Below are positions 1 to 64,000 of a stretch of 64,000 nucleotides of DNA, in pieces. This DNA comes from Streptomyces sp. NBC_01591 (GTDB lineage Bacteria; Actinomycetota; Actinomycetes; Streptomycetales; Streptomycetaceae). Within the stretch, counting starts at the first letter, position 1, and each line of letters opens with the position of its first letter. The notes beneath the pieces were generated by a model. That model did not search any database, was not told the DNA's origin, and saw only the letters and a list, made by a program, of their open reading frames with translations. The stretch lies in the NCBI RefSeq assembly GCF_035918155.1, contig NZ_CP109327.1, positions 6,634,001 to 6,698,000 of the forward strand, given 5' to 3'. The translations under genes and the position numbers were made by a program.

Positions 1-1
1 C

Positions 2-298
2 CTCTACCGGATCAAGGGGTTCGTCGACTTCGGCGTGGGCGACCGGACCAACAAGTACGTGCTGCACGCGGTCGGCAGGTTCCTGCGGTTCGACCCGCAG
101 CCCTGGAAGCGCGACGAACCACGCCGGACCCAGCTGGTGCTGATCGGCTCGGGCATCGCGCCGGACGCCCTGCACAAGGAGCTGGCCGACTGCCGCGAGA
201 GCGCGGCACCGGGCCCGGACGCGACGCAGGACGCCGCACATGAGCGAAGCATGTGGGGCGTCCTGCGGTACGTACAACGGCCCGACGACGACGCGTAG
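2..298 (+). CDS. CobW-family GTP-binding protein, C-terminal fragment
   Basis: Only the last 98 codons are in the window; the reading frame is open from base 2, so the gene starts upstream. The visible part matches the CobW C-terminal domain: an RIKGFVDFG stretch, a central YVLHAVGRFLRF stretch, then TQLVLIGSGI. CobW/COG0523 proteins are GTP-dependent metal chaperones or insertases, but the GTPase half that would confirm this is outside the window, so the metal cannot be named. It ends about 30 bp before the convergent stop of parC, with no strong terminator between them. Family is fairly sure, exact role is not. Confidence 0.75.
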   Translation, partial: LYRIKGFVDFGVGDRTNKYVLHAVGRFLRFDPQPWKRDEPRRTQLVLIGSGIAPDALHKELADCRESAAPGPDATQDAAHERSMWGVLRYVQRPDDDA

Positions 299-328
299 CA
301 CTCCGCCACGCGTCGCCCGGCCGGTCGG

Positions 329-2779
329 CTACACCGGGCCCGCGATCACCGCGACCGGCTTGGCCAGCGGCGTCCCCGAACCGTCGCGCCGCGGGTCCGG
401 CTCGGGCAGCTCGCTCGGCGTGCCGTTCTGCTGCGCGGCGCGGGCAGGCGTCGCGCCCGCCCAGCCGAACACCAGGACGTCCTCGCCTTTGAGGAACCGC
501 TGACAGCGCACCCCACCGGTGGCCCGGCCCTTGCGCGGGTACTGGTCGAACGGGGTGAGCTTGCACGTCAGCACCGAGTCGTCCAGCGTGCCGTGCGAGC
601 CCGCGACGGTGAACACCACCGCGTCCACGGCCGGATCCACCGCGGTGAACGAAATCACCTCGGAGTCCGCCGCGAGCTTGACCCCTGCCATGCCACCGGC
701 GGGACGGCCCTGCGGCCGCACCTGTGCCGCCGGATAACGCAGCAGCTGAGCGTCGGACGTGATGAAGACCAGATCCTCCTCGCCGGTCCGCAGCTCGGCG
801 GCGCCGACGATCCGGTCACCGTCCTTGAGGGCGATGACCTCCAGCTCGTCCTTGTTGGCCGGGTAGTCCGGCACCACCCGCTTGACGACCCCCTGAAGGG
901 TGCCGATCGCCAGGCCGGGGGAGGCCTCGTCGAGCGTGGTGAGGCAGACGACGGACTCGTCGCTCTCCAGCGTGAGGAACTCGGCGACCATCGCCCCGCC
1001 CGACAGGTTGGGCGCCGCGTGGGTGTCCGGCAGCTGGGGCAGATCGATCACCGCGAGCCGCAGCAGCCGACCCGTCGACGTCACCACGCCCACATCGCCG
1101 CGCGCCGTCACAGGCACTGCCGACACGATCACATCGTGCTTGGAACGCTTGGCGTCCTCGGCGAGAACGATCGGCTCGTCATTGGCGGTACGGGCCAGCA
1201 GACCGGTCGAGGACAGCAGCACCCGGCACGGGTCGTCCGCGACCTCCAGCGGCACCGAGGCGACCTGCGAACCGGCCGACTCCAGCAGCACCGTACGCCG
1301 GTCGGTGCCGAACTTCTTGGCGACCGCGGCCAGTTCGGAAGAGACGAGCTTGCGCAGCTCGGTGTCCGACTCGAGGATGGCGGTCAGCGCGTCGATCTCG
1401 CCGTTGAGCCGGTCCCGCTCGCTCTCCAGCTCGATCCGGTCGAACCGGGTCAGCCGGCGCAGCGGGGTGTCCAGGATGTACTGCGTCTGGATCTCGCTCA
1501 GCGAGAAGTGCTCGATGAGCCGCTCCTTCGCCTGCGCCGAATTGTCACTGGACCGGATGATCCGGATGACCTCGTCGATGTCGATCAGCGCGACGAGCAG
1601 GCCCTCGACCAGATGCAGCCGGTCGCGGCGCTTGTCCCGGCGGAACTCGCTGCGTCGGCGCACCACGTCGAAGCGGTGGTCGAGATAGACCTCGAGGAGC
1701 TCCTTGAGCCCCAGCGTGAGCGGTTGTCCGTCCACCAGCGCCACATTGTTGATACCGAAGGACTCCTCCATCGGCGTCAGCTTGTAGAGCTGCTCCAGCA
1801 CGGCCTCCGGCACGAAGCCGTTCTTCACCTCGATGACCAGGCGCAGGCCGTGCTCGCGGTCGGTCAGGTCCTTCACGTCCGCGATGCCCTGGAGCTTCTT
1901 CGCCGAGACCAGATCCTTGATCTTGGCGATCACCTTCTCCGGGCCGACGGCGAAGGGCAGTTCGGTGACGACCAGGCCCTTGCGGCGGGCCGTCACATTC
2001 TCCACCGAGACGGTCGCACGGATCTTGAAGGTGCCGCGCCCGCGGGCGTACGCGTCCTTGATGCCGCCCAGGCCCACGATCCGGCCACCGGTGGGCAGGT
2101 CGGGACCGGGCACGAACCGCATCAGGGTCTCCAGGTCCGCGCCCGGATGCTTGATCAGGTGCCGGGCGGCGGCGATGACCTCGCCCAGGTTGTGGGGCGG
2201 CATGTTGGTCGCCATGCCGACCGCGATCCCGGACGACCCGTTGACCAGGAGGTTCGGGTACGCGGCGGGGAGAACGGTCGGTTCCGTCTCCTGGCCGTCG
2301 TAATTCGACTGGAAAGCGACGGTGTCCTCGTCGATCGACTCCGTCATCAGTGACGTAGCGTCGGCCATCCGGCACTCGGTGTACCGCATGGCGGCCGGCG
2401 GGTCGTCGTTTCCGAGCGAGCCGAAGTTGCCGTGGCCATCGACCAGGGGGAGCCGCATGGAGAACGGCTGCGCCAGACGGACCAGCGCGTCGTAGATCGA
2501 CGTGTCCCCGTGCGGGTGCAACTTACCCATGACCTCGCCGACGACGCGGGCACACTTCACGAAGCCGCGATCGGGGCGCAGGCCCATCTCGTTCATCTGG
2601 TACACGATGCGGCGGTGCACCGGCTTCATGCCGTCGCGGGCGTCGGGCAGGGCCCGTGAGTAGATCACCGAGTACGCGTACTCGAGGAAGGAGCCCTGCA
2701 TTTCGTCGACGACGTCGATGTCGAGGATCTTCTCCTCGAAGTCGTCCGGCGGCGGGGTCTTCGTGCTGCGGCGGGCCAT
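329..2779 (-). CDS. parC: DNA topoisomerase IV subunit A
   Basis: The 816-residue protein is the DNA-cleaving subunit that decatenates and relaxes chromosomes together with ParE. The N-terminal breakage-reunion domain is intact: PVHRR at 53-57, the quinolone-region motif HPHGDTSIYD at 88-97 and the catalytic tyrosine Y133 in AAMRYTE. The C-terminal third holds the beta-pinwheel repeats, for example residues reading GRLLRL and GVVKRV. A GyrA-type GQRGG box was not seen, which favours ParC over GyrA, and the length fits streptomycete ParC. Residue 93 (Thr) and residue 97 (Asp) occupy the positions of E. coli GyrA S83 and D87. ParE is not in the window. The first ATG of the frame gives the usual MARRSTK beginning. 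Confidence 0.93.
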   Translation of the reverse strand: MARRSTKTPPPDDFEEKILDIDVVDEMQGSFLEYAYSVIYSRALPDARDGMKPVHRRIVYQMNEMGLRPDRGFVKCARVVGEVMGKLHPHGDTSIYDALVRLAQPFSMRLPLVDGHGNFGSLGNDDPPAAMRYTECRMADATSLMTESIDEDTVAFQSNYDGQETEPTVLPAAYPNLLVNGSSGIAVGMATNMPPHNLGEVIAAARHLIKHPGADLETLMRFVPGPDLPTGGRIVGLGGIKDAYARGRGTFKIRATVSVENVTARRKGLVVTELPFAVGPEKVIAKIKDLVSAKKLQGIADVKDLTDREHGLRLVIEVKNGFVPEAVLEQLYKLTPMEESFGINNVALVDGQPLTLGLKELLEVYLDHRFDVVRRRSEFRRDKRRDRLHLVEGLLVALIDIDEVIRIIRSSDNSAQAKERLIEHFSLSEIQTQYILDTPLRRLTRFDRIELESERDRLNGEIDALTAILESDTELRKLVSSELAAVAKKFGTDRRTVLLESAGSQVASVPLEVADDPCRVLLSSTGLLARTANDEPIVLAEDAKRSKHDVIVSAVPVTARGDVGVVTSTGRLLRLAVIDLPQLPDTHAAPNLSGGAMVAEFLTLESDESVVCLTTLDEASPGLAIGTLQGVVKRVVPDYPANKDELEVIALKDGDRIVGAAELRTGEEDLVFITSDAQLLRYPAAQVRPQGRPAGGMAGVKLAADSEVISFTAVDPAVDAVVFTVAGSHGTLDDSVLTCKLTPFDQYPRKGRATGGVRCQRFLKGEDVLVFGWAGATPARAAQQNGTPSELPEPDPRRDGSGTPLAKPVAVIAGPV

Positions 2780-3049
2780 CGCTGCTGCGACTCCTTCACG
2801 GATTCTGTTCGGGCAACCTCAGGTTCTGACGCGGACCATTGTGGACCGCCGCACTGACATCGCCGACCTCGACCCGTCCCAAGGGGCGTTCCCGGCCCCG
2901 GCCGAGGCGCTTTTCCGCCCCGTCGCGCGGGGGATGCGCCCCTCTTTCACGCGAACTTCCACGGTATGGGAACTTCGCCAGGTGTCCGTGCGCTTGCTTA
3001 AAGTGGCAGGTCTCGCAGGAAATCCAGTATCGCGATCGAAGGGACGTAC

Positions 3050-4423
3050 ATGCCCATGGGTCACACGGCCACCGCTCAGGCCGGCTCCGGCGGCTTGACA
3101 GCGACCGAGCACCGCCTGGCCAACGGCCTGCGCGTGGTGCTCTCCGAGGACCATCTGACCCCGGTCGCCGCGGTCTGCCTCTGGTACGACGTCGGTTCGC
3201 GCCACGAGGTCAAGGGACGCACCGGTCTGGCTCACCTCTTCGAGCACCTGATGTTCCAGGGCTCCGGCCAGGTCAAGGGGAACGGCCACTTCGAGCTGGT
3301 GCAGGGGGCCGGCGGTTCGCTCAACGGGACCACCAGCTTCGAGCGCACCAACTATTTCGAGACCATGCCCACGCACCAGCTGGAGCTGGCCCTGTGGCTC
3401 GAGGCCGACCGCATGGGCTCGCTGCTCGCGGCACTCGACGAAGAGTCCATGGAGAACCAGCGCGACGTCGTCAAGAATGAGCGCCGCCAGCGCTACGACA
3501 ACGTCCCCTACGGCACGGCGTTCGAGAAGCTGACGGCGCTGGCCTACCCCGAGGGCCACCCGTACCACCACACCCCGATCGGCTCGATGGCCGACCTGGA
3601 CGCCGCGACCCTTGAGGACGCGCGCACCTTCTTCCGTACGTACTACGCGCCCAACAACGCGGTGCTGTCGGTCGTCGGCGACATCGACCCCGAGCAGACC
3701 CTCGCCTGGATCGAGAAGTACTTCGGCTCCATCCCGTCCCACGACGGCAAGCAGCCGCCGCGCGACGGCGCGCTCCCCGAGATCATCGGCGAGCAGCTGC
3801 GCGAAGAGGTGCACGAGGAGGTCCCGGCGCGGGCGCTGATGGCCGCCTACCGGCTGCCGCACGACGGCACCCGCGAGTGCGACGCGGCAGACCTCGCGCT
3901 GACCGTGCTCGGCGGCGGCGAGTCGTCGCGGCTGCACAACCGCCTGGTCCGCCGTGACCGTACGGCCGTGGCAGCCGGGTTCGGGCTGCTGCGGCTGGCC
4001 GGCGCGCCCTCGCTCGGCTGGCTGGACGTCAAGACGTCCGGCGGCGTCGAGGTGCCGCAGATCGAGGCCGCGGTCGACGAGGAGCTCGCCCGGTTCGCCG
4101 CCGAGGGCCCCACGCCCGAGGAAATGGAGCGGGCACAGGCCCAGTTGGAGCGCGAGTGGCTGGACCGGCTCGGCACGGTCGCCGGCCGCGCCGACGAACT
4201 GTGCCGGTTCGCCGTGCTGTTCGGCGACCCGCAGCTCGCCCTGACCGCCGTGCAGCGGGTGCTCGATGTCACCGCGGAGGAGGTCCAGGCGGCCGCCAAG
4301 GCCCAGCTGCGCCCCGACAACCGGGCAGTGCTGGTCTACGAGCCGGTCGAACCGGCCGAGCCCGCGGACACCGACGAGACCGACGCCGACGACACCGACG
4401 CGCACGAAGGGGCGGACAAGTGA
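3050..4423 (+). CDS. M16-family zinc metallopeptidase, catalytic subunit
   Basis: The protein has 457 residues and an inverted zinc motif HLFEH at 62-66 (H62 and H66 as ligands, E65 as base). The distal glutamate lies in the ENQRDVVKNE segment near residue 140. This is the pitrilysin/processing-peptidase (M16B) layout with two clam-shell halves. No signal peptide is visible, so it is probably cytosolic. Its stop codon overlaps the next gene, which encodes a second M16 protein lacking the zinc motif, so the two probably form a catalytic/non-catalytic heterodimer like mitochondrial processing peptidase. The acidic tail (EPADTDETDADDTDAHEGAD) is unusual. The substrate cannot be read from sequence. 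Confidence 0.88.
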   Translation: MPMGHTATAQAGSGGLTATEHRLANGLRVVLSEDHLTPVAAVCLWYDVGSRHEVKGRTGLAHLFEHLMFQGSGQVKGNGHFELVQGAGGSLNGTTSFERTNYFETMPTHQLELALWLEADRMGSLLAALDEESMENQRDVVKNERRQRYDNVPYGTAFEKLTALAYPEGHPYHHTPIGSMADLDAATLEDARTFFRTYYAPNNAVLSVVGDIDPEQTLAWIEKYFGSIPSHDGKQPPRDGALPEIIGEQLREEVHEEVPARALMAAYRLPHDGTRECDAADLALTVLGGGESSRLHNRLVRRDRTAVAAGFGLLRLAGAPSLGWLDVKTSGGVEVPQIEAAVDEELARFAAEGPTPEEMERAQAQLEREWLDRLGTVAGRADELCRFAVLFGDPQLALTAVQRVLDVTAEEVQAAAKAQLRPDNRAVLVYEPVEPAEPADTDETDADDTDAHEGADK

Positions 4424-5832
4424 CCGACGCTGCCGCGACTGGAGTTTCGATGCAGTACCACCCGCAGCCGGCCGCCGGAGTCGCCCGGCCCTGGGCCTTC
4501 CCCGCGCCGGAGCGCGGCACCCTGCCCAACGGCCTCACGGTGCTGCGTTGCCACCGCCCCGGTCAGCAGGTCGTGGCGGTCGAGATCTTCCTCGACGCCC
4601 CGCTGGACGCCGAGCCCGAGGGCCTCGACGGTGTGGCCACGATCATGTCGCGTGCGCTGTCCGAGGGCACCGACAAGCACACCGCGGAGGAGTTCGCCGC
4701 CGAGCTGGAGCGCTGCGGCGCCACTCTCGACGCGCACGCCGACCACCCCGGCGTGCGGGTCTCCCTGGAGGTCCCGGCCTCCCGGCTGGCCAAGGCTCTC
4801 GCGCTGGTCGCCGAGGCGCTGCGGGCGCCCGCCTTCGCCGACAGCGAGATCGAACGGCTGGTACACAACCGGCTCGACGAGATCCCGCACGAGCAGGCCA
4901 ACCCGGCTCGGCGCGCCGCCAAGCAGCTCTCCAAGGAGCTCTTCCCGGCCACGGCGCGGATGTCGCGCCCGCGCCAGGGCACCGAGGAGACGGTGGAGCG
5001 CATCGACTCGGCGGCCGTGCGTGGCTTCTTCGACGCCCACGTCAGGCCGTCCGCGGCGACCGCCGTGGTCGTCGGGGACCTCACCGGCATCGACCTGGAC
5101 GCCCTGCTCGCCGACACCCTCGGCGACTGGTCGGGAGAGGTTGCCGAGCCCCGTCCCGCCCCGCCGATCACCGCCGACGACACCGGGCGGGTGGTGATCG
5201 TCGACCGTCCGGGCGCGGTGCAGACGCAGCTGCTGATCGGCCGGATCGGCGCCGACCGGCACGACAGCGTCTGGCCGGCCCAGGTGCTCGGCACGTACTG
5301 CCTGGGTGGCACCCTCACCTCCCGTCTCGACCGTGTGCTGCGCGAGGAGAAGGGCTACACGTACGGCGTACGGGCCTTCGCCCAGGTGCTGCGGTCGTCG
5401 GCCCCGGACTCCGCCTCGGGTGCGACCGGCGCCGCGATGCTCGCCATCAGCGGTTCGGTGGACACCGAGTCCACCGAACCGGCGCTCAAGGACCTGTGGA
5501 CGGTCCTGCGGACCCTGGCGGCCGAGGGCCTGACCGACGCGGAGCGCGAGACGGCCGTGCAGAACCTCGTGGGTGTGGCACCCCTGAAGTTCGAGACGGC
5601 GGCCTCCGTCGCGGGCACCCTCGCCGACCAGGTCGAGCAGCACCTGCCGGACGACTACCAGGCGCAGCTGTACGCCCGGCTCGCGGAGACCGGCACGGTC
5701 GAGGCGACCGCGGCGGTCGTCAACGCTTTCCCGGGCGACCGGCTGGTCACGATCCTCGTCGGCGACGCGGCACGGATCGAGGAGCCCGTCCGGGCTCTGG
5801 GCATCGGAGACGTGTCGGTGGTCACCGGCTGA
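4420..5832 (+). CDS. M16-family peptidase-like partner subunit (zinc-dead)
   Basis: The GTG start at 4420 sits inside the upstream stop (GTGA overlap), giving 470 residues. An ATG at 4450 with GGAG five bases before it is a good alternative start. The protein has the M16 fold, but the place where HXXEH belongs reads GVATIMSRALSEGT, so it cannot bind zinc. The C-terminal half keeps the substrate-positioning region (EEKGYTYGVRAF near residue 310). Translational coupling to the catalytic M16 gene supports a dedicated heterodimer. A strong hairpin follows at 5931-5985, so these two genes form a closed operon. Function in Streptomyces is not established. Confidence 0.85.
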   Translation: MTDAAATGVSMQYHPQPAAGVARPWAFPAPERGTLPNGLTVLRCHRPGQQVVAVEIFLDAPLDAEPEGLDGVATIMSRALSEGTDKHTAEEFAAELERCGATLDAHADHPGVRVSLEVPASRLAKALALVAEALRAPAFADSEIERLVHNRLDEIPHEQANPARRAAKQLSKELFPATARMSRPRQGTEETVERIDSAAVRGFFDAHVRPSAATAVVVGDLTGIDLDALLADTLGDWSGEVAEPRPAPPITADDTGRVVIVDRPGAVQTQLLIGRIGADRHDSVWPAQVLGTYCLGGTLTSRLDRVLREEKGYTYGVRAFAQVLRSSAPDSASGATGAAMLAISGSVDTESTEPALKDLWTVLRTLAAEGLTDAERETAVQNLVGVAPLKFETAASVAGTLADQVEQHLPDDYQAQLYARLAETGTVEATAAVVNAFPGDRLVTILVGDAARIEEPVRALGIGDVSVVTG

Positions 5833-5930
5833 CGACTGTTCCGGCTGACGTCCGGTCCGGCGGGCGCCGACCGACGGGGCGCCCGCCCCGGCACGGCCGG
5901 TCCGGCACTCCGGCATATCTCTGCATACCG

Positions 5931-5985
5931 GGACAAAGGGAAGGCCCCTGCGAGTGCGATCTCGCCGGAACCTTCCCTTTTGTCC
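5931..5985 (+). terminator. Long hairpin terminator after the M16 operon
   Basis: GGACAAAGGGAAGG is followed, after a loop of about 26 bases, by its complement CCTTCCCTTTTGTCC with a single extra T. It sits 100 bp after the M16 stop and before the riboswitch leader, so it insulates the next unit. Confidence 0.75.
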
Positions 5986-6124
5986 GTTCTGGTGGGGAGG
6001 TTGCCTGTCTGCCCTGTGGGATGCGCTACAAAATGGCCTGTCCGTTTGGTGAATGAAAGTGACCCCGCTTAGCGTCGGCTCGGCTGTCCGTCACTCGTAT
6101 GCCGCATCCGCGACGTACCGGACA

Positions 6125-6275
6125 GTCATCGCCGAGTCCCCGTCAGGCGCGAGCCTGGGGAGCCGGGGACCCACGAAGTCCCTGGGGTGAATCGGATGCC
6201 TGAGCCCGATGGGGCCGGGGTGTCCGTAGGAGACCTTCCTGCTCCGAACCCGTCAGCTAACCCGGTAGGCGAGAA
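6125..6275 (+). promoter_or_regulatory. ydaO/yuaA-class cyclic-di-AMP riboswitch
   Basis: The leader of the M23 peptidase gene carries the conserved blocks of the ydaO riboswitch in order: GGGGAGCCGGGGACCC (about 6157-6172), GGGGTGAATC (about 6184-6193), and the 3' block CCGAACCCGTCAGCTAACCC (about 6244-6263) followed by GGTAGGCGAGAAGGAAGG. This class binds c-di-AMP and is normally an OFF switch. In Streptomyces it is known upstream of cell-wall hydrolase genes such as rpfA. It lies about 25 bases before the ATG at 6299, so hydrolase expression should fall when c-di-AMP is high. The 5' boundary is approximate. Confidence 0.92.
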
Positions 6276-6298
6276 GGAAGGAAAGGATCAGCCACTTC

Positions 6299-7120
6299 AT
6301 GGCGTTCACCCGTGCCACCGGGAAGCACCGTGCCCCGAGTCGACTGACGCGCAGCAGCGCGAGGGTCGTCGGCGTCGCGGCTCTGGCCACCACCGGCGTC
6401 ATCGGCGGCCTGGCCGCTCCCGCCCTCGCCGCCGACTCCGAGGCCCCCTCCGCGAGCGACACCGGCCTCAGCCAGGTCATCGCCATCGACAAGACCCTCG
6501 CCGACCGGATCGACGCCCAGGCCGACGTGCAGCAGCACCAGGCCGATGCCGCGGCGAAGGCGAAGGCGGAGGCTCAGCGGAAGGCTGAGGCCAAGAAGAA
6601 GGCCGAGGCGAAGGCCAAGGCGGACGCGAAGGCCAAGGCGGACGCGAAGCGCGCCGCCGAGGCCCGTGCGGAGAAGGCGCGCGCCGCCCGGTCCGCCGAG
6701 CGCACCCGCCTGGGCTCCTTCCAGCTCCCGGTCGCCGGTTCGTACGTCAGTACCGGTTACAAGTCCAGCGGCTCGCTCTGGTCCTCCGGCAGCCACTCGG
6801 GCATCGACTTCCACGCCGCCTCCGGCAGCTCCGTCGTCGCCGTCGGCGCCGGTACGGTCGTCGAGGCCGGCTGGGGCGGCGCGTACGGCAACAACATCGT
6901 GCTCCGGATGACGGACGGCACGTACACGCAGTACGGCCACCTCTCCTCGATCGGTGTCTCCGTCGGCCAGAGCGTCGGCGCGGGTCAGCAGATCGGCCTC
7001 TCCGGCTCGACCGGCAACTCCACCGGACCGCACCTCCACTTCGAGGCCCGGACGACGCCGTCCTACGGCTCCGACATGGACCCGGTCGCGTACCTGCGCG
7101 CCCACGGTGTCAACGTCTGA
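6299..7120 (+). CDS. Secreted M23-family peptidoglycan endopeptidase
   Basis: The protein has 273 residues. Residues 1-44 form a signal peptide with a twin-basic start and an ALA cleavage site (PALAA). Residues about 80-136 are a charged KAEAKAKAD-type helix, probably a coiled-coil stalk. Residues about 140-270 are a LytM/M23 domain with zinc ligands H166 and D170 in SHSGID and the HLH pair at 245-247, plus the helper H214. It cleaves cross-bridges in peptidoglycan outside the membrane. The upstream c-di-AMP riboswitch links its expression to the same second messenger that controls potassium uptake. The start has AAGGAAAGGA in front of it. A GC-rich terminator hairpin follows. Confidence 0.92.
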   Translation: MAFTRATGKHRAPSRLTRSSARVVGVAALATTGVIGGLAAPALAADSEAPSASDTGLSQVIAIDKTLADRIDAQADVQQHQADAAAKAKAEAQRKAEAKKKAEAKAKADAKAKADAKRAAEARAEKARAARSAERTRLGSFQLPVAGSYVSTGYKSSGSLWSSGSHSGIDFHAASGSSVVAVGAGTVVEAGWGGAYGNNIVLRMTDGTYTQYGHLSSIGVSVGQSVGAGQQIGLSGSTGNSTGPHLHFEARTTPSYGSDMDPVAYLRAHGVNV

Positions 7121-7146
7121 CCGACGCCCCACCGCAGCACCACGTC

Positions 7147-7175
7147 GAAGGCCCCGGCTCCATGCCGGGGCCTTC
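7147..7175 (+). terminator. Terminator after the M23 peptidase gene
   Basis: GAAGGCCCCGG and CCGGGGCCTTC form a perfect 11-bp stem with a 7-base loop, 26 bp after the stop codon. Confidence 0.8.
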
Positions 7176-7345
7176 GGCATGCCCGCCGTGCGCCCGCGGG
7201 CGACGACTGTCCGCCGAACCGCCCCGTGGCCAAAAGATATTCATGAATTTCCGCCCGGCATCGGAAATGCGGCCGCATTGCAATAGAGTCGCAGAACAGG
7301 CGTCGGTCGGCCGCGTTTCGCGGGGATTAAGGCGGAGGTTCGGAC

Positions 7346-8059
7346 ATGCGCATTCCGGCGCATTCGGTATGCACGGCAATCCGTGAAGACATCGTCTCCG
7401 GTGTCTTCGAACGCGGCAGCCGTCTCACGGAGGAGTTGCTGGCACGCCGCTACGGGGTCTCCCGCGTCCCGGTACGGGAAGCGCTGCGCACCCTGGAGTC
7501 CGAGGGCTTCGTGGTCACCCGGCGGCACGCGGGTGCCTGCGTCGCCGAGCCCACCGAGCTGGAGGCGGCCGACCTCCTGGAGGTCCGCACGCTGCTGGAG
7601 CCACTGTGCGCCGCGCGCGCCGCGCAACGCCGCACCGAGGCGCACCTCAAGGTGCTGCGCGGTCTCGTGCGGCTCGGCCAGGACCGGGCCAGGCGGGGCG
7701 AGGGCGAGGACCTGCGCTCGTTGGGCGGCTGGTTCCACGAGACGCTGGCGCAAGCCTCCGGCAGCCCCGGCCTGATCGCGCTGCTCACCCAGCTGCGGCA
7801 CAAGACCGCCTGGATGTACGCGGTCGAGCAGCCGGCCCGGCCGGTGGATTCCTGGGCCGAGCACGGGGCCATCGCGGACGCGGTGGCGCGCGGTGACGCG
7901 GAACGGGCCAGGGCGCTGGCCGCCCATCACGCGGAACGGGCCGCGGCCGCGCACCGGCTGCGCCGGACCGACCGGCCGGGCCGGCAGCCCGCCGTTCCCC
8001 GTACCGGCCGGGTGAGGACCTCGCAACATTCCGTAAACACCGCAGGCGTCCGGAATTAA
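7346..8059 (+). CDS. GntR-family transcriptional regulator (FadR/FCD type)
   Basis: The protein has 237 residues. The N-terminal winged helix reads ELLARRYGVSRVPVREALRT at about 31-50, the hallmark of the GntR family. The C-terminal half is all-helical with the FCD pattern (EVRTLLEPLCAARAA, then histidines in WFHETLA and in AAHHAERAAA), which usually binds a carboxylate, often through a metal. The start is ATG 7346 behind GGCGGAGG. No enzyme gene adjoins on the same strand; the nearest neighbour is ptsH on the other strand, so its target cannot be named. A hairpin terminator follows at 8092. The leader is relatively AT-rich for this genome. Confidence 0.88.
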   Translation: MRIPAHSVCTAIREDIVSGVFERGSRLTEELLARRYGVSRVPVREALRTLESEGFVVTRRHAGACVAEPTELEAADLLEVRTLLEPLCAARAAQRRTEAHLKVLRGLVRLGQDRARRGEGEDLRSLGGWFHETLAQASGSPGLIALLTQLRHKTAWMYAVEQPARPVDSWAEHGAIADAVARGDAERARALAAHHAERAAAAHRLRRTDRPGRQPAVPRTGRVRTSQHSVNTAGVRN

Positions 8060-8091
8060 CAATTACGCCGTATACAAATAGGTATGGCTGT

Positions 8092-8112
8092 GCGGGGTCA
8101 ATTTCACCCCGC
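8092..8112 (+). terminator. Terminator after the GntR gene
   Basis: GCGGGGT and ACCCCGC form a 7-bp stem with a 7-base loop just after the GntR stop. The stem is short, so termination may be partial. Confidence 0.5.
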
Positions 8113-8191
8113 CTGGAATTGGCGTGCCAGAATTCTGCATGTTCACCCGGAGGGCCCGATCCGGGAAAAAGGATCCGATCCGGAAAACAAA

Positions 8192-8228
8192 AGAGCCGCG
8201 GCCCCGGTTCAGGGCGCCACGGCTCTCT
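8192..8228 (-). terminator. Intrinsic terminator of ptsH
   Basis: Read on the minus strand, AGAGCCGTGG pairs with CCGCGGCTCT and is followed by TTTTGTTTT, a classical rho-independent terminator 15 bp after the ptsH stop. Confidence 0.8.
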
Positions 8229-8242
8229 CGCGGAGCATGTTC

Positions 8243-8524
8243 TCAGACGGTCTCCGGGAGCTCCTCGAGCCCCTCGGCGACCAGCTTCGCCAGACGGTCC
8301 AGGGCGGCTTCGGAGTCGTCGGCCTCGGATACGAGCACGATCTCCTCGCCACCCTGTGCGCCGAGACCGAGTACCGCGAGCATGGAGGCGGCGTTCACCG
8401 GGTTGCCGTCGGCCTTGGCGATCGTCACGGGGACGCCGGAAGCCGTGGCGGCACGGACGAAGATGGAAGCGGGGCGGGCGTGCAGGCCCTCGGCCCAGCC
8501 GACGTTGACGCGGCGCTCAGCCAT
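8243..8524 (-). CDS. ptsH: Phosphocarrier protein HPr
   Basis: The 93-residue protein is the general phosphocarrier of the sugar phosphotransferase system, passing phosphate from enzyme I to EIIA proteins. The active-site histidine is H15 in GLHARPAS. The second conserved site is S47 in NAASMLAVLGLGA; high-GC Gram-positives generally lack HPr kinase, so S47 may not be used. The gene is monocistronic here; ptsI and crr are not nearby. A DasR-type operator overlaps its leader at 8548-8563, fitting the known control of PTS genes by the GlcNAc regulator DasR in Streptomyces. Its own terminator follows. Confidence 0.95.
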   Translation of the reverse strand: MAERRVNVGWAEGLHARPASIFVRAATASGVPVTIAKADGNPVNAASMLAVLGLGAQGGEEIVLVSEADDSEAALDRLAKLVAEGLEELPETV

Positions 8525-8547
8525 GGTTCTGCCCTTCAGGAATCAAA

Positions 8548-8563
8548 AGTTGTCTAGACCAGT
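8548..8563 (-). promoter_or_regulatory. DasR-responsive element (dre) upstream of ptsH
   Basis: On the minus strand the sequence reads ACTGGTCTAGACAACT, one mismatch from the dre consensus ACTGGTCTAGACCACT as I recall it. It begins about 24 bases before the ptsH start codon, where repressor binding would block transcription. The match to a palindromic GntR-type operator in front of a known regulon member makes the call strong. Confidence 0.85.
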
Positions 8564-8690
8564 CTCTCACGCGGTGCGCAGTGCTCCGGTCGACCCGGGA
8601 AATGCCCGTGATGCCTGCGGTAGGGCCGAACGGCCCTCCCAGACTGCCCCGGCCCCGGGACCTACGCGACCGCTGACGGAGCCGTAGTCT

Positions 8691-11585
8691 TTGCCCATGC
8701 AGCCCGCGCCGGAGCAGAGTCCGCATCACGCTTATCCCGACCACTGGGAAGCGGACGTGGTGCTCCGCGACGGAGGCACCGCGCGCATCAGGCCCATCAC
8801 CACGGACGACGCCGAACGGCTGGTCAGCTTCTACGAGCAGGTCTCCGACGAGTCGAAGTACTACCGGTTCTTCGCCCCATACCCACGCCTGTCCGACAGG
8901 GACGTGCACCGCTTCACCCATCACGACTACGTCGACCGGGTGGGGCTCGCCGTCACGGTCGGCGGTGAGTTCATCGCGACCGTCCGCTACGACCGCATCG
9001 ACGAGCGCGGCAGGCCCGCCTCCGCACCCGCCGACGAGGCCGAGGTCGCCTTCCTCGTCCAGGACGCGCACCAGGGCCGGGGCGTGGCCTCGGCGCTCCT
9101 CGAACACATCGCGGCCGTCGCCCGCGAGCGCGGCATCCGCCGCTTCGCCGCCGAGGTGCTGCCCGCCAACAACAAGATGATCAAGGTGTTCCGGGATGCC
9201 GGATACACCCAGCAGCGCAGCTTCGAGGACGGCTCCGTCCACCTCACCCTGGACCTCGAACCGACCGCCGAGTCCCTCGCCGTCCAGCGCGGCCGTGAGC
9301 AGCGGGCTGAGGCGCGGTCCGTGCAGCGCCTGCTGGCCCCCGGTTCTGTCGCCGTCATCGGTGTCGGCCGGACCCCCGGCGGCGTCGGCCGAACGGTCCT
9401 GCGCAACCTCCTCGGGGCCGGCTTCACCGGCCGTACGTACGCCGTGAACCGCGCCTTCGCCGCCGACCAGGTGACCATCGATGGCGTCCCCGCCCACCGC
9501 TCGATCGGCGAGATCGACGAGCCGGTCGACCTCGCGGTGGTCGCCGTCCCCGCCGACCGGGTCCCGGAAGCCGTCGCCGACTGCGGTGAGCACGGCGTCC
9601 AGGGCCTGGTCGTCCTCTCCGCCGGATACGCCGAATGGGGTGCCGAGGGCCGGGAACGGCAGCGTGAACTGGTCCGTCAGGCCCGCTCGTACGGGATGCG
9701 GATCATCGGCCCGAACGCCTTCGGCCTGATCAACAACGCGGAAACGGTACGGCTGAACGCCTCGCTCGCCCCCGAGCCGCCCGCTCCCGGGCGCATCGGC
9801 CTCTTCACCCAGTCCGGAGCGATCGGCATCGCCCTGCTCTCCGGGCTCTACCGGCGCGGCGCGGGCCTGTCCACCTTCATCTCCGCGGGCAACCGCGCCG
9901 ACATCTCGGGCAACGACTTCCTCCAGTACTGGTACGAGGACCCCGACACCGACGTCGCCCTGCTGTACCTCGAATCGCTCGGAAACCCCCGCAAGTTCAC
10001 CCGCCTCGCGCGGCGCACCGCGGCGGTGAAGCCGGTGGTCGTGGTGAAGGGCGCCCGGCACAGCGGCTCCACCCCGCCCGGCCACGCGGTGCCGATCAGC
10101 CGGATCCCCGACGCGACGGTCTCGGCGCTCATGCGGCAGGCCGGCGTGATCCGGGTCGACACGGTGACGGAGATGGTCGACGCGGGTCTTCTCCTCGCCG
10201 ACCAGCCCCTCCCGGCCGGCCCCCGGGTCGCGATCCTCGGCAACTCCGAATCGCTCGGCCTCCTCACGTACGACGCCTGCCTCGCCGAGGGGCTGCGCCC
10301 GCGCCCGCCGCTCGACCTCACCACCGCCGCCACCCCGCAGGACTTCAGGAACGCCCTGGCCGAGGCTCTCGCCGACGACGGCTGCGACTCGGTGGTCGTG
10401 ACGGCGATCCCGTGGGTCGGCGAGGACGGCGAGGCGGAGTCGGGCGACGGAGAGGTGCTCGCCGCCGCCCTGCACACAGCCGCCGCCGCAGGTCCGGCCA
10501 AGCCGGTCGCCGTCGTACATGTCGAGATCGGCGGGCTGGCCGAGGCCCTCGCCGCGGCCACCAGCACGGTCGCGCAGCCGCGCCCCCCGGCGCAGCCCGC
10601 CCCGGCCGCGACCACCACGCCCACCGGAGTCACCGCCCCGGCCGACCCGAGCCCGGCGCCCACCTCACCGGCTCCTCCCGCAGTCGACGGCGCCCCCGGC
10701 ACCCGGATCGGCCGGATCCCCGCCTACCCCGCCGCCGAACGGGCGGTGCGCGCCCTGGCCGAAGCGGTGCGGTACGCGCAGTGGCGACGCCAGGCCGCCG
10801 TGCCCGGCAAGGTGCCCGAGTTCCTCGACGACACCATCGACGAGCCGGGCGCCGCCGGCCTCATCGACACCCTCCTCGGCCCCGACCCCGACCCGCGGGG
10901 CCGGCAGCTCGCACACGACGAGGCGCGCGAACTCCTGGGCCGCTACGGCATCACCGTACGGCCGACGCTCCCGGCGCCCGACCCGGACGCCGCCGTCGCG
11001 GCAGCGGCCCGGCTCGGCTATCCCGTGGCGCTCAAGACCACCGCGCCGCACCTGCGCCACCGGGCCGACCTCGGCGGTGTCCGGCTGGACCTCGCCAACG
11101 AGACCGCGCTGCGCCGGGCGTACGGCGAACTGACCGACCTGCTCGGCAAGCCCGCCGAACTCCAGCCCGTGGTCCAGGCCATGGCGCCGCGCGGCGTCGA
11201 CACCGTCGTACGGGCCACGATCGACCCGGCGGCGGGCGCCGTCCTCTCCTTCGGGCTCGCGGGCGCGCCCTCCGAACTCCTCGGCGACACCGCCCACCGC
11301 CTGGTCCCGGCCACCGACCGCGACGCCGCCGAGCTGATCCGGTCGATCCGGGCGGCCCCGGTGCTGTTCGGCTGGCGCGGCGCGGCACCCGTGGACACCG
11401 CCTCGCTCGAAGAGCTGCTGCTGCGGGTCTCCCGGCTGGTCGATGACCACCCCGAAGTGGTCTCCATCGCCCTGGAACCGGTCGTGGTCGCCACCCAGGG
11501 GCTGACCGTGCTCGGCGCGAGCGTCCGCCTCTCGCCGCCCCCGGCCCGCACCGATCTCGGCCCCCGCCGCCTGCCCAACTACTGA
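8691..11585 (+). CDS. PatA-like fused GNAT acetyltransferase / acyl-CoA synthetase-like protein
   Basis: The protein has 964 residues. Domain order is GNAT acetyltransferase (about 20-185, acetyl-CoA loop QDAHQGRGVASALL), CoA-binding Rossmann domain (about 205-300), succinyl-CoA-ligase-like domain (about 310-460), a Pro/Thr/Ala-rich linker (about 625-670) and an ATP-grasp domain (about 740-955). This is the architecture of streptomycete protein lysine acetyltransferase PatA, with the GNAT at the N terminus rather than the C terminus as in Salmonella Pat. Where active ligases carry a phospho-histidine the sequence reads ISAGNRADISGND, so the ligase half is probably a sensor rather than an enzyme. 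PatA proteins acetylate and silence acyl-CoA synthetases. The start is TTG 8691 (GGAG at a better distance) or ATG 8697. Confidence 0.85.
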   Translation: MPMQPAPEQSPHHAYPDHWEADVVLRDGGTARIRPITTDDAERLVSFYEQVSDESKYYRFFAPYPRLSDRDVHRFTHHDYVDRVGLAVTVGGEFIATVRYDRIDERGRPASAPADEAEVAFLVQDAHQGRGVASALLEHIAAVARERGIRRFAAEVLPANNKMIKVFRDAGYTQQRSFEDGSVHLTLDLEPTAESLAVQRGREQRAEARSVQRLLAPGSVAVIGVGRTPGGVGRTVLRNLLGAGFTGRTYAVNRAFAADQVTIDGVPAHRSIGEIDEPVDLAVVAVPADRVPEAVADCGEHGVQGLVVLSAGYAEWGAEGRERQRELVRQARSYGMRIIGPNAFGLINNAETVRLNASLAPEPPAPGRIGLFTQSGAIGIALLSGLYRRGAGLSTFISAGNRADISGNDFLQYWYEDPDTDVALLYLESLGNPRKFTRLARRTAAVKPVVVVKGARHSGSTPPGHAVPISRIPDATVSALMRQAGVIRVDTVTEMVDAGLLLADQPLPAGPRVAILGNSESLGLLTYDACLAEGLRPRPPLDLTTAATPQDFRNALAEALADDGCDSVVVTAIPWVGEDGEAESGDGEVLAAALHTAAAAGPAKPVAVVHVEIGGLAEALAAATSTVAQPRPPAQPAPAATTTPTGVTAPADPSPAPTSPAPPAVDGAPGTRIGRIPAYPAAERAVRALAEAVRYAQWRRQAAVPGKVPEFLDDTIDEPGAAGLIDTLLGPDPDPRGRQLAHDEARELLGRYGITVRPTLPAPDPDAAVAAAARLGYPVALKTTAPHLRHRADLGGVRLDLANETALRRAYGELTDLLGKPAELQPVVQAMAPRGVDTVVRATIDPAAGAVLSFGLAGAPSELLGDTAHRLVPATDRDAAELIRSIRAAPVLFGWRGAAPVDTASLEELLLRVSRLVDDHPEVVSIALEPVVVATQGLTVLGASVRLSPPPARTDLGPRRLPNY

Positions 11586-11671
11586 CCCGCGCGCCGTCAC
11601 GCCCGAGGGACCCGGACCGCCCTGCCGCACAACGTCCCCGGCAGTCATCCGCCCCCCGTAGGATGGTCCCC

Positions 11672-12268
11672 ATGGCTAAGACCGGTACGACGACCCAGGG
11701 GCTGCGCGCGGCGATCGAGCGCAGCGGCTACTACCCGGCCCTCGTGGCCGAGGCGGTGGAGGCCGCCGTGGGCGGTGAGCCGGTCGCTTCGTACCTGGTG
11801 CACCAGGAGACCACGTTCGACTCCAACGAGGTGCGCCGCCACGTCACGGTCCTGGTCCTGACGGACAACCGTTTCATCGTCAGCCACACCGACGAGCAGA
11901 ACGCCGACACCAGCTCCCCGACCCCGTACGCCACCACCTCCACGGAGTCGGTCAAGCTCGACCGGATCTCGTCGGTCGTGGTCAGCCGGGTCGTGGCCAA
12001 CCCCGAGAAGTACGTACCGGGCACGCTGCCCCGCGAGGTCGTCCTCACCATCGGCTGGGGCGCGGTCTCCCGGATCGACCTGGAGCCGGCCGCCTGCGGC
12101 GACCCCAACTGCGAGGCCGACCACGGCTACACCGGCAACTCCACCGCCGACGACCTGAGCCTGCGGGTCAGCGAGGCCGGTGACGGCCCGGACACCGTGC
12201 GCCAGACCCTCGTCTTCGCCCAGTCGCTCTCCGAGGCCACGGCCGCGACCGCGGCGACCGGCCGCTGA
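11672..12268 (+). CDS. Conserved actinobacterial protein (DUF5998-like)
   Basis: The protein has 198 residues from the ATG at 11672 (AGGA 9 bases upstream); an in-frame ATG at 11663 overlaps that Shine-Dalgarno sequence and is less likely. I associate it from memory with the actinobacterial family DUF5998. It shows no signal peptide, no membrane segment and no catalytic motif. The centre is beta-rich with a VTVLVLTDNRFIVSHTDE strand pair, and CGDPNCEADH could be a metal or structural cysteine pair. Its stop overlaps the next start by one base, so it is cotranslated with a phosphodiesterase of the alkaline phosphatase superfamily. Molecular function is unknown. Confidence 0.7.
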   Translation: MAKTGTTTQGLRAAIERSGYYPALVAEAVEAAVGGEPVASYLVHQETTFDSNEVRRHVTVLVLTDNRFIVSHTDEQNADTSSPTPYATTSTESVKLDRISSVVVSRVVANPEKYVPGTLPREVVLTIGWGAVSRIDLEPAACGDPNCEADHGYTGNSTADDLSLRVSEAGDGPDTVRQTLVFAQSLSEATAATAATGR

Positions 12269-13455
12269 TGGCGCAGCCGGCCTGGCAGGACCCCGTCCTG
12301 CTCCCTGTCGAAAGCGCCCCGGTCCCGGAGTACGGCAGCGGATCGCTCGCCGATCTGCTGCCCACGCTCGTCGCCGGACAGGGCGTGCCGGGCTTCACCG
12401 CGGCGATCCCCGAACTCACCCCCGCCGACCGGAACTGCGTGTTCCTGATCGACGGCCTCGGTTGGGAGCAGATCAAGGCCCACCCCGACGAGGCACCGTT
12501 TCTGCACTCCCTGCTCCCCACCTCGCGCGGCGGCACCGGCCGTCCGATCACGGCGGGCTTCCCGGCCACCACAGCGACATCGCTGGCCTCCGTCGGCACG
12601 GGCCTTCCCCCGGGGGAGCACGGCCTGCCGGGCTACTCCGCGCGCAATCCGGAGACCGGCGAGCTGATGAACCAGCTCCGCTGGAGGCCCTGGACCTCGC
12701 CGAAGGTCTGGCAGCCGTACCCCACCGTCTTCAAGCTCGCCGACGCGGCGGGCGTGCGTACCGCGCAGGTCTCCGCCCCCGCCTTCGAGCAGACTCCGCT
12801 CACCAAGGTCGCGCTCAGCGGGGGTTCGTTCCTGGGCCGGCTGTCCGGCGAGGAGCGGATGGACGTGGCCGCCGAGCGGCTCGCCGCGGGCGACCGGTCG
12901 CTGGTCTACACGTACTACAGCGAGGTCGACGGCATGGGCCACCGCTTCGGTGTCGACTCCGACGCCTGGCGCGGCCAGCTGATGTACGTGGACGGACTGG
13001 CACGACGCCTGGCCGAACAGCTCCCGCCCCGCTCGGCGCTGTACATCACCGCCGATCACGGCATGATCGACGTCCCGTTCGACGAGCAGTCCCGGATCGA
13101 CTTCGACGAGGACTGGGAGCTGCGCGCGGGCGTCGCCATGCTCGGCGGCGAGGGCCGGGCCCGCCATGTGTACGCCGTCCCGGGCGCGGAGAACGATGTG
13201 CTGACCGTCTGGCAGGAAGTGCTGGGCGAGCAGTTCTGGGTGGCGAGCAGGGACGAGGCGATCGCGGCCGGCTGGTTCGGCCCGAAGATCGACGAACGCG
13301 TCCACGGCAGGATCGGCGACGTCGTCGCGGCGGCCCACGACGATGTGGTGATCACCGCCTCCGTCAATGAGCCGAACGAGTCCGCGATGGTCGGTATGCA
13401 CGGTTCGATGACCCCCGTCGAGCAGCTCGTCCCGCTCCTCGAAGTACGCTCGTAA
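12268..13455 (+). CDS. Alkaline-phosphatase-superfamily nucleotide pyrophosphatase/phosphodiesterase
   Basis: The protein has 395 residues and no signal peptide. The metal-binding motif FLIDGLG (D62) and the nucleophile region GFPATTATS (T101/T102) match the nucleotide pyrophosphatase/phosphodiesterase branch, as do the later YYSEVDGMGH and TADHGMID motifs that provide the remaining metal ligands. It should hydrolyse a phosphodiester or pyrophosphate bond, but the substrate is not readable. It starts one base inside the preceding stop (TGATG), so it is translationally coupled to the DUF5998-like gene. tdk follows about 50 bp later on the same strand, which may indicate a nucleotide-related operon. 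Confidence 0.82.
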   Translation: MAQPAWQDPVLLPVESAPVPEYGSGSLADLLPTLVAGQGVPGFTAAIPELTPADRNCVFLIDGLGWEQIKAHPDEAPFLHSLLPTSRGGTGRPITAGFPATTATSLASVGTGLPPGEHGLPGYSARNPETGELMNQLRWRPWTSPKVWQPYPTVFKLADAAGVRTAQVSAPAFEQTPLTKVALSGGSFLGRLSGEERMDVAAERLAAGDRSLVYTYYSEVDGMGHRFGVDSDAWRGQLMYVDGLARRLAEQLPPRSALYITADHGMIDVPFDEQSRIDFDEDWELRAGVAMLGGEGRARHVYAVPGAENDVLTVWQEVLGEQFWVASRDEAIAAGWFGPKIDERVHGRIGDVVAAAHDDVVITASVNEPNESAMVGMHGSMTPVEQLVPLLEVRS

Positions 13456-13506
13456 CCGCGTTTCGCCCGACATCGCTTCCCTTGCCCGAAAGGTGCTCAA
13501 CCCCTC

Positions 13507-14157
13507 ATGCCCGAGCTTGTGTTCTTCTCCGGAACGATGGACTGCGGAAAGAGCACGCTGGCGCTGCAGATCGGCCACAACCGTTCGGCACGCGGCCTGC
13601 AAGGCGTGATCTTCACCCGTGACGACCGGGCGGGGGAGGGCAAGCTCTCCTCGCGTCTGGGACTGGTCACCGAGGCCGTCGAGGCCGATGAGGGCATGGA
13701 CCTGTACGCCCATCTCGTCGACCGGATAAGCCGCGGCGGCCGGGCGGACTACGTGATCGTGGACGAGGCGCAGTTCCTGGCTCCCGCCCAGATCGACCAG
13801 CTCGCACGCATCGTCGACGACCTCGACATGGACGTCTTCGCGTTCGGCATCACCACCGACTTCCGGACCAAGCTGTTCCCCGGATCGCAGCGCCTGATCG
13901 AACTGGCCGACAGGGTGGAGACGCTCCAGGTCGAAGCGCTCTGCTGGTGCGGCGCACGGGCCACGCACAACGCCCGGACGGTCGGCGGCGAGATGGTCGT
14001 CGAAGGCGCCCAGGTGGTCGTGGGCGATGTCAACCAGCAGGCGGGTGAGGTCGGTTACGAGGTGCTGTGCCGGCGCCACCACCAGCGCAGGACGACCAGC
14101 GCGAGCGCCCGCGCGGGCGCGCTGTCGCCGGACGTACTGCCTGTCACCTCCGCCTGA
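13507..14157 (+). CDS. tdk: Thymidine kinase (type II)
   Basis: The 216-residue enzyme phosphorylates thymidine to dTMP in nucleotide salvage. The P-loop is GTMDCGKST at 9-17, the catalytic base is E87 in VDEAQF, and the lasso region follows. The structural zinc site is represented by CWCGARATHNAR and the later CRRHH. Length and motifs fit the small tetrameric thymidine kinase family. The start is ATG 13507 after a short gap from the phosphodiesterase gene. The C-terminal tail after residue 195 is not conserved. The gene reads in the same direction as its upstream neighbours and probably belongs to their operon. Confidence 0.93.
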   Translation: MPELVFFSGTMDCGKSTLALQIGHNRSARGLQGVIFTRDDRAGEGKLSSRLGLVTEAVEADEGMDLYAHLVDRISRGGRADYVIVDEAQFLAPAQIDQLARIVDDLDMDVFAFGITTDFRTKLFPGSQRLIELADRVETLQVEALCWCGARATHNARTVGGEMVVEGAQVVVGDVNQQAGEVGYEVLCRRHHQRRTTSASARAGALSPDVLPVTSA

Positions 14158-14199
14158 ACCGCCCCTTCGGTCACCGGCGCGGCTGCTTAGGATGACGCT

Positions 14200-15072
14200 G
14201 TGAACACGGTGAGCGGAGCAGAGAACGAGTCCGGACCGGGCTCGCTGGGCAAGGTGCAGCCCCGGCAGCTGATCGTGACCGTCTACGGGCTGTACGCGCG
14301 CGACACCGACGGCTGGCTGTCGGTGGCCTCGCTGATCCAGTTGCTCGCCGACCTCGGCGTCGAGGCACCAACCGTACGGTCCTGCGTCTCCCGGTTGAAG
14401 CGGGCCGGACTGCTCGAAGCCCAGTCGGTGTCCGGAACGGCCGGTTACCGGATCTCGCCCGAGACCGAGCGGATGCTGCGCGACGGCGATCCCCGGATCT
14501 TCGCGGCCCGGCGGGCCACCGTGGACGAGGGCTGGGTGCTGGTCGTCTTCTCGGTGCCCGAGTCCGAACGCGCCAAGCGGCACACCCTGCGCACCCAGCT
14601 CACCCGGCTCGGCTTCGGTTCCGTGTCCGCCGGGGTCTGGATCGCACCGGGACATGTGCACGACGAGGCGGAGTCCATGCTGGCCAGGCACGGGCTGCGC
14701 TCGTACGCCGACCTCTTCCGGGCCGACTACCTGTCGGTCGGCGGGGGCGACGGCGACGAGCTCGCCGCGAAGGTCCGCTCCTGGTGGGACACCGCCCGGC
14801 TGCAGCGGCTGTACGTCGAATTCCTCACCGCGCACCGTCCGGTGGCCGAGCGGATCGCGAACGGCACCGAGGTGACGGACCGCGAGGCGTTCACGACGTA
14901 CATCAGGGTCCTCACCGACTGGCGCCGGCTCGTCTACCTCGATCCCGGTGTCGCGCGTGAACTGCTGCCCGGCGAATGGAGCGGAACCCACGCCTCTGAG
15001 CTCTTCGACGAGATGCACGCCCGGCTGGCCGACCCCGCCCACCGGCATGTCGAACGGGTCCGGGCGCGCTGA
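14200..15072 (+). CDS. PaaX-family transcriptional regulator
   Basis: The protein has 290 residues from a GTG start. The N-terminal winged helix covers about 20-85 (QLIVTVYGLYARD, then TVRSCVSRLKRAGLL as the recognition region). The middle domain (WVLVVFSVPESERAKRHTLR) and the C-terminal helical PaaX_C domain follow. PaaX is the phenylacetyl-CoA-responsive repressor of phenylacetate catabolism in enteric bacteria; streptomycetes carry several paralogues with unassigned roles. No paa catabolic genes are nearby, so the family is clear but the ligand is not. It ends 21 bp before the convergent VOC gene. Confidence 0.85.
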   Translation: MNTVSGAENESGPGSLGKVQPRQLIVTVYGLYARDTDGWLSVASLIQLLADLGVEAPTVRSCVSRLKRAGLLEAQSVSGTAGYRISPETERMLRDGDPRIFAARRATVDEGWVLVVFSVPESERAKRHTLRTQLTRLGFGSVSAGVWIAPGHVHDEAESMLARHGLRSYADLFRADYLSVGGGDGDELAAKVRSWWDTARLQRLYVEFLTAHRPVAERIANGTEVTDREAFTTYIRVLTDWRRLVYLDPGVARELLPGEWSGTHASELFDEMHARLADPAHRHVERVRAR

Positions 15073-15093
15073 CGCCCCCCGCCGCCGGACGGC

Positions 15094-15870
15094 TCAGCGA
15101 CCGGCCGACCGGACGATCGTGAACACCGCGCCCTCCGGGTCCGCCACGGTCGCCACCCGGCCGCTCGACCCCTCCCGGGGCGGCTGGAGAACGTATCCAC
15201 CGAGCTCCACCACGCGCCGGGCCGCCTCGTCGGTGTCGGAGACCTCGAAGTACGTCATCCAGTGCGGGCCGCGGTCGCGCGGCAGGGCGTGGCCGACGCC
15301 GTGCAGCGAGGCCACCGGGCGGCCCTCCAGATGCAGGGTCTGGTAGTCGAAGTCGGCCGAGACGACCGCCTCCGCCTCGTAGCCGAAGACCGTCTGGTAG
15401 AACTTGCAGACCGTCGCGGTCTCACGGGTCACCAGCTCGTTCCAGACCGGTGTGCCGGGAGCACCGGCGAGCGCCGTACCGACATGCGCGGCGGCCTGCC
15501 AGATCCCGAAGACCGCACCACTGGGGTCGGAGGCGATGGCGAGCCGGCCCGCCTCGCCCGCGTCGAGCGGCCCCACGGCGACCGTGCCGCCGCAGGACCG
15601 GATGCTCTCCGCCGTGAGGTCCGCGTCGTCGGTGGCCAGATAGGTCGTCCAGGCGACCGGCAGATGCCGGTCGGGCGGCAGCTGTCCGATGCCCGCCACC
15701 ACCTTTCCGTCGATCAGCGCCCGGACGTACGGACCCAGCTGGTCCGGACCCGGCACGAATTCCCAGCCGAACAGATCGGCGTAGAAGTCCTGGGTCGTGC
15801 TCAGGCCGTGCACGATCAGACTCACCCAGCAAGGTGTTCCGGGCGTACGCGGAGCGGCAGCCTCGGTCAT
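15094..15870 (-). CDS. VOC (glyoxalase/dioxygenase fold) family protein, two domains
   Basis: The 258-residue protein contains two VOC repeats. Each begins with a partner-strand pattern (PCWVSLIVHGLSTTQDFYAD, and later PVWNELVTRETATVCKFYQT) and is about 120 residues long. Streptomycetes have many such proteins acting as glyoxalase-like enzymes, antibiotic-binding proteins or hydroxylase-associated factors. The metal ligands usual in glyoxalase I are not all evident, so enzymatic activity is uncertain. The start at 15870 was chosen because GAGGAGAG lies just upstream; the longer open frame to 16104 lacks this. It converges with the PaaX gene. Confidence 0.8.
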   Translation of the reverse strand: MTEAAAPRTPGTPCWVSLIVHGLSTTQDFYADLFGWEFVPGPDQLGPYVRALIDGKVVAGIGQLPPDRHLPVAWTTYLATDDADLTAESIRSCGGTVAVGPLDAGEAGRLAIASDPSGAVFGIWQAAAHVGTALAGAPGTPVWNELVTRETATVCKFYQTVFGYEAEAVVSADFDYQTLHLEGRPVASLHGVGHALPRDRGPHWMTYFEVSDTDEAARRVVELGGYVLQPPREGSSGRVATVADPEGAVFTIVRSAGR

Positions 15871-16106
15871 CGTCACTCTCTCCTCGGACCATCGGGGTGG
15901 TGGCCGTACGGGGGGAACGGGGCCGACGTGCCGTCGTGCGGTACGGGATGTGTACGCCCCGTGCAGATGTTTGCACCACCCGGCGCACGATGTGCTCCGG
16001 CCGCGCCGCACTTCCCGGGATCTCGACGGAGGGAGCCCGATTTGCCGCGATGCGCCCGTTTCGATGGTGTTACCGGTGGGGCGGCTCCTGCGCGAGGATG
16101 GCACCC

Positions 16107-16934
16107 ATGAAGCCCATCATCACCGCATCCCAATACGCGAGCGAGTCGGCGGGGCCACGTCCGCCGGTGCTCCTGGACGTACGTTGGCAACTGGGCGGCC
16201 CGAACGGGCGGCCCGACTACGAGTCCGGGCACATTCCCGGTGCGGTCTTTGTCGATCTGGACGCGGAGCTCGCCGGTCCGGCGGGCATCGGCGGTCGTCA
16301 TCCACTGCCCGATCCGGACGAATTCGGGGCGGTGATGCGCCGGGCAGGTGTCTCCCGGGACACCCCTGTGGTCGTGTACGACGGCGGCCAGGGCTGGGCG
16401 GCGGCGCGTGCCTGGTGGCTGCTGCGCTGGACGGGACACCCGGATGTCCGGGTCCTGGACGGCGGTCTCGCTACCTGGACGGGTGACCTCCAGACCCGGA
16501 TCCCGGCCCCGGCCGAGGGCGACTTCCGGCCCGCCCCCGGCGCGCTGCCGCTGCTGGACGCGGACGGGGCGGCGGCGCTGGCCCGCTCGGGGCTGCTGCT
16601 CGATGCGCGCGCCGCCGAGCGCTACCGGGGCGATGTGGAGCCGATCGACCGGGTGGGCGGCCACATTCCGGGTGCCGTCTCGGCCCCGACCTCCGAGAAC
16701 ACGGGGGACGACGGCCGGTTCCTGGCCGTGGAAGCGCTGGCGGTGCGTTTCAAGGAACTCGGCGCCGACCGGGCGGACGAGATCGGCGTCTACTGCGGCT
16801 CCGGGGTCTCCGGTGCCCACGAAGTGCTGGCCCTGGCTGTCGCCGGTATCCCCGCGGCGCTGTACGCGGGCTCCTGGTCCGAGTGGTCCGGCGACGAGTC
16901 CCGCCCGGTCGCCACGGGACCCGAGCCGCAGTAG
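16107..16934 (+). CDS. Sulfurtransferase (tandem rhodanese, TST/MST type)
   Basis: The protein has 275 residues in two rhodanese domains. The N-terminal one is inactive, with Asp in VYDGGQGWAA where cysteine would be. The C-terminal one has the active-site cysteine C230 in the loop CGSGVS, typical of 3-mercaptopyruvate or thiosulfate sulfurtransferases. It transfers sulfane sulfur to cyanide or thiols in the cytoplasm. The start is ATG 16107, about 10 bases behind GAGG; a longer upstream frame overlaps the divergent VOC promoter and is not credible. It converges on sepH, with a hairpin between the two genes. Confidence 0.88.
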   Translation: MKPIITASQYASESAGPRPPVLLDVRWQLGGPNGRPDYESGHIPGAVFVDLDAELAGPAGIGGRHPLPDPDEFGAVMRRAGVSRDTPVVVYDGGQGWAAARAWWLLRWTGHPDVRVLDGGLATWTGDLQTRIPAPAEGDFRPAPGALPLLDADGAAALARSGLLLDARAAERYRGDVEPIDRVGGHIPGAVSAPTSENTGDDGRFLAVEALAVRFKELGADRADEIGVYCGSGVSGAHEVLALAVAGIPAALYAGSWSEWSGDESRPVATGPEPQ

Positions 16935-17012
16935 CGGGGCGCGCGCCGTCCGGACGGACCGGAATCGCGGCACCCGGCCCCGTAAGCACCAGGCGTGGCG
17001 GACGCACACGGC

Positions 17013-17048
17013 ACGAGGGCCCGCACGCAGTGGCGTACCAGCCCTCGT
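17013..17048. terminator. Hairpin between convergent sulfurtransferase and sepH genes
   Basis: ACGAGGGC and GCCCTCGT form a perfect 8-bp stem with a 20-base loop, 20 bp from the sepH stop. It could end transcription from either side. Confidence 0.5.
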
Positions 17049-17067
17049 CATCCTGTCGTTGCTCCGC

Positions 17068-18135
17068 TCAGTCCTGCTTCTTGCGGCGCGTACCGAAGAC
17101 GATCTCGTCCCAGGTCGGCACGGCGGCCCGGCGGCCAGGCCGGACGCCGTCCGCCTCGGCCTGGCGGTCCGTTGTCCCGGTCAGCCGGTCGCGATGACCG
17201 GCGACCGCTCGGGGCATCAGCACATCCGCATAGGCGGAACCGGCGCCCGCGGAGGCTGCCGCGGCCGGCGGCTCGTCGGCCTCCGGCTCCTGCGCGGCGG
17301 GCTCGATCGCGGGCGGCTCGGGTGGCGCCGGCCGTTCCGGCACCACCATGTCGCCGCGGAAGCTCGGCACCGCTTCCAGCAGGCTGGTCAGCGAATCGCG
17401 CTCACCGGCCGAGACGGACGCGATGTGCTCCTCGGGCTCGGGCGGGGGCGGCGGGGCCGTGGGCCGCTCCATCTGGCGGTCCAGGGCGCGGTCCAGCGGC
17501 CGGTCGCGCGGCAGCCGGGCGATCCGGGGCACGAACGGGAAGCTCGGCTCGGGCGCGGCGACGTCGTCGGTCTCGCCGATCAGCGAGCGCGCCTCGTCGT
17601 CCACGGCCTGGACCAGGCGGCGCGGCGGGTCGTACGTCCAGCTCGCCGAGTGCGGCTCGCCCGCGACCCGGTAGACCAGGAGGACCTCCCAGGTGCCGTC
17701 GTCCCGGCGCCAGGAGTCCCACTGGACGGTCTCCTTGTCGGCGCCGCGCAGCAGCAGTCGCTCCTGCACCGCCTCGCCGAGCTGGGGGCCGGTGTTCTCG
17801 CCGGGACGGCGCACGGGAGTCTTCCGGGCCCGCTCGGCCATGAAGGCGCGCTCCGCGAGCACGGGGCCCTCGAAGCGGCGGACACGGTCGACGGGGATCC
17901 CGGCGAACTGGGCGACCTCCTCAGCGGAGGCACCGGCTCGTATCCGCGCCTGGATGTCGCGGGGGCGGAGGTGGCTCTCCACCTCGATCTCGATCTGGCC
18001 GAGCCGCGCGCGGTCGTTGCGCACGGCGGCTCGCAGCCGCTCGTCGATGGGAAGCGTGTACTCCGTGCTGTCCGCAGCCTTGAGCACCAGTCGTGTGCCG
18101 TCGTTGGAGACGGCCACGACACGCAGTTCGGGCAT
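17068..18135 (-). CDS. sepH: Cell-division protein SepH
   Basis: The protein has 355 residues. The N-terminal DUF3071 domain (about 1-165) begins MPELRVVAVSNDGTRLVLK and contains a helix-turn-helix-like segment EEVAQFAGIPVDRVRRFEGP. The C-terminal half is long, Pro/Ala/Glu-rich and probably disordered. SepH stimulates FtsZ polymerisation and GTPase activity and is needed for efficient septation in Streptomyces and mycobacteria. The start at 18135 follows GGGAGGT at ideal spacing; a longer frame to 18279 is less likely. The last residues are basic (FGTRRKKQD). It has its own long upstream region, which also serves the divergent membrane-protein gene. Confidence 0.9.
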   Translation of the reverse strand: MPELRVVAVSNDGTRLVLKAADSTEYTLPIDERLRAAVRNDRARLGQIEIEVESHLRPRDIQARIRAGASAEEVAQFAGIPVDRVRRFEGPVLAERAFMAERARKTPVRRPGENTGPQLGEAVQERLLLRGADKETVQWDSWRRDDGTWEVLLVYRVAGEPHSASWTYDPPRRLVQAVDDEARSLIGETDDVAAPEPSFPFVPRIARLPRDRPLDRALDRQMERPTAPPPPPEPEEHIASVSAGERDSLTSLLEAVPSFRGDMVVPERPAPPEPPAIEPAAQEPEADEPPAAAASAGAGSAYADVLMPRAVAGHRDRLTGTTDRQAEADGVRPGRRAAVPTWDEIVFGTRRKKQD

Positions 18136-18632
18136 GGGGACCTCCCGGGTGGTGCCTGCCGACGTCACGTGCGTCGCTGCTTCCGCTAGTCGAGTGTGGC
18201 CTGCCCGGGTGCAGCCTGCCACAACATTGCCGTGTTGCCCGGCGTGTCGGGCGTGAGCCCTTGATCGCCGGTATGACACGGTGACCTATTCTGCAACAGA
18301 AAGCGACTGTTGGTCACTTCATGTAGCCAGTCCCCGTGCGATGCCGTGGCGCCGCCGGATCGAGTGCCTCCTTCGGCCCCCTCCCGAAGATCCCGGACAC
18401 CCACGTGGGAGTCCGGCCCCAGGGCTCGCCACAGTACTCCATTCGGGCCACGAGGGTGGACCGCCGCGCCGTCGAAGTTCTCGTGAGGTGCGGGAGTTGA
18501 GCCATCGAGCCGGGGGTGGTGCGCCCCTCGTGCGTGTCCTGCTTCACAGAATCCCCGGAAGCGGAACTATTCACTTCGCTCAAATGTCCCTTCCTGTTGC
18601 ATGGTGGGAGAGATGTCAATCAAGGGCTGGAA

Positions 18633-19676
18633 ATGGTGCAGAAGCCGGAAAGTGACATAGAACCCAAAGAAAGGCGTATAGATCTGAGCCTGCCGCAGGT
18701 GGCGGGCAGCGCCGTGGCCGCGGTCGCGGCGGCGGTGGCGGCCTCCCAGCTGGGTGTGTACGGAACGATCCTCGGCGCCGGAGTGATGAGCGTCGTCGCC
18801 ACCTGCGGCGGTTCGGTCTTCCAGCACTTCTTCCGGCGCACGGGGGAGCAGATCCGCGAGGTCACGGTCCAGGTGAAGCACCCGGGCCGTGAGGTGACGG
18901 TGCATACCCGTGAGACGAGCGGTGCGCGTGCGGCGAAGGGGACGCAACGGCCGTCGGCCGGAACTCCCTCCCGAGCTCCCGACGGAGCCGCGGATGCCAC
19001 CACGATGATGCCCGCCATGGATGCCACGACCGTGCTGCGCAGGGCGGACGCCACGGCCGCGCCGGGTGCCACTGCCGACGACCCGGACCGTACGCGAATG
19101 CTGCGGCCTCTCGACGCGACCCAGCTGCTCACCACAGGGCGCCCGGACCCGGACGAGGACTTCTCCGAAGCCACCACGCACGGCACCCGGATCCGCGGCT
19201 GGAAGCGGTCGGCGCTCGGGGCGGCGGTGGTCTTCGCCCTCACGATGGCCGGAATCACCACGTACGAGCTGATCTCCGGCAACGACCTGAGCGGTGGCCA
19301 GGGCACGACCGTCGGCTCCGTCGTGCGTGGCGGGGAGCGGAGTTCCGGGTCGGACGATCCGGCGCCGTCGACGAGTACCGACCCCGGCCAGGGGCGGACG
19401 CCGGACCAGGAGAGCGGCACGGCGCCCGGTACCGATCAGCAGGGCGGCCGGAGCCAGAGCCCCGACTCCGGTCAGGGCGACCGCTCCTCGGCCGATCCGA
19501 CGCCCAGCCCCACGCAGTCCGGCAGCACCGGTGACCGTACGAGCCCGCCCCCGGCGGCCACTCCCTCCCCGGCGGCACCCGGCGACGGCGCCTCTGCCGG
19601 CACGGCCCCCGCGGGCGGCGGCGAGGCCCCGGCACAGGGCGACGGTGCCACCACCGGCACGGACACCGGACAGTGA
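18633..19676 (+). CDS. Putative membrane protein with long extracytoplasmic Ser/Pro/Gly tail
   Basis: I do not recognise a named family. The 347-residue protein has a hydrophobic Ala/Val/Gly segment at about 15-55 (AGSAVAAVAAAVAASQLGVY, then GTILGAGVMSVVA). A polar middle contains HPGREVTVHTRE, and a second clear membrane helix (AAVVFALTMAGITTYEL) lies near 200-220. The last 120 residues are Gly/Ser/Thr/Pro-rich with little predicted structure, typical of a cell-wall-spanning region. The start at ATG 18633 is the first methionine before the conserved-looking part; its ribosome site (AAGGGCTGG) is weak. It diverges from sepH across about 500 bp, in which I saw no other gene. Confidence 0.55.
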   Translation: MVQKPESDIEPKERRIDLSLPQVAGSAVAAVAAAVAASQLGVYGTILGAGVMSVVATCGGSVFQHFFRRTGEQIREVTVQVKHPGREVTVHTRETSGARAAKGTQRPSAGTPSRAPDGAADATTMMPAMDATTVLRRADATAAPGATADDPDRTRMLRPLDATQLLTTGRPDPDEDFSEATTHGTRIRGWKRSALGAAVVFALTMAGITTYELISGNDLSGGQGTTVGSVVRGGERSSGSDDPAPSTSTDPGQGRTPDQESGTAPGTDQQGGRSQSPDSGQGDRSSADPTPSPTQSGSTGDRTSPPPAATPSPAAPGDGASAGTAPAGGGEAPAQGDGATTGTDTGQ

Positions 19677-19709
19677 ACCGCCCCGCGCCCCGCGCCCGGG
19701 GCGAAGGCG

Positions 19710-21032
19710 CTACTCGCCCAGCACCCGGCGCAGGTAGTCGTTGCCGAAGAGCCGGTCCGGGTCCAGCCGGTCGCGTACGGCGGTGAACTCGCCGAACCGC
19801 GGGTACACCCCGGCGAGGTACTCGGCGTCACGGGTGTTGACCTTGCCCCAGTGCGGGCGGCCGCCGTGGGCGGTCATGATGCGCTCGACCGCCGTGAAGT
19901 ACGCCTGGTAGGGCGTGCCCTTGTAGAGGTGGACGGCGATGTACGCGCTCTCGCGGCCCGAGGCCGTGGAGAGCGCGATGTCGTCCGCGGGGGCGGTACG
20001 GACCTCCACCGGGAAGCTGATCCGCAGCGGCGAACGTTCGACCATCGCCTTCACCTCGCGCAGCGCCTCCACGGCGGCCTCGCGCGGCAGCGCGTACTCC
20101 ATCTCCACGAAGCGGACCCGGCGCGGGCTGGTGAAGACCTTGTACGGGATGTCGGTGTACGTACGGGCCGACAGGGCGCGGCTGGAGAGCTTGGCGATCG
20201 ACGGAATGGTGGCGGGGACCGCCCGGCCGAGCGAACAGGCCACCTGGAAGATCCCGTTGGAGAGGAGCTCGTCCTCGATCCAGCCGCTGACCTTTCCGGG
20301 CGGGGCGGCGGGGCCCGCGCTGCGGTTGTTGCGCTTGGTGTTGCAGTTCCCGGTGTGCGGGAACCAGTAGAACTCGAAGTGCTCGTTCTCGGCGACCAGC
20401 TCGTCGAAGTCGCCCATGACCCGGTCGAAGGTCATCGGCTCCTCACGGGCCGTCAGCAGGAAGACCGGCTCCACGGCGAAGGTGATCGCCGTGACGACAC
20501 CCAGCGCGCCGAGCCCGATCCGGGCGACGGCGAAGATGTCGGCGTTCTCCTTCTCCGAACAGGTCAGCACCGTGCCGTCGGCGGTGATCAGTTCGAGGGC
20601 GCGGATCTGCGCGGATATGGACGCCGAGTCACGGCCGGTGCCGTGGGTGCCGGTCGAGGTGGCGCCCGCGACCGTCTGCTCCATGATGTCGCCCATGTTG
20701 GTGAGCGAGAGACCCTCGCGGGCCAGCGCGGTGTTCAGCCGCTTCAGCGGGGTGCCGGCCTCGACGGTCACCGTCATTGCCTCGCGGTCGATGTTCCGGA
20801 TGCCGGTGAGCAGGTCCGGGCGGATCAGCACGCCGTCGGTGGCCGCCGTCGCGGTGAAGGAGTGCCCGGTGCCTACGGGCTTCACCCGCAGACCGTCCTC
20901 GGAGGCCCGGCGCAGCACCACGGCGAGCTCCGGCACGGAGGCGGGGGACACGGCCCGTACCGGACGGGCGCTGACATTCCCCGCCCAGTTACGCCACGCG
21001 TTCGTCGTCGTCCGTGCGTCGGTGTCGGTCAT
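19710..21032 (-). CDS. FAD-linked sugar-1,4-lactone oxidase (D-arabinono/L-gulono type)
   Basis: The protein has 440 residues. The N-terminal FAD-binding PCMH domain starts WAGNVSARPVRAVSPASV and has the flavin-loop pattern VKPVGTGHSFTATAATDG. The C-terminal ALO domain ends with the conserved HWGKVNT segment and a final LFGNDYLRRVL. These enzymes oxidise an aldonolactone with oxygen or another acceptor. The flavin-attachment histidine region (VGTGHS) is present, so FAD may be covalently bound. It is the downstream gene of a two-gene unit with an MFS transporter, whose coding end overlaps its first 15 codons. That overlap suggests coupled expression. Substrate assignment is family-level only. 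Confidence 0.85.
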   Translation of the reverse strand: MTDTDARTTTNAWRNWAGNVSARPVRAVSPASVPELAVVLRRASEDGLRVKPVGTGHSFTATAATDGVLIRPDLLTGIRNIDREAMTVTVEAGTPLKRLNTALAREGLSLTNMGDIMEQTVAGATSTGTHGTGRDSASISAQIRALELITADGTVLTCSEKENADIFAVARIGLGALGVVTAITFAVEPVFLLTAREEPMTFDRVMGDFDELVAENEHFEFYWFPHTGNCNTKRNNRSAGPAAPPGKVSGWIEDELLSNGIFQVACSLGRAVPATIPSIAKLSSRALSARTYTDIPYKVFTSPRRVRFVEMEYALPREAAVEALREVKAMVERSPLRISFPVEVRTAPADDIALSTASGRESAYIAVHLYKGTPYQAYFTAVERIMTAHGGRPHWGKVNTRDAEYLAGVYPRFGEFTAVRDRLDPDRLFGNDYLRRVLGE

Positions 21033-22236
21033 CTTCCGCGCGCCCTTCCATAGGAACCGGCCCGCTGAGCCGGCGATACCCCAGGAACGCCACCGCGGCC
21101 GCGAGCGCTCCCGCCACGACGGGCACCGCGTACCCCGCCTCGGCCCCCGACGCGTCGACCACCCAGCCGGCGGCCGAGGAGCCGAGCGCCACTCCGACGG
21201 CGAGTCCGGTACTGGTCCAGGTCATGCCCTCGGTCAGTTCGGTGCGCGGTACGTGCTGTTCGACGAGGGCCATGGTGGTGACCATCGTCGGTGCGATGGC
21301 GAGACCCGCGACAAAGAGCGCCACGGCCAGGAACGGCAGGTTCCCGGCCAGTTGGAGGGGGATCATACTCACGGCCATCGCGCACACGCCCACCAGCCAC
21401 CGGGTGGACGCCTTGCCCCTGAGGTGGAGCAGGCCGAAGACCGCTCCGGCCAGGCAGGACCCCAGCGCGTACACGGCCAGCACGAGGCTCGCCGCGGCCT
21501 TGTGGCCCCGCTCCTCGGCGAAGGCCACCGTCACCACGTCGATGCCCCCGAAGATCGCACCGGTGGCCACGAAGGTCACCACGAGCACCTGGAGACCCCG
21601 GGAGCGCAGCGCGGAGCCGCCGGTGTGCTCCCGGCGCGGATGCGGAACCGGCTCGGTGGCCCGCTGCGCGGTCAGCCAGAGGACGCCGACCAGCAGGAAC
21701 CCGGCCGCCAGGAGCGGCCCCGCCTCCGGGAACCAGGCGGTGGACAGACCGATCGAGATGATCGGCCCGAAGATGAAGCACACCTCGTCGACGATCGACT
21801 CCCACGAGTACGCGGTGTGCAGCTCCCGCGGCGAGCCGCGGTAGATCTCCGCCCAGCGGGCCCGGATCATCGAACCCACGCTGGGCACGCAGCCGGCGCC
21901 CGCCGCGAAGACGAAGAGCGTCCAGTCGGACAGCCGCTGCTGCGCGCAGATCAGGAGCCCGGCCACCGCCGCCAGCGCGACGAGGGTGGCGGGACGCAGG
22001 ACACGGCGCTGCCCGTGCCGGTCGACGAGCCGGGAGATCAGCGGCCCGATCACCGCCGCCGACATCGCCAGCGTCGCGGAGAGCGCGCCGGCGAGCCCGT
22101 AACGCCCGGTGAGCTGGGAAATCATGGTCACCACGCCGATGCCCATCATGGACAGCGGCATCCGGCCGAGGAATCCGGCCGCCGAGAACCCCTTGGTGCC
22201 GGGGGCGGCGAATATCGCGCGGTAGGGACTGGGCAA
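20989..22236 (-). CDS. MFS transporter (12 membrane segments)
   Basis: The protein has 415 residues and about 12 hydrophobic helices with the usual central loop. The motif-A-like loop SRLVDRHGQRRVLRP follows the second helix, as in drug/sugar exporters of the major facilitator superfamily. I chose the TTG at 22236 because GGAG lies six bases upstream and the N-terminal peptide PSPYRAIFA is typical; no ATG or GTG start precedes the first helix in this frame. Its 3' end overlaps the lactone oxidase gene by 44 bp, so the two are probably cotranscribed. It is divergent from hemH. The substrate is unknown. Confidence 0.8.
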   Translation of the reverse strand: MPSPYRAIFAAPGTKGFSAAGFLGRMPLSMMGIGVVTMISQLTGRYGLAGALSATLAMSAAVIGPLISRLVDRHGQRRVLRPATLVALAAVAGLLICAQQRLSDWTLFVFAAGAGCVPSVGSMIRARWAEIYRGSPRELHTAYSWESIVDEVCFIFGPIISIGLSTAWFPEAGPLLAAGFLLVGVLWLTAQRATEPVPHPRREHTGGSALRSRGLQVLVVTFVATGAIFGGIDVVTVAFAEERGHKAAASLVLAVYALGSCLAGAVFGLLHLRGKASTRWLVGVCAMAVSMIPLQLAGNLPFLAVALFVAGLAIAPTMVTTMALVEQHVPRTELTEGMTWTSTGLAVGVALGSSAAGWVVDASGAEAGYAVPVVAGALAAAVAFLGYRRLSGPVPMEGRAEDDRHRRTDDDERVA

Positions 22237-22389
22237 GGAGATCTCCGGAACAGAGTGATCGCACGCGCCTGTAATACGTGAAGCTAACCGATACAGCTTA
22301 CGGTCGGGGCGATCGCTCCGACAGTGGGGTGGGCCCGGGAGCCGATGTCGGTGGGAAGGCCGTCCGAGGCGGGTGGCAGGATCGGTGTC

Positions 22390-23517
22390 ATGTCCGATCT
22401 GCGCGATCCCGCTCCCTACGACGCCCTGCTGCTGCTCTCCTTCGGCGGCCCCGAAGGCCCGGACGACGTGGTCCCGTTCCTGGCGAACGTCACCCGTGGC
22501 CGAGGCATCCCCGAGGAGCGGCTGAAGGAGGTCGGCAAGCACTACTTCCTGTTCGGCGGCGTCAGCCCGATCAACGCCCAGAACAGGGCCCTGCTGGACG
22601 CCCTGCGCAAGGACTTCGCCGAGCACGGACTGGAACTGCCGGTGTACTGGGGCAACCGCAACTGGGCGCCGTACCTCACCGACACCCTGCGCGAGATGGC
22701 CGCGGACGGGCACCGCCGCATCGCCGTCCTCGCCACCAGCGCCTACGCCTCCTACTCCGGCTGCAGGCAGTACCGCGAGAACCTCGCCGAGTCGCTGGCC
22801 GCACTGGAGGCGGAGGGGCTGCCGGTGCCCCGGGTGGACAAGCTCCGGCACTACTTCAACCACCCCGGGTTCGTGGCGCCCATGGTGGACGGCGTCCTCG
22901 CGTCCCTCGCCGACCTCCCCGAGGAGGTGCGGGCCGGGGCGCACCTCGCCTTCACCACCCACTCCATCCCCACCTCCGCCGCCGACACCTCCGGCCCCGT
23001 GGAGACGCACGGCGACGGCGGCGCCTATGTCGCCGAGCACCTCGACGTCGCCCGGCTGATCGTCGAGGCGGTGCGCGAGGAGACCGGCGTCGAGTACCCC
23101 TGGCAGCTCGTCTACCAGTCGCGCAGCGGCGCCCCGCACATCCCCTGGCTGGAGCCCGACATCTGCGACCACCTGGAGGCGCTGCACGCGGACGGCGTGC
23201 CCGCCGTGGTGATGGCCCCCATCGGGTTCCTCTCGGACCACATGGAAGTCCTGTACGACCTCGACACGGAGGCCACCGCGAAGGCCGCCGAGCTGGGACT
23301 GCCGGTGCGCCGGTCGGCCACCGTGGGCGCCGACCCGCGGTTCGCCGCGGCCGTGCGCGAGCTGGTGCTGGAGCGCGCGGCCACCGAGCGGGGCCAGGGC
23401 GGGGAGCGGTGCGCTCTGGGCGCGCTCGGGCCGGCCCACGACCTCTGCCCGGTCGGCTGCTGCCCCGCACGGGCCCTCAAGCCCGCCGCCGCGGGTGCCG
23501 ACAGCCCGTACGCATAA
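22390..23517 (+). CDS. hemH: Ferrochelatase (coproporphyrin III type)
   Basis: The protein has 375 residues. It inserts iron into coproporphyrin III in the coproporphyrin-dependent haem pathway used by Actinobacteria (the gene is also called cpfC). The conserved N-terminal [18 protein letters not shown], the active-site histidine region TTHSIPTS and the QSRSG stretch are present. The C-terminal 40 residues carry a cysteine cluster ([20 protein letters not shown]) expected to bind a [2Fe-2S] cluster, as in actinobacterial enzymes. The start ATG 22390 gives the usual [11 protein letters not shown]. suhB follows 39 bp later on the same strand. Confidence 0.95.
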
Positions 23518-23556
23518 GAGCAGCCCCGCCGTACGCCCACAGACCCCTGGAGAGCC

Positions 23557-24375
23557 GTGACCGACCCGAACCTGTCCGAACTGCTCGACCTCGCCCTGGA
23601 GGCCGCCTCACGCGCGGGCGCGCTGCTCCGCGACGGCCGTCCGGCCGATCTGGGAGTGGCGGCGACCAAGTCCAGCCCGATCGATGTCGTCACCGAGATG
23701 GACATCGCCGCCGAGAAGCTGATCACCGGCTTCCTGAGCGAACGCCGCCCGCAGGACGGCTTCCTCGGCGAGGAGGGGGCCAGCGCCGAGGGCAGCAGCG
23801 GTGTCCGCTGGGTCATCGACCCGCTCGACGGCACCGTGAACTACCTGTACGGACTGCCCACCTGGGCCGTCTCCATCGCCGCCGAACGGGACGGTGTGCG
23901 GGTCGTGGGCGTGGTGGAGGCCCCGATGCGCGGCGAGACCTACCGGGCGGTGCTCGGCGGCGGGGCGTACGCCCGGGGCGGCACGTTCGGCGACGGCGCC
24001 GCGCTGCGCTGCCGGACCGCGCCGCCGCTCGACCAGGCGCTCGTCTCGACCGGTTTCAACTACGTCAGCGAGGTCCGTACGCACCAGGCGGACGTGGCCC
24101 AGAAGCTGATCCCGCGGCTCCGTGACATCCGGCGCAGCGGCTCCGCCGCCGTGGACCTCTGCGATGTGGCCGCGGGCCGCCTCGACGGCTACTACGAGCG
24201 CGGGCTCCACCCCTGGGACCTGGCGGCCGGCGACCTCATCGCCCGTGAGGCGGGCGCGCACACCGGCGGGCGTCCCGGGCGGCCCGCCGACGGTGACCTG
24301 ACGGTCGCTGCGACACCGGGCGTCTTCGAGCCGCTGCAGGCCCTCCTGGAGGAGCTCGGCGCCTGGCACGACTAG
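23557..24375 (+). CDS. suhB: Inositol-1-monophosphatase family phosphatase
   Basis: The protein has 272 residues from a GTG start. Both metal-binding motifs are intact: GEEGA at 71-75 and DPLDGT at 88-93, with the C-terminal WDLAAGDLIAREAGA motif supplying the third aspartate. The enzyme removes phosphate from inositol phosphate and related sugar phosphates with magnesium. In actinomycetes inositol feeds mycothiol and phosphatidylinositol synthesis. The gene position, near dut and the DUF4193 gene, corresponds to suhB in the mycobacterial order as I remember it. A strong bidirectional hairpin follows. Confidence 0.9.
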   Translation: MTDPNLSELLDLALEAASRAGALLRDGRPADLGVAATKSSPIDVVTEMDIAAEKLITGFLSERRPQDGFLGEEGASAEGSSGVRWVIDPLDGTVNYLYGLPTWAVSIAAERDGVRVVGVVEAPMRGETYRAVLGGGAYARGGTFGDGAALRCRTAPPLDQALVSTGFNYVSEVRTHQADVAQKLIPRLRDIRRSGSAAVDLCDVAAGRLDGYYERGLHPWDLAAGDLIAREAGAHTGGRPGRPADGDLTVAATPGVFEPLQALLEELGAWHD

Positions 24376-24402
24376 AACGGCCGACCGGGTCCGCCCGGCA
24401 CG

Positions 24403-24448
24403 CGAGAAGGGCCCCCGACGCCGGTCACGGCATCGGGGGCCCTTCTCG
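24403..24448. terminator. Bidirectional terminator between suhB and the small minus-strand gene
   Basis: CGAGAAGGGCCCCCGA and its near-perfect complement TCGGGGGCCCTTCTCG flank a 14-base loop. It separates two convergent genes. Confidence 0.85.
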
Positions 24449-24457
24449 CCGACGTGC

Positions 24458-24631
24458 TCAGACGCTGGTGGCGCCGATTTCGACGCCGTGCTCGGCGGCG
24501 AGGCGGTGAAGGTCTTCCAGCTCGCTCTGCTCGACATCCGCGAGGAAGTCGTCGCCCGTTTCCCGAGCTCTCGTGAGGTCGTACTCGGTGGTCTTGATCC
24601 GCTGCAGCAGACCTGCGGTGAAAGCGTCCAT
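24458..24631 (-). CDS. Small conserved-looking cytosolic protein, 57 aa
   Basis: I do not recognise a family. The 57 residues (MDAFTAGLLQRIKTTEYDL onward) are acidic, fully helical in pattern and rich in Glu, Leu and Arg, with no membrane segment. The start at 24631 is supported by GAGGGGG at 9-13 bases upstream; the longer open frame to 24715 has no such site. The high-quality ribosome site and its own terminator argue that this is a genuine short gene. It is divergent from cutR with a 360-bp gap. Confidence 0.65.
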   Translation of the reverse strand: MDAFTAGLLQRIKTTEYDLTRARETGDDFLADVEQSELEDLHRLAAEHGVEIGATSV

Positions 24632-24991
24632 AATGCGCCCCCTCATCGTGGGCCGGTGGCACGGGGCTGTGCCCGGGGTTTCCCTCCGCACGGAGGCGGT
24701 AGGGCGGGTGATCACGCGCTCTCCGGGGACGGAGTGGCCTGTGGCACGCCAGACTCAAGGCGTGATCGCGGGTGTGAATTCGTCCTCCCCCGGCCGGGGA
24801 GGAGGGAAACCTCAACTGTCCCGAAAATCCGGTGAATTCCACCGAGCCCCAGGTCGGAGAGCGTCGTCTTACCGCCGGTTTATGCGCGTTGCGGGCAGGA
24901 TGGAGCCGCACAGACCAGTGCCGACGGATGTCCGGATCACGGACCGTGGGCACTTCGATACGTTCTGAAGTTTCTAAGGAAGGACAGCGCC
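24632..24991. other. Intergenic region between the 57-aa gene and cutR
   Basis: This 360-bp divergent gap holds no convincing gene. It contains a GC-rich hairpin, CCTCCCC / GGGGAGG (about 24784-24803), and ends with the strong ribosome site AAGGAAGGA of cutR. No clear promoter boxes were recognised. Confidence 0.5.
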
Positions 24992-25645
24992 GTGCGCGTA
25001 CTCGTCGTGGAGGACGAGCAGCTGCTCGCCGATGCGGTGGCCACCGGATTGCGCCGGGAGGCCATGGCCGTCGATGTTGTGTATGACGGTGCGGCGGCCC
25101 TGGAGCGCATCGAGGTCAATGACTACGACGTCGTGGTGCTGGACCGGGACCTCCCCCTGGTCCACGGCGACGACGTCTGCCGGCGGATCGTCGAGCTGGG
25201 CATGCCCACCCGGGTGCTCATGCTCACCGCGTCCGGGGACGTCAGCGACCGCGTCGAGGGCCTGGAGCTGGGCGCCGACGACTATCTGCCCAAGCCGTTC
25301 GCCTTCAGCGAGCTCACCGCGCGGGTGCGGGCGCTCGGCCGGCGTACGACGGTGGCCCTGCCGCCCGTCCTGGAGCGGGCCGGCATCAAGCTCGACCCGA
25401 ACCGGCGCGAGGTCTTCCGGGGCGAGACGGAGGTCCAGCTCGCGCCGAAGGAGTTCGCCGTGCTGGAGGTGCTGATGCGCAGCGAGGGCGCGGTCGTCTC
25501 GGCCGAGCAGCTGCTGGAGAAGGCCTGGGACGAGAACACCGACCCGTTCACCAATGTCGTCCGGGTGACCGTCATGACGCTGCGCCGGAAACTCGGCGAG
25601 CCGCCGGTGATCGTCACCGTGCCCGGTTCCGGCTACCGGATCTGA
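24992..25645 (+). CDS. cutR: Response regulator CutR (OmpR family)
   Basis: The 217-residue protein is a two-component regulator with a receiver domain (phospho-acceptor D51, conserved K in DDYLPKPF) and an OmpR-type winged helix (VQLAPKEFAVLEVLMRSEGA and the C-terminal VRVTVMTLRRKLG). It is very close to the CutR sequence of Streptomyces lividans as I remember it, hence the name. CutRS was named for copper but later work links it to secretion stress and antibiotic control. The start is GTG 24992 behind AAGGAAGGA. cutS begins six bases after its stop. Confidence 0.93.
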   Translation: MRVLVVEDEQLLADAVATGLRREAMAVDVVYDGAAALERIEVNDYDVVVLDRDLPLVHGDDVCRRIVELGMPTRVLMLTASGDVSDRVEGLELGADDYLPKPFAFSELTARVRALGRRTTVALPPVLERAGIKLDPNRREVFRGETEVQLAPKEFAVLEVLMRSEGAVVSAEQLLEKAWDENTDPFTNVVRVTVMTLRRKLGEPPVIVTVPGSGYRI

Positions 25646-25651
25646 CGGCCG

Positions 25652-26881
25652 ATGCCCACCGTCCCCGCGCCGCCGGCGGCGCCTCCGAAGCCCACCTGGG
25701 AGCCCAAACAGCAGGAGCCCCCCTACTGGCTGCGCCCGACCATCCGGATACGGCTCACGCTGCTCTACGGCGGCATGTTCCTGATCGCCGGCATCCTGCT
25801 GCTGTCGATCATCTACATGCTGGCCGCGCAGGCCCTGCACGTGGGCAGCGAGCTGCCGTTCAGGATCGTCAACGGACAGGTCACCAGTGATGTCTGCAAC
25901 CTGCCCGAGAAGGCATCCCCGGAGTCCTTCAACGCGGCGATGAACTCCTGCGTCAACCACCAGCGGCAGCAGGCGCTCGACACGCTTCTCAACCGGTCGC
26001 TGCTGGCCCTGGTGGGTCTGAGCGTCATCGCCTTCGCCTTCGGCTACGCGATGGCCGGGCGCGTGCTCTCGCCGCTGGGCCGGATCACCCGCACCGCCCG
26101 CCGGGTGGCCGGGACCGACCTGTCCCGCCGGATCGAGCTGGACGGCCCGGACGACGAGCTGAAGGAGCTCGCCGACACCTTCGACGAGATGCTCGACCGA
26201 CTGGAGCGGGCCTTCACCGCCCAGCAGCGGTTCGTCGGCAACGCGTCGCACGAGCTGCGCACGCCGCTGGCGATCAACCGCACGCTGCTGGAGGTCCATC
26301 TGTCCGACCCGCAGGCGCCGCCGGAGCTGAAGCAGCTCGGCAAGACCCTGCTGGCCACCAACGAGCGCAGCGAGCAGCTGGTCGAGGGCCTGCTGCTGCT
26401 GGCCCGCAGCGACAACCAGATCGTCGAGCGCAAGCCGGTCGACCTCGAGGAGGTGGCCTCGCGCGCGATCGACCAGACGCGCGGCGAGGCGGAGGAGCGC
26501 GGTGTGGAGATCCGCGGCGAGAGGGCCCCCGCCGTGGTCCAGGGCAACGGGGTCCTGCTGGAGCGGATCGCGCTGAACCTCGTACAGAACGCCGTGCGCT
26601 ACAACGTTCCCGAGGAGGGCTGGGTGGAGGTCACCACCGAGCTGCGGGGCGGCCAGGCCCTGCTGGTGGTCTCGAACACCGGCCCTGTGGTGCCCGCGTA
26701 CGAGATCGACAACCTCTTCGAGCCCTTCAGACGGCTGCGTACGGAGCGAACGGGCAGCGACAGGGGGGTCGGCCTCGGCCTGTCGATCGCGCGGTCCGTG
26801 GCGCGCGCTCACGGCGGCCGTATCATCGCGGAACCCCGTGAGGGCGGTGGTCTTGTGATGCGTGTCTCACTGCCGGTCTGA
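25652..26881 (+). CDS. cutS: Sensor histidine kinase CutS
   Basis: The protein has 409 residues. Membrane segments are at about 35-58 and 114-134, enclosing a short outside loop with two cysteines (C82 and C100), which could form a disulfide and act as a redox or folding sensor. A HAMP linker follows, then the phosphorylation motif FVGNASHELRTPL with H200, and the ATPase domain (N box LNLVQNAVRYN, G2 box GVGLGLSIA). The N terminus is Pro-rich. It is cotranscribed with cutR. A hairpin terminator lies 130 bp downstream. Confidence 0.93.
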   Translation: MPTVPAPPAAPPKPTWEPKQQEPPYWLRPTIRIRLTLLYGGMFLIAGILLLSIIYMLAAQALHVGSELPFRIVNGQVTSDVCNLPEKASPESFNAAMNSCVNHQRQQALDTLLNRSLLALVGLSVIAFAFGYAMAGRVLSPLGRITRTARRVAGTDLSRRIELDGPDDELKELADTFDEMLDRLERAFTAQQRFVGNASHELRTPLAINRTLLEVHLSDPQAPPELKQLGKTLLATNERSEQLVEGLLLLARSDNQIVERKPVDLEEVASRAIDQTRGEAEERGVEIRGERAPAVVQGNGVLLERIALNLVQNAVRYNVPEEGWVEVTTELRGGQALLVVSNTGPVVPAYEIDNLFEPFRRLRTERTGSDRGVGLGLSIARSVARAHGGRIIAEPREGGGLVMRVSLPV

Positions 26882-26964
26882 GAGGCCGGACGGAGCGATC
26901 CGCGCACGAATTAATTTGTTCGCTTTGAGCGGAATTTTCGGGACCTGCTCCCGGATCGTCCGTG

Positions 26965-26978
26965 TGTGATCGATCACA
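26965..26978. promoter_or_regulatory. Perfect 14-bp palindrome TGTGATCGATCACA
   Basis: The sequence is fully self-complementary and lies 84 bp after cutS and 36 bp before the terminator. It resembles a CRP/FNR half-site pair (TGTGA...TCACA), but the half sites are separated by 4 instead of 6 bases. It may be an operator or a small hairpin. Confidence 0.35.
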
Positions 26979-27013
26979 GGAGCGAATTTCTGACCGTCAA
27001 CGCTCCGTGATCA

Positions 27014-27058
27014 GGGGCCCCACCGGAAAACCCGCAAAAGTCGGGGTTTTCGGGGCCC
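27014..27058 (+). terminator. Terminator of the cutRS operon
   Basis: GGGCCCCACCGGAAAACCC pairs with GGGGTTTTCGGGGCCC over a long imperfect stem. The position, after cutS and before the next promoter, fits transcription termination. Confidence 0.75.
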
Positions 27059-27285
27059 GATATCACGGGAAGTACACGGGGTGGCGCCCGTGAAGCGCGA
27101 CACCGGGACCGTGTACGGTCCCCATCGCCACCCAAGCCGGCCACTCTCGAGCGGCCCTTTTGGGTGTCGATTGAGTAACAGACCTTGATGTGAGGCAAAA
27201 TCTCCGCCTCGGGTCGGGCACAAGTCCGGCCTCTCACGCGTTACGTGCGCTGAGACACCGCAGACACCCAGAGGGGGAGAGCGAC

Positions 27286-27582
27286 ATGGCAACGGATTAC
27301 GACACCCCACGCAAGACCGATGACGACGTCGACCAGGACAGCCTCGAAGAACTCAAGGCTCGCCGGAGCGACAAGACGGCGTCCGCCGTCGACGTCGACG
27401 AATTCGACGCGGCCGAAGGACTGGAGCTGCCCGGCGCAGACCTGTCCAACGAAGAGCTGGCCGTCAGGGTCCTGCCCAAGCAGGCCGACGAGTTCACGTG
27501 CATGAGCTGCTTTCTCGTGCACCACAGGAGCCAGCTGGCACGCGAGAAGAACGGCCAGCCGATCTGCCGCGACTGCGACTAG
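27286..27582 (+). CDS. DUF4193 zinc-ribbon protein
   Basis: The 98-residue acidic protein ends with a four-cysteine zinc-binding pattern, CMSC and, 19 residues later, CRDC, as in the actinobacterial DUF4193 family. The N-terminal two thirds are Asp/Glu-rich and probably flexible. The family is small, cytosolic and of unknown biochemical role; the mycobacterial counterpart I recall is Rv2699c, next to dut and suhB, the same neighbourhood as here. The start ATG 27286 follows GAGGGGGAGAG. The roughly 400-bp leader (26882-27285) holds the cutRS terminator and a possible promoter TTGAGT (27171) with CAAAAT (27196). Confidence 0.88.
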   Translation: MATDYDTPRKTDDDVDQDSLEELKARRSDKTASAVDVDEFDAAEGLELPGADLSNEELAVRVLPKQADEFTCMSCFLVHHRSQLAREKNGQPICRDCD

Positions 27583-27594
27583 GTCGCACCGACC

Positions 27595-28551
27595 GTGGCA
27601 GGCGATACACCGTTCCGGAAGCGGCGCTTGCGGCGCAAGAGGTCGTCGGAGGCGTATCAGGGCGGCACAGGCCCGGCAGAAGGCGTGACAGCGCCTGCCG
27701 AGCGGTCCGCCCTGCCACCCTCCCCGGGCGAGCGGGACGACGAGCGGGGCCTGCCGGCCTCGCTCGAAGCAGTCGTCGCGGCAGTTGAAGGAGTCGACAC
27801 GGCCGATGGGGCCGGACAGGTCGACAGGACGGAGCCCGTGACCGGGGCAGGCCGTCTGAGTTCAGTGAAACGGGGCGTACGCAAGGGCGGGGAGAGCGCC
27901 AGGGCAGCGATCGGTCATATCGCCGACCTGATCATCGAGAACGCTCCCCGCGTCCCTGTGCGCGATCTCGCCACCCTGCGCAAGCAGTTCCCCGGGCTCG
28001 GCCCGGAGGAGCTCGCCGACAAGCTCATCGCAGGCGCGAGCAAGGGCACCGCCACCGTCGGCGCCGGAATCGGCGCGGCGGCGATGATGCCCGTACCGCC
28101 CGCCATGCTCGCCGAGCTGGCGGCGGAGATCACCGGCGTGGCCGCGATCGAGATGAAGCTCGTCGCCGAGCTGCACGAGGTCTACGGGCTGCGTCCGCCG
28201 GGCGGGCTCGGCCAGCGTTCCACCGCCTACCTCACGTCCTGGACGGAGGAGCGCGGAATCGATGTCGCCCACCCCACGACGGTGAACGCGGCACTGGGCG
28301 GCCAGATGAAGCGCGAGCTGCGCCAGCAGATCATGAAGCGCATGGTGCGCGATCTGCCGAATCTGGTCCCGTTCATGATCGGCGCCGCCGTCGGCGCGAT
28401 GATGAACCGGCGCGACACCAGAAAGCTCGCCGAACGGATCAGGAAGGACCTGCGCAAGCGCCAGATCCCCTGGGACCGGCTCCCCGAGCTGCCTCCACTG
28501 GAGCGACAGGTGGGCCCCCGCAAGCACCTGCCGGGCGAGTTGGAGGCCTAG
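27595..28551 (+). CDS. Conserved actinobacterial protein, membrane-associated by pattern
   Basis: I do not recognise a named domain. The protein has 318 residues from GTG 27595, 12 bp after the DUF4193 stop. The first 90 residues are low-complexity and basic then acidic. The folded part starts near 95 and includes two hydrophobic Gly/Ala stretches (VGAGIGAAAMMPVPPAMLAE near 155-175, and VPFMIGAAVGAMM near 260), which may be membrane-dipping. The last 50 residues are Arg/Lys-rich. No catalytic motif is evident. It is probably cotranscribed with the DUF4193 gene. Its stop abuts the 199-bp repeat element. Confidence 0.55.
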   Translation: MAGDTPFRKRRLRRKRSSEAYQGGTGPAEGVTAPAERSALPPSPGERDDERGLPASLEAVVAAVEGVDTADGAGQVDRTEPVTGAGRLSSVKRGVRKGGESARAAIGHIADLIIENAPRVPVRDLATLRKQFPGLGPEELADKLIAGASKGTATVGAGIGAAAMMPVPPAMLAELAAEITGVAAIEMKLVAELHEVYGLRPPGGLGQRSTAYLTSWTEERGIDVAHPTTVNAALGGQMKRELRQQIMKRMVRDLPNLVPFMIGAAVGAMMNRRDTRKLAERIRKDLRKRQIPWDRLPELPPLERQVGPRKHLPGELEA

Positions 28552-28750
28552 GGCCTCTCGTTTGGATCAGGCCGGGCTCGCGGGGTCCGGCACGCACGCT
28601 CGCCGCGTTGTCGTCAGTCGCCAGGGCTCCTTCCCCAAGCTCTCGGCTCCGCTCGAGCAGGGGAGACCCCATCTGACTCCCTCCTCCGCCTTGCGATCGC
28701 ACGCACCAGACCACGCTCCCTGATCCGGCCTGATCCAAACGAAAGACCCT
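28552..28750. repeat. MITE-like 199-bp element with terminal inverted repeats
   Basis: The element fills the whole gap between two convergent stop codons. Its ends are inverted copies of each other: TCGTTTGGATCAGGCCGG (left, about 28558-28575) is repeated exactly in reverse complement at the right end (about 28725-28742), and the outer bases match imperfectly (GGCCTCTCG against GGGTCTTTCG). No coding sequence lies inside. An internal CCCC...GGGG pairing surrounds AAGCTCTCGG. I recall near-identical sequences repeated in many Streptomyces assemblies, so it is likely a dispersed non-autonomous element that now acts as a bidirectional terminator. Confidence 0.75.
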
Positions 28751-28758
28751 GGCGCCTC

Positions 28759-29214
28759 TCAGGCCCGTACGGCCGTGAGCGCCGCTACCAGGGCCTGCGG
28801 CTCGCGCGTCGACAGATAGACGTACGGGGTCGGGTCCTGCGGGTCGGTGACCTCCACCCGGACCGCCGTCGGGATGTAGCTGCGCAGCAGCATGAACGCC
28901 CGGGTGTCCGCCTTGTACGAGCGCCACGCGCGCGCCTCCTCCCCGTCCAGCACCTCGGCCTCGCCGAGCGCCGTCACCGGGATCCGCGCGTCGCCGGCGA
29001 CCAGGGCGCCGGCCACGACCCGGATCCTGGCCGAGCCGTAGGAGCTCACCGCGACCGCCGACAGGGCCGTGCCGCCCACCAGGCCGGCCAGCAGGGGCAG
29101 GCCGCCGAGCGGCAGCAGCATCAGCGCGCAGGCGATGCCGACGAGGAGGGCGATGAGCCACCACGAACGGGGTGCGGTGAGTCGTTCGTCGAAAGGCGGG
29201 GTGGAAGGCTGCAT
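28759..29214 (-). CDS. DUF3093 membrane protein
   Basis: The protein has 151 residues with two adjacent hydrophobic segments (about 20-36 and 38-57) close to the N terminus and a soluble domain of about 90 residues after them. The soluble part has the DUF3093 pattern WRSYKADTRAFMLLRSYIPT followed by YVYLSTREPQALVAAL. The family is actinobacterial and uncharacterised; it sits beside dut in mycobacteria too (Rv2698, from memory). The gene is divergent from the thioesterase/dut operon with about 60 bp between the starts. The topology suggests that the C-terminal domain is cytoplasmic. Confidence 0.85.
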   Translation of the reverse strand: MQPSTPPFDERLTAPRSWWLIALLVGIACALMLLPLGGLPLLAGLVGGTALSAVAVSSYGSARIRVVAGALVAGDARIPVTALGEAEVLDGEEARAWRSYKADTRAFMLLRSYIPTAVRVEVTDPQDPTPYVYLSTREPQALVAALTAVRA

Positions 29215-29272
29215 GAACCCAAGCTTGGCACGGTGCGACCCGCGGGTAGCCGCGCGGGTAAGGTCTGCGCCT

Positions 29273-29857
29273 GTGAGTGGAACATCTGCGGCTCTGAACC
29301 CCCCGGCCGACGCGGTGAAACCGGTCCGGCACCCCGACGCCCCGGCCCCCGGCGAACTTCTCGGTGCGCACTACGAACACTGTTTCGGTTGCGGCGGAGG
29401 ACAGCAGCACGGGCTGCACCTCCAGGCGCGGGCCGGTGACGGTGTCGGTGTCACCGCCGAGTTCACCGTGAAGGCCGCCCACCAGGGCGCCCCGGGTCTG
29501 GCGCACGGCGGCATCCTGACCACCGCGCTGGACGAGACGCTCGGCTCGCTGAACTGGCTCCTGCGGGTGATCGCCGTGACCGGACGGCTGGAGACCGACT
29601 TCGTGCGTCCGGTGCCGGTGGACACCGTGCTGTACCTCGACGCCGAGATCACCGCGGTGCACGGCCGGAAGATCTACTCCCGGGCGACCGGCCGGATCGG
29701 CGGCCCGGACGGGCCCGTGGCGGTCCGTGCCGAGGCCCTCTTCATCGAGGTCAAGGTCGACCACTTCATCGAGAACGGCCGCCCGGCCGAGATCCAGGCG
29801 GCGATGGCCGACCCGGACCAGGTCAGGCGTGCCCGTGCCTTCGAGGTGAACCCCTGA
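29273..29857 (+). CDS. Hot-dog-fold thioesterase (PaaI type)
   Basis: The protein has 194 residues from GTG 29273. The hot-dog signature GLAHGGILTTALDETLGSL places the catalytic Asp/Glu on the central helix. The preceding HCFGCGG segment contains cysteines not usual for PaaI but common in actinobacterial relatives. It should hydrolyse an acyl-CoA thioester; the acyl group is unknown. Its stop overlaps the ATG of dut (TGATG), so the two are translationally coupled. AAGG lies about ten bases before the start. Confidence 0.83.
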   Translation: MSGTSAALNPPADAVKPVRHPDAPAPGELLGAHYEHCFGCGGGQQHGLHLQARAGDGVGVTAEFTVKAAHQGAPGLAHGGILTTALDETLGSLNWLLRVIAVTGRLETDFVRPVPVDTVLYLDAEITAVHGRKIYSRATGRIGGPDGPVAVRAEALFIEVKVDHFIENGRPAEIQAAMADPDQVRRARAFEVNP

Positions 29858-30390
29858 TGCGCCGGCCCGTGGACGTACTGATCCGCCGGGTCGACCCGGA
29901 CGTGCCGATTCCGGCCTACGGTCACCCGGGCGACGCCGGGGCCGATCTGGTGACCACCGAGGCCGCCGAACTCGCCCCGGGCGAGCGGGCGGTGCTGCCC
30001 ACCGGGGTGTCGATCGCGCTGCCCGACGGATACGCCGCGTTCGTGCACCCGCGCTCCGGTCTCGCCGCACGCTGCGGAGTCGCCCTCGTGAATGCCCCGG
30101 GGACGGTGGATGCCGGGTACCGTGGAGAGATCAAGGTGATCGTCATCAATCTCGACCCGCGCGAGCCCGTGCGGTTCGAGCGGTTCGACCGGATTGCCCA
30201 ACTGGTCGTGCAGCAGGTCGAGAAGGTGCGCTTCCACGAGGTGGCGGAGCTGCCCGGCTCGGCCCGCGGCGAGGGAGGCTTCGGATCCACCGGAGGGCAT
30301 GCTTCCGGTGATGTTGATGGCGTCAGGGGCGGGATTACCCAGGGCGGGAACAGCTACGCTTCGGTCGTACCCGACCGGGAAGGACAGTGA
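29857..30390 (+). CDS. dut: dUTP diphosphatase
   Basis: The 177-residue enzyme hydrolyses dUTP to dUMP and pyrophosphate, keeping uracil out of DNA. The five trimeric-dUTPase motifs are recognisable: GDAGADL (1), HPRSGLA (2), GTVDAGYRGEIKV (3), RIAQLVVQ (4) and the C-terminal GEGGFGSTG (5). The first motif aspartate and the motif 3 catalytic aspartate/tyrosine are intact. The last 30 residues after motif 5 are an extra tail. It is coupled to the thioesterase upstream and followed two bases later by the DUF3710 gene. Confidence 0.95.
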   Translation: MRRPVDVLIRRVDPDVPIPAYGHPGDAGADLVTTEAAELAPGERAVLPTGVSIALPDGYAAFVHPRSGLAARCGVALVNAPGTVDAGYRGEIKVIVINLDPREPVRFERFDRIAQLVVQQVEKVRFHEVAELPGSARGEGGFGSTGGHASGDVDGVRGGITQGGNSYASVVPDREGQ

Positions 30391-30391
30391 C

Positions 30392-31165
30392 GTGTTCGGA
30401 CGTCGCAAGAAGAGTGGTTCCGCCGAGGACGTGGCGGACGAAGCGCGCGAGGCCGAGCAGGTCGTCGACGAGCTCGATGACACCGACGGTGCCGACAGCG
30501 GCTCGCGTCGGGTGAACCTCCCGCCGGCGCCGCGGCCGGACGGACCGTGGGACATCTCCGAGGTCTCCCAGCCCGGCGAGGGCCGGGTCGACCTGGGCGG
30601 CGTCTTCGTGCCCGGCGTCGAGGGCATGGAGCTGCGCGTCGAGGTGGCCGGTGACGCCATCGTCGCCGCGACCGTGGTGCTGCGCGACAGCGCCATCCAG
30701 CTGCAGGCCTTCGCCGCGCCCAAGAAGGAGGGCATCTGGGGCGAGGTCCGCGAGGAGATCGCCTCCGGCATCACCCAGCAGGGCGGGATCATCGACGAGG
30801 TCGAGGGCCCGCTGGGCTGGGAGCTGCGTGCCCAGGTCCCCGTACAGCTCCCGGACGGGACGAACGGCGTGCAGTTGGTGCGCTTCGTCGGCGTCGACGG
30901 GCCGCGCTGGTTCCTGCGCGGAGTGATCTCCGGCCAGGGCGCCGTGCAGCCGGAGGCCGCCGGGCTGCTGGAGACGATCTTCCGGGACACCGTGGTCGTC
31001 CGTGGCGAGGGCCCGATGGCCCCGCGCGACCCGATCGTCCTCAAGCTGCCCAACGATGCCCAGATGGTGCCCGAGGGTGTCCAGCAGGAGAGCCAGGAGA
31101 GCTCGAAGTTCTCCGGCGGCATGGGCCAGCTCCAGCGTGGACCCGAGATCACCGAGGTGCGCTGA
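30392..31165 (+). CDS. DUF3710 protein
   Basis: The 257-residue soluble protein begins MFGRRKKSGSAEDVADEA from a GTG start with GGAAGGACAG in front. The N-terminal 45 residues are basic and acidic low-complexity sequence; the DUF3710 domain (about 55-230) contains ELRVEVAGDAIVAATVVLRD and VPVQLPDGTNGVQLVRFVG. The family is restricted to Actinobacteria and is conserved next to dut (Rv2696c in M. tuberculosis, as I recall). Its biochemical role is unknown. It ends the dut operon at a very strong terminator. Confidence 0.88.
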   Translation: MFGRRKKSGSAEDVADEAREAEQVVDELDDTDGADSGSRRVNLPPAPRPDGPWDISEVSQPGEGRVDLGGVFVPGVEGMELRVEVAGDAIVAATVVLRDSAIQLQAFAAPKKEGIWGEVREEIASGITQQGGIIDEVEGPLGWELRAQVPVQLPDGTNGVQLVRFVGVDGPRWFLRGVISGQGAVQPEAAGLLETIFRDTVVVRGEGPMAPRDPIVLKLPNDAQMVPEGVQQESQESSKFSGGMGQLQRGPEITEVR

Positions 31166-31196
31166 GCGGGCACGGGCTGTCGCCCGGCGCAGCTTC

Positions 31197-31242
31197 GGCC
31201 GGTGGGCCGTATCCCCTTCCGAGGGGGTACGGCCCACCGGCC
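31197..31242 (+). terminator. Very strong terminator after the dut operon
   Basis: GGCCGGTGGGCCGTA pairs perfectly with TACGGCCCACCGGCC, and CCCC with GGGG inside, around a 6-base TTCCGA loop. It marks the end of the conserved dut block and the beginning of the inserted kdp block. Confidence 0.88.
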
Positions 31243-31258
31243 GTTCTGCGTCCGGAGA

Positions 31259-31351
31259 GGGTTCCGGGACGGGTTCCGGGTCATGCGCAAGGCGGGTTCC
31301 GGACAGCGTGCAAAAGGCGCGCGTATGGGGCGCGTATAGGGCACGTATGTG
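31259..31351 (+). repeat. Direct-repeat cluster in the kdp promoter region
   Basis: Two repeat families lie 116-208 bp before the first kdp reading frame. GGGTTCCGG occurs at 31259, 31271 and 31294. Three contiguous 11-bp units follow: GCGCGTATGGG (31319), GCGCGTATAGG (31330) and GCACGTATGTG (31341). Direct repeats with 11-bp phasing are the usual binding sites of OmpR-type regulators, so KdpE is the natural candidate. The region between 31166 and 31466 otherwise holds only the dut terminator. Confidence 0.6.
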
Positions 31352-31466
31352 CGCCGTCAAGGGCCCGCCGTTCCCCGTAAGGAAGCCATCAACGCAGGCC
31401 AGGACGGTCCTGGCGAGAGGTTTGCTCAAGAGGTCCGAGAATCCGTACCTCATCTAGGAGCACACG

Positions 31467-31550
31467 ATGGCCGATGTGGCCTTCGTCGTCACCACGATCG
31501 CGGTGTTCGCGCTGGTGGCTCTCGTTGCCAAGGGGGTGGCGAAGCTGTGA
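31467..31550 (+). CDS. 27-residue single-helix membrane peptide preceding kdpF
   Basis: The short frame encodes MADVAFVVTTIAVFALVALV followed by AKGVAKL: one hydrophobic helix with a basic C-terminal end. It has an excellent ribosome site, AGGAG, seven bases before its ATG, and its stop overlaps the GTG of kdpF (GTGA). This is better translation-initiation context than kdpF has by itself. It may be a second KdpF-like stabilising peptide of the KdpABC complex or a leader that couples translation. No family name is known to me. Confidence 0.7.
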   Translation: MADVAFVVTTIAVFALVALVAKGVAKL

Positions 31551-31636
31551 CTGCCGAGAACATCGTCGGCCTGATCGTGGCCGTCGCCCTGCTGGGCTAT
31601 CTCGTCCTCGCCCTTCTGTACCCGGAGAGGTTCTGA
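31547..31636 (+). CDS. kdpF: KdpF small subunit of the potassium-transporting ATPase
   Basis: The 29-residue peptide ([20 protein letters not shown], then LALLYPERF) is a single membrane helix with the typical KdpF ending YPERF. KdpF stabilises the KdpFABC complex through lipid-like contacts with KdpA and KdpB. Its GTG start lies within the stop of the preceding 27-aa frame, and kdpA begins seven bases after its stop. Confidence 0.9.
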
Positions 31637-31643
31637 GCGCGAT

Positions 31644-33308
31644 ATGAGCCCCGTCCTCGCTGGTGTGCTCCAGGTTCTCGCGCTCGTTGTGGCGCTGGGG
31701 CTGGCGTACCGTCCGCTCGGCGACTACATGGCCGGTGTCTACTCCTCGACGAAGCACCTTCGCGTCGAGAAGTGGATGTACAAGGCCGTCGGCGCCGATC
31801 CGAACACGCAGATGCGCTGGCCCGCGTATCTGCGTGGGGTGCTCGCCTTCTCCGCGGTGAGCGTCCTCTTCCTCTACCTGCTGCAGCGGCTCCAGGGCGC
31901 GCTGCCCGGTTCGCTCGGCTTCGTCTCGATCGATCCGGACCAGGCGTTCAACACGGCGGCTTCGTTCGTCGCCAACACCAACTGGCAGTCGTACTACGGC
32001 GAACAGGCCATGGGCCACGTCGTGCAGACCGGCGGCCTCGCGGTGCAGAACTTCGTCTCGGCCGCCGTCGGCATGGCCGTCGCGGTGGCCCTCGTACGGG
32101 GCTTCGCCCGCTCCCGCACCGGTGAGCTCGGGAACTTCTGGTCCGACCTGGTGCGCGGCACCGTACGGATCCTGCTGCCGATCGCCGTGGTCGGCGCGCT
32201 GCTGCTCGTGGCCTGCGGAGCGATCCAGAACTTCGCCGGCATCCACGAGGTCGGGCAGTTCATGGGCGGCTCGCAGCAGTGGAACGGCGGCGCCGTGGCC
32301 TCCCAGGAGGCCATCAAGGAGCTGGGCACGAACGGCGGCGGCTACTTCAACGCCAACTCGTCCCACCCGTTCGAGAACCCCAACGGGCTCTCCAACCTCC
32401 TTGAGATCTTCCTGATCCTGGTCATCCCGTTCGCGCTGACGCGGACGTTCGGCCGGATGGTCGGCTCGCTCAAGCAGGGTTACGCGATCCTCGCGACGAT
32501 GGGCGTCATCTGGCTGGGCTTCACCACCCTGATGATGTGGACCGAATTCGCCCACCACGGCCCCGCATTCGACATCGCGGGCGGGGCGATGGAGGGCAAG
32601 GAGACCCGGTTCGGGATCGCCGGCTCGTCGATCTTCGCGGTGGCCACGACGCTGACCTCCACCGGTGCGGTGAACTCCTTCCACTCCTCGTACACGGGCT
32701 TCGGTGGCGGGATCACCATGCTGGGCATGCAGCTCGGCGAGATCGCGCCCGGAGGTGTCGGTTCCGGCCTCTACGGCATGCTGGTCATGGCGATCATCGC
32801 GGTGTTCATCGCCGGGCTGATGGTCGGCCGCACTCCGGAGTATCTGGGGAAGAAGATCGGCACCCGTGAGATCAAGCTCGCGGCCTGCTACATCCTGATC
32901 ACCCCGACGCTGGTGCTCTGCTTCACCGCCGCGGCGATGGCGCTGCCCACCCCGCCCCACTCGATGACCAACACCGGCGCCCACGGATTCTCCGAGATCC
33001 TCTACGCCTACACCTCGGGTGCGAACAACAACGGTTCGGCGTTCGCCGGGCTCAACGCGGACACGCAGTGGTTCAACACCACGATCGGTCTCGCGATGCT
33101 GCTCGGCCGGTTCCTGCCGATGGTGTTCGTCCTCGCGCTGGCCGGCTCGCTCGCCGAGCAGCGGCCCGTACCGGCGACCGTGGGAACCCTGGGCACGCAC
33201 AAGCCGCTCTTCAGCGGACTGCTGGTCGGCACGATCCTGATCATCACCGGGCTGACCTACTTCCCGGCCCTGGCGCTGGGGCCGCTGGCCGAAGGACTGG
33301 CGTCATGA
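31644..33308 (+). CDS. kdpA: Potassium-transporting ATPase subunit KdpA
   Basis: The 554-residue subunit is the potassium channel-like part of the high-affinity Kdp pump in the cytoplasmic membrane. It has about ten membrane helices and four pore-loop selectivity-filter regions of the SKT superfamily, visible as glycine-rich segments such as [20 protein letters not shown] and [10 protein letters not shown]. The length is normal. The ATG at 31644 follows kdpF; the stop overlaps the kdpB start by ATGA. Kdp pumps are induced under potassium starvation by KdpDE, whose genes are 6 kb downstream rather than adjacent. Confidence 0.96.
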
Positions 33309-35431
33309 CCACTCGTACGGAGCAAGAGGACTCGATGTCCACTGTCACCCCCACCCGGGCACCGCACCAGGACGCGCCCACGGGTCACCAGAGCGAAGGG
33401 CGCGTCGGCGGGGGCCTCTTCGACCCCGCGCAGCTGATCCGGTCCTTCCCCGATGCCGTACGCAAGCTCGACCCCCGGACGATGGTCAAGTCCCCGGTGA
33501 TGTTCGTCGTGCTGATCGGTTCGGTGTTCACGACCGTGCTGGCGTGCATGGACCCGGGCGAGTGGTTCGGCTGGGCGATCGCGGTCTGGCTGTGGCTGAC
33601 CACGATCTTCGCCAACCTGGCCGAGGCGGTCGCCGAGGGACGCGGCAAGGCGCAGGCCGACACGCTGCGCAAGGCCAAGACCGACACCGTCGCGCGGCGG
33701 CTGATCGGCCGGAACGAGGAGCGGGTGCCGGGCACCGAGCTGCGCGTCGGTGATCTGGTGGTCTGCGAGGCCGGTGACATCATCCCCGGCGACGGCGACG
33801 TCGTCGAGGGCGTTGCGAGCGTGGACGAGTCCGCGATCACGGGCGAGTCCGCCCCGGTCATCCGGGAGTCCGGCGGTGACCGCAGCGCCGTCACCGGGGG
33901 TACGAAGGTGCTCTCCGACCGCATCGTCGTCAAGATCACCACCAAGCCCGGCGAGACGTTCATCGACCGGATGATCGCCCTGGTCGAGGGCGCCGCCCGG
34001 CAGAAGACACCCAACGAGATCGCGCTGAACATCCTCCTCGCGTCCCTCACGATCGTCTTCCTGCTCGCCGTCGTCACCCTCCAGCCCTTCGCGATCTACG
34101 CCGGGCAGAAGCAGTCGATGATCGTGCTGACCGCGCTGCTGGTCTGCCTGATCCCGACGACCATCGGCGCACTGCTCTCCGCCATCGGCATCGCCGGCAT
34201 GGACCGCCTCGTCCAGCGCAATGTGCTCGCCATGTCGGGGCGTGCCGTCGAGGCCGCCGGAGACGTGTCGACCCTGCTGCTCGACAAGACCGGCACCATC
34301 ACGCTCGGCAACCGGCAGGCCGCCGAGTTCGTACCCGTGAAGGGCACGACCGAGACCGAACTGGCCGACGCGGCCCAGCTCTCCTCGCTGGCCGACGAGA
34401 CGCCGGAGGGCCGCTCGATCGTCGTGCTCGCCAAGGAGAAGTACGGGCTGCGCGAGCGCCACCAGGGCGAGCTGCGGCAGGCCGAGTGGGTCGCGTTCAC
34501 CGCCCAGACCCGCATGTCCGGCGTCGACGTGGACGGACGCAAGGTCCGCAAGGGCGCCACCGGTTCGGTCGTCGCCTGGGTCGAGGAGCGCGGCGGCACC
34601 GTCACGCAGGACGCGCAGGCGCTCACCGACACGATCTCCGGGGCGGGCGGCACACCGCTGCTGGTGGCCCTGGAGGACGAGCACGGCGCCCGGGTCCTCG
34701 GCGTCATCCACCTCAAGGACGTCGTCAAGGAGGGCATGCGGGAGCGGTTCGACGAGCTGCGCCGCATGGGCATCAAGACGGTCATGATCACCGGCGACAA
34801 CCCGCTGACCGCGAAGGCCATCGCCCAGGAGGCCGGCGTCGACGACTTCCTCGCCGAGGCCACGCCCGAGGACAAGATGGCCCTCATCAAGCGGGAGCAG
34901 GCAGGCGGCAAACTCGTCGCGATGACCGGCGACGGCACGAACGACGCCCCGGCGCTCGCCCAGGCGGATGTCGGGGTGGCCATGAACACCGGCACCTCGG
35001 CCGCCAAGGAGGCCGGGAACATGGTGGACCTGGACTCCAACCCGACCAAGCTGATCGAGATCGTCGAGATCGGCAAGCAGCTCCTCATCACCCGTGGAGC
35101 CCTGACCACCTTCTCGATCGCCAACGACGTCGCGAAGTACTTCGCGATCATCCCCGCGATGTTCGCCGTGGTCTATCCCGGCCTGGACAAGCTGAACATC
35201 ATGCAGCTGTCCTCGCCCCAGTCCGCGATCCTGTCGGCCGTCGTCTTCAACGCGCTGATCATCATCGCGCTGGTGCCGCTCGCCCTGAAGGGCGTGCGCT
35301 ACCGGCCCAGCAGCGCCGACTCGATGCTCCGGCGCAACCTCGGGATCTACGGACTCGGCGGCCTGGTCGCCCCGTTCATCGGCATCAAGATCATCGACGT
35401 GGTCATCTCCCTCATCCCCGGGCTGAACTGA
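33305..35431 (+). CDS. kdpB: Potassium-transporting ATPase ATP-binding subunit KdpB
   Basis: The 708-residue P-type ATPase energises KdpA. The phosphorylation motif DKTGT has its aspartate at 327; the TGES loop of the actuator domain (ITGESAPV) and the hinge [11 protein letters not shown] are intact. Seven membrane segments fit the type IA pump. The ATG at 33305 overlaps the kdpA stop; a second ATG at 33335 has its own AAGAGGA ribosome site. The first 40 residues are variable. kdpC follows after 23 bp. Confidence 0.96.
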
Positions 35432-35454
35432 ATTTAGGAATCGGCTGACCTGCC

Positions 35455-36117
35455 ATGAACAACTCCGTAGCAAACACCGCCCGGTTGCTCTGGGCCGGGC
35501 TGCGTGCCCTGCTCGTCCTCACCGTCGTCTGCGGCGTCATCTACCCGCTCGCCGTCACCGGCGTCGCCCAGGGCATCTTCCCCGACCAGGCCAACGGCTC
35601 CGAGATCACCGCGAACGGCAAGGTCGTCGGCTCCGAACTCATCGGCCAGCGCTACGACCTGCCACTGAAGAAGGGGCAGGAGACCGCGGCCCCGGACCTC
35701 AAGTGGTTCCAGCCGCGCCCCTCCAACGGCCTGGGCACCAACAGCGTCAACACCCAGTACAAGCTGATCCTCTCCGGCGCGACCAACCGCTCCGGCGACA
35801 ACAAGGAACTCATCGACTGGGTCACCGCCGCCAAGGCCGCCGTGGTCAAGGACAACTCCGTCCCCGGCCACCCGGTCAACCCCTCGGACGTGCCGGCCGA
35901 CGCCGTCACCTCCTCCGGCTCCGGCCTCGACCCGGCCATCTCCCCGGAGTACGCACAGCTCCAGGTGCGCCGCGTGGCCGAGCGGAACCATCTCGCCGTC
36001 GACCAGGTGGAGAAGCTCGTCGAAGAGCACACGGACGGCCGGATCCTCGGTTTCGTCGGAGAGCCGAGGGTCAACGTCCTCCAGCTCAACATCGCCCTCA
36101 AGCAGTTGGTGAAGTGA
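35455..36117 (+). CDS. kdpC: Potassium-transporting ATPase subunit KdpC
   Basis: The 220-residue subunit has one N-terminal membrane helix (about 12-32, LRALLVLTVVCGVIYPLAV) and a periplasm-side domain that helps catalysis by KdpB. Typical KdpC motifs include the FQPRPS and SGSGLDP segments, here WFQPRPS and SSGSGLDPAISPEYA, and the final EPRVNVLQLN. The length is normal. It is the last gene of kdpFABC; a perfect GC-rich hairpin follows directly, shared with the convergent M1 peptidase gene. Confidence 0.95.
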   Translation: MNNSVANTARLLWAGLRALLVLTVVCGVIYPLAVTGVAQGIFPDQANGSEITANGKVVGSELIGQRYDLPLKKGQETAAPDLKWFQPRPSNGLGTNSVNTQYKLILSGATNRSGDNKELIDWVTAAKAAVVKDNSVPGHPVNPSDVPADAVTSSGSGLDPAISPEYAQLQVRRVAERNHLAVDQVEKLVEEHTDGRILGFVGEPRVNVLQLNIALKQLVK

Positions 36118-36140
36118 ACGGGGCCTGAGAAGGCCCGCGC

Positions 36141-36174
36141 GGCGGGGCGCCGGGGCCGGACCCGGCGCCCCGCC
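36141..36174. terminator. Bidirectional terminator between kdpC and the M1 peptidase gene
   Basis: GGCGGGGCGCCGGG and CCCGGCGCCCCGCC form a perfect 14-bp stem with a 6-base loop, between two convergent stop codons. Confidence 0.88.
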
Positions 36175-36182
36175 ACGCCCGT

Positions 36183-37610
36183 TCACCGGGCCGGGGTGCC
36201 CAGGGTGCCCGGGTACAGGTACTTCCGCGGCGGGATCACCGTGCCGTCCACCCACGCCGCGAAGAAGCCCTTGAGGTCCTTGCCCGAGACCTTCGTCGCC
36301 AGCGCCTCGAACTGCCGGAACGGGGCATTGCCGTACGCGTGGTCGCGGGTCCAGGTCCGCAGCGTCCGGAAGAACGCCTCGTCGCCCACCGTGCGGCGCA
36401 GGGCGTGCAGCATCAGCGAGCCCTTGAAGTACAGAGCCGAGTCCAGCTGTTTGCCCGGTCCGGGGTCGTAGAGCCTGACGGACCAGAACGACGGGTCGTT
36501 CCGGTAGTCCTCCACCTCGGACCGGTAGTAGTCCCGGTCCAGATCGGCGCCTTTGTGCTCCTCCCACAACTGCCCCGCGTACTGGGCGAAGCACTCGGCG
36601 ACGCAGCCGTCCCGCCAGTCCACGAACGAGACGCTGTCACCGAACCACTGGTGGGTGTTCTCGTGGACCATCGAGGCGTCGAAGAGCATGCCGCTGTAGG
36701 TGGGGCGGCTCTGGGTCTCCAGGGCGAGGGGGCCGTCGGAGGACTCCTCGGCGGCCCCGACGACGATGGCGCCCGCCGAGGAGAAGGGATACGGGCCGAA
36801 CTTCGAGGCCAGGAAGTCCAGGATCTCCGTCTGCTGGGTCTCCGCCTCGGGGTCGATGACGGCGTCCGGGCTGTATGCCGTGATGACCGGCGTTCCGGCG
36901 GCCGTCCGGCCGCGGTGGACGGTGAACCGGTCGATGGCGACCGTGCTGAGGTACGTGGCCATCGGCCTGTCCTCGGACCAGCGGAAGGTTCTTCTGCCGT
37001 CCTTGACGCTCGAAGGGCCGGGCAGGCCGTTGCCGACGGCCGTCCAGCCGTCGGGGACCGTCGCGGTGAGGGCGAAGGTGGCCTTGTCGGACGGATGGTC
37101 GTTGGCGGGGTACCAGGAGGTCGCGGAGTGCGGTTCGCCCGCCACGTTCGCGCCGCCGTTCCGCAGGGTGTGCCAGCCCTCGGGGTCGGGCCGGCCCGCG
37201 TACTTCACCCGGACCGCGAACGTCGTGCCCTTCGCCACCGGGCGGGCCGGGGTGATGACCAGTTCATGGGCGCCGGCCCGGGAGAACGTCTTCGCCGGGG
37301 CGCCGTTCACCTCGACCGATGCCACGGTGAAGCCCTTGAGGTCCAGGCTGAACCGGTCCAGGCCGGTCAGAGCGCGGGCGGTGACGGTGGTGTCGCCGTC
37401 GAGACGGTCGGTGTGTGCCGGGTCGTAGGAGATACGGACGTCGTAGTGGGAGACGTCGTAGCCGGAATTGCCGTCGTCGGGGAAGTACGGGTCACCGAGA
37501 CCCGGGCCGCCGACGGCGGCCGAGGCGGGAAAGGCGGTCAGCAGGACGCCGCTCACGACGGCGGCCGCGAGAGCGGCGGTTCTGCGGCGGTGGTTCGACA
37601 GTCTGCGCAT
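36183..37610 (-). CDS. Secreted M1-family zinc metallopeptidase
   Basis: The protein has 475 residues. Residues 1-33 form a signal peptide (RRLSNHRRRTAALAAAVVSG, cleavage after ASA). The N-terminal beta domain is of aminopeptidase N type. The zinc motif HENTHQW lies near residue 316, with the third ligand glutamate in VAECFA exactly 18 residues after the second histidine. The classical GAMEN substrate motif reads LALETQ here, a known variation among shorter secreted M1 enzymes. It should release N-terminal residues from peptides outside the cell. The start at 37610 follows AGGA; the longer frame to 38054 lacks a signal. It is next to a second secreted peptidase on the same strand. Confidence 0.88.
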   Translation of the reverse strand: MRRLSNHRRRTAALAAAVVSGVLLTAFPASAAVGGPGLGDPYFPDDGNSGYDVSHYDVRISYDPAHTDRLDGDTTVTARALTGLDRFSLDLKGFTVASVEVNGAPAKTFSRAGAHELVITPARPVAKGTTFAVRVKYAGRPDPEGWHTLRNGGANVAGEPHSATSWYPANDHPSDKATFALTATVPDGWTAVGNGLPGPSSVKDGRRTFRWSEDRPMATYLSTVAIDRFTVHRGRTAAGTPVITAYSPDAVIDPEAETQQTEILDFLASKFGPYPFSSAGAIVVGAAEESSDGPLALETQSRPTYSGMLFDASMVHENTHQWFGDSVSFVDWRDGCVAECFAQYAGQLWEEHKGADLDRDYYRSEVEDYRNDPSFWSVRLYDPGPGKQLDSALYFKGSLMLHALRRTVGDEAFFRTLRTWTRDHAYGNAPFRQFEALATKVSGKDLKGFFAAWVDGTVIPPRKYLYPGTLGTPAR

Positions 37611-37633
37611 GTCTCGATTCCTGGGACGGCCGG

Positions 37634-38536
37634 TCAGTGCCGGGGTGTGGTGGCGGCGAGCTTCCACAGCACGCCGACGATGGCGTCGGTGCTGGTCCTC
37701 TCCGTCTTCGGATCCACGTTGGAGAGGTCGTCGCACGCCTCGTGGATGCAGTCCGAGATGCCGGTGCTGAAGCCGGACGACGGGATGCCGGCGTTTCCGA
37801 ACGACTCGTGGTCCGAGCCGCCGACGCCGATGTCGAACGTGGGGATGTTCCGCTCGGTGAACCACGCCTCGAGCGCCTGCTGGGCCTCGGTCTCGCCGTG
37901 CTCGTCGTCGTGGATCACGAGCCATTGCCGGGTGTTCTTGCTGCCCGCCTGGTCGAAGTTGAGGTAGACGTCGATCCTGCGGCGGTCGGCCTCGGAAAGC
38001 TTGCCGACGTACGTCTTCGAGCCGATCAGCCCCGGCTCCTCCGCGCCCCACCACGCGAACCGCAGGTGCCGTTCGGGCTTCAGGCCGGACTCGGCCACCT
38101 GGAGGGCGGCGGCCAGGACCGCGGCCGAACCCGAGCCGTTGTCGTTGATTCCCGGGCCCTCCTTCACGCTGTCGAGGTGGGCGCCGGTCAGCAGCACATG
38201 GTCCGGGTCGCCGCCCGGCCAGTCGGCGATCAGGCTGTGGCCGGTGGCTCCGGCGTGGGTGAACGGGACCAGCCGGGTGCGGAAGCCCGCCCGGTCCAGG
38301 GCGCGCTTCACGTACGCCACGGACTGTGCGTACCCCTTCGTGCCGTGCGCGCGGTTGCCGCCGTTGCGGTCCGCGATGCGCTGCAGGGCACGCAGGTGGA
38401 GCATCACCTGCTGCTCGGAGAGGGTGGGGGCGGTGGGGGGCCGCGTGTCCGCGGTGGCGGCGGGGACCGCGGACAGGGTCAGGGATATCCCGAGAACTCC
38501 GGCCGCCAGCCGGGGAAGGCTCCTGCGTGACGTCAT
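37634..38536 (-). CDS. Secreted M28-family aminopeptidase (aminopeptidase S type)
   Basis: The protein has 300 residues from ATG 38536, six bases behind GAAAGG; a GTG two codons upstream is less likely. A signal peptide covers about 1-30 (ending AVPAATA). The metal site of co-catalytic zinc aminopeptidases is intact: GAHLDS, NDNGSGSAA with Asp, WGAEEPG with the catalytic Glu pair, and GGSDHESF with His. It is close to the Streptomyces griseus aminopeptidase, including NGGNRAHG and LIADWPGGDP. It removes hydrophobic N-terminal residues in the medium. It probably forms a two-gene operon with the downstream M1 gene (23-bp gap). Confidence 0.92.
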   Translation of the reverse strand: MTSRRSLPRLAAGVLGISLTLSAVPAATADTRPPTAPTLSEQQVMLHLRALQRIADRNGGNRAHGTKGYAQSVAYVKRALDRAGFRTRLVPFTHAGATGHSLIADWPGGDPDHVLLTGAHLDSVKEGPGINDNGSGSAAVLAAALQVAESGLKPERHLRFAWWGAEEPGLIGSKTYVGKLSEADRRRIDVYLNFDQAGSKNTRQWLVIHDDEHGETEAQQALEAWFTERNIPTFDIGVGGSDHESFGNAGIPSSGFSTGISDCIHEACDDLSNVDPKTERTSTDAIVGVLWKLAATTPRH

Positions 38537-38647
38537 GCGCACCCTTTCAAGGACGGGGCATTCGCCCCGGTGGACCTTGGCCAGGCTGGTCAGTCGGTGT
38601 CAGAAAGTTGTCGGGAAGTTGTCGGGAAGCGGTAGCACTTCGACAAA

Positions 38648-38710
38648 GAGGTGGGACCGGTCGTCGAAAAGGTGTGACCGGTCGGCAGAGAGGTGTGACC
38701 GGCCGATCGG
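38648..38710. repeat. Three 21-bp tandem iterons
   Basis: Contiguous 21-bp units begin at 38648, 38669 and 38690. They share the core GGTGTGACCGGTCGG (first unit GGTGGGACCGGTCGT, third GGTGTGACCGGCCGA). A fourth, very degenerate unit may precede them (38627). Two 11-bp copies of AAGTTGTCGGG lie just before that (38605 and 38616). The array sits in the divergent gap between the M28 peptidase gene and the ABC ATPase gene. The 21-bp period equals two helical turns, so proteins would bind on one face. Confidence 0.65.
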
Positions 38711-38776
38711 CCGGGCGAGCCACCGCCGAGGACGACCGCATCGGCGTCCGGCCGGACGCCTGACAGCCCCCGGCCA

Positions 38777-38806
38777 TTGTCCAGCCCGGTGTGCATTGCA
38801 CATACT
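38777..38806 (+). promoter_or_regulatory. Candidate promoter with operator palindrome for the ABC ATPase gene
   Basis: TTGTCC (38777-38782) and CATACT (38801-38806) form a -35/-10 pair with an 18-bp spacer. The palindrome TGTGCATTGCACA (38790-38802) occupies the end of the spacer and overlaps the -10 box. Start codon ATG 38843 is about 30 bases downstream with a good ribosome site, so a repressor bound here would block the ATPase gene. Confidence 0.5.
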
Positions 38807-38842
38807 GGCGGCCGACGGGACCGAGCACGTACGGGGAGAGAC

Positions 38843-39592
38843 ATGACCGAGAGCACCGGCAGGACGGGCACCGGCAGGCAGGGCGGTACGGCAGTCGCCG
38901 AGGAACCGGCCGGCGGGCCCATGGTCCGGGTCGAGGACCTGCATCGCTCGTACGGCTCCGGCGCCGGAGCCGTGCACGCGCTGCGCGGGGTGTCCTTCGA
39001 GGTGCCGCGCGGCGAACTCGTCGCGCTCAAGGGGCGCTCGGGCTCGGGCAAGACCACCCTCCTCAACCTGCTCGGTGGGCTGGACAGCCCCGACGGCGGC
39101 CGGATCACCGTCGACGGCACGGACCTCGCCGAGCTGGGCGAGAACGGACTCCTGGAGCTGCGCCGGGACCGGATCGGCTTCATCTTCCAGTCGTTCGGCC
39201 TGATCCCGATCCTGACCGCGGCGGAGAACGTCGGCGTGCCCATGCGGCTGCGCAAGGCGGACCCGCGCGAGCGCGAGGACCGGGTGGCGCTGCTGCTCGC
39301 CCTGGTCGGCCTCGCCGACCACGCCGCTCAGCGCCCCGGCGAGCTGTCCGGGGGCCAGCAGCAGCGCGTCGCGATCGCCCGCGCGCTCGCCAACCGGCCC
39401 GCGCTGCTGATCGCGGACGAGCCGACGGGGCAGCTCGACGCGGAGACCGGGCTCGCGGTGATGGAGCTGCTGCGGGCGGTGGTGCGCAGCGAGGGCGTCA
39501 CCGCGTTGGTGGCGACGCACGACGCACAGCTGCTGGGGCTGGCGGACCGGGTGCTGGAACTGAGCGACGGACACATCGTCGAGCACGCGTAG
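38843..39592 (+). CDS. ABC transporter ATP-binding protein (MacB/LolD type)
   Basis: The protein has 249 residues. Walker A is GRSGSGKTT, the signature is LSGGQQQRVAIARAL, and Walker B is ALLIADEPTG followed by a switch histidine in VATHD. The family exports peptides, lipoproteins or antibiotics together with FtsX-like permeases. No permease gene lies next to it: downstream is a terminator and then kdpD, upstream the peptidase genes. It is therefore an orphan ATPase, or its permease is elsewhere. It has GGGGAGAG as ribosome site, a candidate regulated promoter and an iteron array upstream. Confidence 0.9.
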   Translation: MTESTGRTGTGRQGGTAVAEEPAGGPMVRVEDLHRSYGSGAGAVHALRGVSFEVPRGELVALKGRSGSGKTTLLNLLGGLDSPDGGRITVDGTDLAELGENGLLELRRDRIGFIFQSFGLIPILTAAENVGVPMRLRKADPREREDRVALLLALVGLADHAAQRPGELSGGQQQRVAIARALANRPALLIADEPTGQLDAETGLAVMELLRAVVRSEGVTALVATHDAQLLGLADRVLELSDGHIVEHA

Positions 39593-39597
39593 GGGAG

Positions 39598-39631
39598 GGG
39601 CGGGGCAGGGAGGACCCTCCCGGCCCCGCCC
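39598..39631 (+). terminator. Terminator between the ABC ATPase gene and kdpD
   Basis: GGGCGGGGC-A-GGGAGG pairs with CCTCCC-GG-CCCCGCCC just after the ATPase stop, which makes kdpD a separate transcription unit. Confidence 0.7.
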
Positions 39632-39759
39632 GGGGCGTCAGAATCCTGTCAATTCGGTCCCTCACCCCGCCCCCCGTCCTATTTGTCGACAATCCGCGGG
39701 GTAGCTTCGAAGCGGCTGCCGCATCGGACGCAGCCGGTTCAAGAGAAGACAATGGGGCC

Positions 39760-42303
39760 ATGGCACGCGGCAAGCTTCGGATCTACCTGGGTGCGGCACC
39801 CGGCGTCGGCAAGACGTACGCGATGCTCTCCGAGGCCCATCGACGGGTGGAGCGGGGCACCGACTGCGTCGTCGCCTTCGTGGAGCACCACGACCGGCCG
39901 CGCACCGAGGTCATGCTGCACGGTCTGGAACAGATCCGGCGCCGCGAGATCGAGTACCGCTCCGCCGTCTTCACCGAGATGGACGTCGACGCGGTCCTTG
40001 AGCGCGCCCCCGCCGTCGCCCTGGTGGACGAACTGGCGCACACCAATGTGCCGGGCTCCCGCAACGCCAAACGCTGGCAGGACGTCGAAGAGCTCCTCCA
40101 GGCCGGCATCGACGTGGTGTCCACCGTCAACATCCAGCACCTGGAGTCGCTCGGTGACGTCGTCGAGGCGATAACCGGCGTGCGACAGCGCGAGACCGTC
40201 CCCGACGAGGTCGTCCGCCGGGCCGACCAGCTCGAACTCGTCGACATGTCGCCACAGGCGCTGCGCCGCCGGATGGCCCACGGCAACATCTACAAGCCGG
40301 ACCGGATCGACGCCTCGCTGTCCAACTACTTCCGCCCCGGCAACCTGACCGCCCTGCGCGAGCTGGCCCTCCTCTGGGTCGCCGACCGGGTCGACGAATA
40401 CCTCCAGCAGTACCGCGGCGAGCACAACATCCGCACCACCTGGCAGGCCCGCGAACGCATCGTCGTCGGACTCACCGGCGGCCCCGAGGGCCGTACGCTC
40501 ATACGCCGCGCGTCCCGGATGGCGGCCAAGGGCTCGGGCAGCGAGATCCTCGCCGTCTACATCGCCCGCAGCGACGGGCTGACCTCCGCGTCACCCAAGG
40601 AACTCACCGTCCAGCGCACCCTCGTGGAGGACCTCGGCGGCACGTTCCACCATGTCATCGGCGACGACATACCGTCGGCGCTCCTCGAATTCGCCCGTGG
40701 GGTGAACGCCACGCAGATCGTCCTCGGCTCCAGCCGCCGCAAGGCCTGGCAGTACATCTACGGGCCGGGGGTGGGCGCCACCGTCGCCCGGGAGTCCGGG
40801 CCCGACCTCGACGTCCACATCGTCACCCACGAGGAGGTCGCCAAGGGGCGCGGTCTACCTATCGCCCGCGGTGCCCGGCTGGGCCGGGCCCGGATCATCT
40901 GGGGCTGGCTGGTCGGGGTGGGCGGCCCCGCCCTCCTCACGCTGCTCCTGAGCGGCCTGGGCAACGGCCCGGGGCTCGCCAACGACGTCCTGCTCTTCCT
41001 CTTCATGACGGTCGTCGCGGCCCTGATCGGCGGACTGCTGCCCGCCCTCGCGTCGGCCGCCGCCGGCTCGCTGCTGCTGAATTACTGGTTCACCCCGCCC
41101 ACCCACACCCTGACGGTGCAGGACCCGGAGAACTTCGTCGCCATCGTGATCTTCTTCGCGGTGGCGGTCTCGGTCGCCTCGGTCGTCGATCTGGCGGCCC
41201 GCCGCACCCATCAGGCGGCCCGGCTGCGCGCCGAGTCGGAGATCCTCTCCTTCCTGGCCGGCAGTGTGCTGCGCGGCGAGACGACGCTGGACGCGCTCCT
41301 CGACCGGGTCCGCGAGACCTTCGGCATGGAGTCCGTCGCCCTGCTGGAGCGCAGGAGCGACGTCGACCCGTGGACGTGCGCCGGGAGCGTCGGGCCGGGC
41401 CCGGTGGCCCGGCCGGAGGACGCCGACGTGGACATGCCCGTCGGCGACCACATGGCGCTGGCGCTCTCCGGCCGGGTGCTGCCCGCCGAGGACCGCCGGG
41501 TGCTCGGCGCGTTCGCCGCGCAGGCCGCCGTCGTACTGGACCGCCAGCGCCTGGTCGACGAGGCGGAGGAGGCCCGGCGGCTCGCCGAGGGCAACCGGAT
41601 CAGGACGGCGCTCCTCGCCGCCGTCAGCCACGATCTGCGCACCCCGCTCGCCGCCATCAAGGCCGCCGTCAGCTCCCTGCGCTCCGATGACGTCGCCTGG
41701 TCCGACGAGGACCAGGCCGAACTTCTGGAGGGCATCGAGAACGGCGCCGACCGCCTCGACCACCTCGTGGGCAACCTCCTGGACATGTCCAGGCTCCAGA
41801 CCGGCACCGTCACCCCGCTGATCCGCGAGATCGACCTCGACGAGGTGGTCCCGATGGCGCTCGGCGGCGTCCCCGAGGACAGCGTCGACCTGGACATCCC
41901 CGAGACCCTCCCGATGGTCGCGGTCGACCCCGGGCTGCTGGAGCGGGCCGTCGCCAACATCGTCGAGAACGCCGTGAAGTACAGCCGCTACGCGGAACGC
42001 GTCACCGTGGCCGCCAGCGCGCTCGGCGAACGCATCGAGCTACGGGTGGCCGACCGTGGCCCCGGCGTCCCCGACGACGCCAAGGAGCGCATCTTCGAGC
42101 CCTTCCAGCGCTACGGCGACGCCCCGCGCGGCGCGGGGGTCGGGCTGGGGCTCGCCGTGGCCCGCGGCTTCGTGGAGTCCATGGGCGGCACGCTGGACGC
42201 CGAGGACACTCCCGGCGGTGGCCTCACCATGGTGCTGACCCTCAAGGCTGCGTCGGGATACGTTCCGGTCAGCCCCGACCTGCCCGCGCGGGTCACCTCA
42301 TGA
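39760..42303 (+). CDS. kdpD: Sensor histidine kinase KdpD
   Basis: The protein has 847 residues. The KdpD N-terminal domain (about 1-210) has the P-loop GAAPGVGKTY at 11-20. A universal-stress-protein-like domain (about 225-365) follows; in other Gram-positives this domain binds c-di-AMP, and the segment LAVYI here resembles part of that motif. Four membrane helices (about 385-485), a GAF-like region and the kinase core with SHDLRTPL (H624) complete it. KdpD phosphorylates KdpE when potassium is low. The ATG at 39760 has only a weak ribosome site (GGGG). The 3' end runs into tandem 20-bp repeats. Confidence 0.95.
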   Translation: MARGKLRIYLGAAPGVGKTYAMLSEAHRRVERGTDCVVAFVEHHDRPRTEVMLHGLEQIRRREIEYRSAVFTEMDVDAVLERAPAVALVDELAHTNVPGSRNAKRWQDVEELLQAGIDVVSTVNIQHLESLGDVVEAITGVRQRETVPDEVVRRADQLELVDMSPQALRRRMAHGNIYKPDRIDASLSNYFRPGNLTALRELALLWVADRVDEYLQQYRGEHNIRTTWQARERIVVGLTGGPEGRTLIRRASRMAAKGSGSEILAVYIARSDGLTSASPKELTVQRTLVEDLGGTFHHVIGDDIPSALLEFARGVNATQIVLGSSRRKAWQYIYGPGVGATVARESGPDLDVHIVTHEEVAKGRGLPIARGARLGRARIIWGWLVGVGGPALLTLLLSGLGNGPGLANDVLLFLFMTVVAALIGGLLPALASAAAGSLLLNYWFTPPTHTLTVQDPENFVAIVIFFAVAVSVASVVDLAARRTHQAARLRAESEILSFLAGSVLRGETTLDALLDRVRETFGMESVALLERRSDVDPWTCAGSVGPGPVARPEDADVDMPVGDHMALALSGRVLPAEDRRVLGAFAAQAAVVLDRQRLVDEAEEARRLAEGNRIRTALLAAVSHDLRTPLAAIKAAVSSLRSDDVAWSDEDQAELLEGIENGADRLDHLVGNLLDMSRLQTGTVTPLIREIDLDEVVPMALGGVPEDSVDLDIPETLPMVAVDPGLLERAVANIVENAVKYSRYAERVTVAASALGERIELRVADRGPGVPDDAKERIFEPFQRYGDAPRGAGVGLGLAVARGFVESMGGTLDAEDTPGGGLTMVLTLKAASGYVPVSPDLPARVTS

Positions 42304-42404
42304 CCGAGCGGGCACCTCAGCACCGCGCGGGGTACTCCAAGACCACGCAGGTCACCTCATGACCAGGCGGGTCACACCATGATCGCGCAGGTCACCTCAT
42401 GATC
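42286..42404. repeat. Six tandem 20-bp repeats between kdpD and kdpE
   Basis: Units begin at 42286, 42306, 42325, 42345, 42365 and 42385. The consensus is GCGCGGGTCACCTCATGACC; units two and three are degenerate (one is 19 bp). The first unit covers the last codons and the stop of kdpD, so copies two to six duplicate the kdpD end. Each good unit carries TCATGA, which recreates a start/stop overlap. The repeats separate kdpD and kdpE, which usually lie very close. Confidence 0.85.
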
Positions 42405-42452
42405 TCCGGTACGTCCCGGGAGATCGCCGTACAGCAGAAAGGCAGGGCCCCC

Positions 42453-43145
42453 ATGACCCGGGTGCTTGTGGTCGACGACGAGCCGCAGATCGTACGCGCC
42501 CTCGTGATCAACCTGAAGGCGCGCAAGTACGAGGTGGACGCGGCGCCCGACGGCGCGACCGCCCTCCAGCTCGCCGCCGCCCGCCACCCCGATGTCGTCG
42601 TCCTCGACCTGGGGCTGCCGGACATGGACGGCGTCGAGGTGATCAAGGGGCTGCGCGGCTGGACCCGGGTGCCGATCCTGGTGCTCTCCGCCCGCCACAC
42701 CTCCGACGAGAAGGTGGAGGCCCTGGACGCCGGCGCCGACGACTACGTCACCAAGCCGTTCGGCATGGACGAGCTGCTGGCCCGGCTGCGCGCCTCGGTC
42801 CGCCGCGCCGAACCCGTAGGGCAGCACGGCTCCGACGACATCGTGATCGTCGAGACCGAGGGGTTCACCGTCGACCTGGCGGCGAAGAAGGTCCACCGCG
42901 AGGGCCGCGACGTACGGCTCACCCCCACCGAGTGGCATCTGCTGGAGGTCCTGGTCCGCAACAGCGGCCGGCTGGTCAGCCAGAAGCAGCTGCTCCAGGA
43001 GGTCTGGGGGCCCTCGTACGGCACCGAGACCAACTACCTGCGGGTCTACATGGCCCAGCTGCGGCGCAAGCTGGAGGCCGACCCCTCGCACCCCCGGCAC
43101 TTCGTCACCGAGCCGGGCATGGGATACCGCTTCGAGCGCGGCTGA
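42453..43145 (+). CDS. kdpE: Response regulator KdpE (OmpR family)
   Basis: The 230-residue protein has a receiver domain with phospho-acceptor D52 (VVLDLGLPDMDG) and lysine in DDYVTKPF, and an OmpR-type winged helix (VRLTPTEWHLLEVLVRNSGR, then TNYLRVYMAQLRRKLE). It should activate kdpFABC under potassium limitation; 11-bp direct repeats upstream of kdpF are candidate targets. The start ATG 42453 follows AAAGGCAGGG. An in-frame ATG lies at 42399 in the repeat region, which could give an 18-residue longer form. About 150 bp separate it from kdpD. Confidence 0.94.
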   Translation: MTRVLVVDDEPQIVRALVINLKARKYEVDAAPDGATALQLAAARHPDVVVLDLGLPDMDGVEVIKGLRGWTRVPILVLSARHTSDEKVEALDAGADDYVTKPFGMDELLARLRASVRRAEPVGQHGSDDIVIVETEGFTVDLAAKKVHREGRDVRLTPTEWHLLEVLVRNSGRLVSQKQLLQEVWGPSYGTETNYLRVYMAQLRRKLEADPSHPRHFVTEPGMGYRFERG

Positions 43146-43197
43146 ACGGGGCGCGAGCCGGTCTTCCACGGCTCGCCCCGGTCTCTTCCGTGACTCG

Positions 43198-43227
43198 CCC
43201 CGGTCACCCGTTCGAGTGAGACCGGGG
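43198..43227 (+). terminator. Probable terminator after kdpE
   Basis: CCCCGGTCAC pairs with GTGAGACCGGGG with a two-base bulge. A longer alternative pairing begins at 43176 (CCCCGGTCTC). It marks the right edge of the kdp block. Confidence 0.5.
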
Positions 43228-43266
43228 ACGCCCACCCGGAGCAGCCGGGACCGGTACCCTCAGGGT

Positions 43267-43683
43267 ATGAGTGCTGTTCCTCGATCCGACAAGCCCGGCA
43301 AGGCGGAAAAGCCGTCGAGCCGCTTCCGGCGGATGCTCGACCGGCTGTCCAGCTCCCAGCAGGACCTCGAGTCCGAGGAGCTGCAGGAGGACGCGCAGGC
43401 CTCGGGTTGCACGCGGATCTCCGAATGCACCGACCGCCAGATCGTCAAGGTGACTGGTACCTTGCGGACCGTCACCCTGCGGCCGCGCGCCGGAGTGCCC
43501 GCCCTGGAGGCCGAGCTCTTCGACGGCACCGCGCCGCTGGACGTGGTCTGGCTGGGCCGGCGCTCCATCGTGGGCATAGAACCGGGCCGCAAGCTCATCG
43601 CCTCGGGCCGGATCGCCATGAGTCACGGGCGCCGGGTGCTGTTCAACCCCAAATACGAACTCCGACCGCTCGGCAAGGAGTAG
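43267..43683 (+). CDS. OB-fold nucleic-acid-binding-domain protein
   Basis: The 138-residue protein has a polar helical N terminus (about 1-50) and a single OB-fold domain (about 55-135) with the RecG/aaRS-type pattern VKVTGTLRTVTLRP, ELFDGTAPLDVVWLGR and LIASGRIAMSHGR. The partner could be RNA, DNA or an oligosaccharide; the family is unassigned. The gene is conserved next to the DUF3159 and ceo genes in Actinobacteria (Rv2694c, from memory). It is followed three bases later by the DUF3159 gene, so they are cotranscribed. Confidence 0.82.
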   Translation: MSAVPRSDKPGKAEKPSSRFRRMLDRLSSSQQDLESEELQEDAQASGCTRISECTDRQIVKVTGTLRTVTLRPRAGVPALEAELFDGTAPLDVVWLGRRSIVGIEPGRKLIASGRIAMSHGRRVLFNPKYELRPLGKE

Positions 43684-43686
43684 CCG

Positions 43687-44448
43687 GTGACGTCTCTCGA
43701 CAAGCCGACGTCCGACACGGACCCCACCACCCACACCGACCAGGAGGAGGCCGACGCGAAGACGGTCACCGAGGCCGCGCTCTTCGAGGCGTTCGGCGGT
43801 GTCCGGGGCATGGTGGAGACAGTCGTTCCCGGGCTGCTGTTCGTCACCATCTTCACGATCAACAAGGATCTGCACCTCTCGGCCATCGCGGCCTTGGCGG
43901 TGTCCCTGGCCCTTGTCGCCGTACGGCTGATCCGGAGGGACACCGTCAAGCACGCCTTCAGCGGCGTCTTCGGCGTGGCCTTCGGTGTGGTCTTCGCGAT
44001 GATGACGGGCAACGCCAAGGACTTCTATCTGCCGGGCATGCTCTACACGCTCGGCCTGGCCCTCGCCTACCTGATCACCACCGTCGCCGGGGTGCCGCTG
44101 ATCGGTCTGATCCTGGGGCCGGTGTTCAAGGAGAACCTCTCCTGGCGCACCAGGAACCCCGGCCGCAAGAAGGCGTACGCCAAGGCCAGCTACGCCTGGG
44201 GACTGATCCTCCTCGCCAAGTGCGCGATCCTCTTCCCGCTGTACTGGTGGGCCGACACCACCCAGTTCGGCTGGGTCCTGGTCGCCCTGAAGATCCCTCC
44301 GTTCCTGCTCGCGGTCTATCTGACCTGGGTCTTCCTCGCCAAGGCGCCGCCGCCCATCGATGTCTTCGCCGAGATGGAGGCCGAGGAGCAGGCCGAGAAG
44401 GACCGCAAGGCGGCCGCGGCCGCCGCGGCGCGCAACCAGGAGTTCTGA
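43687..44448 (+). CDS. DUF3159 membrane protein
   Basis: The protein has 253 residues from GTG 43687. After about 40 polar residues come five to six membrane segments (VVPGLLFVTIFTI, IAALAVSLALVAVRL, HAFSGVFGVAFGVVFAMM, LYTLGLALAYLITT and two more near the end). The pattern FGGVRGMVETVVPGL is the DUF3159 hallmark. It is an uncharacterised actinobacterial integral membrane protein (Rv2693c family) next to the OB-fold gene and the ceoBC pair. A very stable hairpin ends the unit. Confidence 0.87.
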   Translation: MTSLDKPTSDTDPTTHTDQEEADAKTVTEAALFEAFGGVRGMVETVVPGLLFVTIFTINKDLHLSAIAALAVSLALVAVRLIRRDTVKHAFSGVFGVAFGVVFAMMTGNAKDFYLPGMLYTLGLALAYLITTVAGVPLIGLILGPVFKENLSWRTRNPGRKKAYAKASYAWGLILLAKCAILFPLYWWADTTQFGWVLVALKIPPFLLAVYLTWVFLAKAPPPIDVFAEMEAEEQAEKDRKAAAAAAARNQEF

Positions 44449-44467
44449 GTCACAGGTCTGAGTTGCA

Positions 44468-44508
44468 GGAGGGGCCCGGAACCGTGTCACACGGTTCCGG
44501 GCCCCTCC
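44468..44508. terminator. Bidirectional terminator between DUF3159 and ceoC genes
   Basis: GGAGGGGCCCGGAACCGTGT and its exact complement flank a loop of at most one or two bases. It is the strongest hairpin in the window and lies between convergent genes. Confidence 0.88.
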
Positions 44509-44527
44509 CGCGTCTCCGCCCTGCGGA

Positions 44528-45205
44528 TCAGTCCTCCGAGTCGCCCCGACGCACCGACAACAGGTCCTCCAACTGCTCCTCGCGCGCCTGCGCGGCCACG
44601 AACAGCAGCTCGTCACCGGCCTCCAGGGTCTCCTCGGTGTTCGGCGTCAGCACCCGCTGCCCGCGGATGATGGTGACCAGCGAGGTGTCCTCGGGCCAGG
44701 CCACCTCGCCGACCTGGGTGCCGGCCAGCGCCGACTCCGGGGGCAGCGTCAGCTCGACCAGGTTGGCGTCACCGTGGCTGAAGCGCAGCAGCCGGACCAG
44801 ATCGCCGACGCTCACCGCCTCCTCGACCAGGGCCGACATCAGGCGCGGCGTCGAGACCGCCACATCGACGCCCCAGGCCTCGTTGAACAGCCACTCGTTC
44901 TTCGGGTTGTTGACCCGGGCGACGACCCTCGGCACGCCGTACTCGGTCTTGGCGAGCAGCGACACGACCAGGTTCACCTTGTCGTCGCCGGTCGCGGCGA
45001 TCACGACGTTGCAGCGTTGCAGCGCCGCCTCGTCGAGCGAGGTGATCTCGCAGGCGTCCGCCAGCAGCCACTCGGCCATCGGCACCCGCTCCACCGAGAT
45101 GGCCGTCGGCGCCTTGTCGATGAGCAGCACCTCGTGCCCGTTCTCCAGCAGCTCACCCGCGATGGAACGGCCCACCGCACCGGCCCCGGCAATCGCGACA
45201 CGCAT
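44528..45205 (-). CDS. ceoC: TrkA-type potassium-uptake regulator (RCK protein) CeoC
   Basis: The 225-residue protein has an N-terminal Rossmann RCK domain with the NAD-binding motif GAGAVGRSIAGELL (residues 7-20) and an acidic residue ending strand two (LLIDK), plus a C-terminal RCK_C domain from about 135 onward. RCK proteins gate potassium channels or transporters in response to nucleotides; RCK_C domains can bind c-di-AMP. It is the downstream member of a pair overlapping by one base with ceoB. No TrkH/KtrB channel gene is nearby; the closest transporters are KimA-like and Kdp. Confidence 0.87.
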   Translation of the reverse strand: MRVAIAGAGAVGRSIAGELLENGHEVLLIDKAPTAISVERVPMAEWLLADACEITSLDEAALQRCNVVIAATGDDKVNLVVSLLAKTEYGVPRVVARVNNPKNEWLFNEAWGVDVAVSTPRLMSALVEEAVSVGDLVRLLRFSHGDANLVELTLPPESALAGTQVGEVAWPEDTSLVTIIRGQRVLTPNTEETLEAGDELLFVAAQAREEQLEDLLSVRRGDSED

Positions 45206-45873
45206 CAGTGACCGCCCTCCTCAGGACCCTCGGCGAAGGCCGCTTCGACCTTCGCGATCTCGTCCGTACGCATCATCACGTGGACCAGGTCGCCCTCCTG
45301 CAGCACCGTCTGCGAGGTGGGCAGTATGGCTTCGCCCAGCCGGGTGAGGAACGCCACGCGGACGCCCGTCTCCTCCTGCAGCGTGCTGATCTTGTGGCCG
45401 ATCCAGGACGGTGTGGTGTGCACCTCCGCGAGCTGCACACCCCCGCTCGGATCCCGCCACAGCGGCTCGGCGCCGGAAGGCAGCAGCCGCCGCAGCATCT
45501 GGTCCGCGGTCCAGCGCACGGTGGCGACCGTGGGGATACCGAGACGCTGGTAGACCTCGGCGCGCCGGGGGTCGTAGATCCGAGCCGCGACGTTTTCGAT
45601 GCCGAACATCTCGCGGGCCACCCGGGCGGCGATGATGTTCGAGTTGTCGCCGCTGCTCACCGCGGCGAACGCACCGGCCTCCTCGATACCCGCCTCGCGG
45701 AGGGTGTCCTGGTCGAAGCCGACACCCGTGACGCGCCGTCCGCCGAATCCGGACCCGAGGCGACGGAACGCCGTCGGGTCCCGATCGATGACGGCGACCG
45801 TGTGCCCCTGCTGCTCCAGGGTCTGCGCGAGAGCGGCTCCTACTCGCCCGCAGCCCATGATGACGATGTGCAC
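45205..45873 (-). CDS. ceoB: TrkA-type potassium-uptake regulator (RCK protein) CeoB
   Basis: The 222-residue protein has the same two-domain plan as its neighbour: Rossmann motif GCGRVGAALAQTLE at 7-20, VIDRD at the end of strand two, and an RCK_C domain in the last 85 residues (HKISTLQEETGVRVAFLTR). Two related RCK genes in tandem suggest a hetero-oligomeric ring. The start at 45873 has a moderate upstream AGG. The mycobacterial ceoBC pair sits in the same gene order, as I recall, and is assigned to potassium uptake. Confidence 0.87.
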   Translation of the reverse strand: MHIVIMGCGRVGAALAQTLEQQGHTVAVIDRDPTAFRRLGSGFGGRRVTGVGFDQDTLREAGIEEAGAFAAVSSGDNSNIIAARVAREMFGIENVAARIYDPRRAEVYQRLGIPTVATVRWTADQMLRRLLPSGAEPLWRDPSGGVQLAEVHTTPSWIGHKISTLQEETGVRVAFLTRLGEAILPTSQTVLQEGDLVHVMMRTDEIAKVEAAFAEGPEEGGH

Positions 45874-46097
45874 CTTGCGCCTACCTCGCAGTCCTGGTCG
45901 TCCGGCTGACCTGCGAAAACACCCTGCTCACACTTCTTTCTCAGCTTGCCGGGCAAACAACGGGGCAACGGTCTGTCCCGTTGCCCAGGATGAGCTTATG
46001 CGGCCCGGAGCGCGAAGCCTCATCCGAGTGCGCTTTCGCCGTGCCCCGCCCGGTGGACGCCGGAGGCCGCCAATTGCGGCTGCTGCCGGACGGACCC

Positions 46098-46130
46098 TTG
46101 AGTACGAAGAGCACAGACATCTAACATGTC
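46098..46130 (+). promoter_or_regulatory. Leaderless promoter with overlapping palindrome for the GntR gene
   Basis: TTGAGT (46098-46103) and TAACAT (46122-46127) are spaced by 18 bp. The start codon ATG 46136 lies eight bases after the -10 box, where transcription should begin, and no ribosome site exists, so the mRNA is probably leaderless. The palindrome GACAT-N5-ATGTC (46116-46130) covers the -10 box and is a plausible autoregulatory GntR operator. Confidence 0.65.
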
Positions 46131-46135
46131 AGTTC

Positions 46136-46792
46136 ATGGAGACCCTGCGCCCCGTCCGACGGACCCTGCTGCGGGACACCGCCTACGAGGCGATCCGCGA
46201 TGCCATCGTCCGCGGCGACATCCCGCCCGGTGCCCCCGTCCGCGACGCCGACCTCGCCGAACGCCTCGGACTCTCCCGGGCCCCGGTCCGCGACGCGCTG
46301 TCCCGGCTCGCCGGCGAGGGCCTCGTCGAGTCCAAGCCACAGAGCTACACCCGGGTGACCCGGCTGGTGCCGCGCGACGTCCGGGACGCGGCGGCCGTCG
46401 TACGGGCCATGCAGGAACTGGCCGCCAGGACCGCCGTACCCCACCTCACGGACGCGGACATCACCGCGATGCGCGCGGCCAACGACCGGTTCCGGGAAGC
46501 GACCGGCCGCGGCGACGTGGCGGACGCGCTGCGCGCCGACGACCGGCTCCACGACGTCCTCGTCACCGCCTGCGGCAACCGTGCCGTGGCCGCCACCGTC
46601 GAGCGCTACACCCCCTTGATCCGCCGCCTGGAGTGGCGGCAGTTCGGCACGGCCGGCTCCGCGCACGGCTCCGCGGAGCTGCACGAGCGGCTGATCGAGG
46701 CGTGCGCGGCGCGCGACGCCGAAGCCGCGGCCCGGATCACCGCCGAGATCTGGCGGGCGCTCGAAGAGCTCGCCGACGAGCCGCCCGAGTAG
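46136..46792 (+). CDS. GntR-family regulator next to ACC deaminase gene
   Basis: The protein has 218 residues. The winged helix includes DLAERLGLSRAPVRDALSRL (about 38-57), and the C-terminal FCD-type helical domain has the DRLHDVLVTACGNR and ELHERLIEACAARD segments with metal-ligand histidines. It starts without a ribosome site from a likely leaderless promoter. It is transcribed in the same direction as acdS 63 bp downstream, so it probably controls both genes in response to ACC or a related amino acid. Proteobacterial acdS is instead controlled by an Lrp-type protein. Confidence 0.87.
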   Translation: METLRPVRRTLLRDTAYEAIRDAIVRGDIPPGAPVRDADLAERLGLSRAPVRDALSRLAGEGLVESKPQSYTRVTRLVPRDVRDAAAVVRAMQELAARTAVPHLTDADITAMRAANDRFREATGRGDVADALRADDRLHDVLVTACGNRAVAATVERYTPLIRRLEWRQFGTAGSAHGSAELHERLIEACAARDAEAAARITAEIWRALEELADEPPE

Positions 46793-46855
46793 CCCGACGA
46801 CCGGCCTGTCCCAGTACCCCACCCCACCCCGCCACCGAGTCAGGGAGCCCCCACC

Positions 46856-47905
46856 GTGACCACTGAAACGCAAGCCTCCCCTTCCCTCTTCTCGTACGAC
46901 CGCTACCCCCTCCTCTTCGGCCCCTCGCCCGTGCACCGGCTCGACCGGCTCACCGAGCACCTCGGCGGCGCCGCGGTCTGGGCCAAGCGGGAGGACTGCA
47001 ACTCCGGCATCGCCTACGGCGGCAACAAGACCCGCAAGCTCGAATACCTCGTCGCCGACGCCCTCGCGCAGGGCTGCGACACACTCGTATCCATCGGCGG
47101 CGTCCAGTCCAACCACACCCGCCAGGTCGCGGCGGTCGCCGCCCGCGCCGGTCTCAAGTGCGTACTCATCCAGGAGAGCTGGGTCGAGTGGCCCGACGCC
47201 GTCTACGACAAGGTCGGCAACATCCTGATCAGCCGCCTGGCCGGTGCCGACGTCCGCCTGGTGCGCGCCGGGTTCGGCATCGGGGTCAAGGAGAGCTGGG
47301 AGCAGGCGCTGCGCGAGGTGGAGGAGGGCGGCGGCAAGCCGTACGCCATCCCCGCGGGTGCGTCCGACCACCCGCTGGGTGGGCTCGGCTTCGCGAACTG
47401 GGCGTATGAGGTCGCCGAGCAGGAACGCGCGCTCGGCGTGTTCTTCGACACCGTGGTGGTCTGCTCGGTGACCGGCTCCACCCAGGCTGGCATGGTCGCA
47501 GGCTTCGCCGCGCTGGAGGAGGCTGGCGCCCGCCCGCGACGCGTCCTGGGCATCGACGCCTCCGCCGAACCCGCTCGTACCCGCGAGCAGATCGCCCGGA
47601 TCGCGGCCGCCACCGCACGGCTCATCGGTGTGCGCCGGGAGATCGCCGTGGACGACATCGAACTCGACGAGCGCTACCACGCGGGCACCTACGGCATCCC
47701 CGACGACACGACCCTCGACGCGATGCGGCTCGCCGCCCGTACCGAGGGCATGGTCACCGACCCCGTGTACGAGGGGAAGTCGATGGCGGGAACGATCGAC
47801 CTCGTGGCACGCGGCGAGATCGCCCGCGATTCCACCGTCCTTTACGCACATCTCGGCGGCCAGCCCGCATTGAATGGTTACAGCGCCCTTTTCGCGGACG
47901 CCTGA
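46856..47905 (+). CDS. acdS: 1-aminocyclopropane-1-carboxylate deaminase
   Basis: The 349-residue fold-type II PLP enzyme cleaves ACC, the plant ethylene precursor, to 2-oxobutyrate and ammonia. The PLP lysine is K58 in [11 protein letters not shown]. The residues that distinguish true ACC deaminase from D-cysteine desulfhydrase are present: the Tyr-Glu pair in VYEGKS and the leucine in YAHLGG. The length is normal. The GTG start follows GGGAG. It forms a unit with the upstream GntR gene. The pair is inserted between ceoB and the KimA-like gene, breaking an otherwise conserved order; it is an accessory trait typical of plant-associated bacteria. Confidence 0.92.
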
Positions 47906-48018
47906 GCGCAAGGATTCCGTTAAGGATTTCGTGGCCTTTTCGGCCGAGCGCAGGAGATTGCGGGGCCACGGGGGTGGTGCGTCTGCGGCTTTCATACGGA
48001 GCGCTTACGATCCTCAGC

Positions 48019-50067
48019 GTGTCCAAACTGACCGACGTGCCCAAACGGATCCTGATCGGACGGGCGCTGCGCAGCGACAAGCTGGGAGAAACGCTCCTCC
48101 CCAAGCGCATCGCACTTCCCGTCTTCGCATCCGACCCGCTGTCCTCGGTGGCCTACGCGCCCGGAGAAGTCCTCCTGGTGCTCTCCGCCGCGGGCGTGTC
48201 GGCCTACCACTTCAGCCCCTGGATCGCGCTCGCCGTCGTGGTGCTGATGTTCACGGTCGTCGCCTCGTACCGGCAGAACGTGCACGCCTACCCGAGCGGT
48301 GGTGGCGACTACGAGGTCGCCACCACCAACCTCGGCCCCAAGGCCGGGCTCACCGTGGCGAGCGCCCTGCTCGTCGACTACGTGCTGACCGTCGCCGTGT
48401 CGATCTCCTCCGGGGTGGAGAACCTCGGGTCCGCGATCCCGTTCGTCGTCGAGCACAAGACGATCTGCGCGATCGCCGCCATCGTGCTGCTGACGCTGAT
48501 GAACCTGCGCGGTGTCAAGGAGTCCGGCAAGCTCTTCGCCATCCCCACGTACCTCTTCGTGGCCGGCGTATTCATCATGATCACCTGGGGTGCGTTCCGG
48601 GGACTGGTCCTCGGCGACACCATGCACGCCCCGACCTCGGGCTACGAGATCAAGGCCGAGCACGAGGGACTCGCCGGTTTCGCGCTGGTCTTCCTGCTGC
48701 TGCGGGCCTTCTCCTCCGGCTGTGCCGCCCTCACCGGCGTAGAGGCGATCAGTAACGGCGTGCCCGCCTTCCGAAAGCCGAAGAGCAAGAACGCCGCGAC
48801 CACCCTCGCGATGATGGGCCTGCTGGCCGTCACCATGTTCTGCGGCATCATCGGCCTGGCCATGGCCACCGATGTGAAGATGGCCGAGAACCCGGCCAAG
48901 GACCTGATCAACAACGGTGTCCCGGTCGGCTCCTCCTTCGTCCAGGACCCGGTGATCTCCCAGGTCGCGGCCGCCGTCTTCGGCGACGGCACGTTCTTCT
49001 TCGTCGTCCTCGCGGCGGCGACCGCACTCGTTCTCTTCCTCGCCGCCAACACCGCGTACAACGGTTTCCCGCTGCTCGGCTCGATCCTCGCGCAGGACCG
49101 CTACCTGCCCCGCCAGCTCCACACCCGCGGTGACCGGCTCGCCTTCTCCAACGGCATCGTGCTGCTGGCGGGCGCGGCGATCCTGCTCGTCTGGATCTAC
49201 GGGGCGGACTCGACCCGGCTCATCCAGCTCTACATCGTCGGCGTGTTCGTCTCCTTCACCCTCAGCCAGACCGGCATGGTCCGGCACTGGAACCGTCACC
49301 TGAGGACGGAGAAGGACCCGGCCAAGCGCCGCCACATGGTGCGCTCCCGCGCGATCAACACCTTCGGCGCCTTCTTCACCGGCCTGGTGCTCGTCGTCGT
49401 GCTCGCGACCAAGTTCACCCACGGCGCCTGGGTCGCGCTCCTCGGCATGGTGATCTTCTACGGGACGATGACCGCGATCCGCAGGCACTACGACCGGGTC
49501 GCCGAGGAGATCGCCGCCGACGAGACCCCGTCCGACGAGACGATCCGGCCCTCCAGGGTCCACTCGATCGTCCTGGTCTCCAAGCTCCACCGGCCCACCC
49601 TGCGCGCCCTCGCCTACGCCAAGCTCATCCGCTCCGACCGGCTGGAGGCGCTCTCCATCAGCGTCGACCCGGCCGAGACCAAGGCGCTCAAGGACGACTG
49701 GGAGCGACGCGGCATCGACATCCCGCTGAAAATCCTCGACTCGCCGTACCGCGAGGTCACCCGGCCGGTCATCGACTACGTGAAGAGCCTGCGCCGGGAG
49801 AGCCCGCGCGACGTCGTGAGCGTGTACATCCCGGAGTACGTGGTCGGCCACTGGTACGAGCACCTCCTCCACAACCAGAGCGCCCTGCGCCTCAAGGGGC
49901 GGCTGCTGTTCACCCCGGGCGTCATGGTGACCTCCGTGCCGTATCAGCTGGAGTCCTCCGAGGCGGCCAAGAAGCGCGCCAGGAAGCGCGCCGAGTGGAA
50001 CGCGCCGGGCTCGGTGCGCCGCGGCCCCGTGGAGCGCAGGCCCAAGGAACCCAGCGGCAAGAGCTGA
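48019..50067 (+). CDS. KimA-like potassium importer (APC/KUP superfamily)
   Basis: The protein has 682 residues from GTG 48019. About 12 membrane helices are followed by a cytoplasmic domain of about 170 residues. Segments such as SSVAYAPGEVLLVL, SYRQNVHAYPSGGGDYEVA, AFSSGCAALTGVEAISNGVP and FTLSQTGM closely match Bacillus subtilis KimA (YdaO) as I recall it, a proton-coupled potassium importer inhibited by c-di-AMP through its C-terminal domain. No ribosome site precedes the GTG; TACGAT at 48006-48011 seven bases upstream could be the -10 box of a leaderless transcript. It is usually annotated only as amino acid permease. Confidence 0.85.
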   Translation: MSKLTDVPKRILIGRALRSDKLGETLLPKRIALPVFASDPLSSVAYAPGEVLLVLSAAGVSAYHFSPWIALAVVVLMFTVVASYRQNVHAYPSGGGDYEVATTNLGPKAGLTVASALLVDYVLTVAVSISSGVENLGSAIPFVVEHKTICAIAAIVLLTLMNLRGVKESGKLFAIPTYLFVAGVFIMITWGAFRGLVLGDTMHAPTSGYEIKAEHEGLAGFALVFLLLRAFSSGCAALTGVEAISNGVPAFRKPKSKNAATTLAMMGLLAVTMFCGIIGLAMATDVKMAENPAKDLINNGVPVGSSFVQDPVISQVAAAVFGDGTFFFVVLAAATALVLFLAANTAYNGFPLLGSILAQDRYLPRQLHTRGDRLAFSNGIVLLAGAAILLVWIYGADSTRLIQLYIVGVFVSFTLSQTGMVRHWNRHLRTEKDPAKRRHMVRSRAINTFGAFFTGLVLVVVLATKFTHGAWVALLGMVIFYGTMTAIRRHYDRVAEEIAADETPSDETIRPSRVHSIVLVSKLHRPTLRALAYAKLIRSDRLEALSISVDPAETKALKDDWERRGIDIPLKILDSPYREVTRPVIDYVKSLRRESPRDVVSVYIPEYVVGHWYEHLLHNQSALRLKGRLLFTPGVMVTSVPYQLESSEAAKKRARKRAEWNAPGSVRRGPVERRPKEPSGKS

Positions 50068-50094
50068 CCGCAAGGCCGCTTCCGATGGTGGTAA

Positions 50095-50141
50095 ACGGCC
50101 GGACGACACCCACGTAGAATCGTAGGTTGTTGTCCGGCCGT
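50095..50141 (+). terminator. Hairpin between the KimA-like and methyltransferase genes
   Basis: ACGGCCGGAC and GTCCGGCCGT form a 10-bp stem around a loop of about 27 bases, followed by TTTCCCC. The loop contains TAGAAT, a possible -10 box, so the element may combine termination and initiation. Confidence 0.5.
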
Positions 50142-50170
50142 TTCCCCTTGATCCCTGGAGCCACCCCCTC

Positions 50171-51499
50171 ATGCAGAACGAACCCACGTCGTCGCTGGTC
50201 GGGGAGGAGTACGAGGTCGAGGTCGGCCCCGTCGCACACGGCGGCCACTGCATCGCCCGTACCTCGGAGGGCCGGGTCCTCTTCGTACGGCACACGCTCC
50301 CCGGCGAGAAGGTCGTCGCCAGGGTCACCGACGGCGAGAGCGACTCCCGCTTTCTGCGCGCCGACGCGGTACGGATCATCGAGGCGTCCAAGGACCGCGT
50401 CGAGGCGCCCTGCCCGTACGCGGGCCCCGGCAAGTGCGGCGGCTGCGACTGGCAGCACGCCAAGCCCGGCGCCCAGCGCAGGCTCAAGGGCGAAGTGATC
50501 GCCGAACAGCTCCAGCGCCTCGCGGGCCTCACCCCCGAGGAGGCGGGCTGGGACGGCACGGTCATGCCGGCCGAGGGCGACAAGCTCCCGGCGGGCGAGG
50601 TGCCGGCCTGGCGCACTCGCGTCCAGTACGCCATCGACGAGGACGGCAAGGTCGGCCTGCGCAAGCACCGCTCGCACGACGTGGAGCCCATCGAACGCTG
50701 CCTGATCGCGGCCCCCGGCGTCACCGAGCTCGGCATCGAGAAGCGGGAATGGCCCGGCATGGCCTCGGTGGAGGCCATCGCCGCCACGGGTTCCCACGAC
50801 CGCCAGGTCATCCTCACCCCGAGGCCCGGCGGCCGGCTGCCCCTGGTCGAGCTCGACAAGCCCGTCTCGGTGATGCGCGTCGACGAGCGTGACGGCGGCG
50901 TCCACCGCGTCCACGGCCGCGCCTTCGTACGCGAACGCGCCGACGACCGCACCTACCGCGTCGGCTCCGGCGGCTTCTGGCAGGTCCACCCGCAGGCCGC
51001 CAACACCCTCGTCCGCGCCGTCATGCAGGGCCTCCTGCCCCGCAAGAACGACATGGCCCTCGACCTCTACTGCGGCGTCGGCCTGTTCGCCGGCGCCATC
51101 GGCCAGCGCATCGGCGAAAAGGGTGCCGTCCTCGGTATCGAGTCCGGCAAGCGAGCCGTCGAGGACGCCCGGCACAACCTGAAGGACCTGGACCGGGTCC
51201 GCATCGAACACGGCAAGGTCGACCAGGTCCTCCCGCGCACCGGCATCACCGAGTGCGACCTGATCGTCCTCGACCCGCCCCGCGCGGGCGCCGGCAAGCA
51301 GACGGTCAAGCACCTGGCGGGCCTGGGGGCGCGCCGCATCGCGTACGTTGCGTGCGACCCGGCGGCACTGGCACGGGACCTGGCGTACTTCCGGGAGGGT
51401 GGGTACCGGGTGCGGACGTTGCGGGCGTTCGATCTGTTTCCGATGACCTCGCACGTGGAGTGCGTGGCGATTCTGGAGCTTGCCGCAAAGGGCGTCTGA
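50171..51499 (+). CDS. TRAM-domain RNA (uracil-5-)-methyltransferase, TrmA/RlmD family
   Basis: The protein has 442 residues. A TRAM RNA-binding domain (about 8-68) is followed by an iron-sulfur cluster motif C81, C89, C92 with a fourth cysteine near 177 (IERCLI). The SAM domain contains DLYCGVGLFAG, and the catalytic cysteine is C395 in VACDPAALARD. The C-terminal DLFPMTSHVECV segment is the general-base motif. It makes 5-methyluridine in rRNA or tRNA; which one is not decidable. The ATG 50171 follows GGAG. The last 60 bases of the gene recur downstream as degraded copies, so its 3' end is an integration target. Confidence 0.92.
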   Translation: MQNEPTSSLVGEEYEVEVGPVAHGGHCIARTSEGRVLFVRHTLPGEKVVARVTDGESDSRFLRADAVRIIEASKDRVEAPCPYAGPGKCGGCDWQHAKPGAQRRLKGEVIAEQLQRLAGLTPEEAGWDGTVMPAEGDKLPAGEVPAWRTRVQYAIDEDGKVGLRKHRSHDVEPIERCLIAAPGVTELGIEKREWPGMASVEAIAATGSHDRQVILTPRPGGRLPLVELDKPVSVMRVDERDGGVHRVHGRAFVRERADDRTYRVGSGGFWQVHPQAANTLVRAVMQGLLPRKNDMALDLYCGVGLFAGAIGQRIGEKGAVLGIESGKRAVEDARHNLKDLDRVRIEHGKVDQVLPRTGITECDLIVLDPPRAGAGKQTVKHLAGLGARRIAYVACDPAALARDLAYFREGGYRVRTLRAFDLFPMTSHVECVAILELAAKGV

Positions 51500-51515
51500 C
51501 CTGCTATTTCCTCTG
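51431..51515 (+). repeat. 3' end of the methyltransferase gene, copy A (intact, att-like)
   Basis: This segment covers the DLFP motif, the stop codon and the 15 bases after it (TGACCTGCTATTTCCTCTGG from 51497). The 25-bp stretch from 51455 (GTGGAGTGCGTGGCGATTCT and five more bases) is repeated without change at 57147-57171. It is taken as the active left attachment site, which restores the gene. Confidence 0.75.
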
Positions 51516-52369
51516 GTTCTTCAGGCTGCTGGATGGCCGCCGACCTGTTTCCGCGTGTGCACGACGTGGAACGTGTCGGGGGACCAGGGAGAGGGATTGA
51601 CCTGCGGCTTCGTGAACGTCGTGCGAGACGGTGGACGCGTTGTCCCTACTCCGCGGGGCGTATGGGAACCGTCCTGACGCTGGTCCCGACGGAGCGTCAG
51701 ACGAGCAGCCCTCTGGTCCGCATGGTCGTCTGCCGCCCATGCCGTCTTTCCCCTGGGCAGATGGTGTCAGCGGAAGCGATCGGCGGGGCGGGGCTCAGCG
51801 ACCGATCGTGCCGCGAGCGGCATGGACTCCGTCCTCGACGATTCCTCTGAGTCAAGAAAAGTCGTTCACAGCCACCCGCACCGCTTCCCGCTGCCGGCCC
51901 CCGTCCGGGCCTCCCGAGTCCCTCTCAAGAGGACCTGCCTGGACGGGGGCCTCGTCGCCTGTGCCTGTACGGGCAGCCCGACCCGCGGGCCTGGCGGATC
52001 GGCCCCAGCGGCTCGCGCTCCGCCGGACGCTATTCGGTGCGCAGCGCCGTGGCTCATGTGACGCTCGTTCTGATGGAGCGTCACCTGATTGACCGTCCAG
52101 GTCATGCGGGGCGGACGGTGCGCGGGGCTTTCTCCGTTCCCGGCGTTCTCCTCTCGGGACCGGGCGGCGGGCTCTCTGTCGTAGCGGCGGAACCGAGCAT
52201 GGCACCCTCACCGCGCTCAGGCCTCTCGGCATGTTGCACAAACTCCGACGTCGTTGCTTGCCGCGATTGCGCAGAGACGGGTCTCGAACCGTGCTTCAGG
52301 ATGTGCGATCAGACAAGGCGTGAGCCGGATGAAACATCCAGTTCACCGTGACGACATCGGGAGTCCGCT
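51500..52369. other. 870-bp gap without a supported gene
   Basis: No frame here has a recognisable domain. Besides copy C it contains two hairpins built on the same motif: CTGACGCT...AGCGTCAG (51674-51700) and GTGACGCTC...GAGCGTCAC (52058-52084). Open frames are overlapping and of shadow quality. It is probably debris at the edge of an integrated element. Confidence 0.6.
51539..51612 (+). repeat. 3' end of the methyltransferase gene, copy C (decayed)
   Basis: About 110 bp after copy A, GACCTGTTTCCG opens a frame DLFPRVHDVERV parallel to the gene's DLFPMTSHVECV. It ends with TTGACCTGCGGCTTCG, matching the post-stop region of copies A and B. The interior is diverged and the stop is out of frame. 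It looks like an older attachment-site remnant. Confidence 0.6.
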
Positions 52370-53224
52370 GTGCTCTGGAGAACACTGCTCGTCCCCCTGA
52401 CCTCGCTCCTGCTCCTGCTGACGGCTTCTGCCGGCGCGGGAGCGGCAGCGGCGTCCACCGGTTCCCCCGCCGGTGCCAGTGCCGAGGCGGCCGCGGCCGA
52501 CTACGGCGCTCCCGGCCCCTACGCCACCGCGGTGGAGGTCGGGGCGGTGACCACCCTGTACTACCCGCGTGACATCGCGACCAGCGACCGCCGCCACCCC
52601 GTGATCGTGTGGGGAAACGGCACCTTCGCCTTCCCGGTCGTCTACCGCGACCTGTTGCTCCACTGGGCCAGTCAGGGCTTCATCGTCGCCGCCGCCAACA
52701 CCCCGCAGTCCAACCTCGGCATCTCCATGCGCGCCGGGATCGACCTGCTCACCCGTCGCAACGCCGACCACGGCAGCCCCTTCCACGACCGTGTCGACCT
52801 GGAGCACATCGGTGCGTCCGGTCACTCGCAGGGCGGCGCCGCCGCCATCGTCGTCGGCGCGGACCCGCGCATCGACACCATCCTGCCCATCCAGCCCGGG
52901 CCGCTCGCCGACATCGACGACGTACACGTACCCGCGCTCCTCCTGGCCGGGCAGAAGGACAGCATCGTCTTCCCCTTCCTGGTCAAGGCCTTCTACAACG
53001 GCGCCGACCACATACCGGCCATCTACGGGGAACTGCGCGGCGCCGATCACCTCACGGTCGTGGGCGACCCCGGCCCGTTCGCCGCGCCCACCACCGCCTG
53101 GTTCAAGGCACACCTGATGGGGGACCAGACGGCGAGTGCACAGTTCTTCGGGGCCGGCTGCGGGATCTGCACCGACAGCGGCACCTGGTCCGACGTCCGC
53201 CGCAACGGCCTCGCAAACCGGTGA
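52370..53224 (+). CDS. Secreted alpha/beta hydrolase (chlorophyllase/cutinase-like)
   Basis: The protein has 284 residues from GTG 52370 with GGGAG upstream. The signal peptide (LWRTLLVPLTSLLLLLTA, about 1-28) is clear. The nucleophile motif is GHSQGG (serine near 147), with the acid in LAGQKDSIVF and histidine in GADHLTV. The fold resembles lipase/cutinase-type alpha/beta hydrolases acting on esters outside the cell. Cysteines near the C terminus (AGCGICTDSGTW) may form a disulfide. It is first of two hydrolase genes in the region between the duplicated methyltransferase ends. Confidence 0.83.
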   Translation: MLWRTLLVPLTSLLLLLTASAGAGAAAASTGSPAGASAEAAAADYGAPGPYATAVEVGAVTTLYYPRDIATSDRRHPVIVWGNGTFAFPVVYRDLLLHWASQGFIVAAANTPQSNLGISMRAGIDLLTRRNADHGSPFHDRVDLEHIGASGHSQGGAAAIVVGADPRIDTILPIQPGPLADIDDVHVPALLLAGQKDSIVFPFLVKAFYNGADHIPAIYGELRGADHLTVVGDPGPFAAPTTAWFKAHLMGDQTASAQFFGAGCGICTDSGTWSDVRRNGLANR

Positions 53225-53341
53225 CCCGCTCCCGGAGATCCCTTCCGCCGTGACCGGCGGCCGTCCCGATCCACGCCGCCCGCCCCTGACGCTCCCGCGA
53301 CCAGGGGCGGCCGGCCCCCGTTCGCACATGGAAGGACCGCC

Positions 53342-54742
53342 ATGGACCTCATCGCGACCACCGGGCAGGGCAAGGTCCGAGGCCGTTTCCACAACGGGAT
53401 CGCCACCTTCCTCGGCATCCCCTACGCCGCCCCGCCCTTCGGCGCCCACCGCTTCCGCGCTCCCGCCCCGGTCGAGTCCTGGGAAGGGGTACGAGACGCT
53501 CTGGAGTACGGGCCGACCGCCCCCAAACGCCCCTACCGCCCGCCCCTCGACCGGCTGATACCCGATCCGAGCATCGCCGGGGACGACTGTCTCAACCTCA
53601 ACGTCTGGACCCCATCGGTCGGCGAGGGCCGGCTGCCCGTCATGGTCTGGATCCACGGGGGTTCCCTGCGCAACGGCTCGGCGAACCTGCCGCTCTACGA
53701 CGGGGGCGCCTTCGCGCGCGACGGGGTGGTCCTCGTCTCCGTCAACTACCGGCTCGGCGTCGAGGGGTTCGGGGTCTTCCCCGACGCCCCCGTCAACCGG
53801 GGCCTCCTCGACCAGATCGCAGCCCTGATCTGGGTCCGCGACAACATCTCCGCCTTCGGCGGAGATCCGGCGAACGTCACCGTGTGCGGGGAGTCCGCCG
53901 GCGCGATCAGCGTCGCGGCCCTCATGACCAGCCCCGGCGCGGCCGGGCTGTTCCACCGGGCGATCCTGCAGAGCGGCCCGCCGCACACGATATCGCGCCG
54001 CGAGGGCGCGAAGACCGTACGGTCGATGGCGAAGAGACTGCGGATCCCGGCCACCGCCGAGGCGTTCGCGGCGGTGGACCGAGACCTGCTGCTGGACGCG
54101 CAGGCCGCCGTCGTCGACCGGTCCGACCCCATCGGCGGCGGTCCCGGCTTCCACATCGTGGTCGACGGCGACGTGGTGCCCGCCGCCCCGCCCCTTCCCG
54201 AGGCCGACCTGCTGCTGGGCTGCAACCGGGAGGAGTACCGGCTGTGGTTCGTACCCGGCGGAACCGTGGACCGGATCAGCCGGCTCACCCTGCGGCTGGC
54301 ACTGCTGAAGATCCGTGTCCCGCAACGCGTGGCACGCCTGTACCGAGCCACCCGGCCGCACGCCAAACCGGGTGAGATCCTGGGAGAGATGGCCACCGAC
54401 CTGCTGCTGCGGGGGCCGCTCAACCGCCTCGCCGACTCCCGGCCCGCCCGCACCTTCGTCTACGAATTCTGCTGGCGCTCGCCCGTGATGGGACTCGGCG
54501 CGTGCCATGCGCTGGAACTCGGCTTCGTCTTCGACAACCTGCGCGCCGCCGAGGACCTGACCGGGCCCGGCGCGCCCCAGCCACTGGCCGACGCCATGCA
54601 CCGGGCCTGGGTCGCCTTCGCCACTACCGGACAGCCGGGCTGGTCCGGCTGGAACGCGGACCGGCCCGTCATGGTCTTCGACCACCCCGGCGCCGGCCCG
54701 GTCCTCGCACCCCGGCACGAGGAACTCGGCGCCTGGCTCTGA
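53342..54742 (+). CDS. Type-B carboxylesterase (para-nitrobenzyl esterase family)
   Basis: The protein has 466 residues and no signal peptide. The oxyanion and nucleophile motifs are intact: VWIHGGSLRNGS and CGESAGA with the catalytic serine near 184. The histidine lies in GACHALELGFVF. The acid residue is probably in the CNREEYRLWF region. It hydrolyses carboxylic esters; the natural substrate is unknown. GGAAGGA precedes the ATG at the right distance. Two hydrolases followed by a convergent PucR-type regulator may form a small catabolic module. Confidence 0.87.
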   Translation: MDLIATTGQGKVRGRFHNGIATFLGIPYAAPPFGAHRFRAPAPVESWEGVRDALEYGPTAPKRPYRPPLDRLIPDPSIAGDDCLNLNVWTPSVGEGRLPVMVWIHGGSLRNGSANLPLYDGGAFARDGVVLVSVNYRLGVEGFGVFPDAPVNRGLLDQIAALIWVRDNISAFGGDPANVTVCGESAGAISVAALMTSPGAAGLFHRAILQSGPPHTISRREGAKTVRSMAKRLRIPATAEAFAAVDRDLLLDAQAAVVDRSDPIGGGPGFHIVVDGDVVPAAPPLPEADLLLGCNREEYRLWFVPGGTVDRISRLTLRLALLKIRVPQRVARLYRATRPHAKPGEILGEMATDLLLRGPLNRLADSRPARTFVYEFCWRSPVMGLGACHALELGFVFDNLRAAEDLTGPGAPQPLADAMHRAWVAFATTGQPGWSGWNADRPVMVFDHPGAGPVLAPRHEELGAWL

Positions 54743-54781
54743 CAGATGACAGGCCGAGCGCTCGCCGACGCCGGCCGTGGT

Positions 54782-55966
54782 TCATTGGCTTTCCGCTGCT
54801 CCTGCGGATCCCTGCCATCCGGTGACCCCGCGGTGATCCGAGGGCCCGGCCAGGTCCCTGGCGACGAGCGCCGCCTGGATCAGCCGCGCCTGCGCGGGAA
54901 CCGCGAGGTCGAGGCCCGTCAGCGCGCTCACTCGCTGCAACCGGTAGTCCAGGGTGTTGCGGTGGACGCACAGCTCCAACGCCGTCTGGCGGCGGTTGAG
55001 CCCCCGCTCCACGAACACGCGCAGCGTCTCAAGCAGGTACGGATGCTCCTCCAACGGGTCGAGTTTGGCCGCCAGCCGCACCAGGCCGTCCCCGGGGCGC
55101 GCGAGCTGGTGCTCCAGCAGCACGTCGTCGAGGCGGTAGCACCCGGGCGGGCGTCCCAGGCGCCGGACGAGATCCAGCACGCGGCCGGCCTCCTGCGCCG
55201 CCGAGGAGATGGCCGCCGGTACGGAGGAGCGGGAGGCGGCGGCGCGCACGGGCTGCCCCACGTCCTTCTCCAGCCGGGCCACCAGGCCCGGCACGTCGGA
55301 CCTGCCCGGCAACAAGGCGATCCGAGCGACGTGGTCCATCAGCACAGGGATCCCGGTGAAGGCGTCGAGCGAGGACTGCACCAATCTGCGCGGCGGGTCG
55401 GACTCGAACGCGAAGGCAACCACCTCGTACTCACCCACCACGGCCACCCGCGCCACGCCCGCCAGCTCCTCGTACGGCCGTCCTGCCAGCAGGGCGCCGA
55501 GCAGGGCCCGCCGTACGCGCTTGTCCTCGCTGTGGAGGTCCTCCTGGGCGTTCTGGTGGGCGAGGACGACCGCGGGCAGCGCGGCGTGCAGGCAGGCGAG
55601 CAGCTTGCCGCCCGCCCCGGCCAGCTCACCGGGCTCCGCGACCTCGGTCAGCGTCTGCCACCACACCTCGGCGCCGATCAGGTACGCGGCGATCACCGCC
55701 TCCAGGGGGACGCGCTCCTCGGCCCGGCGCGCCGACCACTCGATGAGCCGGGTCAGATCGCCCGGCCCCATCGGACCCCCGCCGCCGCCGTCGCGCAGTG
55801 CCCTGAGCAACAGCGCGTGCACCGCCGCGATGGACCGCGCCACCTCGCCCTGGAGGGTGGCGCGGGGCAGCGCCCCGTAGAACGGCGCCTCCGCCGCGCA
55901 GCGCGCGACCACGACGGCCGTGAGGTCACCGACCCGGGCGGCCATCCGGGCGTGCAGGTCCGACAT
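54782..55966 (-). CDS. PucR/CdaR-family transcriptional regulator
   Basis: The protein has 394 residues from ATG 55966. The C-terminal PucR helix-turn-helix reads VFVERGLNRRQTALELCVHR followed by NTLDYRLQRV (about 325-355), and an upstream GGDEF-like CdaR domain covers about 160-290. The N terminus is helical. Streptomycetes have many such sugar-diacid or purine-type regulators. It converges with the carboxylesterase gene (40-bp gap) and probably regulates it or the secreted hydrolase. The ribosome site is weak. Confidence 0.83.
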   Translation of the reverse strand: MSDLHARMAARVGDLTAVVVARCAAEAPFYGALPRATLQGEVARSIAAVHALLLRALRDGGGGGPMGPGDLTRLIEWSARRAEERVPLEAVIAAYLIGAEVWWQTLTEVAEPGELAGAGGKLLACLHAALPAVVLAHQNAQEDLHSEDKRVRRALLGALLAGRPYEELAGVARVAVVGEYEVVAFAFESDPPRRLVQSSLDAFTGIPVLMDHVARIALLPGRSDVPGLVARLEKDVGQPVRAAASRSSVPAAISSAAQEAGRVLDLVRRLGRPPGCYRLDDVLLEHQLARPGDGLVRLAAKLDPLEEHPYLLETLRVFVERGLNRRQTALELCVHRNTLDYRLQRVSALTGLDLAVPAQARLIQAALVARDLAGPSDHRGVTGWQGSAGAAESQ

Positions 55967-56120
55967 CGGCGCATCGTCACACCGCCCCGGCCGTGCCGTC
56001 AATCGGAGCCCCGGGTCCGGCGGCGCGGGCAGTGCGTCGGGCGTGTCCCCGAACCGCTCCCGGCCGCCAACTCGTCGACGAAAGAGGCGACGTCACGTGG
56101 CACACCCGTAGCATGCCAAC

Positions 56121-56264
56121 TTGCGTATGACGGGTGTCATCAATCCCCAGGGCCTGGAGTGGCACTACGAGTACGATCCGGCCGGACGTCTCATATCCGA
56201 GTCCGACTTCGATGGTCGCACCGTGACGTACACCTACGACGCGGCCAACCGGATGACCGAAAGC
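56121..56264 (+). pseudogene. Rhs/YD-repeat protein fragment
   Basis: A short open stretch encodes GVINPQGLEWHYEYDPAGR and then DFDGRTVTYTYDAANRMTE, two consecutive YD repeats as found in Rhs and wall-associated toxin proteins of 1500-2500 residues. Nothing of the rest of such a gene is present on either side, so this is a relic of a polymorphic-toxin locus. After the second repeat the frame loses similarity. Confidence 0.75.
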
Positions 56265-57083
56265 CCGCCTCCTGGCGGGGGGATCGCTCTGTGGCGCAAG
56301 GGACTCGCCACGCTCCGTGGTACGTCTCCGCGGAGCCGTCGGTCGGCGGGGACGCTGCCGCGCGTTTGATGCCGAAGGCCAGGCGGTAGGCGTCGGGCAG
56401 GTCGATCGCAGTGTCGGTGCGCCGCGTCATCAGCCCAGCTCGATGAGCTCCCGGAGCAGAGACGCCGGGTTGTCGACCCCCTGGGGGCGCTCCCCTCGTG
56501 CTTCAGCTCTTTCGAGGCGAGTCGTGCAACAGCGGTGTCGGAAGGCATGCCCACGCGTGCCGGTGGGCCCGGGCACCGCGTTCCGGCTCACGCACAACTG
56601 GGTACCGCTGAAATGCTCCAGGCCGGCGACCGTCGAGGTTGGTCGGCTCGGCGAACGGGTCCGTAAGCCGGAGCCGGCCGCCGTGAGTGTGGCCGGAGGC
56701 TGCAGGTCGACGCCGTGGCAGACGGCGTCGCGGACGACGACGGGTGGTGGGTGAGGAGGGCATCTTCGTGGGGGTGTTTTCCACCGGACGCAGCCCCCAT
56801 GTCCCGTACCTGCGGCGAGCCACTGTGTCACGAGGCCACATCTGTACGCACCGACGGTTACCCGTGCCGACTGCTCGACGACCCCGCAGTGCGGGCACGC
56901 TTCGACGGTGGCCGGCACCCGGGGGCGAGCACCGACCGGTGATTCCGCACAATCCCACGTCCTTGCTTCTGGCAGTGTGCGGGGCTGCCGTCGACACGCG
57001 TTGAGCAGGGCCGACCGGTCTCGGCCGTGACGCTCGTTTGACGCTCCGGGCATGTGCAGGCCGCTCCTCGGGAGCGGTCACGC
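56265..57083. other. Decayed sequence without a supported gene
   Basis: Several weak frames exist. On the minus strand one frame ends LLRELIELG and its stop overlaps an ATG at 56430 of another beginning MTRRTDTAIDLPDAY, a pattern of coupled genes, but neither has a recognisable domain and both become low-quality upstream. A CPHCG pair in the minus frame near 56900 hints at a lost zinc ribbon. I treat it as gene debris. Two 9-mers, TGACGCTCG and TGACGCTCC, sit at 57028 and 57039. Confidence 0.45.
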
Positions 57084-57106
57084 CGCGTCTGACCTGCAGG
57101 TTCTCT
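57084..57106 (+). repeat. Post-stop attachment remnant, copy D
   Basis: GCGTCTGACCTGC followed by AGGTTCTCTG matches the stop-codon end of the methyltransferase gene and its flank (GCGTCTGACCTGC, TATTTCCTCTG at 51492). Sequence before it is not related to the gene, so only the distal half of the site was kept. Confidence 0.5.
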
Positions 57107-57125
57107 GAATGTCGATCCCCGTGAC

Positions 57126-57209
57126 GTATTTCCGATGACGCATCATGTGGAGTGCGTGGCGATTCTGGAGCCTGCGGAAAAGGGCCGCTGACCTGCGGTT
57201 TCGACTGAT
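57126..57209 (+). repeat. 3' end of the methyltransferase gene, copy B (second att-like copy)
   Basis: TTTCCGATGAC, a 25-bp block identical to 51455-51479, GCGGAAAAGGGC and CTGACCTGCGGTTTC follow in the same order as in the gene end 5.7 kb upstream. Overall identity over about 75 bp is high. This is what remains of the original gene end after an element inserted and supplied a new one. Confidence 0.75.
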
Positions 57210-57419
57210 GTGCATTATGGGCGTTACGTGCGATATCTCGACGCGTGTGACGCACGGTTGACGCACGACCGGCGCGGATTCTGATGGGGTGTCACGGGGG
57301 CTCCCCTTCCGGGGGAGAGAATTGATCCGTGTGGGGGAGGGGCTCCTAGAAGGGGTGGATGGCTACCGCCCACCACGCCTGAATCCGCTTCAGCGGCCTG
57401 GGCCCCGCTGCCGGCCTCT

Positions 57420-57459
57420 CCAGGCAACACCGATCACTCAACTGATCGGTGTTGCCTGG
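57420..57459. terminator. Perfect 17-bp hairpin downstream of the leftward gene cluster
   Basis: CCAGGCAACACCGATCA and TGATCGGTGTTGCCTGG flank a 6-base loop. It lies 66 bp after the stop of the leftward gene at 57526 and would end that unit. There is no U-tract on either side. No gene was supported between 57210 and 57525. Confidence 0.7.
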
Positions 57460-57525
57460 GAAGGCAGGTCCATAGACGCCATGGGCAGGGCAGAGTGACT
57501 TGCCGTCCGCCTGATGCGGTGCCTA

Positions 57526-58878
57526 TCAGTTGACTCGACGATTTCCGGGAGCGACTTCGCTTCGGTGCATTCCGACGACGACGGATCCCGGCCCCCCGGG
57601 GGACAGGCTCTCGCGTATCAGGTCGATGATGTAGTCCCAGCTGGTATCGCGCGTGCCGATCCACCCGTCCCTGAGCAAGGTGGTGAAGGTGGTGTTGTTC
57701 AGATACCGGGGAACCGAGTCTTCGATGATGCGTTTCCCGCCGGACGGCCCATCGGACTCGGGGCGTTGAAGCAGCTCCCGGAAATGCTGTCGTGCGAGAT
57801 ACATGCCGGGTATGAGCGCGGCCGAGTTCATCATGAAGGGAACTGTTCGGCACAGCTTGACCATGCTCGGCGTGGTGACCAGGCGCGGGTCCCCCAGCGG
57901 CCTGGAGCTCTGTTGGCTCGTCCGAGCCAGTTCGTCCTCAGCCCTGCACTGGTCGTCCACGGCCTTCATCCGGTCCAGCTCCCGCTCACCAGTGCCGTCG
58001 TGCCAGTAGACCCAGCTGCGTCCGCTCTGGCGCATGCGCTTGTACTGGACCGTCGCCACGCTGCGCGCGTGTTCGTTGACGTAGATCATGTCGACGCCCA
58101 TGACAGTCTCGGCATGTGTGCGGTTGGCGTTGTACACGAACAGCCGATGGGGGGAGTCAGAGTTCCGGCGGTAGATCCGCCAGCCGACCTGCACGGCGTC
58201 CTCACTCGCCATGCCGGGGAAGCGCATGTAGTCATGGACGATCTGCTGGTCCTCGATCTGCCGGAGGGCGGGCAGCCCTTCGAGGAAGGGTACGTATCGT
58301 GAACGGGGATCGTTCTCGCCGAGCGGCGGCTGCCATGCTTCGAGTGGATCGCGATCGGCGCCGAAAGCCTCAAGCAGGGTGCCTACAGCGTCCTTCTCGA
58401 GGCTCAGCCGTTCTCCCACCTCCCCAGTCGGAGGATTGGCTCCCAGGCTGTTCTCCAGGCCGTCGAGTGTCTCGTTCAGTTCCGGCCGCTGACGCCGGAC
58501 GGCGTCGAGCAACTTGTCGCCGGCTGCAGGAGACAAGCGGCCGTCGTCGCGGAGATAGCGACGGCTGGCACCCATGGCGCCCTCGAGATCAACGAGCGGC
58601 AAGGGCAACTGGAGTGTGGTGAAGTCGCGTGTGATCAAGGCCCGTTCGTACGTACCCGACCGTCTGCCGGGGAAGACGCTGCCCACCCCGATGATCCTGC
58701 GCCGCTCGTAGTGGGTATGACGGTCCGTGAAGAAGGCAAGGCACCATACGCGCGGCTTTCTCCAGTCTTTGTGGGGGTATGCGAAGGTTCGCTCGCCACG
58801 GTGCAGCCACGCTGGAGGGTTTTCGGGGAGTCGTTCCACCATCAGCGCAGTGCTGTGCACCAGTGCGACAGCGACCAT
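57526..58878 (-). CDS. Unknown protein with possible PD-(D/E)xK-type nuclease core
   Basis: I do not recognise a family for this 450-residue protein. The centre contains MGVDMIYV and, 15 residues later, TVQYKRM: D263 and Q278-x-K280 on predicted strands, the D...QxK arrangement seen in Mrr-like and related nucleases. The first 100 residues are beta-rich (VWCLAFFTDRHTHYERRRII, VGSVFPGRRSG); the last 180 are mostly helical. AGGAGAG lies seven bases before the ATG. Base composition is less GC-rich than in the core genes. It follows a RelE-UvrD helicase and a DUF1998 protein on the same strand after a 209-bp gap, so it may belong to the same defence-like locus. Confidence 0.6.
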   Translation of the reverse strand: MVAVALVHSTALMVERLPENPPAWLHRGERTFAYPHKDWRKPRVWCLAFFTDRHTHYERRRIIGVGSVFPGRRSGTYERALITRDFTTLQLPLPLVDLEGAMGASRRYLRDDGRLSPAAGDKLLDAVRRQRPELNETLDGLENSLGANPPTGEVGERLSLEKDAVGTLLEAFGADRDPLEAWQPPLGENDPRSRYVPFLEGLPALRQIEDQQIVHDYMRFPGMASEDAVQVGWRIYRRNSDSPHRLFVYNANRTHAETVMGVDMIYVNEHARSVATVQYKRMRQSGRSWVYWHDGTGERELDRMKAVDDQCRAEDELARTSQQSSRPLGDPRLVTTPSMVKLCRTVPFMMNSAALIPGMYLARQHFRELLQRPESDGPSGGKRIIEDSVPRYLNNTTFTTLLRDGWIGTRDTSWDYIIDLIRESLSPGGPGSVVVGMHRSEVAPGNRRVN

Positions 58879-59087
58879 TTATGCTCTCCTGGATCTTGCG
58901 GGACTTGAGGATCATATTGTTGGGCAGGTCCCGCCTTTAGGGTGAAGCAGCCGGCAATCAGCCGTGCGAATGGCGATGATTCATCGTGAATTTGGCGACC
59001 GAGCCAGCACTCGTATGACCAAGACGACCAGGCGGCTGAGCCGTCCTGAGACCCTCCTGCCCCAGGGCGATCCTCCTGCCCGGGTGT

Positions 59088-61349
59088 TCATGAAGCGGGC
59101 AAGCGCATGAGCGGTTCGAGGAACGGGCTCGGACGGCCGTGCCAGAAGATGGCGAGGCTGTCCCGGGACCGGGTGGCCGCGACGAAGAGCAGAGAGCGGG
59201 CCCGCTGGAGCTCGCGCCGGTAGCGGACGGCATCGGCGTTCCGTAGGCGGGTGACCGCCTCTCGGGGCACGAGTCCGTCCCGAACCCCCGCGATGACCAT
59301 GCGCTGGTACTCGAGTCCCTTGAAGCGGAACATCGTGCCGATGTGGACGCCTTCGTCTCCACGGGGACCCTCGGGGCCGATCTCGACGGCCTTGATCCCT
59401 TTGTGGGCGAGCAGGGTGTAAGCCAGCTCGCTCGCCATGGCGTTGGTCGGAACGCAGACGGCGATCTGCCCGGGCGGTGTCGGCAGGGCGATCCAGTCGG
59501 CTAGGAGCGCGGCGATCGACTCCTGCTCGGACTCCCAGTCGTCGCAACCGTGCAACTGCGGAAGGCTTCCGGTCAGGACGGACCTGTACCCGGCCAGGTC
59601 CTCGCTGCTGCCGTCCAGGTCGTCGAAGCTCTCGCCGCTGAGCACACCGAGTGCGGAGCCGAGGATCTGCCGGGTCGTTCGGTAGCTCAATGTCAGTTTG
59701 GCCGAGCGTCCGCGGATGTGGACCCCGAGGCTTCCCAGCGTGACCTGGTTGCCGTAGATGCGCTGGTGTGTGTCGCCCACGAGGAAGATGTCGTTGGCGG
59801 CACGCGGTGCCATCGCCCGAAGCAGCTTCCAGTGCGCGGCCCGCAGGTCCTGTGCCTCGTCGACGACGATGTGCTGGAAGCGGTGCCGCAGCCAGCCCGC
59901 GGAGCCGGCCTGAAGATGGATGTTGTCAAGACCGCCCGCCTCCTCCCGCTGACGCTCGACGTTCTGGATCCGCCGCTCGCGGTCCATCTCCAGCCGGGCC
60001 GCGCGCTCGGCGACCTGTTCCCAGGTCTGCCGTCCGAGGCGGTCGAGTCGCTGGGTGAACCGCTCCGCGAGCTGCCAGATCTCGGCGCGCTCGGCTCGTG
60101 CGATGTTCTTGCCCCGGCCGGCTCGCCGCGCACGGAAGTATTCGGTCCGGGAGACGACGGCCTGGCCCAGGATGACTTGCGACCACTCGTCGTGCAGGAA
60201 CTGGGCGTCCCACCCGGTTTCGCCCAGCTCGTCGAGCATGGCCCGCCACTCACGGAGAGCCTGGCTCTCGTCGAGCGTCTGCTTGGCGCTTCCGGGCTCG
60301 GCCTCGCGTACGACGCGCAGCGCGAGCTGGTCGACGTGGCTGATCTCCACGCGCGCCAACAGCTCCTCGCCGCCCAGTTGGAGCAGCCGGGACCTGAGGT
60401 CGGCGGCAAGGTTCTTGTTGTACGTGGTGAGGAGGACGGGCTTGTTACGGCCGGGAGGCAGCCGGTCCACCAGGTGCTTGACCCGGTGCAGGGCCACGAT
60501 GGTCTTGCCGGTGCCAGGTCCACCCCCTACCCGGGCGGGACCCGAGTACTCGCGTTCGACGAGCCGGGATTGGGTCGGGTGGAGGAATACCTTCCACCGA
60601 CCGAAGTCGCCGCCCTCCAGGGCTTCGCGCAGCGCCTCGTCCGTCGTCGTGACCATGGTGGCCGGCCGCTCGGCGGCGGCCCGGAAGTCGTCGGTGTCGA
60701 TGGGGTCCGGTACGGAGACGGGACTGGTGATCTGCTCCAGCACCGCGTCGTACGACGCACCGTCGTGGAGTGCGAGCAGGACTTCCGAGGTGAGCTGAGG
60801 GGCGTACTCCGCCAGACCGAGGAGCTGATCCTCGGTGGTCAGGGTCCGGACGACCGGTACGAGCGGTCCCGCGACGCCGAGGTCGGTGAGCTGCTCGTCG
60901 GAGAACGCGGCGAACAGCGGGACAGGGGCGGGCGCGGGTGCCGGGGCAGGCTCGGTGGGGGCGGTGGCGGGCCCCGGAGTCGCCGCTCGGCGAAGGACGC
61001 TCTCCTCGACGATCTGGAGGTCGACGTACTCGATGCCGCCGGTGATCCGGTTGATGCCGTACGAGAGCCGGTCGAGCTTCTCGTACGCCTCCTTGCGGTG
61101 CTTGACGGAGACGATGAGCCAGTCGGTGTCCGCCAGACGCAGCAGCAGGACCCTGTACTCGTCGTTGATGCGGGCCGACCAGAGCCGGTCGTGGCCTTCC
61201 AGCTGCTTCAGCCGAAGGCCCCGGAGCTGAGGGTTCTCCTTGAACTTGTGCTGGAAGTCGTAGATCGCGCCCTTGACCGCACGCGGCAGCCTCAGGATCT
61301 CCTTGTCCGCCTTGTCGAGCAGACGCAGGGTCACGCCCGTGGTCGTCAT
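59088..61349 (-). CDS. UvrD/Rep-family superfamily-1 helicase with N-terminal RelE-like domain
   Basis: The protein has 753 residues. Residues 7-95 resemble the RelE/ParE toxin fold (LDKADKEILRLPRAVKGAIY, LKQLEGHDRLWSARI, YRVLLLRL, IVSVKHRKEAY). A Pro/Ala linker (123-145) leads to the helicase: Walker A GGPGTGKT (275-282), Walker B VVDEAQD (495-501), motif III GDTHQRIY, motif IV SYRTTRQI, motif V GTMFRFKGLEYQ and motif VI FVAATRSRDSL. All ATPase motifs are intact, so it should translocate on single-stranded DNA; whether the RelE-like part cleaves RNA or just binds is open. It overlaps the upstream DUF1998 gene by ATGA, so both are cotranslated. Confidence 0.88.
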   Translation of the reverse strand: MTTTGVTLRLLDKADKEILRLPRAVKGAIYDFQHKFKENPQLRGLRLKQLEGHDRLWSARINDEYRVLLLRLADTDWLIVSVKHRKEAYEKLDRLSYGINRITGGIEYVDLQIVEESVLRRAATPGPATAPTEPAPAPAPAPVPLFAAFSDEQLTDLGVAGPLVPVVRTLTTEDQLLGLAEYAPQLTSEVLLALHDGASYDAVLEQITSPVSVPDPIDTDDFRAAAERPATMVTTTDEALREALEGGDFGRWKVFLHPTQSRLVEREYSGPARVGGGPGTGKTIVALHRVKHLVDRLPPGRNKPVLLTTYNKNLAADLRSRLLQLGGEELLARVEISHVDQLALRVVREAEPGSAKQTLDESQALREWRAMLDELGETGWDAQFLHDEWSQVILGQAVVSRTEYFRARRAGRGKNIARAERAEIWQLAERFTQRLDRLGRQTWEQVAERAARLEMDRERRIQNVERQREEAGGLDNIHLQAGSAGWLRHRFQHIVVDEAQDLRAAHWKLLRAMAPRAANDIFLVGDTHQRIYGNQVTLGSLGVHIRGRSAKLTLSYRTTRQILGSALGVLSGESFDDLDGSSEDLAGYRSVLTGSLPQLHGCDDWESEQESIAALLADWIALPTPPGQIAVCVPTNAMASELAYTLLAHKGIKAVEIGPEGPRGDEGVHIGTMFRFKGLEYQRMVIAGVRDGLVPREAVTRLRNADAVRYRRELQRARSLLFVAATRSRDSLAIFWHGRPSPFLEPLMRLPAS

Positions 61350-64000
61350 CGCTGCTGGTCTCCGTCGTTCGTGTCCGTGTCTTCGCCCTCCGCCGCGGCG
61401 AGGAGGTTCTTGATGTCCAGGGCGGTGCAGGAGGCGGCTGTGCGGATCCGCCAGTCTGCCGAGGTGAAGGCCTTGTCCCGGTCCTCCGCATCGTGATCCC
61501 GTTCCCCATCGGCCGGACGGTGGGCCGTCACCACGGCGATCCGGGCGGAGGGCCAGGCGAGTTCGGCCATCCAACCGTGCTCGTCCAGCTCGTAACCGGC
61601 TTCCGGCGGCACCACGCCCAGAGCGCGAAGCCCCTGGCTGAGGGGGAGCAGACCGGGTTCATCGGGGTCGAGGAACTCCAGTACCTGCTCCCAGTCGGTG
61701 TCATGAGCCGTGTCGGAGGGCTGGGCCGGCCGAGATGTGGGGATGACCGGGGCGGGCGGCCTTTCTGCCAGGTCTCCGGCGGGACTCGCCGTAACGGCGG
61801 CCGGCTGCTCGACCCGCTGGGATCTGAGCCAGCCCGAGCCCCCGGTGACGGCGAGGCCGTCGGTGGTGAAGCCCTCCAGCAGGCTGGCCGTCAACTGGAC
61901 ACTGTCACCGCCTCCGTGCTCCAGGAACTGCAGCACATTGCTCCAGTAGAGCCAGCCCTGCCAGCGTCGCTTGTGCCCGGCCTCGTCCGAGAGGGCCCGG
62001 TCGCTGTCGTCGAGCAGGGTCAGCGCGGTCCACACCGGCGGCCGGTGCCGACCGTCCGCAGCAGCCGTGACCACGCATCCTGTCGCGTCGACCGCGGAGA
62101 GCAGCTGTACCGGTCCCTTGGGCCCCTGAGGGGCGCCGCCCCGCAGCGCGGTGAGGAGTTGTTCCCCGACCGCTTGAGGATGCAGTGCGGCGATGCGGGC
62201 CCCGGCGCCCAGCAGCCCCGCGACGGCGGCCTCGGCGCGCTGCTGCCACAAGGAAGCGTCCGGGGCACGCAGATGAGCGATCAGAAGGTCCGCCGGATTT
62301 ACCCAGAGGTTCGCGGACAGCTCGCCCGGCAGGCCGCCGTGCACGCCCGCGTAGTAGTCACGGGCACGCTTCTGGCCCTGCTCGCCGTACGGCACCCAGG
62401 CCGGGTGCTCAGGCCCCGTGCTCGCGTAGCCCGTGTCACGGACCCGGGTCCGCCAGTCCTTCACGTCGTAGTAGGTGAGCTGGAAGACCCGCACTCCGTC
62501 GGCGCGCAGCCGGGTGCGCTTGACGGCGTCGTCGGCCAGCCTCTCCTTGTGCTTCGGCCCGGCATGGAACTCGTATCCGTCGAGGTAGAGCGCGATCCGC
62601 GGACCGGGTGCATCCGTGCGTTCGAAGAGGACGTCGGGACGAGTGCCGTCGAGGACCCGCTGCTGGGAGACCCGCCAGCTGACGGTGGCCCCGTCGACGC
62701 CGGTCAGTCGCAGGTCCAGAGAGTACGTTCCGGCCGTGGTCGTGTAGGCGTCCGCGCTGGCCTTGGCCGAGGGCTGCTTCGCCCATTCGCCCAAGGTCTC
62801 CAGGAACATGACCTCTAGATCGCTCTCGGCCTGCCGCTCCAGCGGGATCTGGTGGGTGGCCGCGACCGGCGAGGTGGCCCAGCTACCGCCGTCGGCTCCC
62901 AGCAGCTCGTCGAACATCTGCCGGACCTCGTTGCGGCTGACCTTGTCGTAGTCGCCGGCTGGTACGCGACGCAGCAGGCAGCGGTGGCAGCCGTCGAGGC
63001 CCTTCTCGATGCATGGGCAGCCGTCGATCACCTCGCGAGCCCTCAGCAGCACTTCGCGGAAGCCGTCGGAGGTGGCGAGCCGGTGCAGGTAGCCGGTGCC
63101 GCCCGGCAGACGGTCGTAGACGACGAGGAAACGACGAGGCCATTCTGGGTCGTTGCCGTCGGGCATGGACGCGGCGGTGAAGGACGCGAGGCGTTCCTTG
63201 ACGCGGGCGACCGACGCGGGAAGCAGGATACGGACGGCCTCGGTGGTCAGCTCGTGGGCCAGGAGAAGGGGGACGTCCTCCCCCTTCCCCTGGCCTTCCG
63301 GGGTACTAGTACGGACCTTGCGGCGCGGGCACCACAGCTGGTGGTGAGCGCTGGCCCTGGTCGCCGCGGCAAGGGATTCGGTGAGTGCGTCCTGGTGGTG
63401 GTCCACGACCGGGCGCCCCTCGGAGGTGGCGCCGCCGCAGCTCGTGCAGACGTAGAACGGGTTGATCCGTATGTCGGCCCCGGCGAGGGGCACGGTGCTG
63501 CTGCCGTCCTGACGGTCGAGGCCCAGATTCAGCGTGCGCACCACCGCCTGGCGGGTGAAGTCGACGCCGAAGACGGCGGTGTCGTGGCGCCAGGAGCCCG
63601 CGGCCAGGTGCACCGGGTCGATGTCCACGGTCGTGAGGACGGCGTACCTCTTGCTGTCGCGCTCGTCCTTGTCGTCGCGGACCCGGGCGTCGTCCCGCTT
63701 GTCGCGCGACATGACCCGCTTCGGTTCGAGAACGCGCTGGACACAGCCGGCGTCCGCGATCTCCCGGCCGCCGCACCGGGGGCAGGGCGAGGCCTCGGCC
63801 TGGGCGTTCTCCGTACGGACGTAGCCGCACGCGGGGCACAGCCGCCACACCGACCAGGCACGACGCTCCGGACTGCCGATGTCCAGGGCCCGGACGACGT
63901 GCTTGTAGCCGTTGACGTAGAAGCTGTTTCCGGGCGCCAGTTCGGACAGCGCGGACCGGCGCGAGCGCTCGTAGTCCCGGACCTCGCTGTGGTAGCTCTT
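61346..64000 (-). CDS. DUF1998 helicase-associated protein with C-terminal Vsr-like nuclease domain (partial)
   Basis: The frame is open to the window edge, so at least 884 residues are visible and the N terminus is missing. The beginning (ALSELAPGNSFYVNGYKHVV) and the zinc pattern CPAC...CPRC belong to large DUF1998-containing helicases; the DUF1998 core includes FLVVYDRLPGGTGYL and the cysteine cluster CPCIEKGLDGCHRC near 62990. After it, DVLFERTD, RIALYLDGYEFHAG and RLRADGVRVFQLT resemble a Vsr/DUF559-type endonuclease. DEAD-box motifs would lie beyond 64000. DUF1998 proteins occur in DISARM and Druantia phage defence. The unrelated C-terminal 300 residues are unassigned. Confidence 0.75.
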   Translation of the reverse strand, partial: KSYHSEVRDYERSRRSALSELAPGNSFYVNGYKHVVRALDIGSPERRAWSVWRLCPACGYVRTENAQAEASPCPRCGGREIADAGCVQRVLEPKRVMSRDKRDDARVRDDKDERDSKRYAVLTTVDIDPVHLAAGSWRHDTAVFGVDFTRQAVVRTLNLGLDRQDGSSTVPLAGADIRINPFYVCTSCGGATSEGRPVVDHHQDALTESLAAATRASAHHQLWCPRRKVRTSTPEGQGKGEDVPLLLAHELTTEAVRILLPASVARVKERLASFTAASMPDGNDPEWPRRFLVVYDRLPGGTGYLHRLATSDGFREVLLRAREVIDGCPCIEKGLDGCHRCLLRRVPAGDYDKVSRNEVRQMFDELLGADGGSWATSPVAATHQIPLERQAESDLEVMFLETLGEWAKQPSAKASADAYTTTAGTYSLDLRLTGVDGATVSWRVSQQRVLDGTRPDVLFERTDAPGPRIALYLDGYEFHAGPKHKERLADDAVKRTRLRADGVRVFQLTYYDVKDWRTRVRDTGYASTGPEHPAWVPYGEQGQKRARDYYAGVHGGLPGELSANLWVNPADLLIAHLRAPDASLWQQRAEAAVAGLLGAGARIAALHPQAVGEQLLTALRGGAPQGPKGPVQLLSAVDATGCVVTAAADGRHRPPVWTALTLLDDSDRALSDEAGHKRRWQGWLYWSNVLQFLEHGGGDSVQLTASLLEGFTTDGLAVTGGSGWLRSQRVEQPAAVTASPAGDLAERPPAPVIPTSRPAQPSDTAHDTDWEQVLEFLDPDEPGLLPLSQGLRALGVVPPEAGYELDEHGWMAELAWPSARIAVVTAHRPADGERDHDAEDRDKAFTSADWRIRTAASCTALDIKNLLAAAEGEDTDTNDGDQQR

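Follow-up and report, generated by a model that had tools for sequence, protein, structure and literature searches.

The window, a stretch of 64,000 nucleotides from Streptomyces sp. NBC_01591, carries on its plus strand an intact gene for a TRAM-domain RNA (uracil-5-)methyltransferase (50171..51499; Pfam TRAM 2.6e-13, tRNA_U5-meth_tr 1.9e-15), matched in 199/199 genomes of the genus. The 3' end of this gene, the putative attachment target, recurs downstream in the same orientation. Copy A (51437..51499, +) comprises a core and the replacement gene tail of the attL side, and copy B (57143..57191, +) is an older, displaced gene tail with its stop codon included. The A/B repeat spans 79 nt at 82% identity (51437-51515 and 57129-57207) and is the longest direct repeat reported within 50-59 kb; with the B region as query against the whole 10.25-Mb genome, A was matched at E = 1.2e-15. 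A sequence-only reading had noted a 25-bp identical block in A and B, and this block, GTGGAGTGCGTGGCGATTCTGGAGC, is present in both. The same reading counted four copies within 5.8 kb. The repeat is real, but the array consists of A, B and a third copy, E, and extends beyond the window, with E 36 kb past B at 6727244-6727360 of the strain's own genome (G000; 93244-93360 in window numbering). Direct repeats of the methyltransferase gene end, of the attL/attR kind, are thus present at A, B and E.

Stacked units and their counterparts in relatives

Two stacked units lie between these copies. Unit A-B (5.7 kb) carries esterases: a PETase-like alpha/beta hydrolase (52370..53224, +) and a carboxylesterase (53342..54742, +), followed by a protein with a PucR-type HTH domain (54782..56002, -). 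Unit B-E (36 kb) carries defence-type genes, including a UvrD-type helicase (59088..61574, -), whose DNA is 93.5% identical in genome G166, and a DruE-like protein of 2254 aa (61346..64000, continuing past the window to 68110, -; PADLOC DruE 1.1e-86), as well as a protein without an assigned family (57526..58878, -; no Pfam match at 0.001). The integrase-less cargo units seen range from 1.9 to about 41 kb, and complete elements are found in G108 (1340-11089, with the integrase at 6946-8055) and in G159. No transfer or mobilisation genes (relaxase, T4SS, TraB) were noticed among the open reading frames of A-B, B-E and the G108 and G159 elements, which were read by eye and covered by Pfam only in part.

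Besides the methyltransferase, every gene family in the stretches fetched from relatives is present in at most 4/37 of them. Strains lacking A-B had been expected to join copy A directly to the sequence after B. G166 does lack the 5.7-kb unit, and cargo colinear with B-E adjoins its methyltransferase gene, but its unit differs from B-E at both the left and the right end, as well as over 57.2-59.0 kb and the greater part of 68.2-71.6 kb; no clean, fully empty site was found in the genomes compared. The cargo of A-B is also present in L148 (98.6%) and G149 (96.9%) and its left end is not, so that unit A-B is, on this comparison, a mosaic. An acetoacetyl-CoA synthetase gene, looked at in G159 and G065, is a candidate for the native right neighbor.

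Conserved ends and the probable point of exchange

The right end of these units has a conserved layout of two TGACGCTC repeats, a TGACCTG box and the core TTTCCGATGACGCA. The right-end segment of unit A-B (56255..57158, +) is repeated past the window at 92416-93318 in window numbering; the right ends at B and E have 946 bp in common at 98.6% identity (56255-57200 and 92416-93360). At B the two arm-type repeats start at 57028 and 57039, 11 bp apart (57028..57046, +), the TGACCTG box occupies 57090..57096 (+), and the core 57129..57142 (+). A profile, R1, scores this right end over 57040..57157 (+) at 71.2 bits (E 4.7e-19), and the profile search finds two full right ends in the strain's own genome, those of A-B and B-E. 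The TGACCTG box corresponds to what had been described as a post-stop copy of the gene end (copy D): the letters are there, but they belong to a conserved right-end box. In 120 right ends selected with a search pattern in which the box is itself included, it lies 30-33 bp left of the core, with spacings of 31 (76), 32 (39), 30 (4) and 33 (1); the box was first noticed in borders obtained without any pattern containing it. The TGACGCTC pair with its 11-bp distance occurs in 86/118 right ends. Two or more arm repeats are found in 86/118 right ends, versus 47/2360 background windows, and in 22/38 left sides, in keeping with arm-type repeats flanking the core. These right-end counts (spacing, arms and TTTT; n = 118-121) refer to ends selected by the pattern TTTYCGATGAC, so TTCC variants are under-represented.

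Left ends are of more than one type. The supposed decayed gene-end copy C (51541..51612, +) proved to be a type II left-end box, situated 40 bp past the stop codon; its letters are as reported, but the box is conserved, occurring in 12/38 loci (own locus included) versus 15/1140 background windows and lying 27-42 bp after the stop in those 12. The second unit begins with a type I-like left end (57192..57295, +), in which TGACGCAC repeats at 57248 and 57259 and which resembles the sequence 3' of the methyltransferase gene in relatives. The left end at A has a single TGACGC in 260 bp, and attL at A may therefore be defective.

The exchange point is located by two plasmids that are 99.4% identical over 20 kb and diverge at the core: their sequence is the same through core base 14 and differs from base 15, and in one of the pair the right end joins other sequence instead of a gene tail. 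From this we infer an exchange within about 10 bp, 51441-51450 at A and 57133-57142 at B. TTTT precedes CGATGAC in 20/121 right ends and in 0/38 methyltransferase genes. A Xer/dif-type mechanism, prompted by a stretch within the type I left end that we take to be dif-like, was dropped once the exchange mapped to the gene core.

Right ends recur, being found in 107/365 genomes of the family and 6/17 genera (E<=1e-9), with at least 120 such stretches among the genome contigs. By a hand count from the table, about 206/392 genomes have a strong right end (best E below 2.5e-9); the tally of 374/392 at a cut-off of 1e-4 is inflated, as the methyltransferase gene's own core also scores. Among the 49 right ends listed with the gene on the same contig, 49/49 are on the gene's strand, 47 lie downstream of it and 39 lie within 100 kb. 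The exceptions, two upstream (G013, G094) and five more than 200 kb downstream, indicate that secondary sites or rearrangements exist. Neither the right-end region in the phage collection nor its pattern in viral contigs was found, and a phage origin of the units was rejected.

A tyrosine integrase family linked to the right end

Inside elements of some genomes, an integrase of the tyrosine class, about 370 aa long, adjoins the right end (Pfam Phage_integrase 3.8e-24). In 18 aligned members R196, K231, H310 and R313 are invariant and H336 and Y345 nearly so; an integrase with its catalytic residues is thus found beside the attachment site in sister elements and is lacking from the window's own units. 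The AlphaFold model is poor (mean pLDDT 50.3), its usable part being residues about 5-50, three strands and a helix, a fold presumably in keeping with an arm-binding domain. The family occurs in 46/392 genomes of the genus (E<=1e-60). By the hand count, a strong right end is present in 43/46 of these versus 163/346 others (Fisher test), the remaining 3/46 (G228, G269, G361) having no strong right end among those listed. With integrase and right end listed on the same contig, the closest listed right end lies 3' of the integrase and on its strand in 30/30 genomes, at -6 bp to 43 kb. A search for integrases beside the same gene end elsewhere, suggested by the sequence-only reading, yields this tyrosine family, downstream of the methyltransferase gene and on its strand in 19/19 cases in which a single contig lists both; two of these integrases are as far off as 0.47 and 2.3 Mb. 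The positional counts for right ends and integrases cover the rows listed, about 150 per table, that have both partners on one contig.

Many right ends sit in genomes without the family, and at E<=1e-60 it is not found in the strain's own genome, where a distant relative is located at C1:7036602 (E 2e-37). The reading had also stated that no integrase lies between the copies, and the whole-genome searches agree: of 24 Phage_integrase places none is in 6685-6728 kb, and the serine recombinase domain PF07508 has no match in the genome. Among phages, 692 records contain a relative of the integrase, every one below 60% identity and the best listed at 37%; plasmids gave no relative at E<=1e-40.

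Probable integration at the gene end, and its alternatives

Very probably, a family of integrative elements with tyrosine integrases uses the 3' end of the TRAM methyltransferase gene as its attB. Downstream of the gene, units are stacked whose right border is the conserved end and whose left border includes a replacement gene tail, and the original proposal of an integration hotspot with replacement ends and several insertions is borne out by copies A, B and E and by the recurring right end. The N-terminal domain of the integrase would bind the TGACGCTC arms, and strands would be exchanged within CGATGACGCA; the tail of the incoming circle would restore the methyltransferase gene, displacing both the previous tail and the previously inserted unit downstream. 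The identified family probably carries out this insertion, though this strain does not carry it. The locus is most likely a site-specific accretion island whose own units are integrase-less; the recombination is deduced from sequence, no excision or circle having been seen. A-B and B-E would have lost their integrase or never had one, making them CIME-like, cis-mobilizable units that move only with an integrase from another element; both are without integrase and keep attL and attR, attL at A being arm-poor.

It is unlikely that the units are defunct relics of earlier elements that have stopped moving. The missing family integrase, the few arms at the strain's own left end and the mosaic cargo would fit such decay, but the right ends at B and E are nearly identical over their common 946 bp despite different cargo, the A-B cargo persists at 98.6% identity in another strain, and the core is also where the two plasmids diverge. 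Ordinary homologous recombination between conserved flanks, with the gene-tail copies as a by-product of partial duplications, could account for a gene-to-dxs distance that is 135 kb here and differs between genomes, and the segment common to B and E could itself recombine; yet the junctions fall at one point of a coding gene and in one orientation (49/49 listed), arm repeats keep a fixed spacing and an integrase family is linked to the right ends. The conserved right end largely refutes this explanation, which is very improbable. A serine integrase, as in the streptococcal elements that target rumA (PMC5704250), is hardly credible, given the lack of PF07508 matches in the strain's own genome, the PF07508 genes of 24/37 relatives, whose listed places all lie away from the methyltransferase gene (among those noted on a shared contig, the closest is some 265 kb off, in G170), and a tyrosine family linked to the right end.

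The probable integration at the methyltransferase gene end has parallels among known systems. The rumA parallel holds for the target, a rumA-type rRNA methyltransferase gene, but the streptococcal IMEs insert inside the gene by means of a serine integrase (PMC5704250), and the site found here is near the 3' end and probably served by a tyrosine integrase. CIME/ICE accretion is alike in keeping attL and attR, lacking an integrase and apparently also transfer genes, and stacking at one gene end; mobilization in cis belongs to CIMEs (PMC5704250), for which the present units are candidates only. For the modular PAISt/bacA island of Streptomyces turgidiscabies, an integron-like capture is proposed by its authors, and a tyrosine recombinase, a protein-gene 3' end duplicated at module borders and one integrase-less module are described (PMC4057263); its target is bacA with the palindrome TTCATGAA, whereas here both gene and core differ and the integrase is recognized by Pfam. 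The Dehalococcoides ssrA islands also lie in tandem downstream of a gene end, some of them lacking the integration module, and have a conserved motif beside the repeat, but involve a CcrB-related serine recombinase and a tmRNA gene (PMC3146451). Streptomyces AICEs accrete at a tRNA-Arg gene as several tandem elements with decayed neighbors, but carry traB/rep/int and use mostly tRNA genes, one being described in rlmN, a 23S rRNA methyltransferase gene (PMC9513070). The methyltransferase gene end as an integration target in Streptomyces was not found in the published work consulted.

Ends and cargo appear to be exchanged, since B and E have one right end with different cargo, and L148, G149 and this strain have one cargo with different left ends. 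It is possible, as a tentative extension, that the gene end serves as a family-wide docking platform, near a natural cassette system, at which occasional integrases insert, stack and re-sort integrase-less units, also onto linear plasmids, with defence genes among the goods. With these results, a variable part of the chromosome in an antibiotic-producing genus gains defined ends, an enzyme family and a likely mechanism. The right end allows mobile units to be delimited, including defence-gene islands that integrase-seeking tools would miss, and the integrase, together with a target conserved throughout the genus, could serve as an integration tool in laboratory strains.

Displaced ends of the methyltransferase gene

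The TRAM-domain RNA methyltransferase gene lies at 50171-51499, and its final 63 bases, together with bases following the stop codon, are repeated at 57129-57207 (79 nt, 82% identity). A third copy of the gene end is found outside the window at 93244-93360 in window numbering (6727244-6727360 of the genome). A whole-genome search with the region of the second copy returned three places alone at E ≤ 0.001, designated A (the gene's own end), B and E. A 946-bp block is common to B and E at 98.6% identity (56255-57200 and 92416-93360); the two are near-identical to the left of the core and continue to its right into two different gene tails. In their sequence B and E look like right-hand borders of units that have integrated, with an older, displaced gene end following each, an arrangement that would also reflect the order of insertion. 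Two stacked units are delimited in this way, A-B (5.7 kb) and B-E (36 kb). Just inside the second is a terminator-like 26-nt inverted repeat (57411-57468), its arms 88% complementary and 6 nt apart.

Borders of the units and the probable point of exchange

In a comparison of seven right borders from six genomes, a TGACCTG box emerged some 32 bp to the left of the core. The pattern derived from this box has at least 120 matches in genome contigs and none in viral contigs; among the 80 matches listed, 78 were labeled Streptomyces and two "Actinobacteria bacterium", and one of 40 further matches was labeled Microtetraspora glauca. The spacing from box to core has two main variants one base apart, 31 (76/120) and 32 (39/120). 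Two or more TGACGC[TA]C repeats, which would serve as arm-type binding sites, occur in 86 of 118 right ends as against 47 of 2360 background windows. A pair at a distance of 11 bp is present in 86 of the 118, most commonly at -98/-87 from the core, and those of the window are found at 57028 and 57039. On the left, at least two TGACGC motifs within 260 bp of the stop codon were found at 22 of 38 loci, compared with 4 of 760 background stretches. These 38 left sides comprise type I (17), type II (12) and neither (9), that of A being type II. The sequence-only reading had counted two more stretches, C and D, as further copies of the gene end or its flank; C is instead the type II left-end box and D the TGACCTG box.

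The linear plasmids NZ_CP108566.1 (L235) and NZ_CP120984.1 (L236) are 99.4% identical over 20.4 kb, and at the core they match through base 14 and diverge from base 15 onward, a pattern expected of two tail alleles. TTTT precedes CGATGAC in 20 of 121 right ends and in none of 38 genes. These alleles therefore place strand exchange probably within CGATGACGCA, about 10 bp. One plasmid carries approximately 8.4 kb extra at the core, terminating in another right end joined to different sequence with no gene tail, and therefore the two are not a textbook occupied and empty pair. Both plasmids bear stacked right ends and gene tails. At five loci (L123, L145, L155, L166, and L235 near 28487) right ends without a gene tail are joined to another conserved stretch, GAAGAG..GGAAGCCGT..GGTTCAAAGTCCCAG in several variants, which in L123 and L155 adjoins a MurA-like gene. 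This conserved stretch could represent a second site of attachment, or else some other element's left end. Downstream of the methyltransferase gene, a MurA-like gene is reached after 106 kb and dxs after 135 kb.

Distribution of right ends and the associated integrase

Right ends were detected at E ≤ 1e-9 in 107 of 365 genomes of the family, 99 from Streptomyces itself and eight across five other genera; the genome of the window strain has two full ones. Among the matches listed, 49 right ends share a contig with the gene: all are on its strand, 47 lie downstream and 39 are within 100 kb of it. The integrases from right-end loci form one family, whose six full-length members are 71-97% identical, with Phage_integrase and N-terminal SAM-like domains (Pfam) and catalytic residues conserved in alignment, and they would catalyze the exchange. 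In all 19 listed cases the integrase shares the strand of the TRAM gene and lies downstream of it, at a great distance in two (0.47 and 2.3 Mb). In all 30 listed pairs of integrase and right end, the nearest listed right end is downstream of the integrase and shares its strand. Whole elements with an internal integrase occur in G108 (9.7 kb) and G159 (18.7 kb).

Of 392 genomes from the genus, 46 carry the family at E ≤ 1e-60; a class-wide sample at E ≤ 1e-80 gave 3 of 394, every one a Streptomyces, and on plasmids it was not found at E ≤ 1e-40. Eight units were delimited by tail copies regardless of integrases (A-B, B-E and one each in genomes G075, G126, G005, G116, G059 and G166), and no family member was detected at E ≤ 1e-60 in the genomes bearing them. 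The window strain, likewise without one at this threshold, has only a distant relative (E 2e-37). Integrase-less units of this kind would be mobilizable. Same-sized, same-score tyrosine-recombinase frames occur in the same genome at 72727 and 8733028 (C1) and at 72724 and 1199453 (C2), about 73 kb from each end of the chromosome contig and of the second contig, as if both linear replicons had common long terminal repeats.

Cargo, relatives and precedents

Unit A-B carries two hydrolases and a PucR-type regulator. Its cargo (52153-56066) recurs at 98.6% identity in Streptomyces sp. CB01580 (L148), where it adjoins a right end that matches B at 95%, and at 96.9% identity in G149, approximately 10 kb from the gene. 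A stray RHS-repeat fragment (56121-56369; Pfam 2.3e-14) belongs to the portion of A-B absent from CB01580. Family matches in B-E include a UvrD helicase, DruE-like protein, MkoA-like helicase, NsnA (1.6e-132), NsnB (9.3e-117), type IIG restriction-methylase, DrmD-like helicase, protein kinase and DUF5753 regulator. Near its right border an ORF at 89764-91116 (window numbering, outside the window) resembles an IS110-type transposase. Elsewhere, at 29004-29098, ARAGORN calls an unusual tRNA whose anticodon has four bases.

Strains lacking 51.5-57.2 kb had been predicted, and genome G166 fits in part: it is without A-B and has B-E-like cargo at the gene, in a unit whose ends differ. This 40.7-kb unit follows the gene and ends in a right end at 41980, and its cargo is colinear with B-E in blocks from the 59031-89412 interval (87-94% identical, with one 0.6-kb block at 77%). 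The unit differs from B-E at either end and over part of the interior, and the two are therefore relatives that represent separate insertions. In the fetched stretches (mostly 20 kb) of 37 relatives no clean empty site was seen, and, the methyltransferase excepted, no single gene family occurred in more than four. At the same gene end, a 5.8-kb unit in G126 (L037 1882-5388) encodes a CdiI immunity-domain protein and a CdiA-CT RNase A-type domain protein.

No account of this methyltransferase gene as a target in Streptomyces was found in the listed titles and opening parts of abstracts of the open-access literature, subscription papers lying mostly outside this coverage. The closest precedents are PAISt in bacA, the ssrA islands of Dehalococcoides and CIME accretion. 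In Streptomyces, the 3' end of the TRAM methyltransferase gene is very probably the attachment site for tyrosine-integrase elements.
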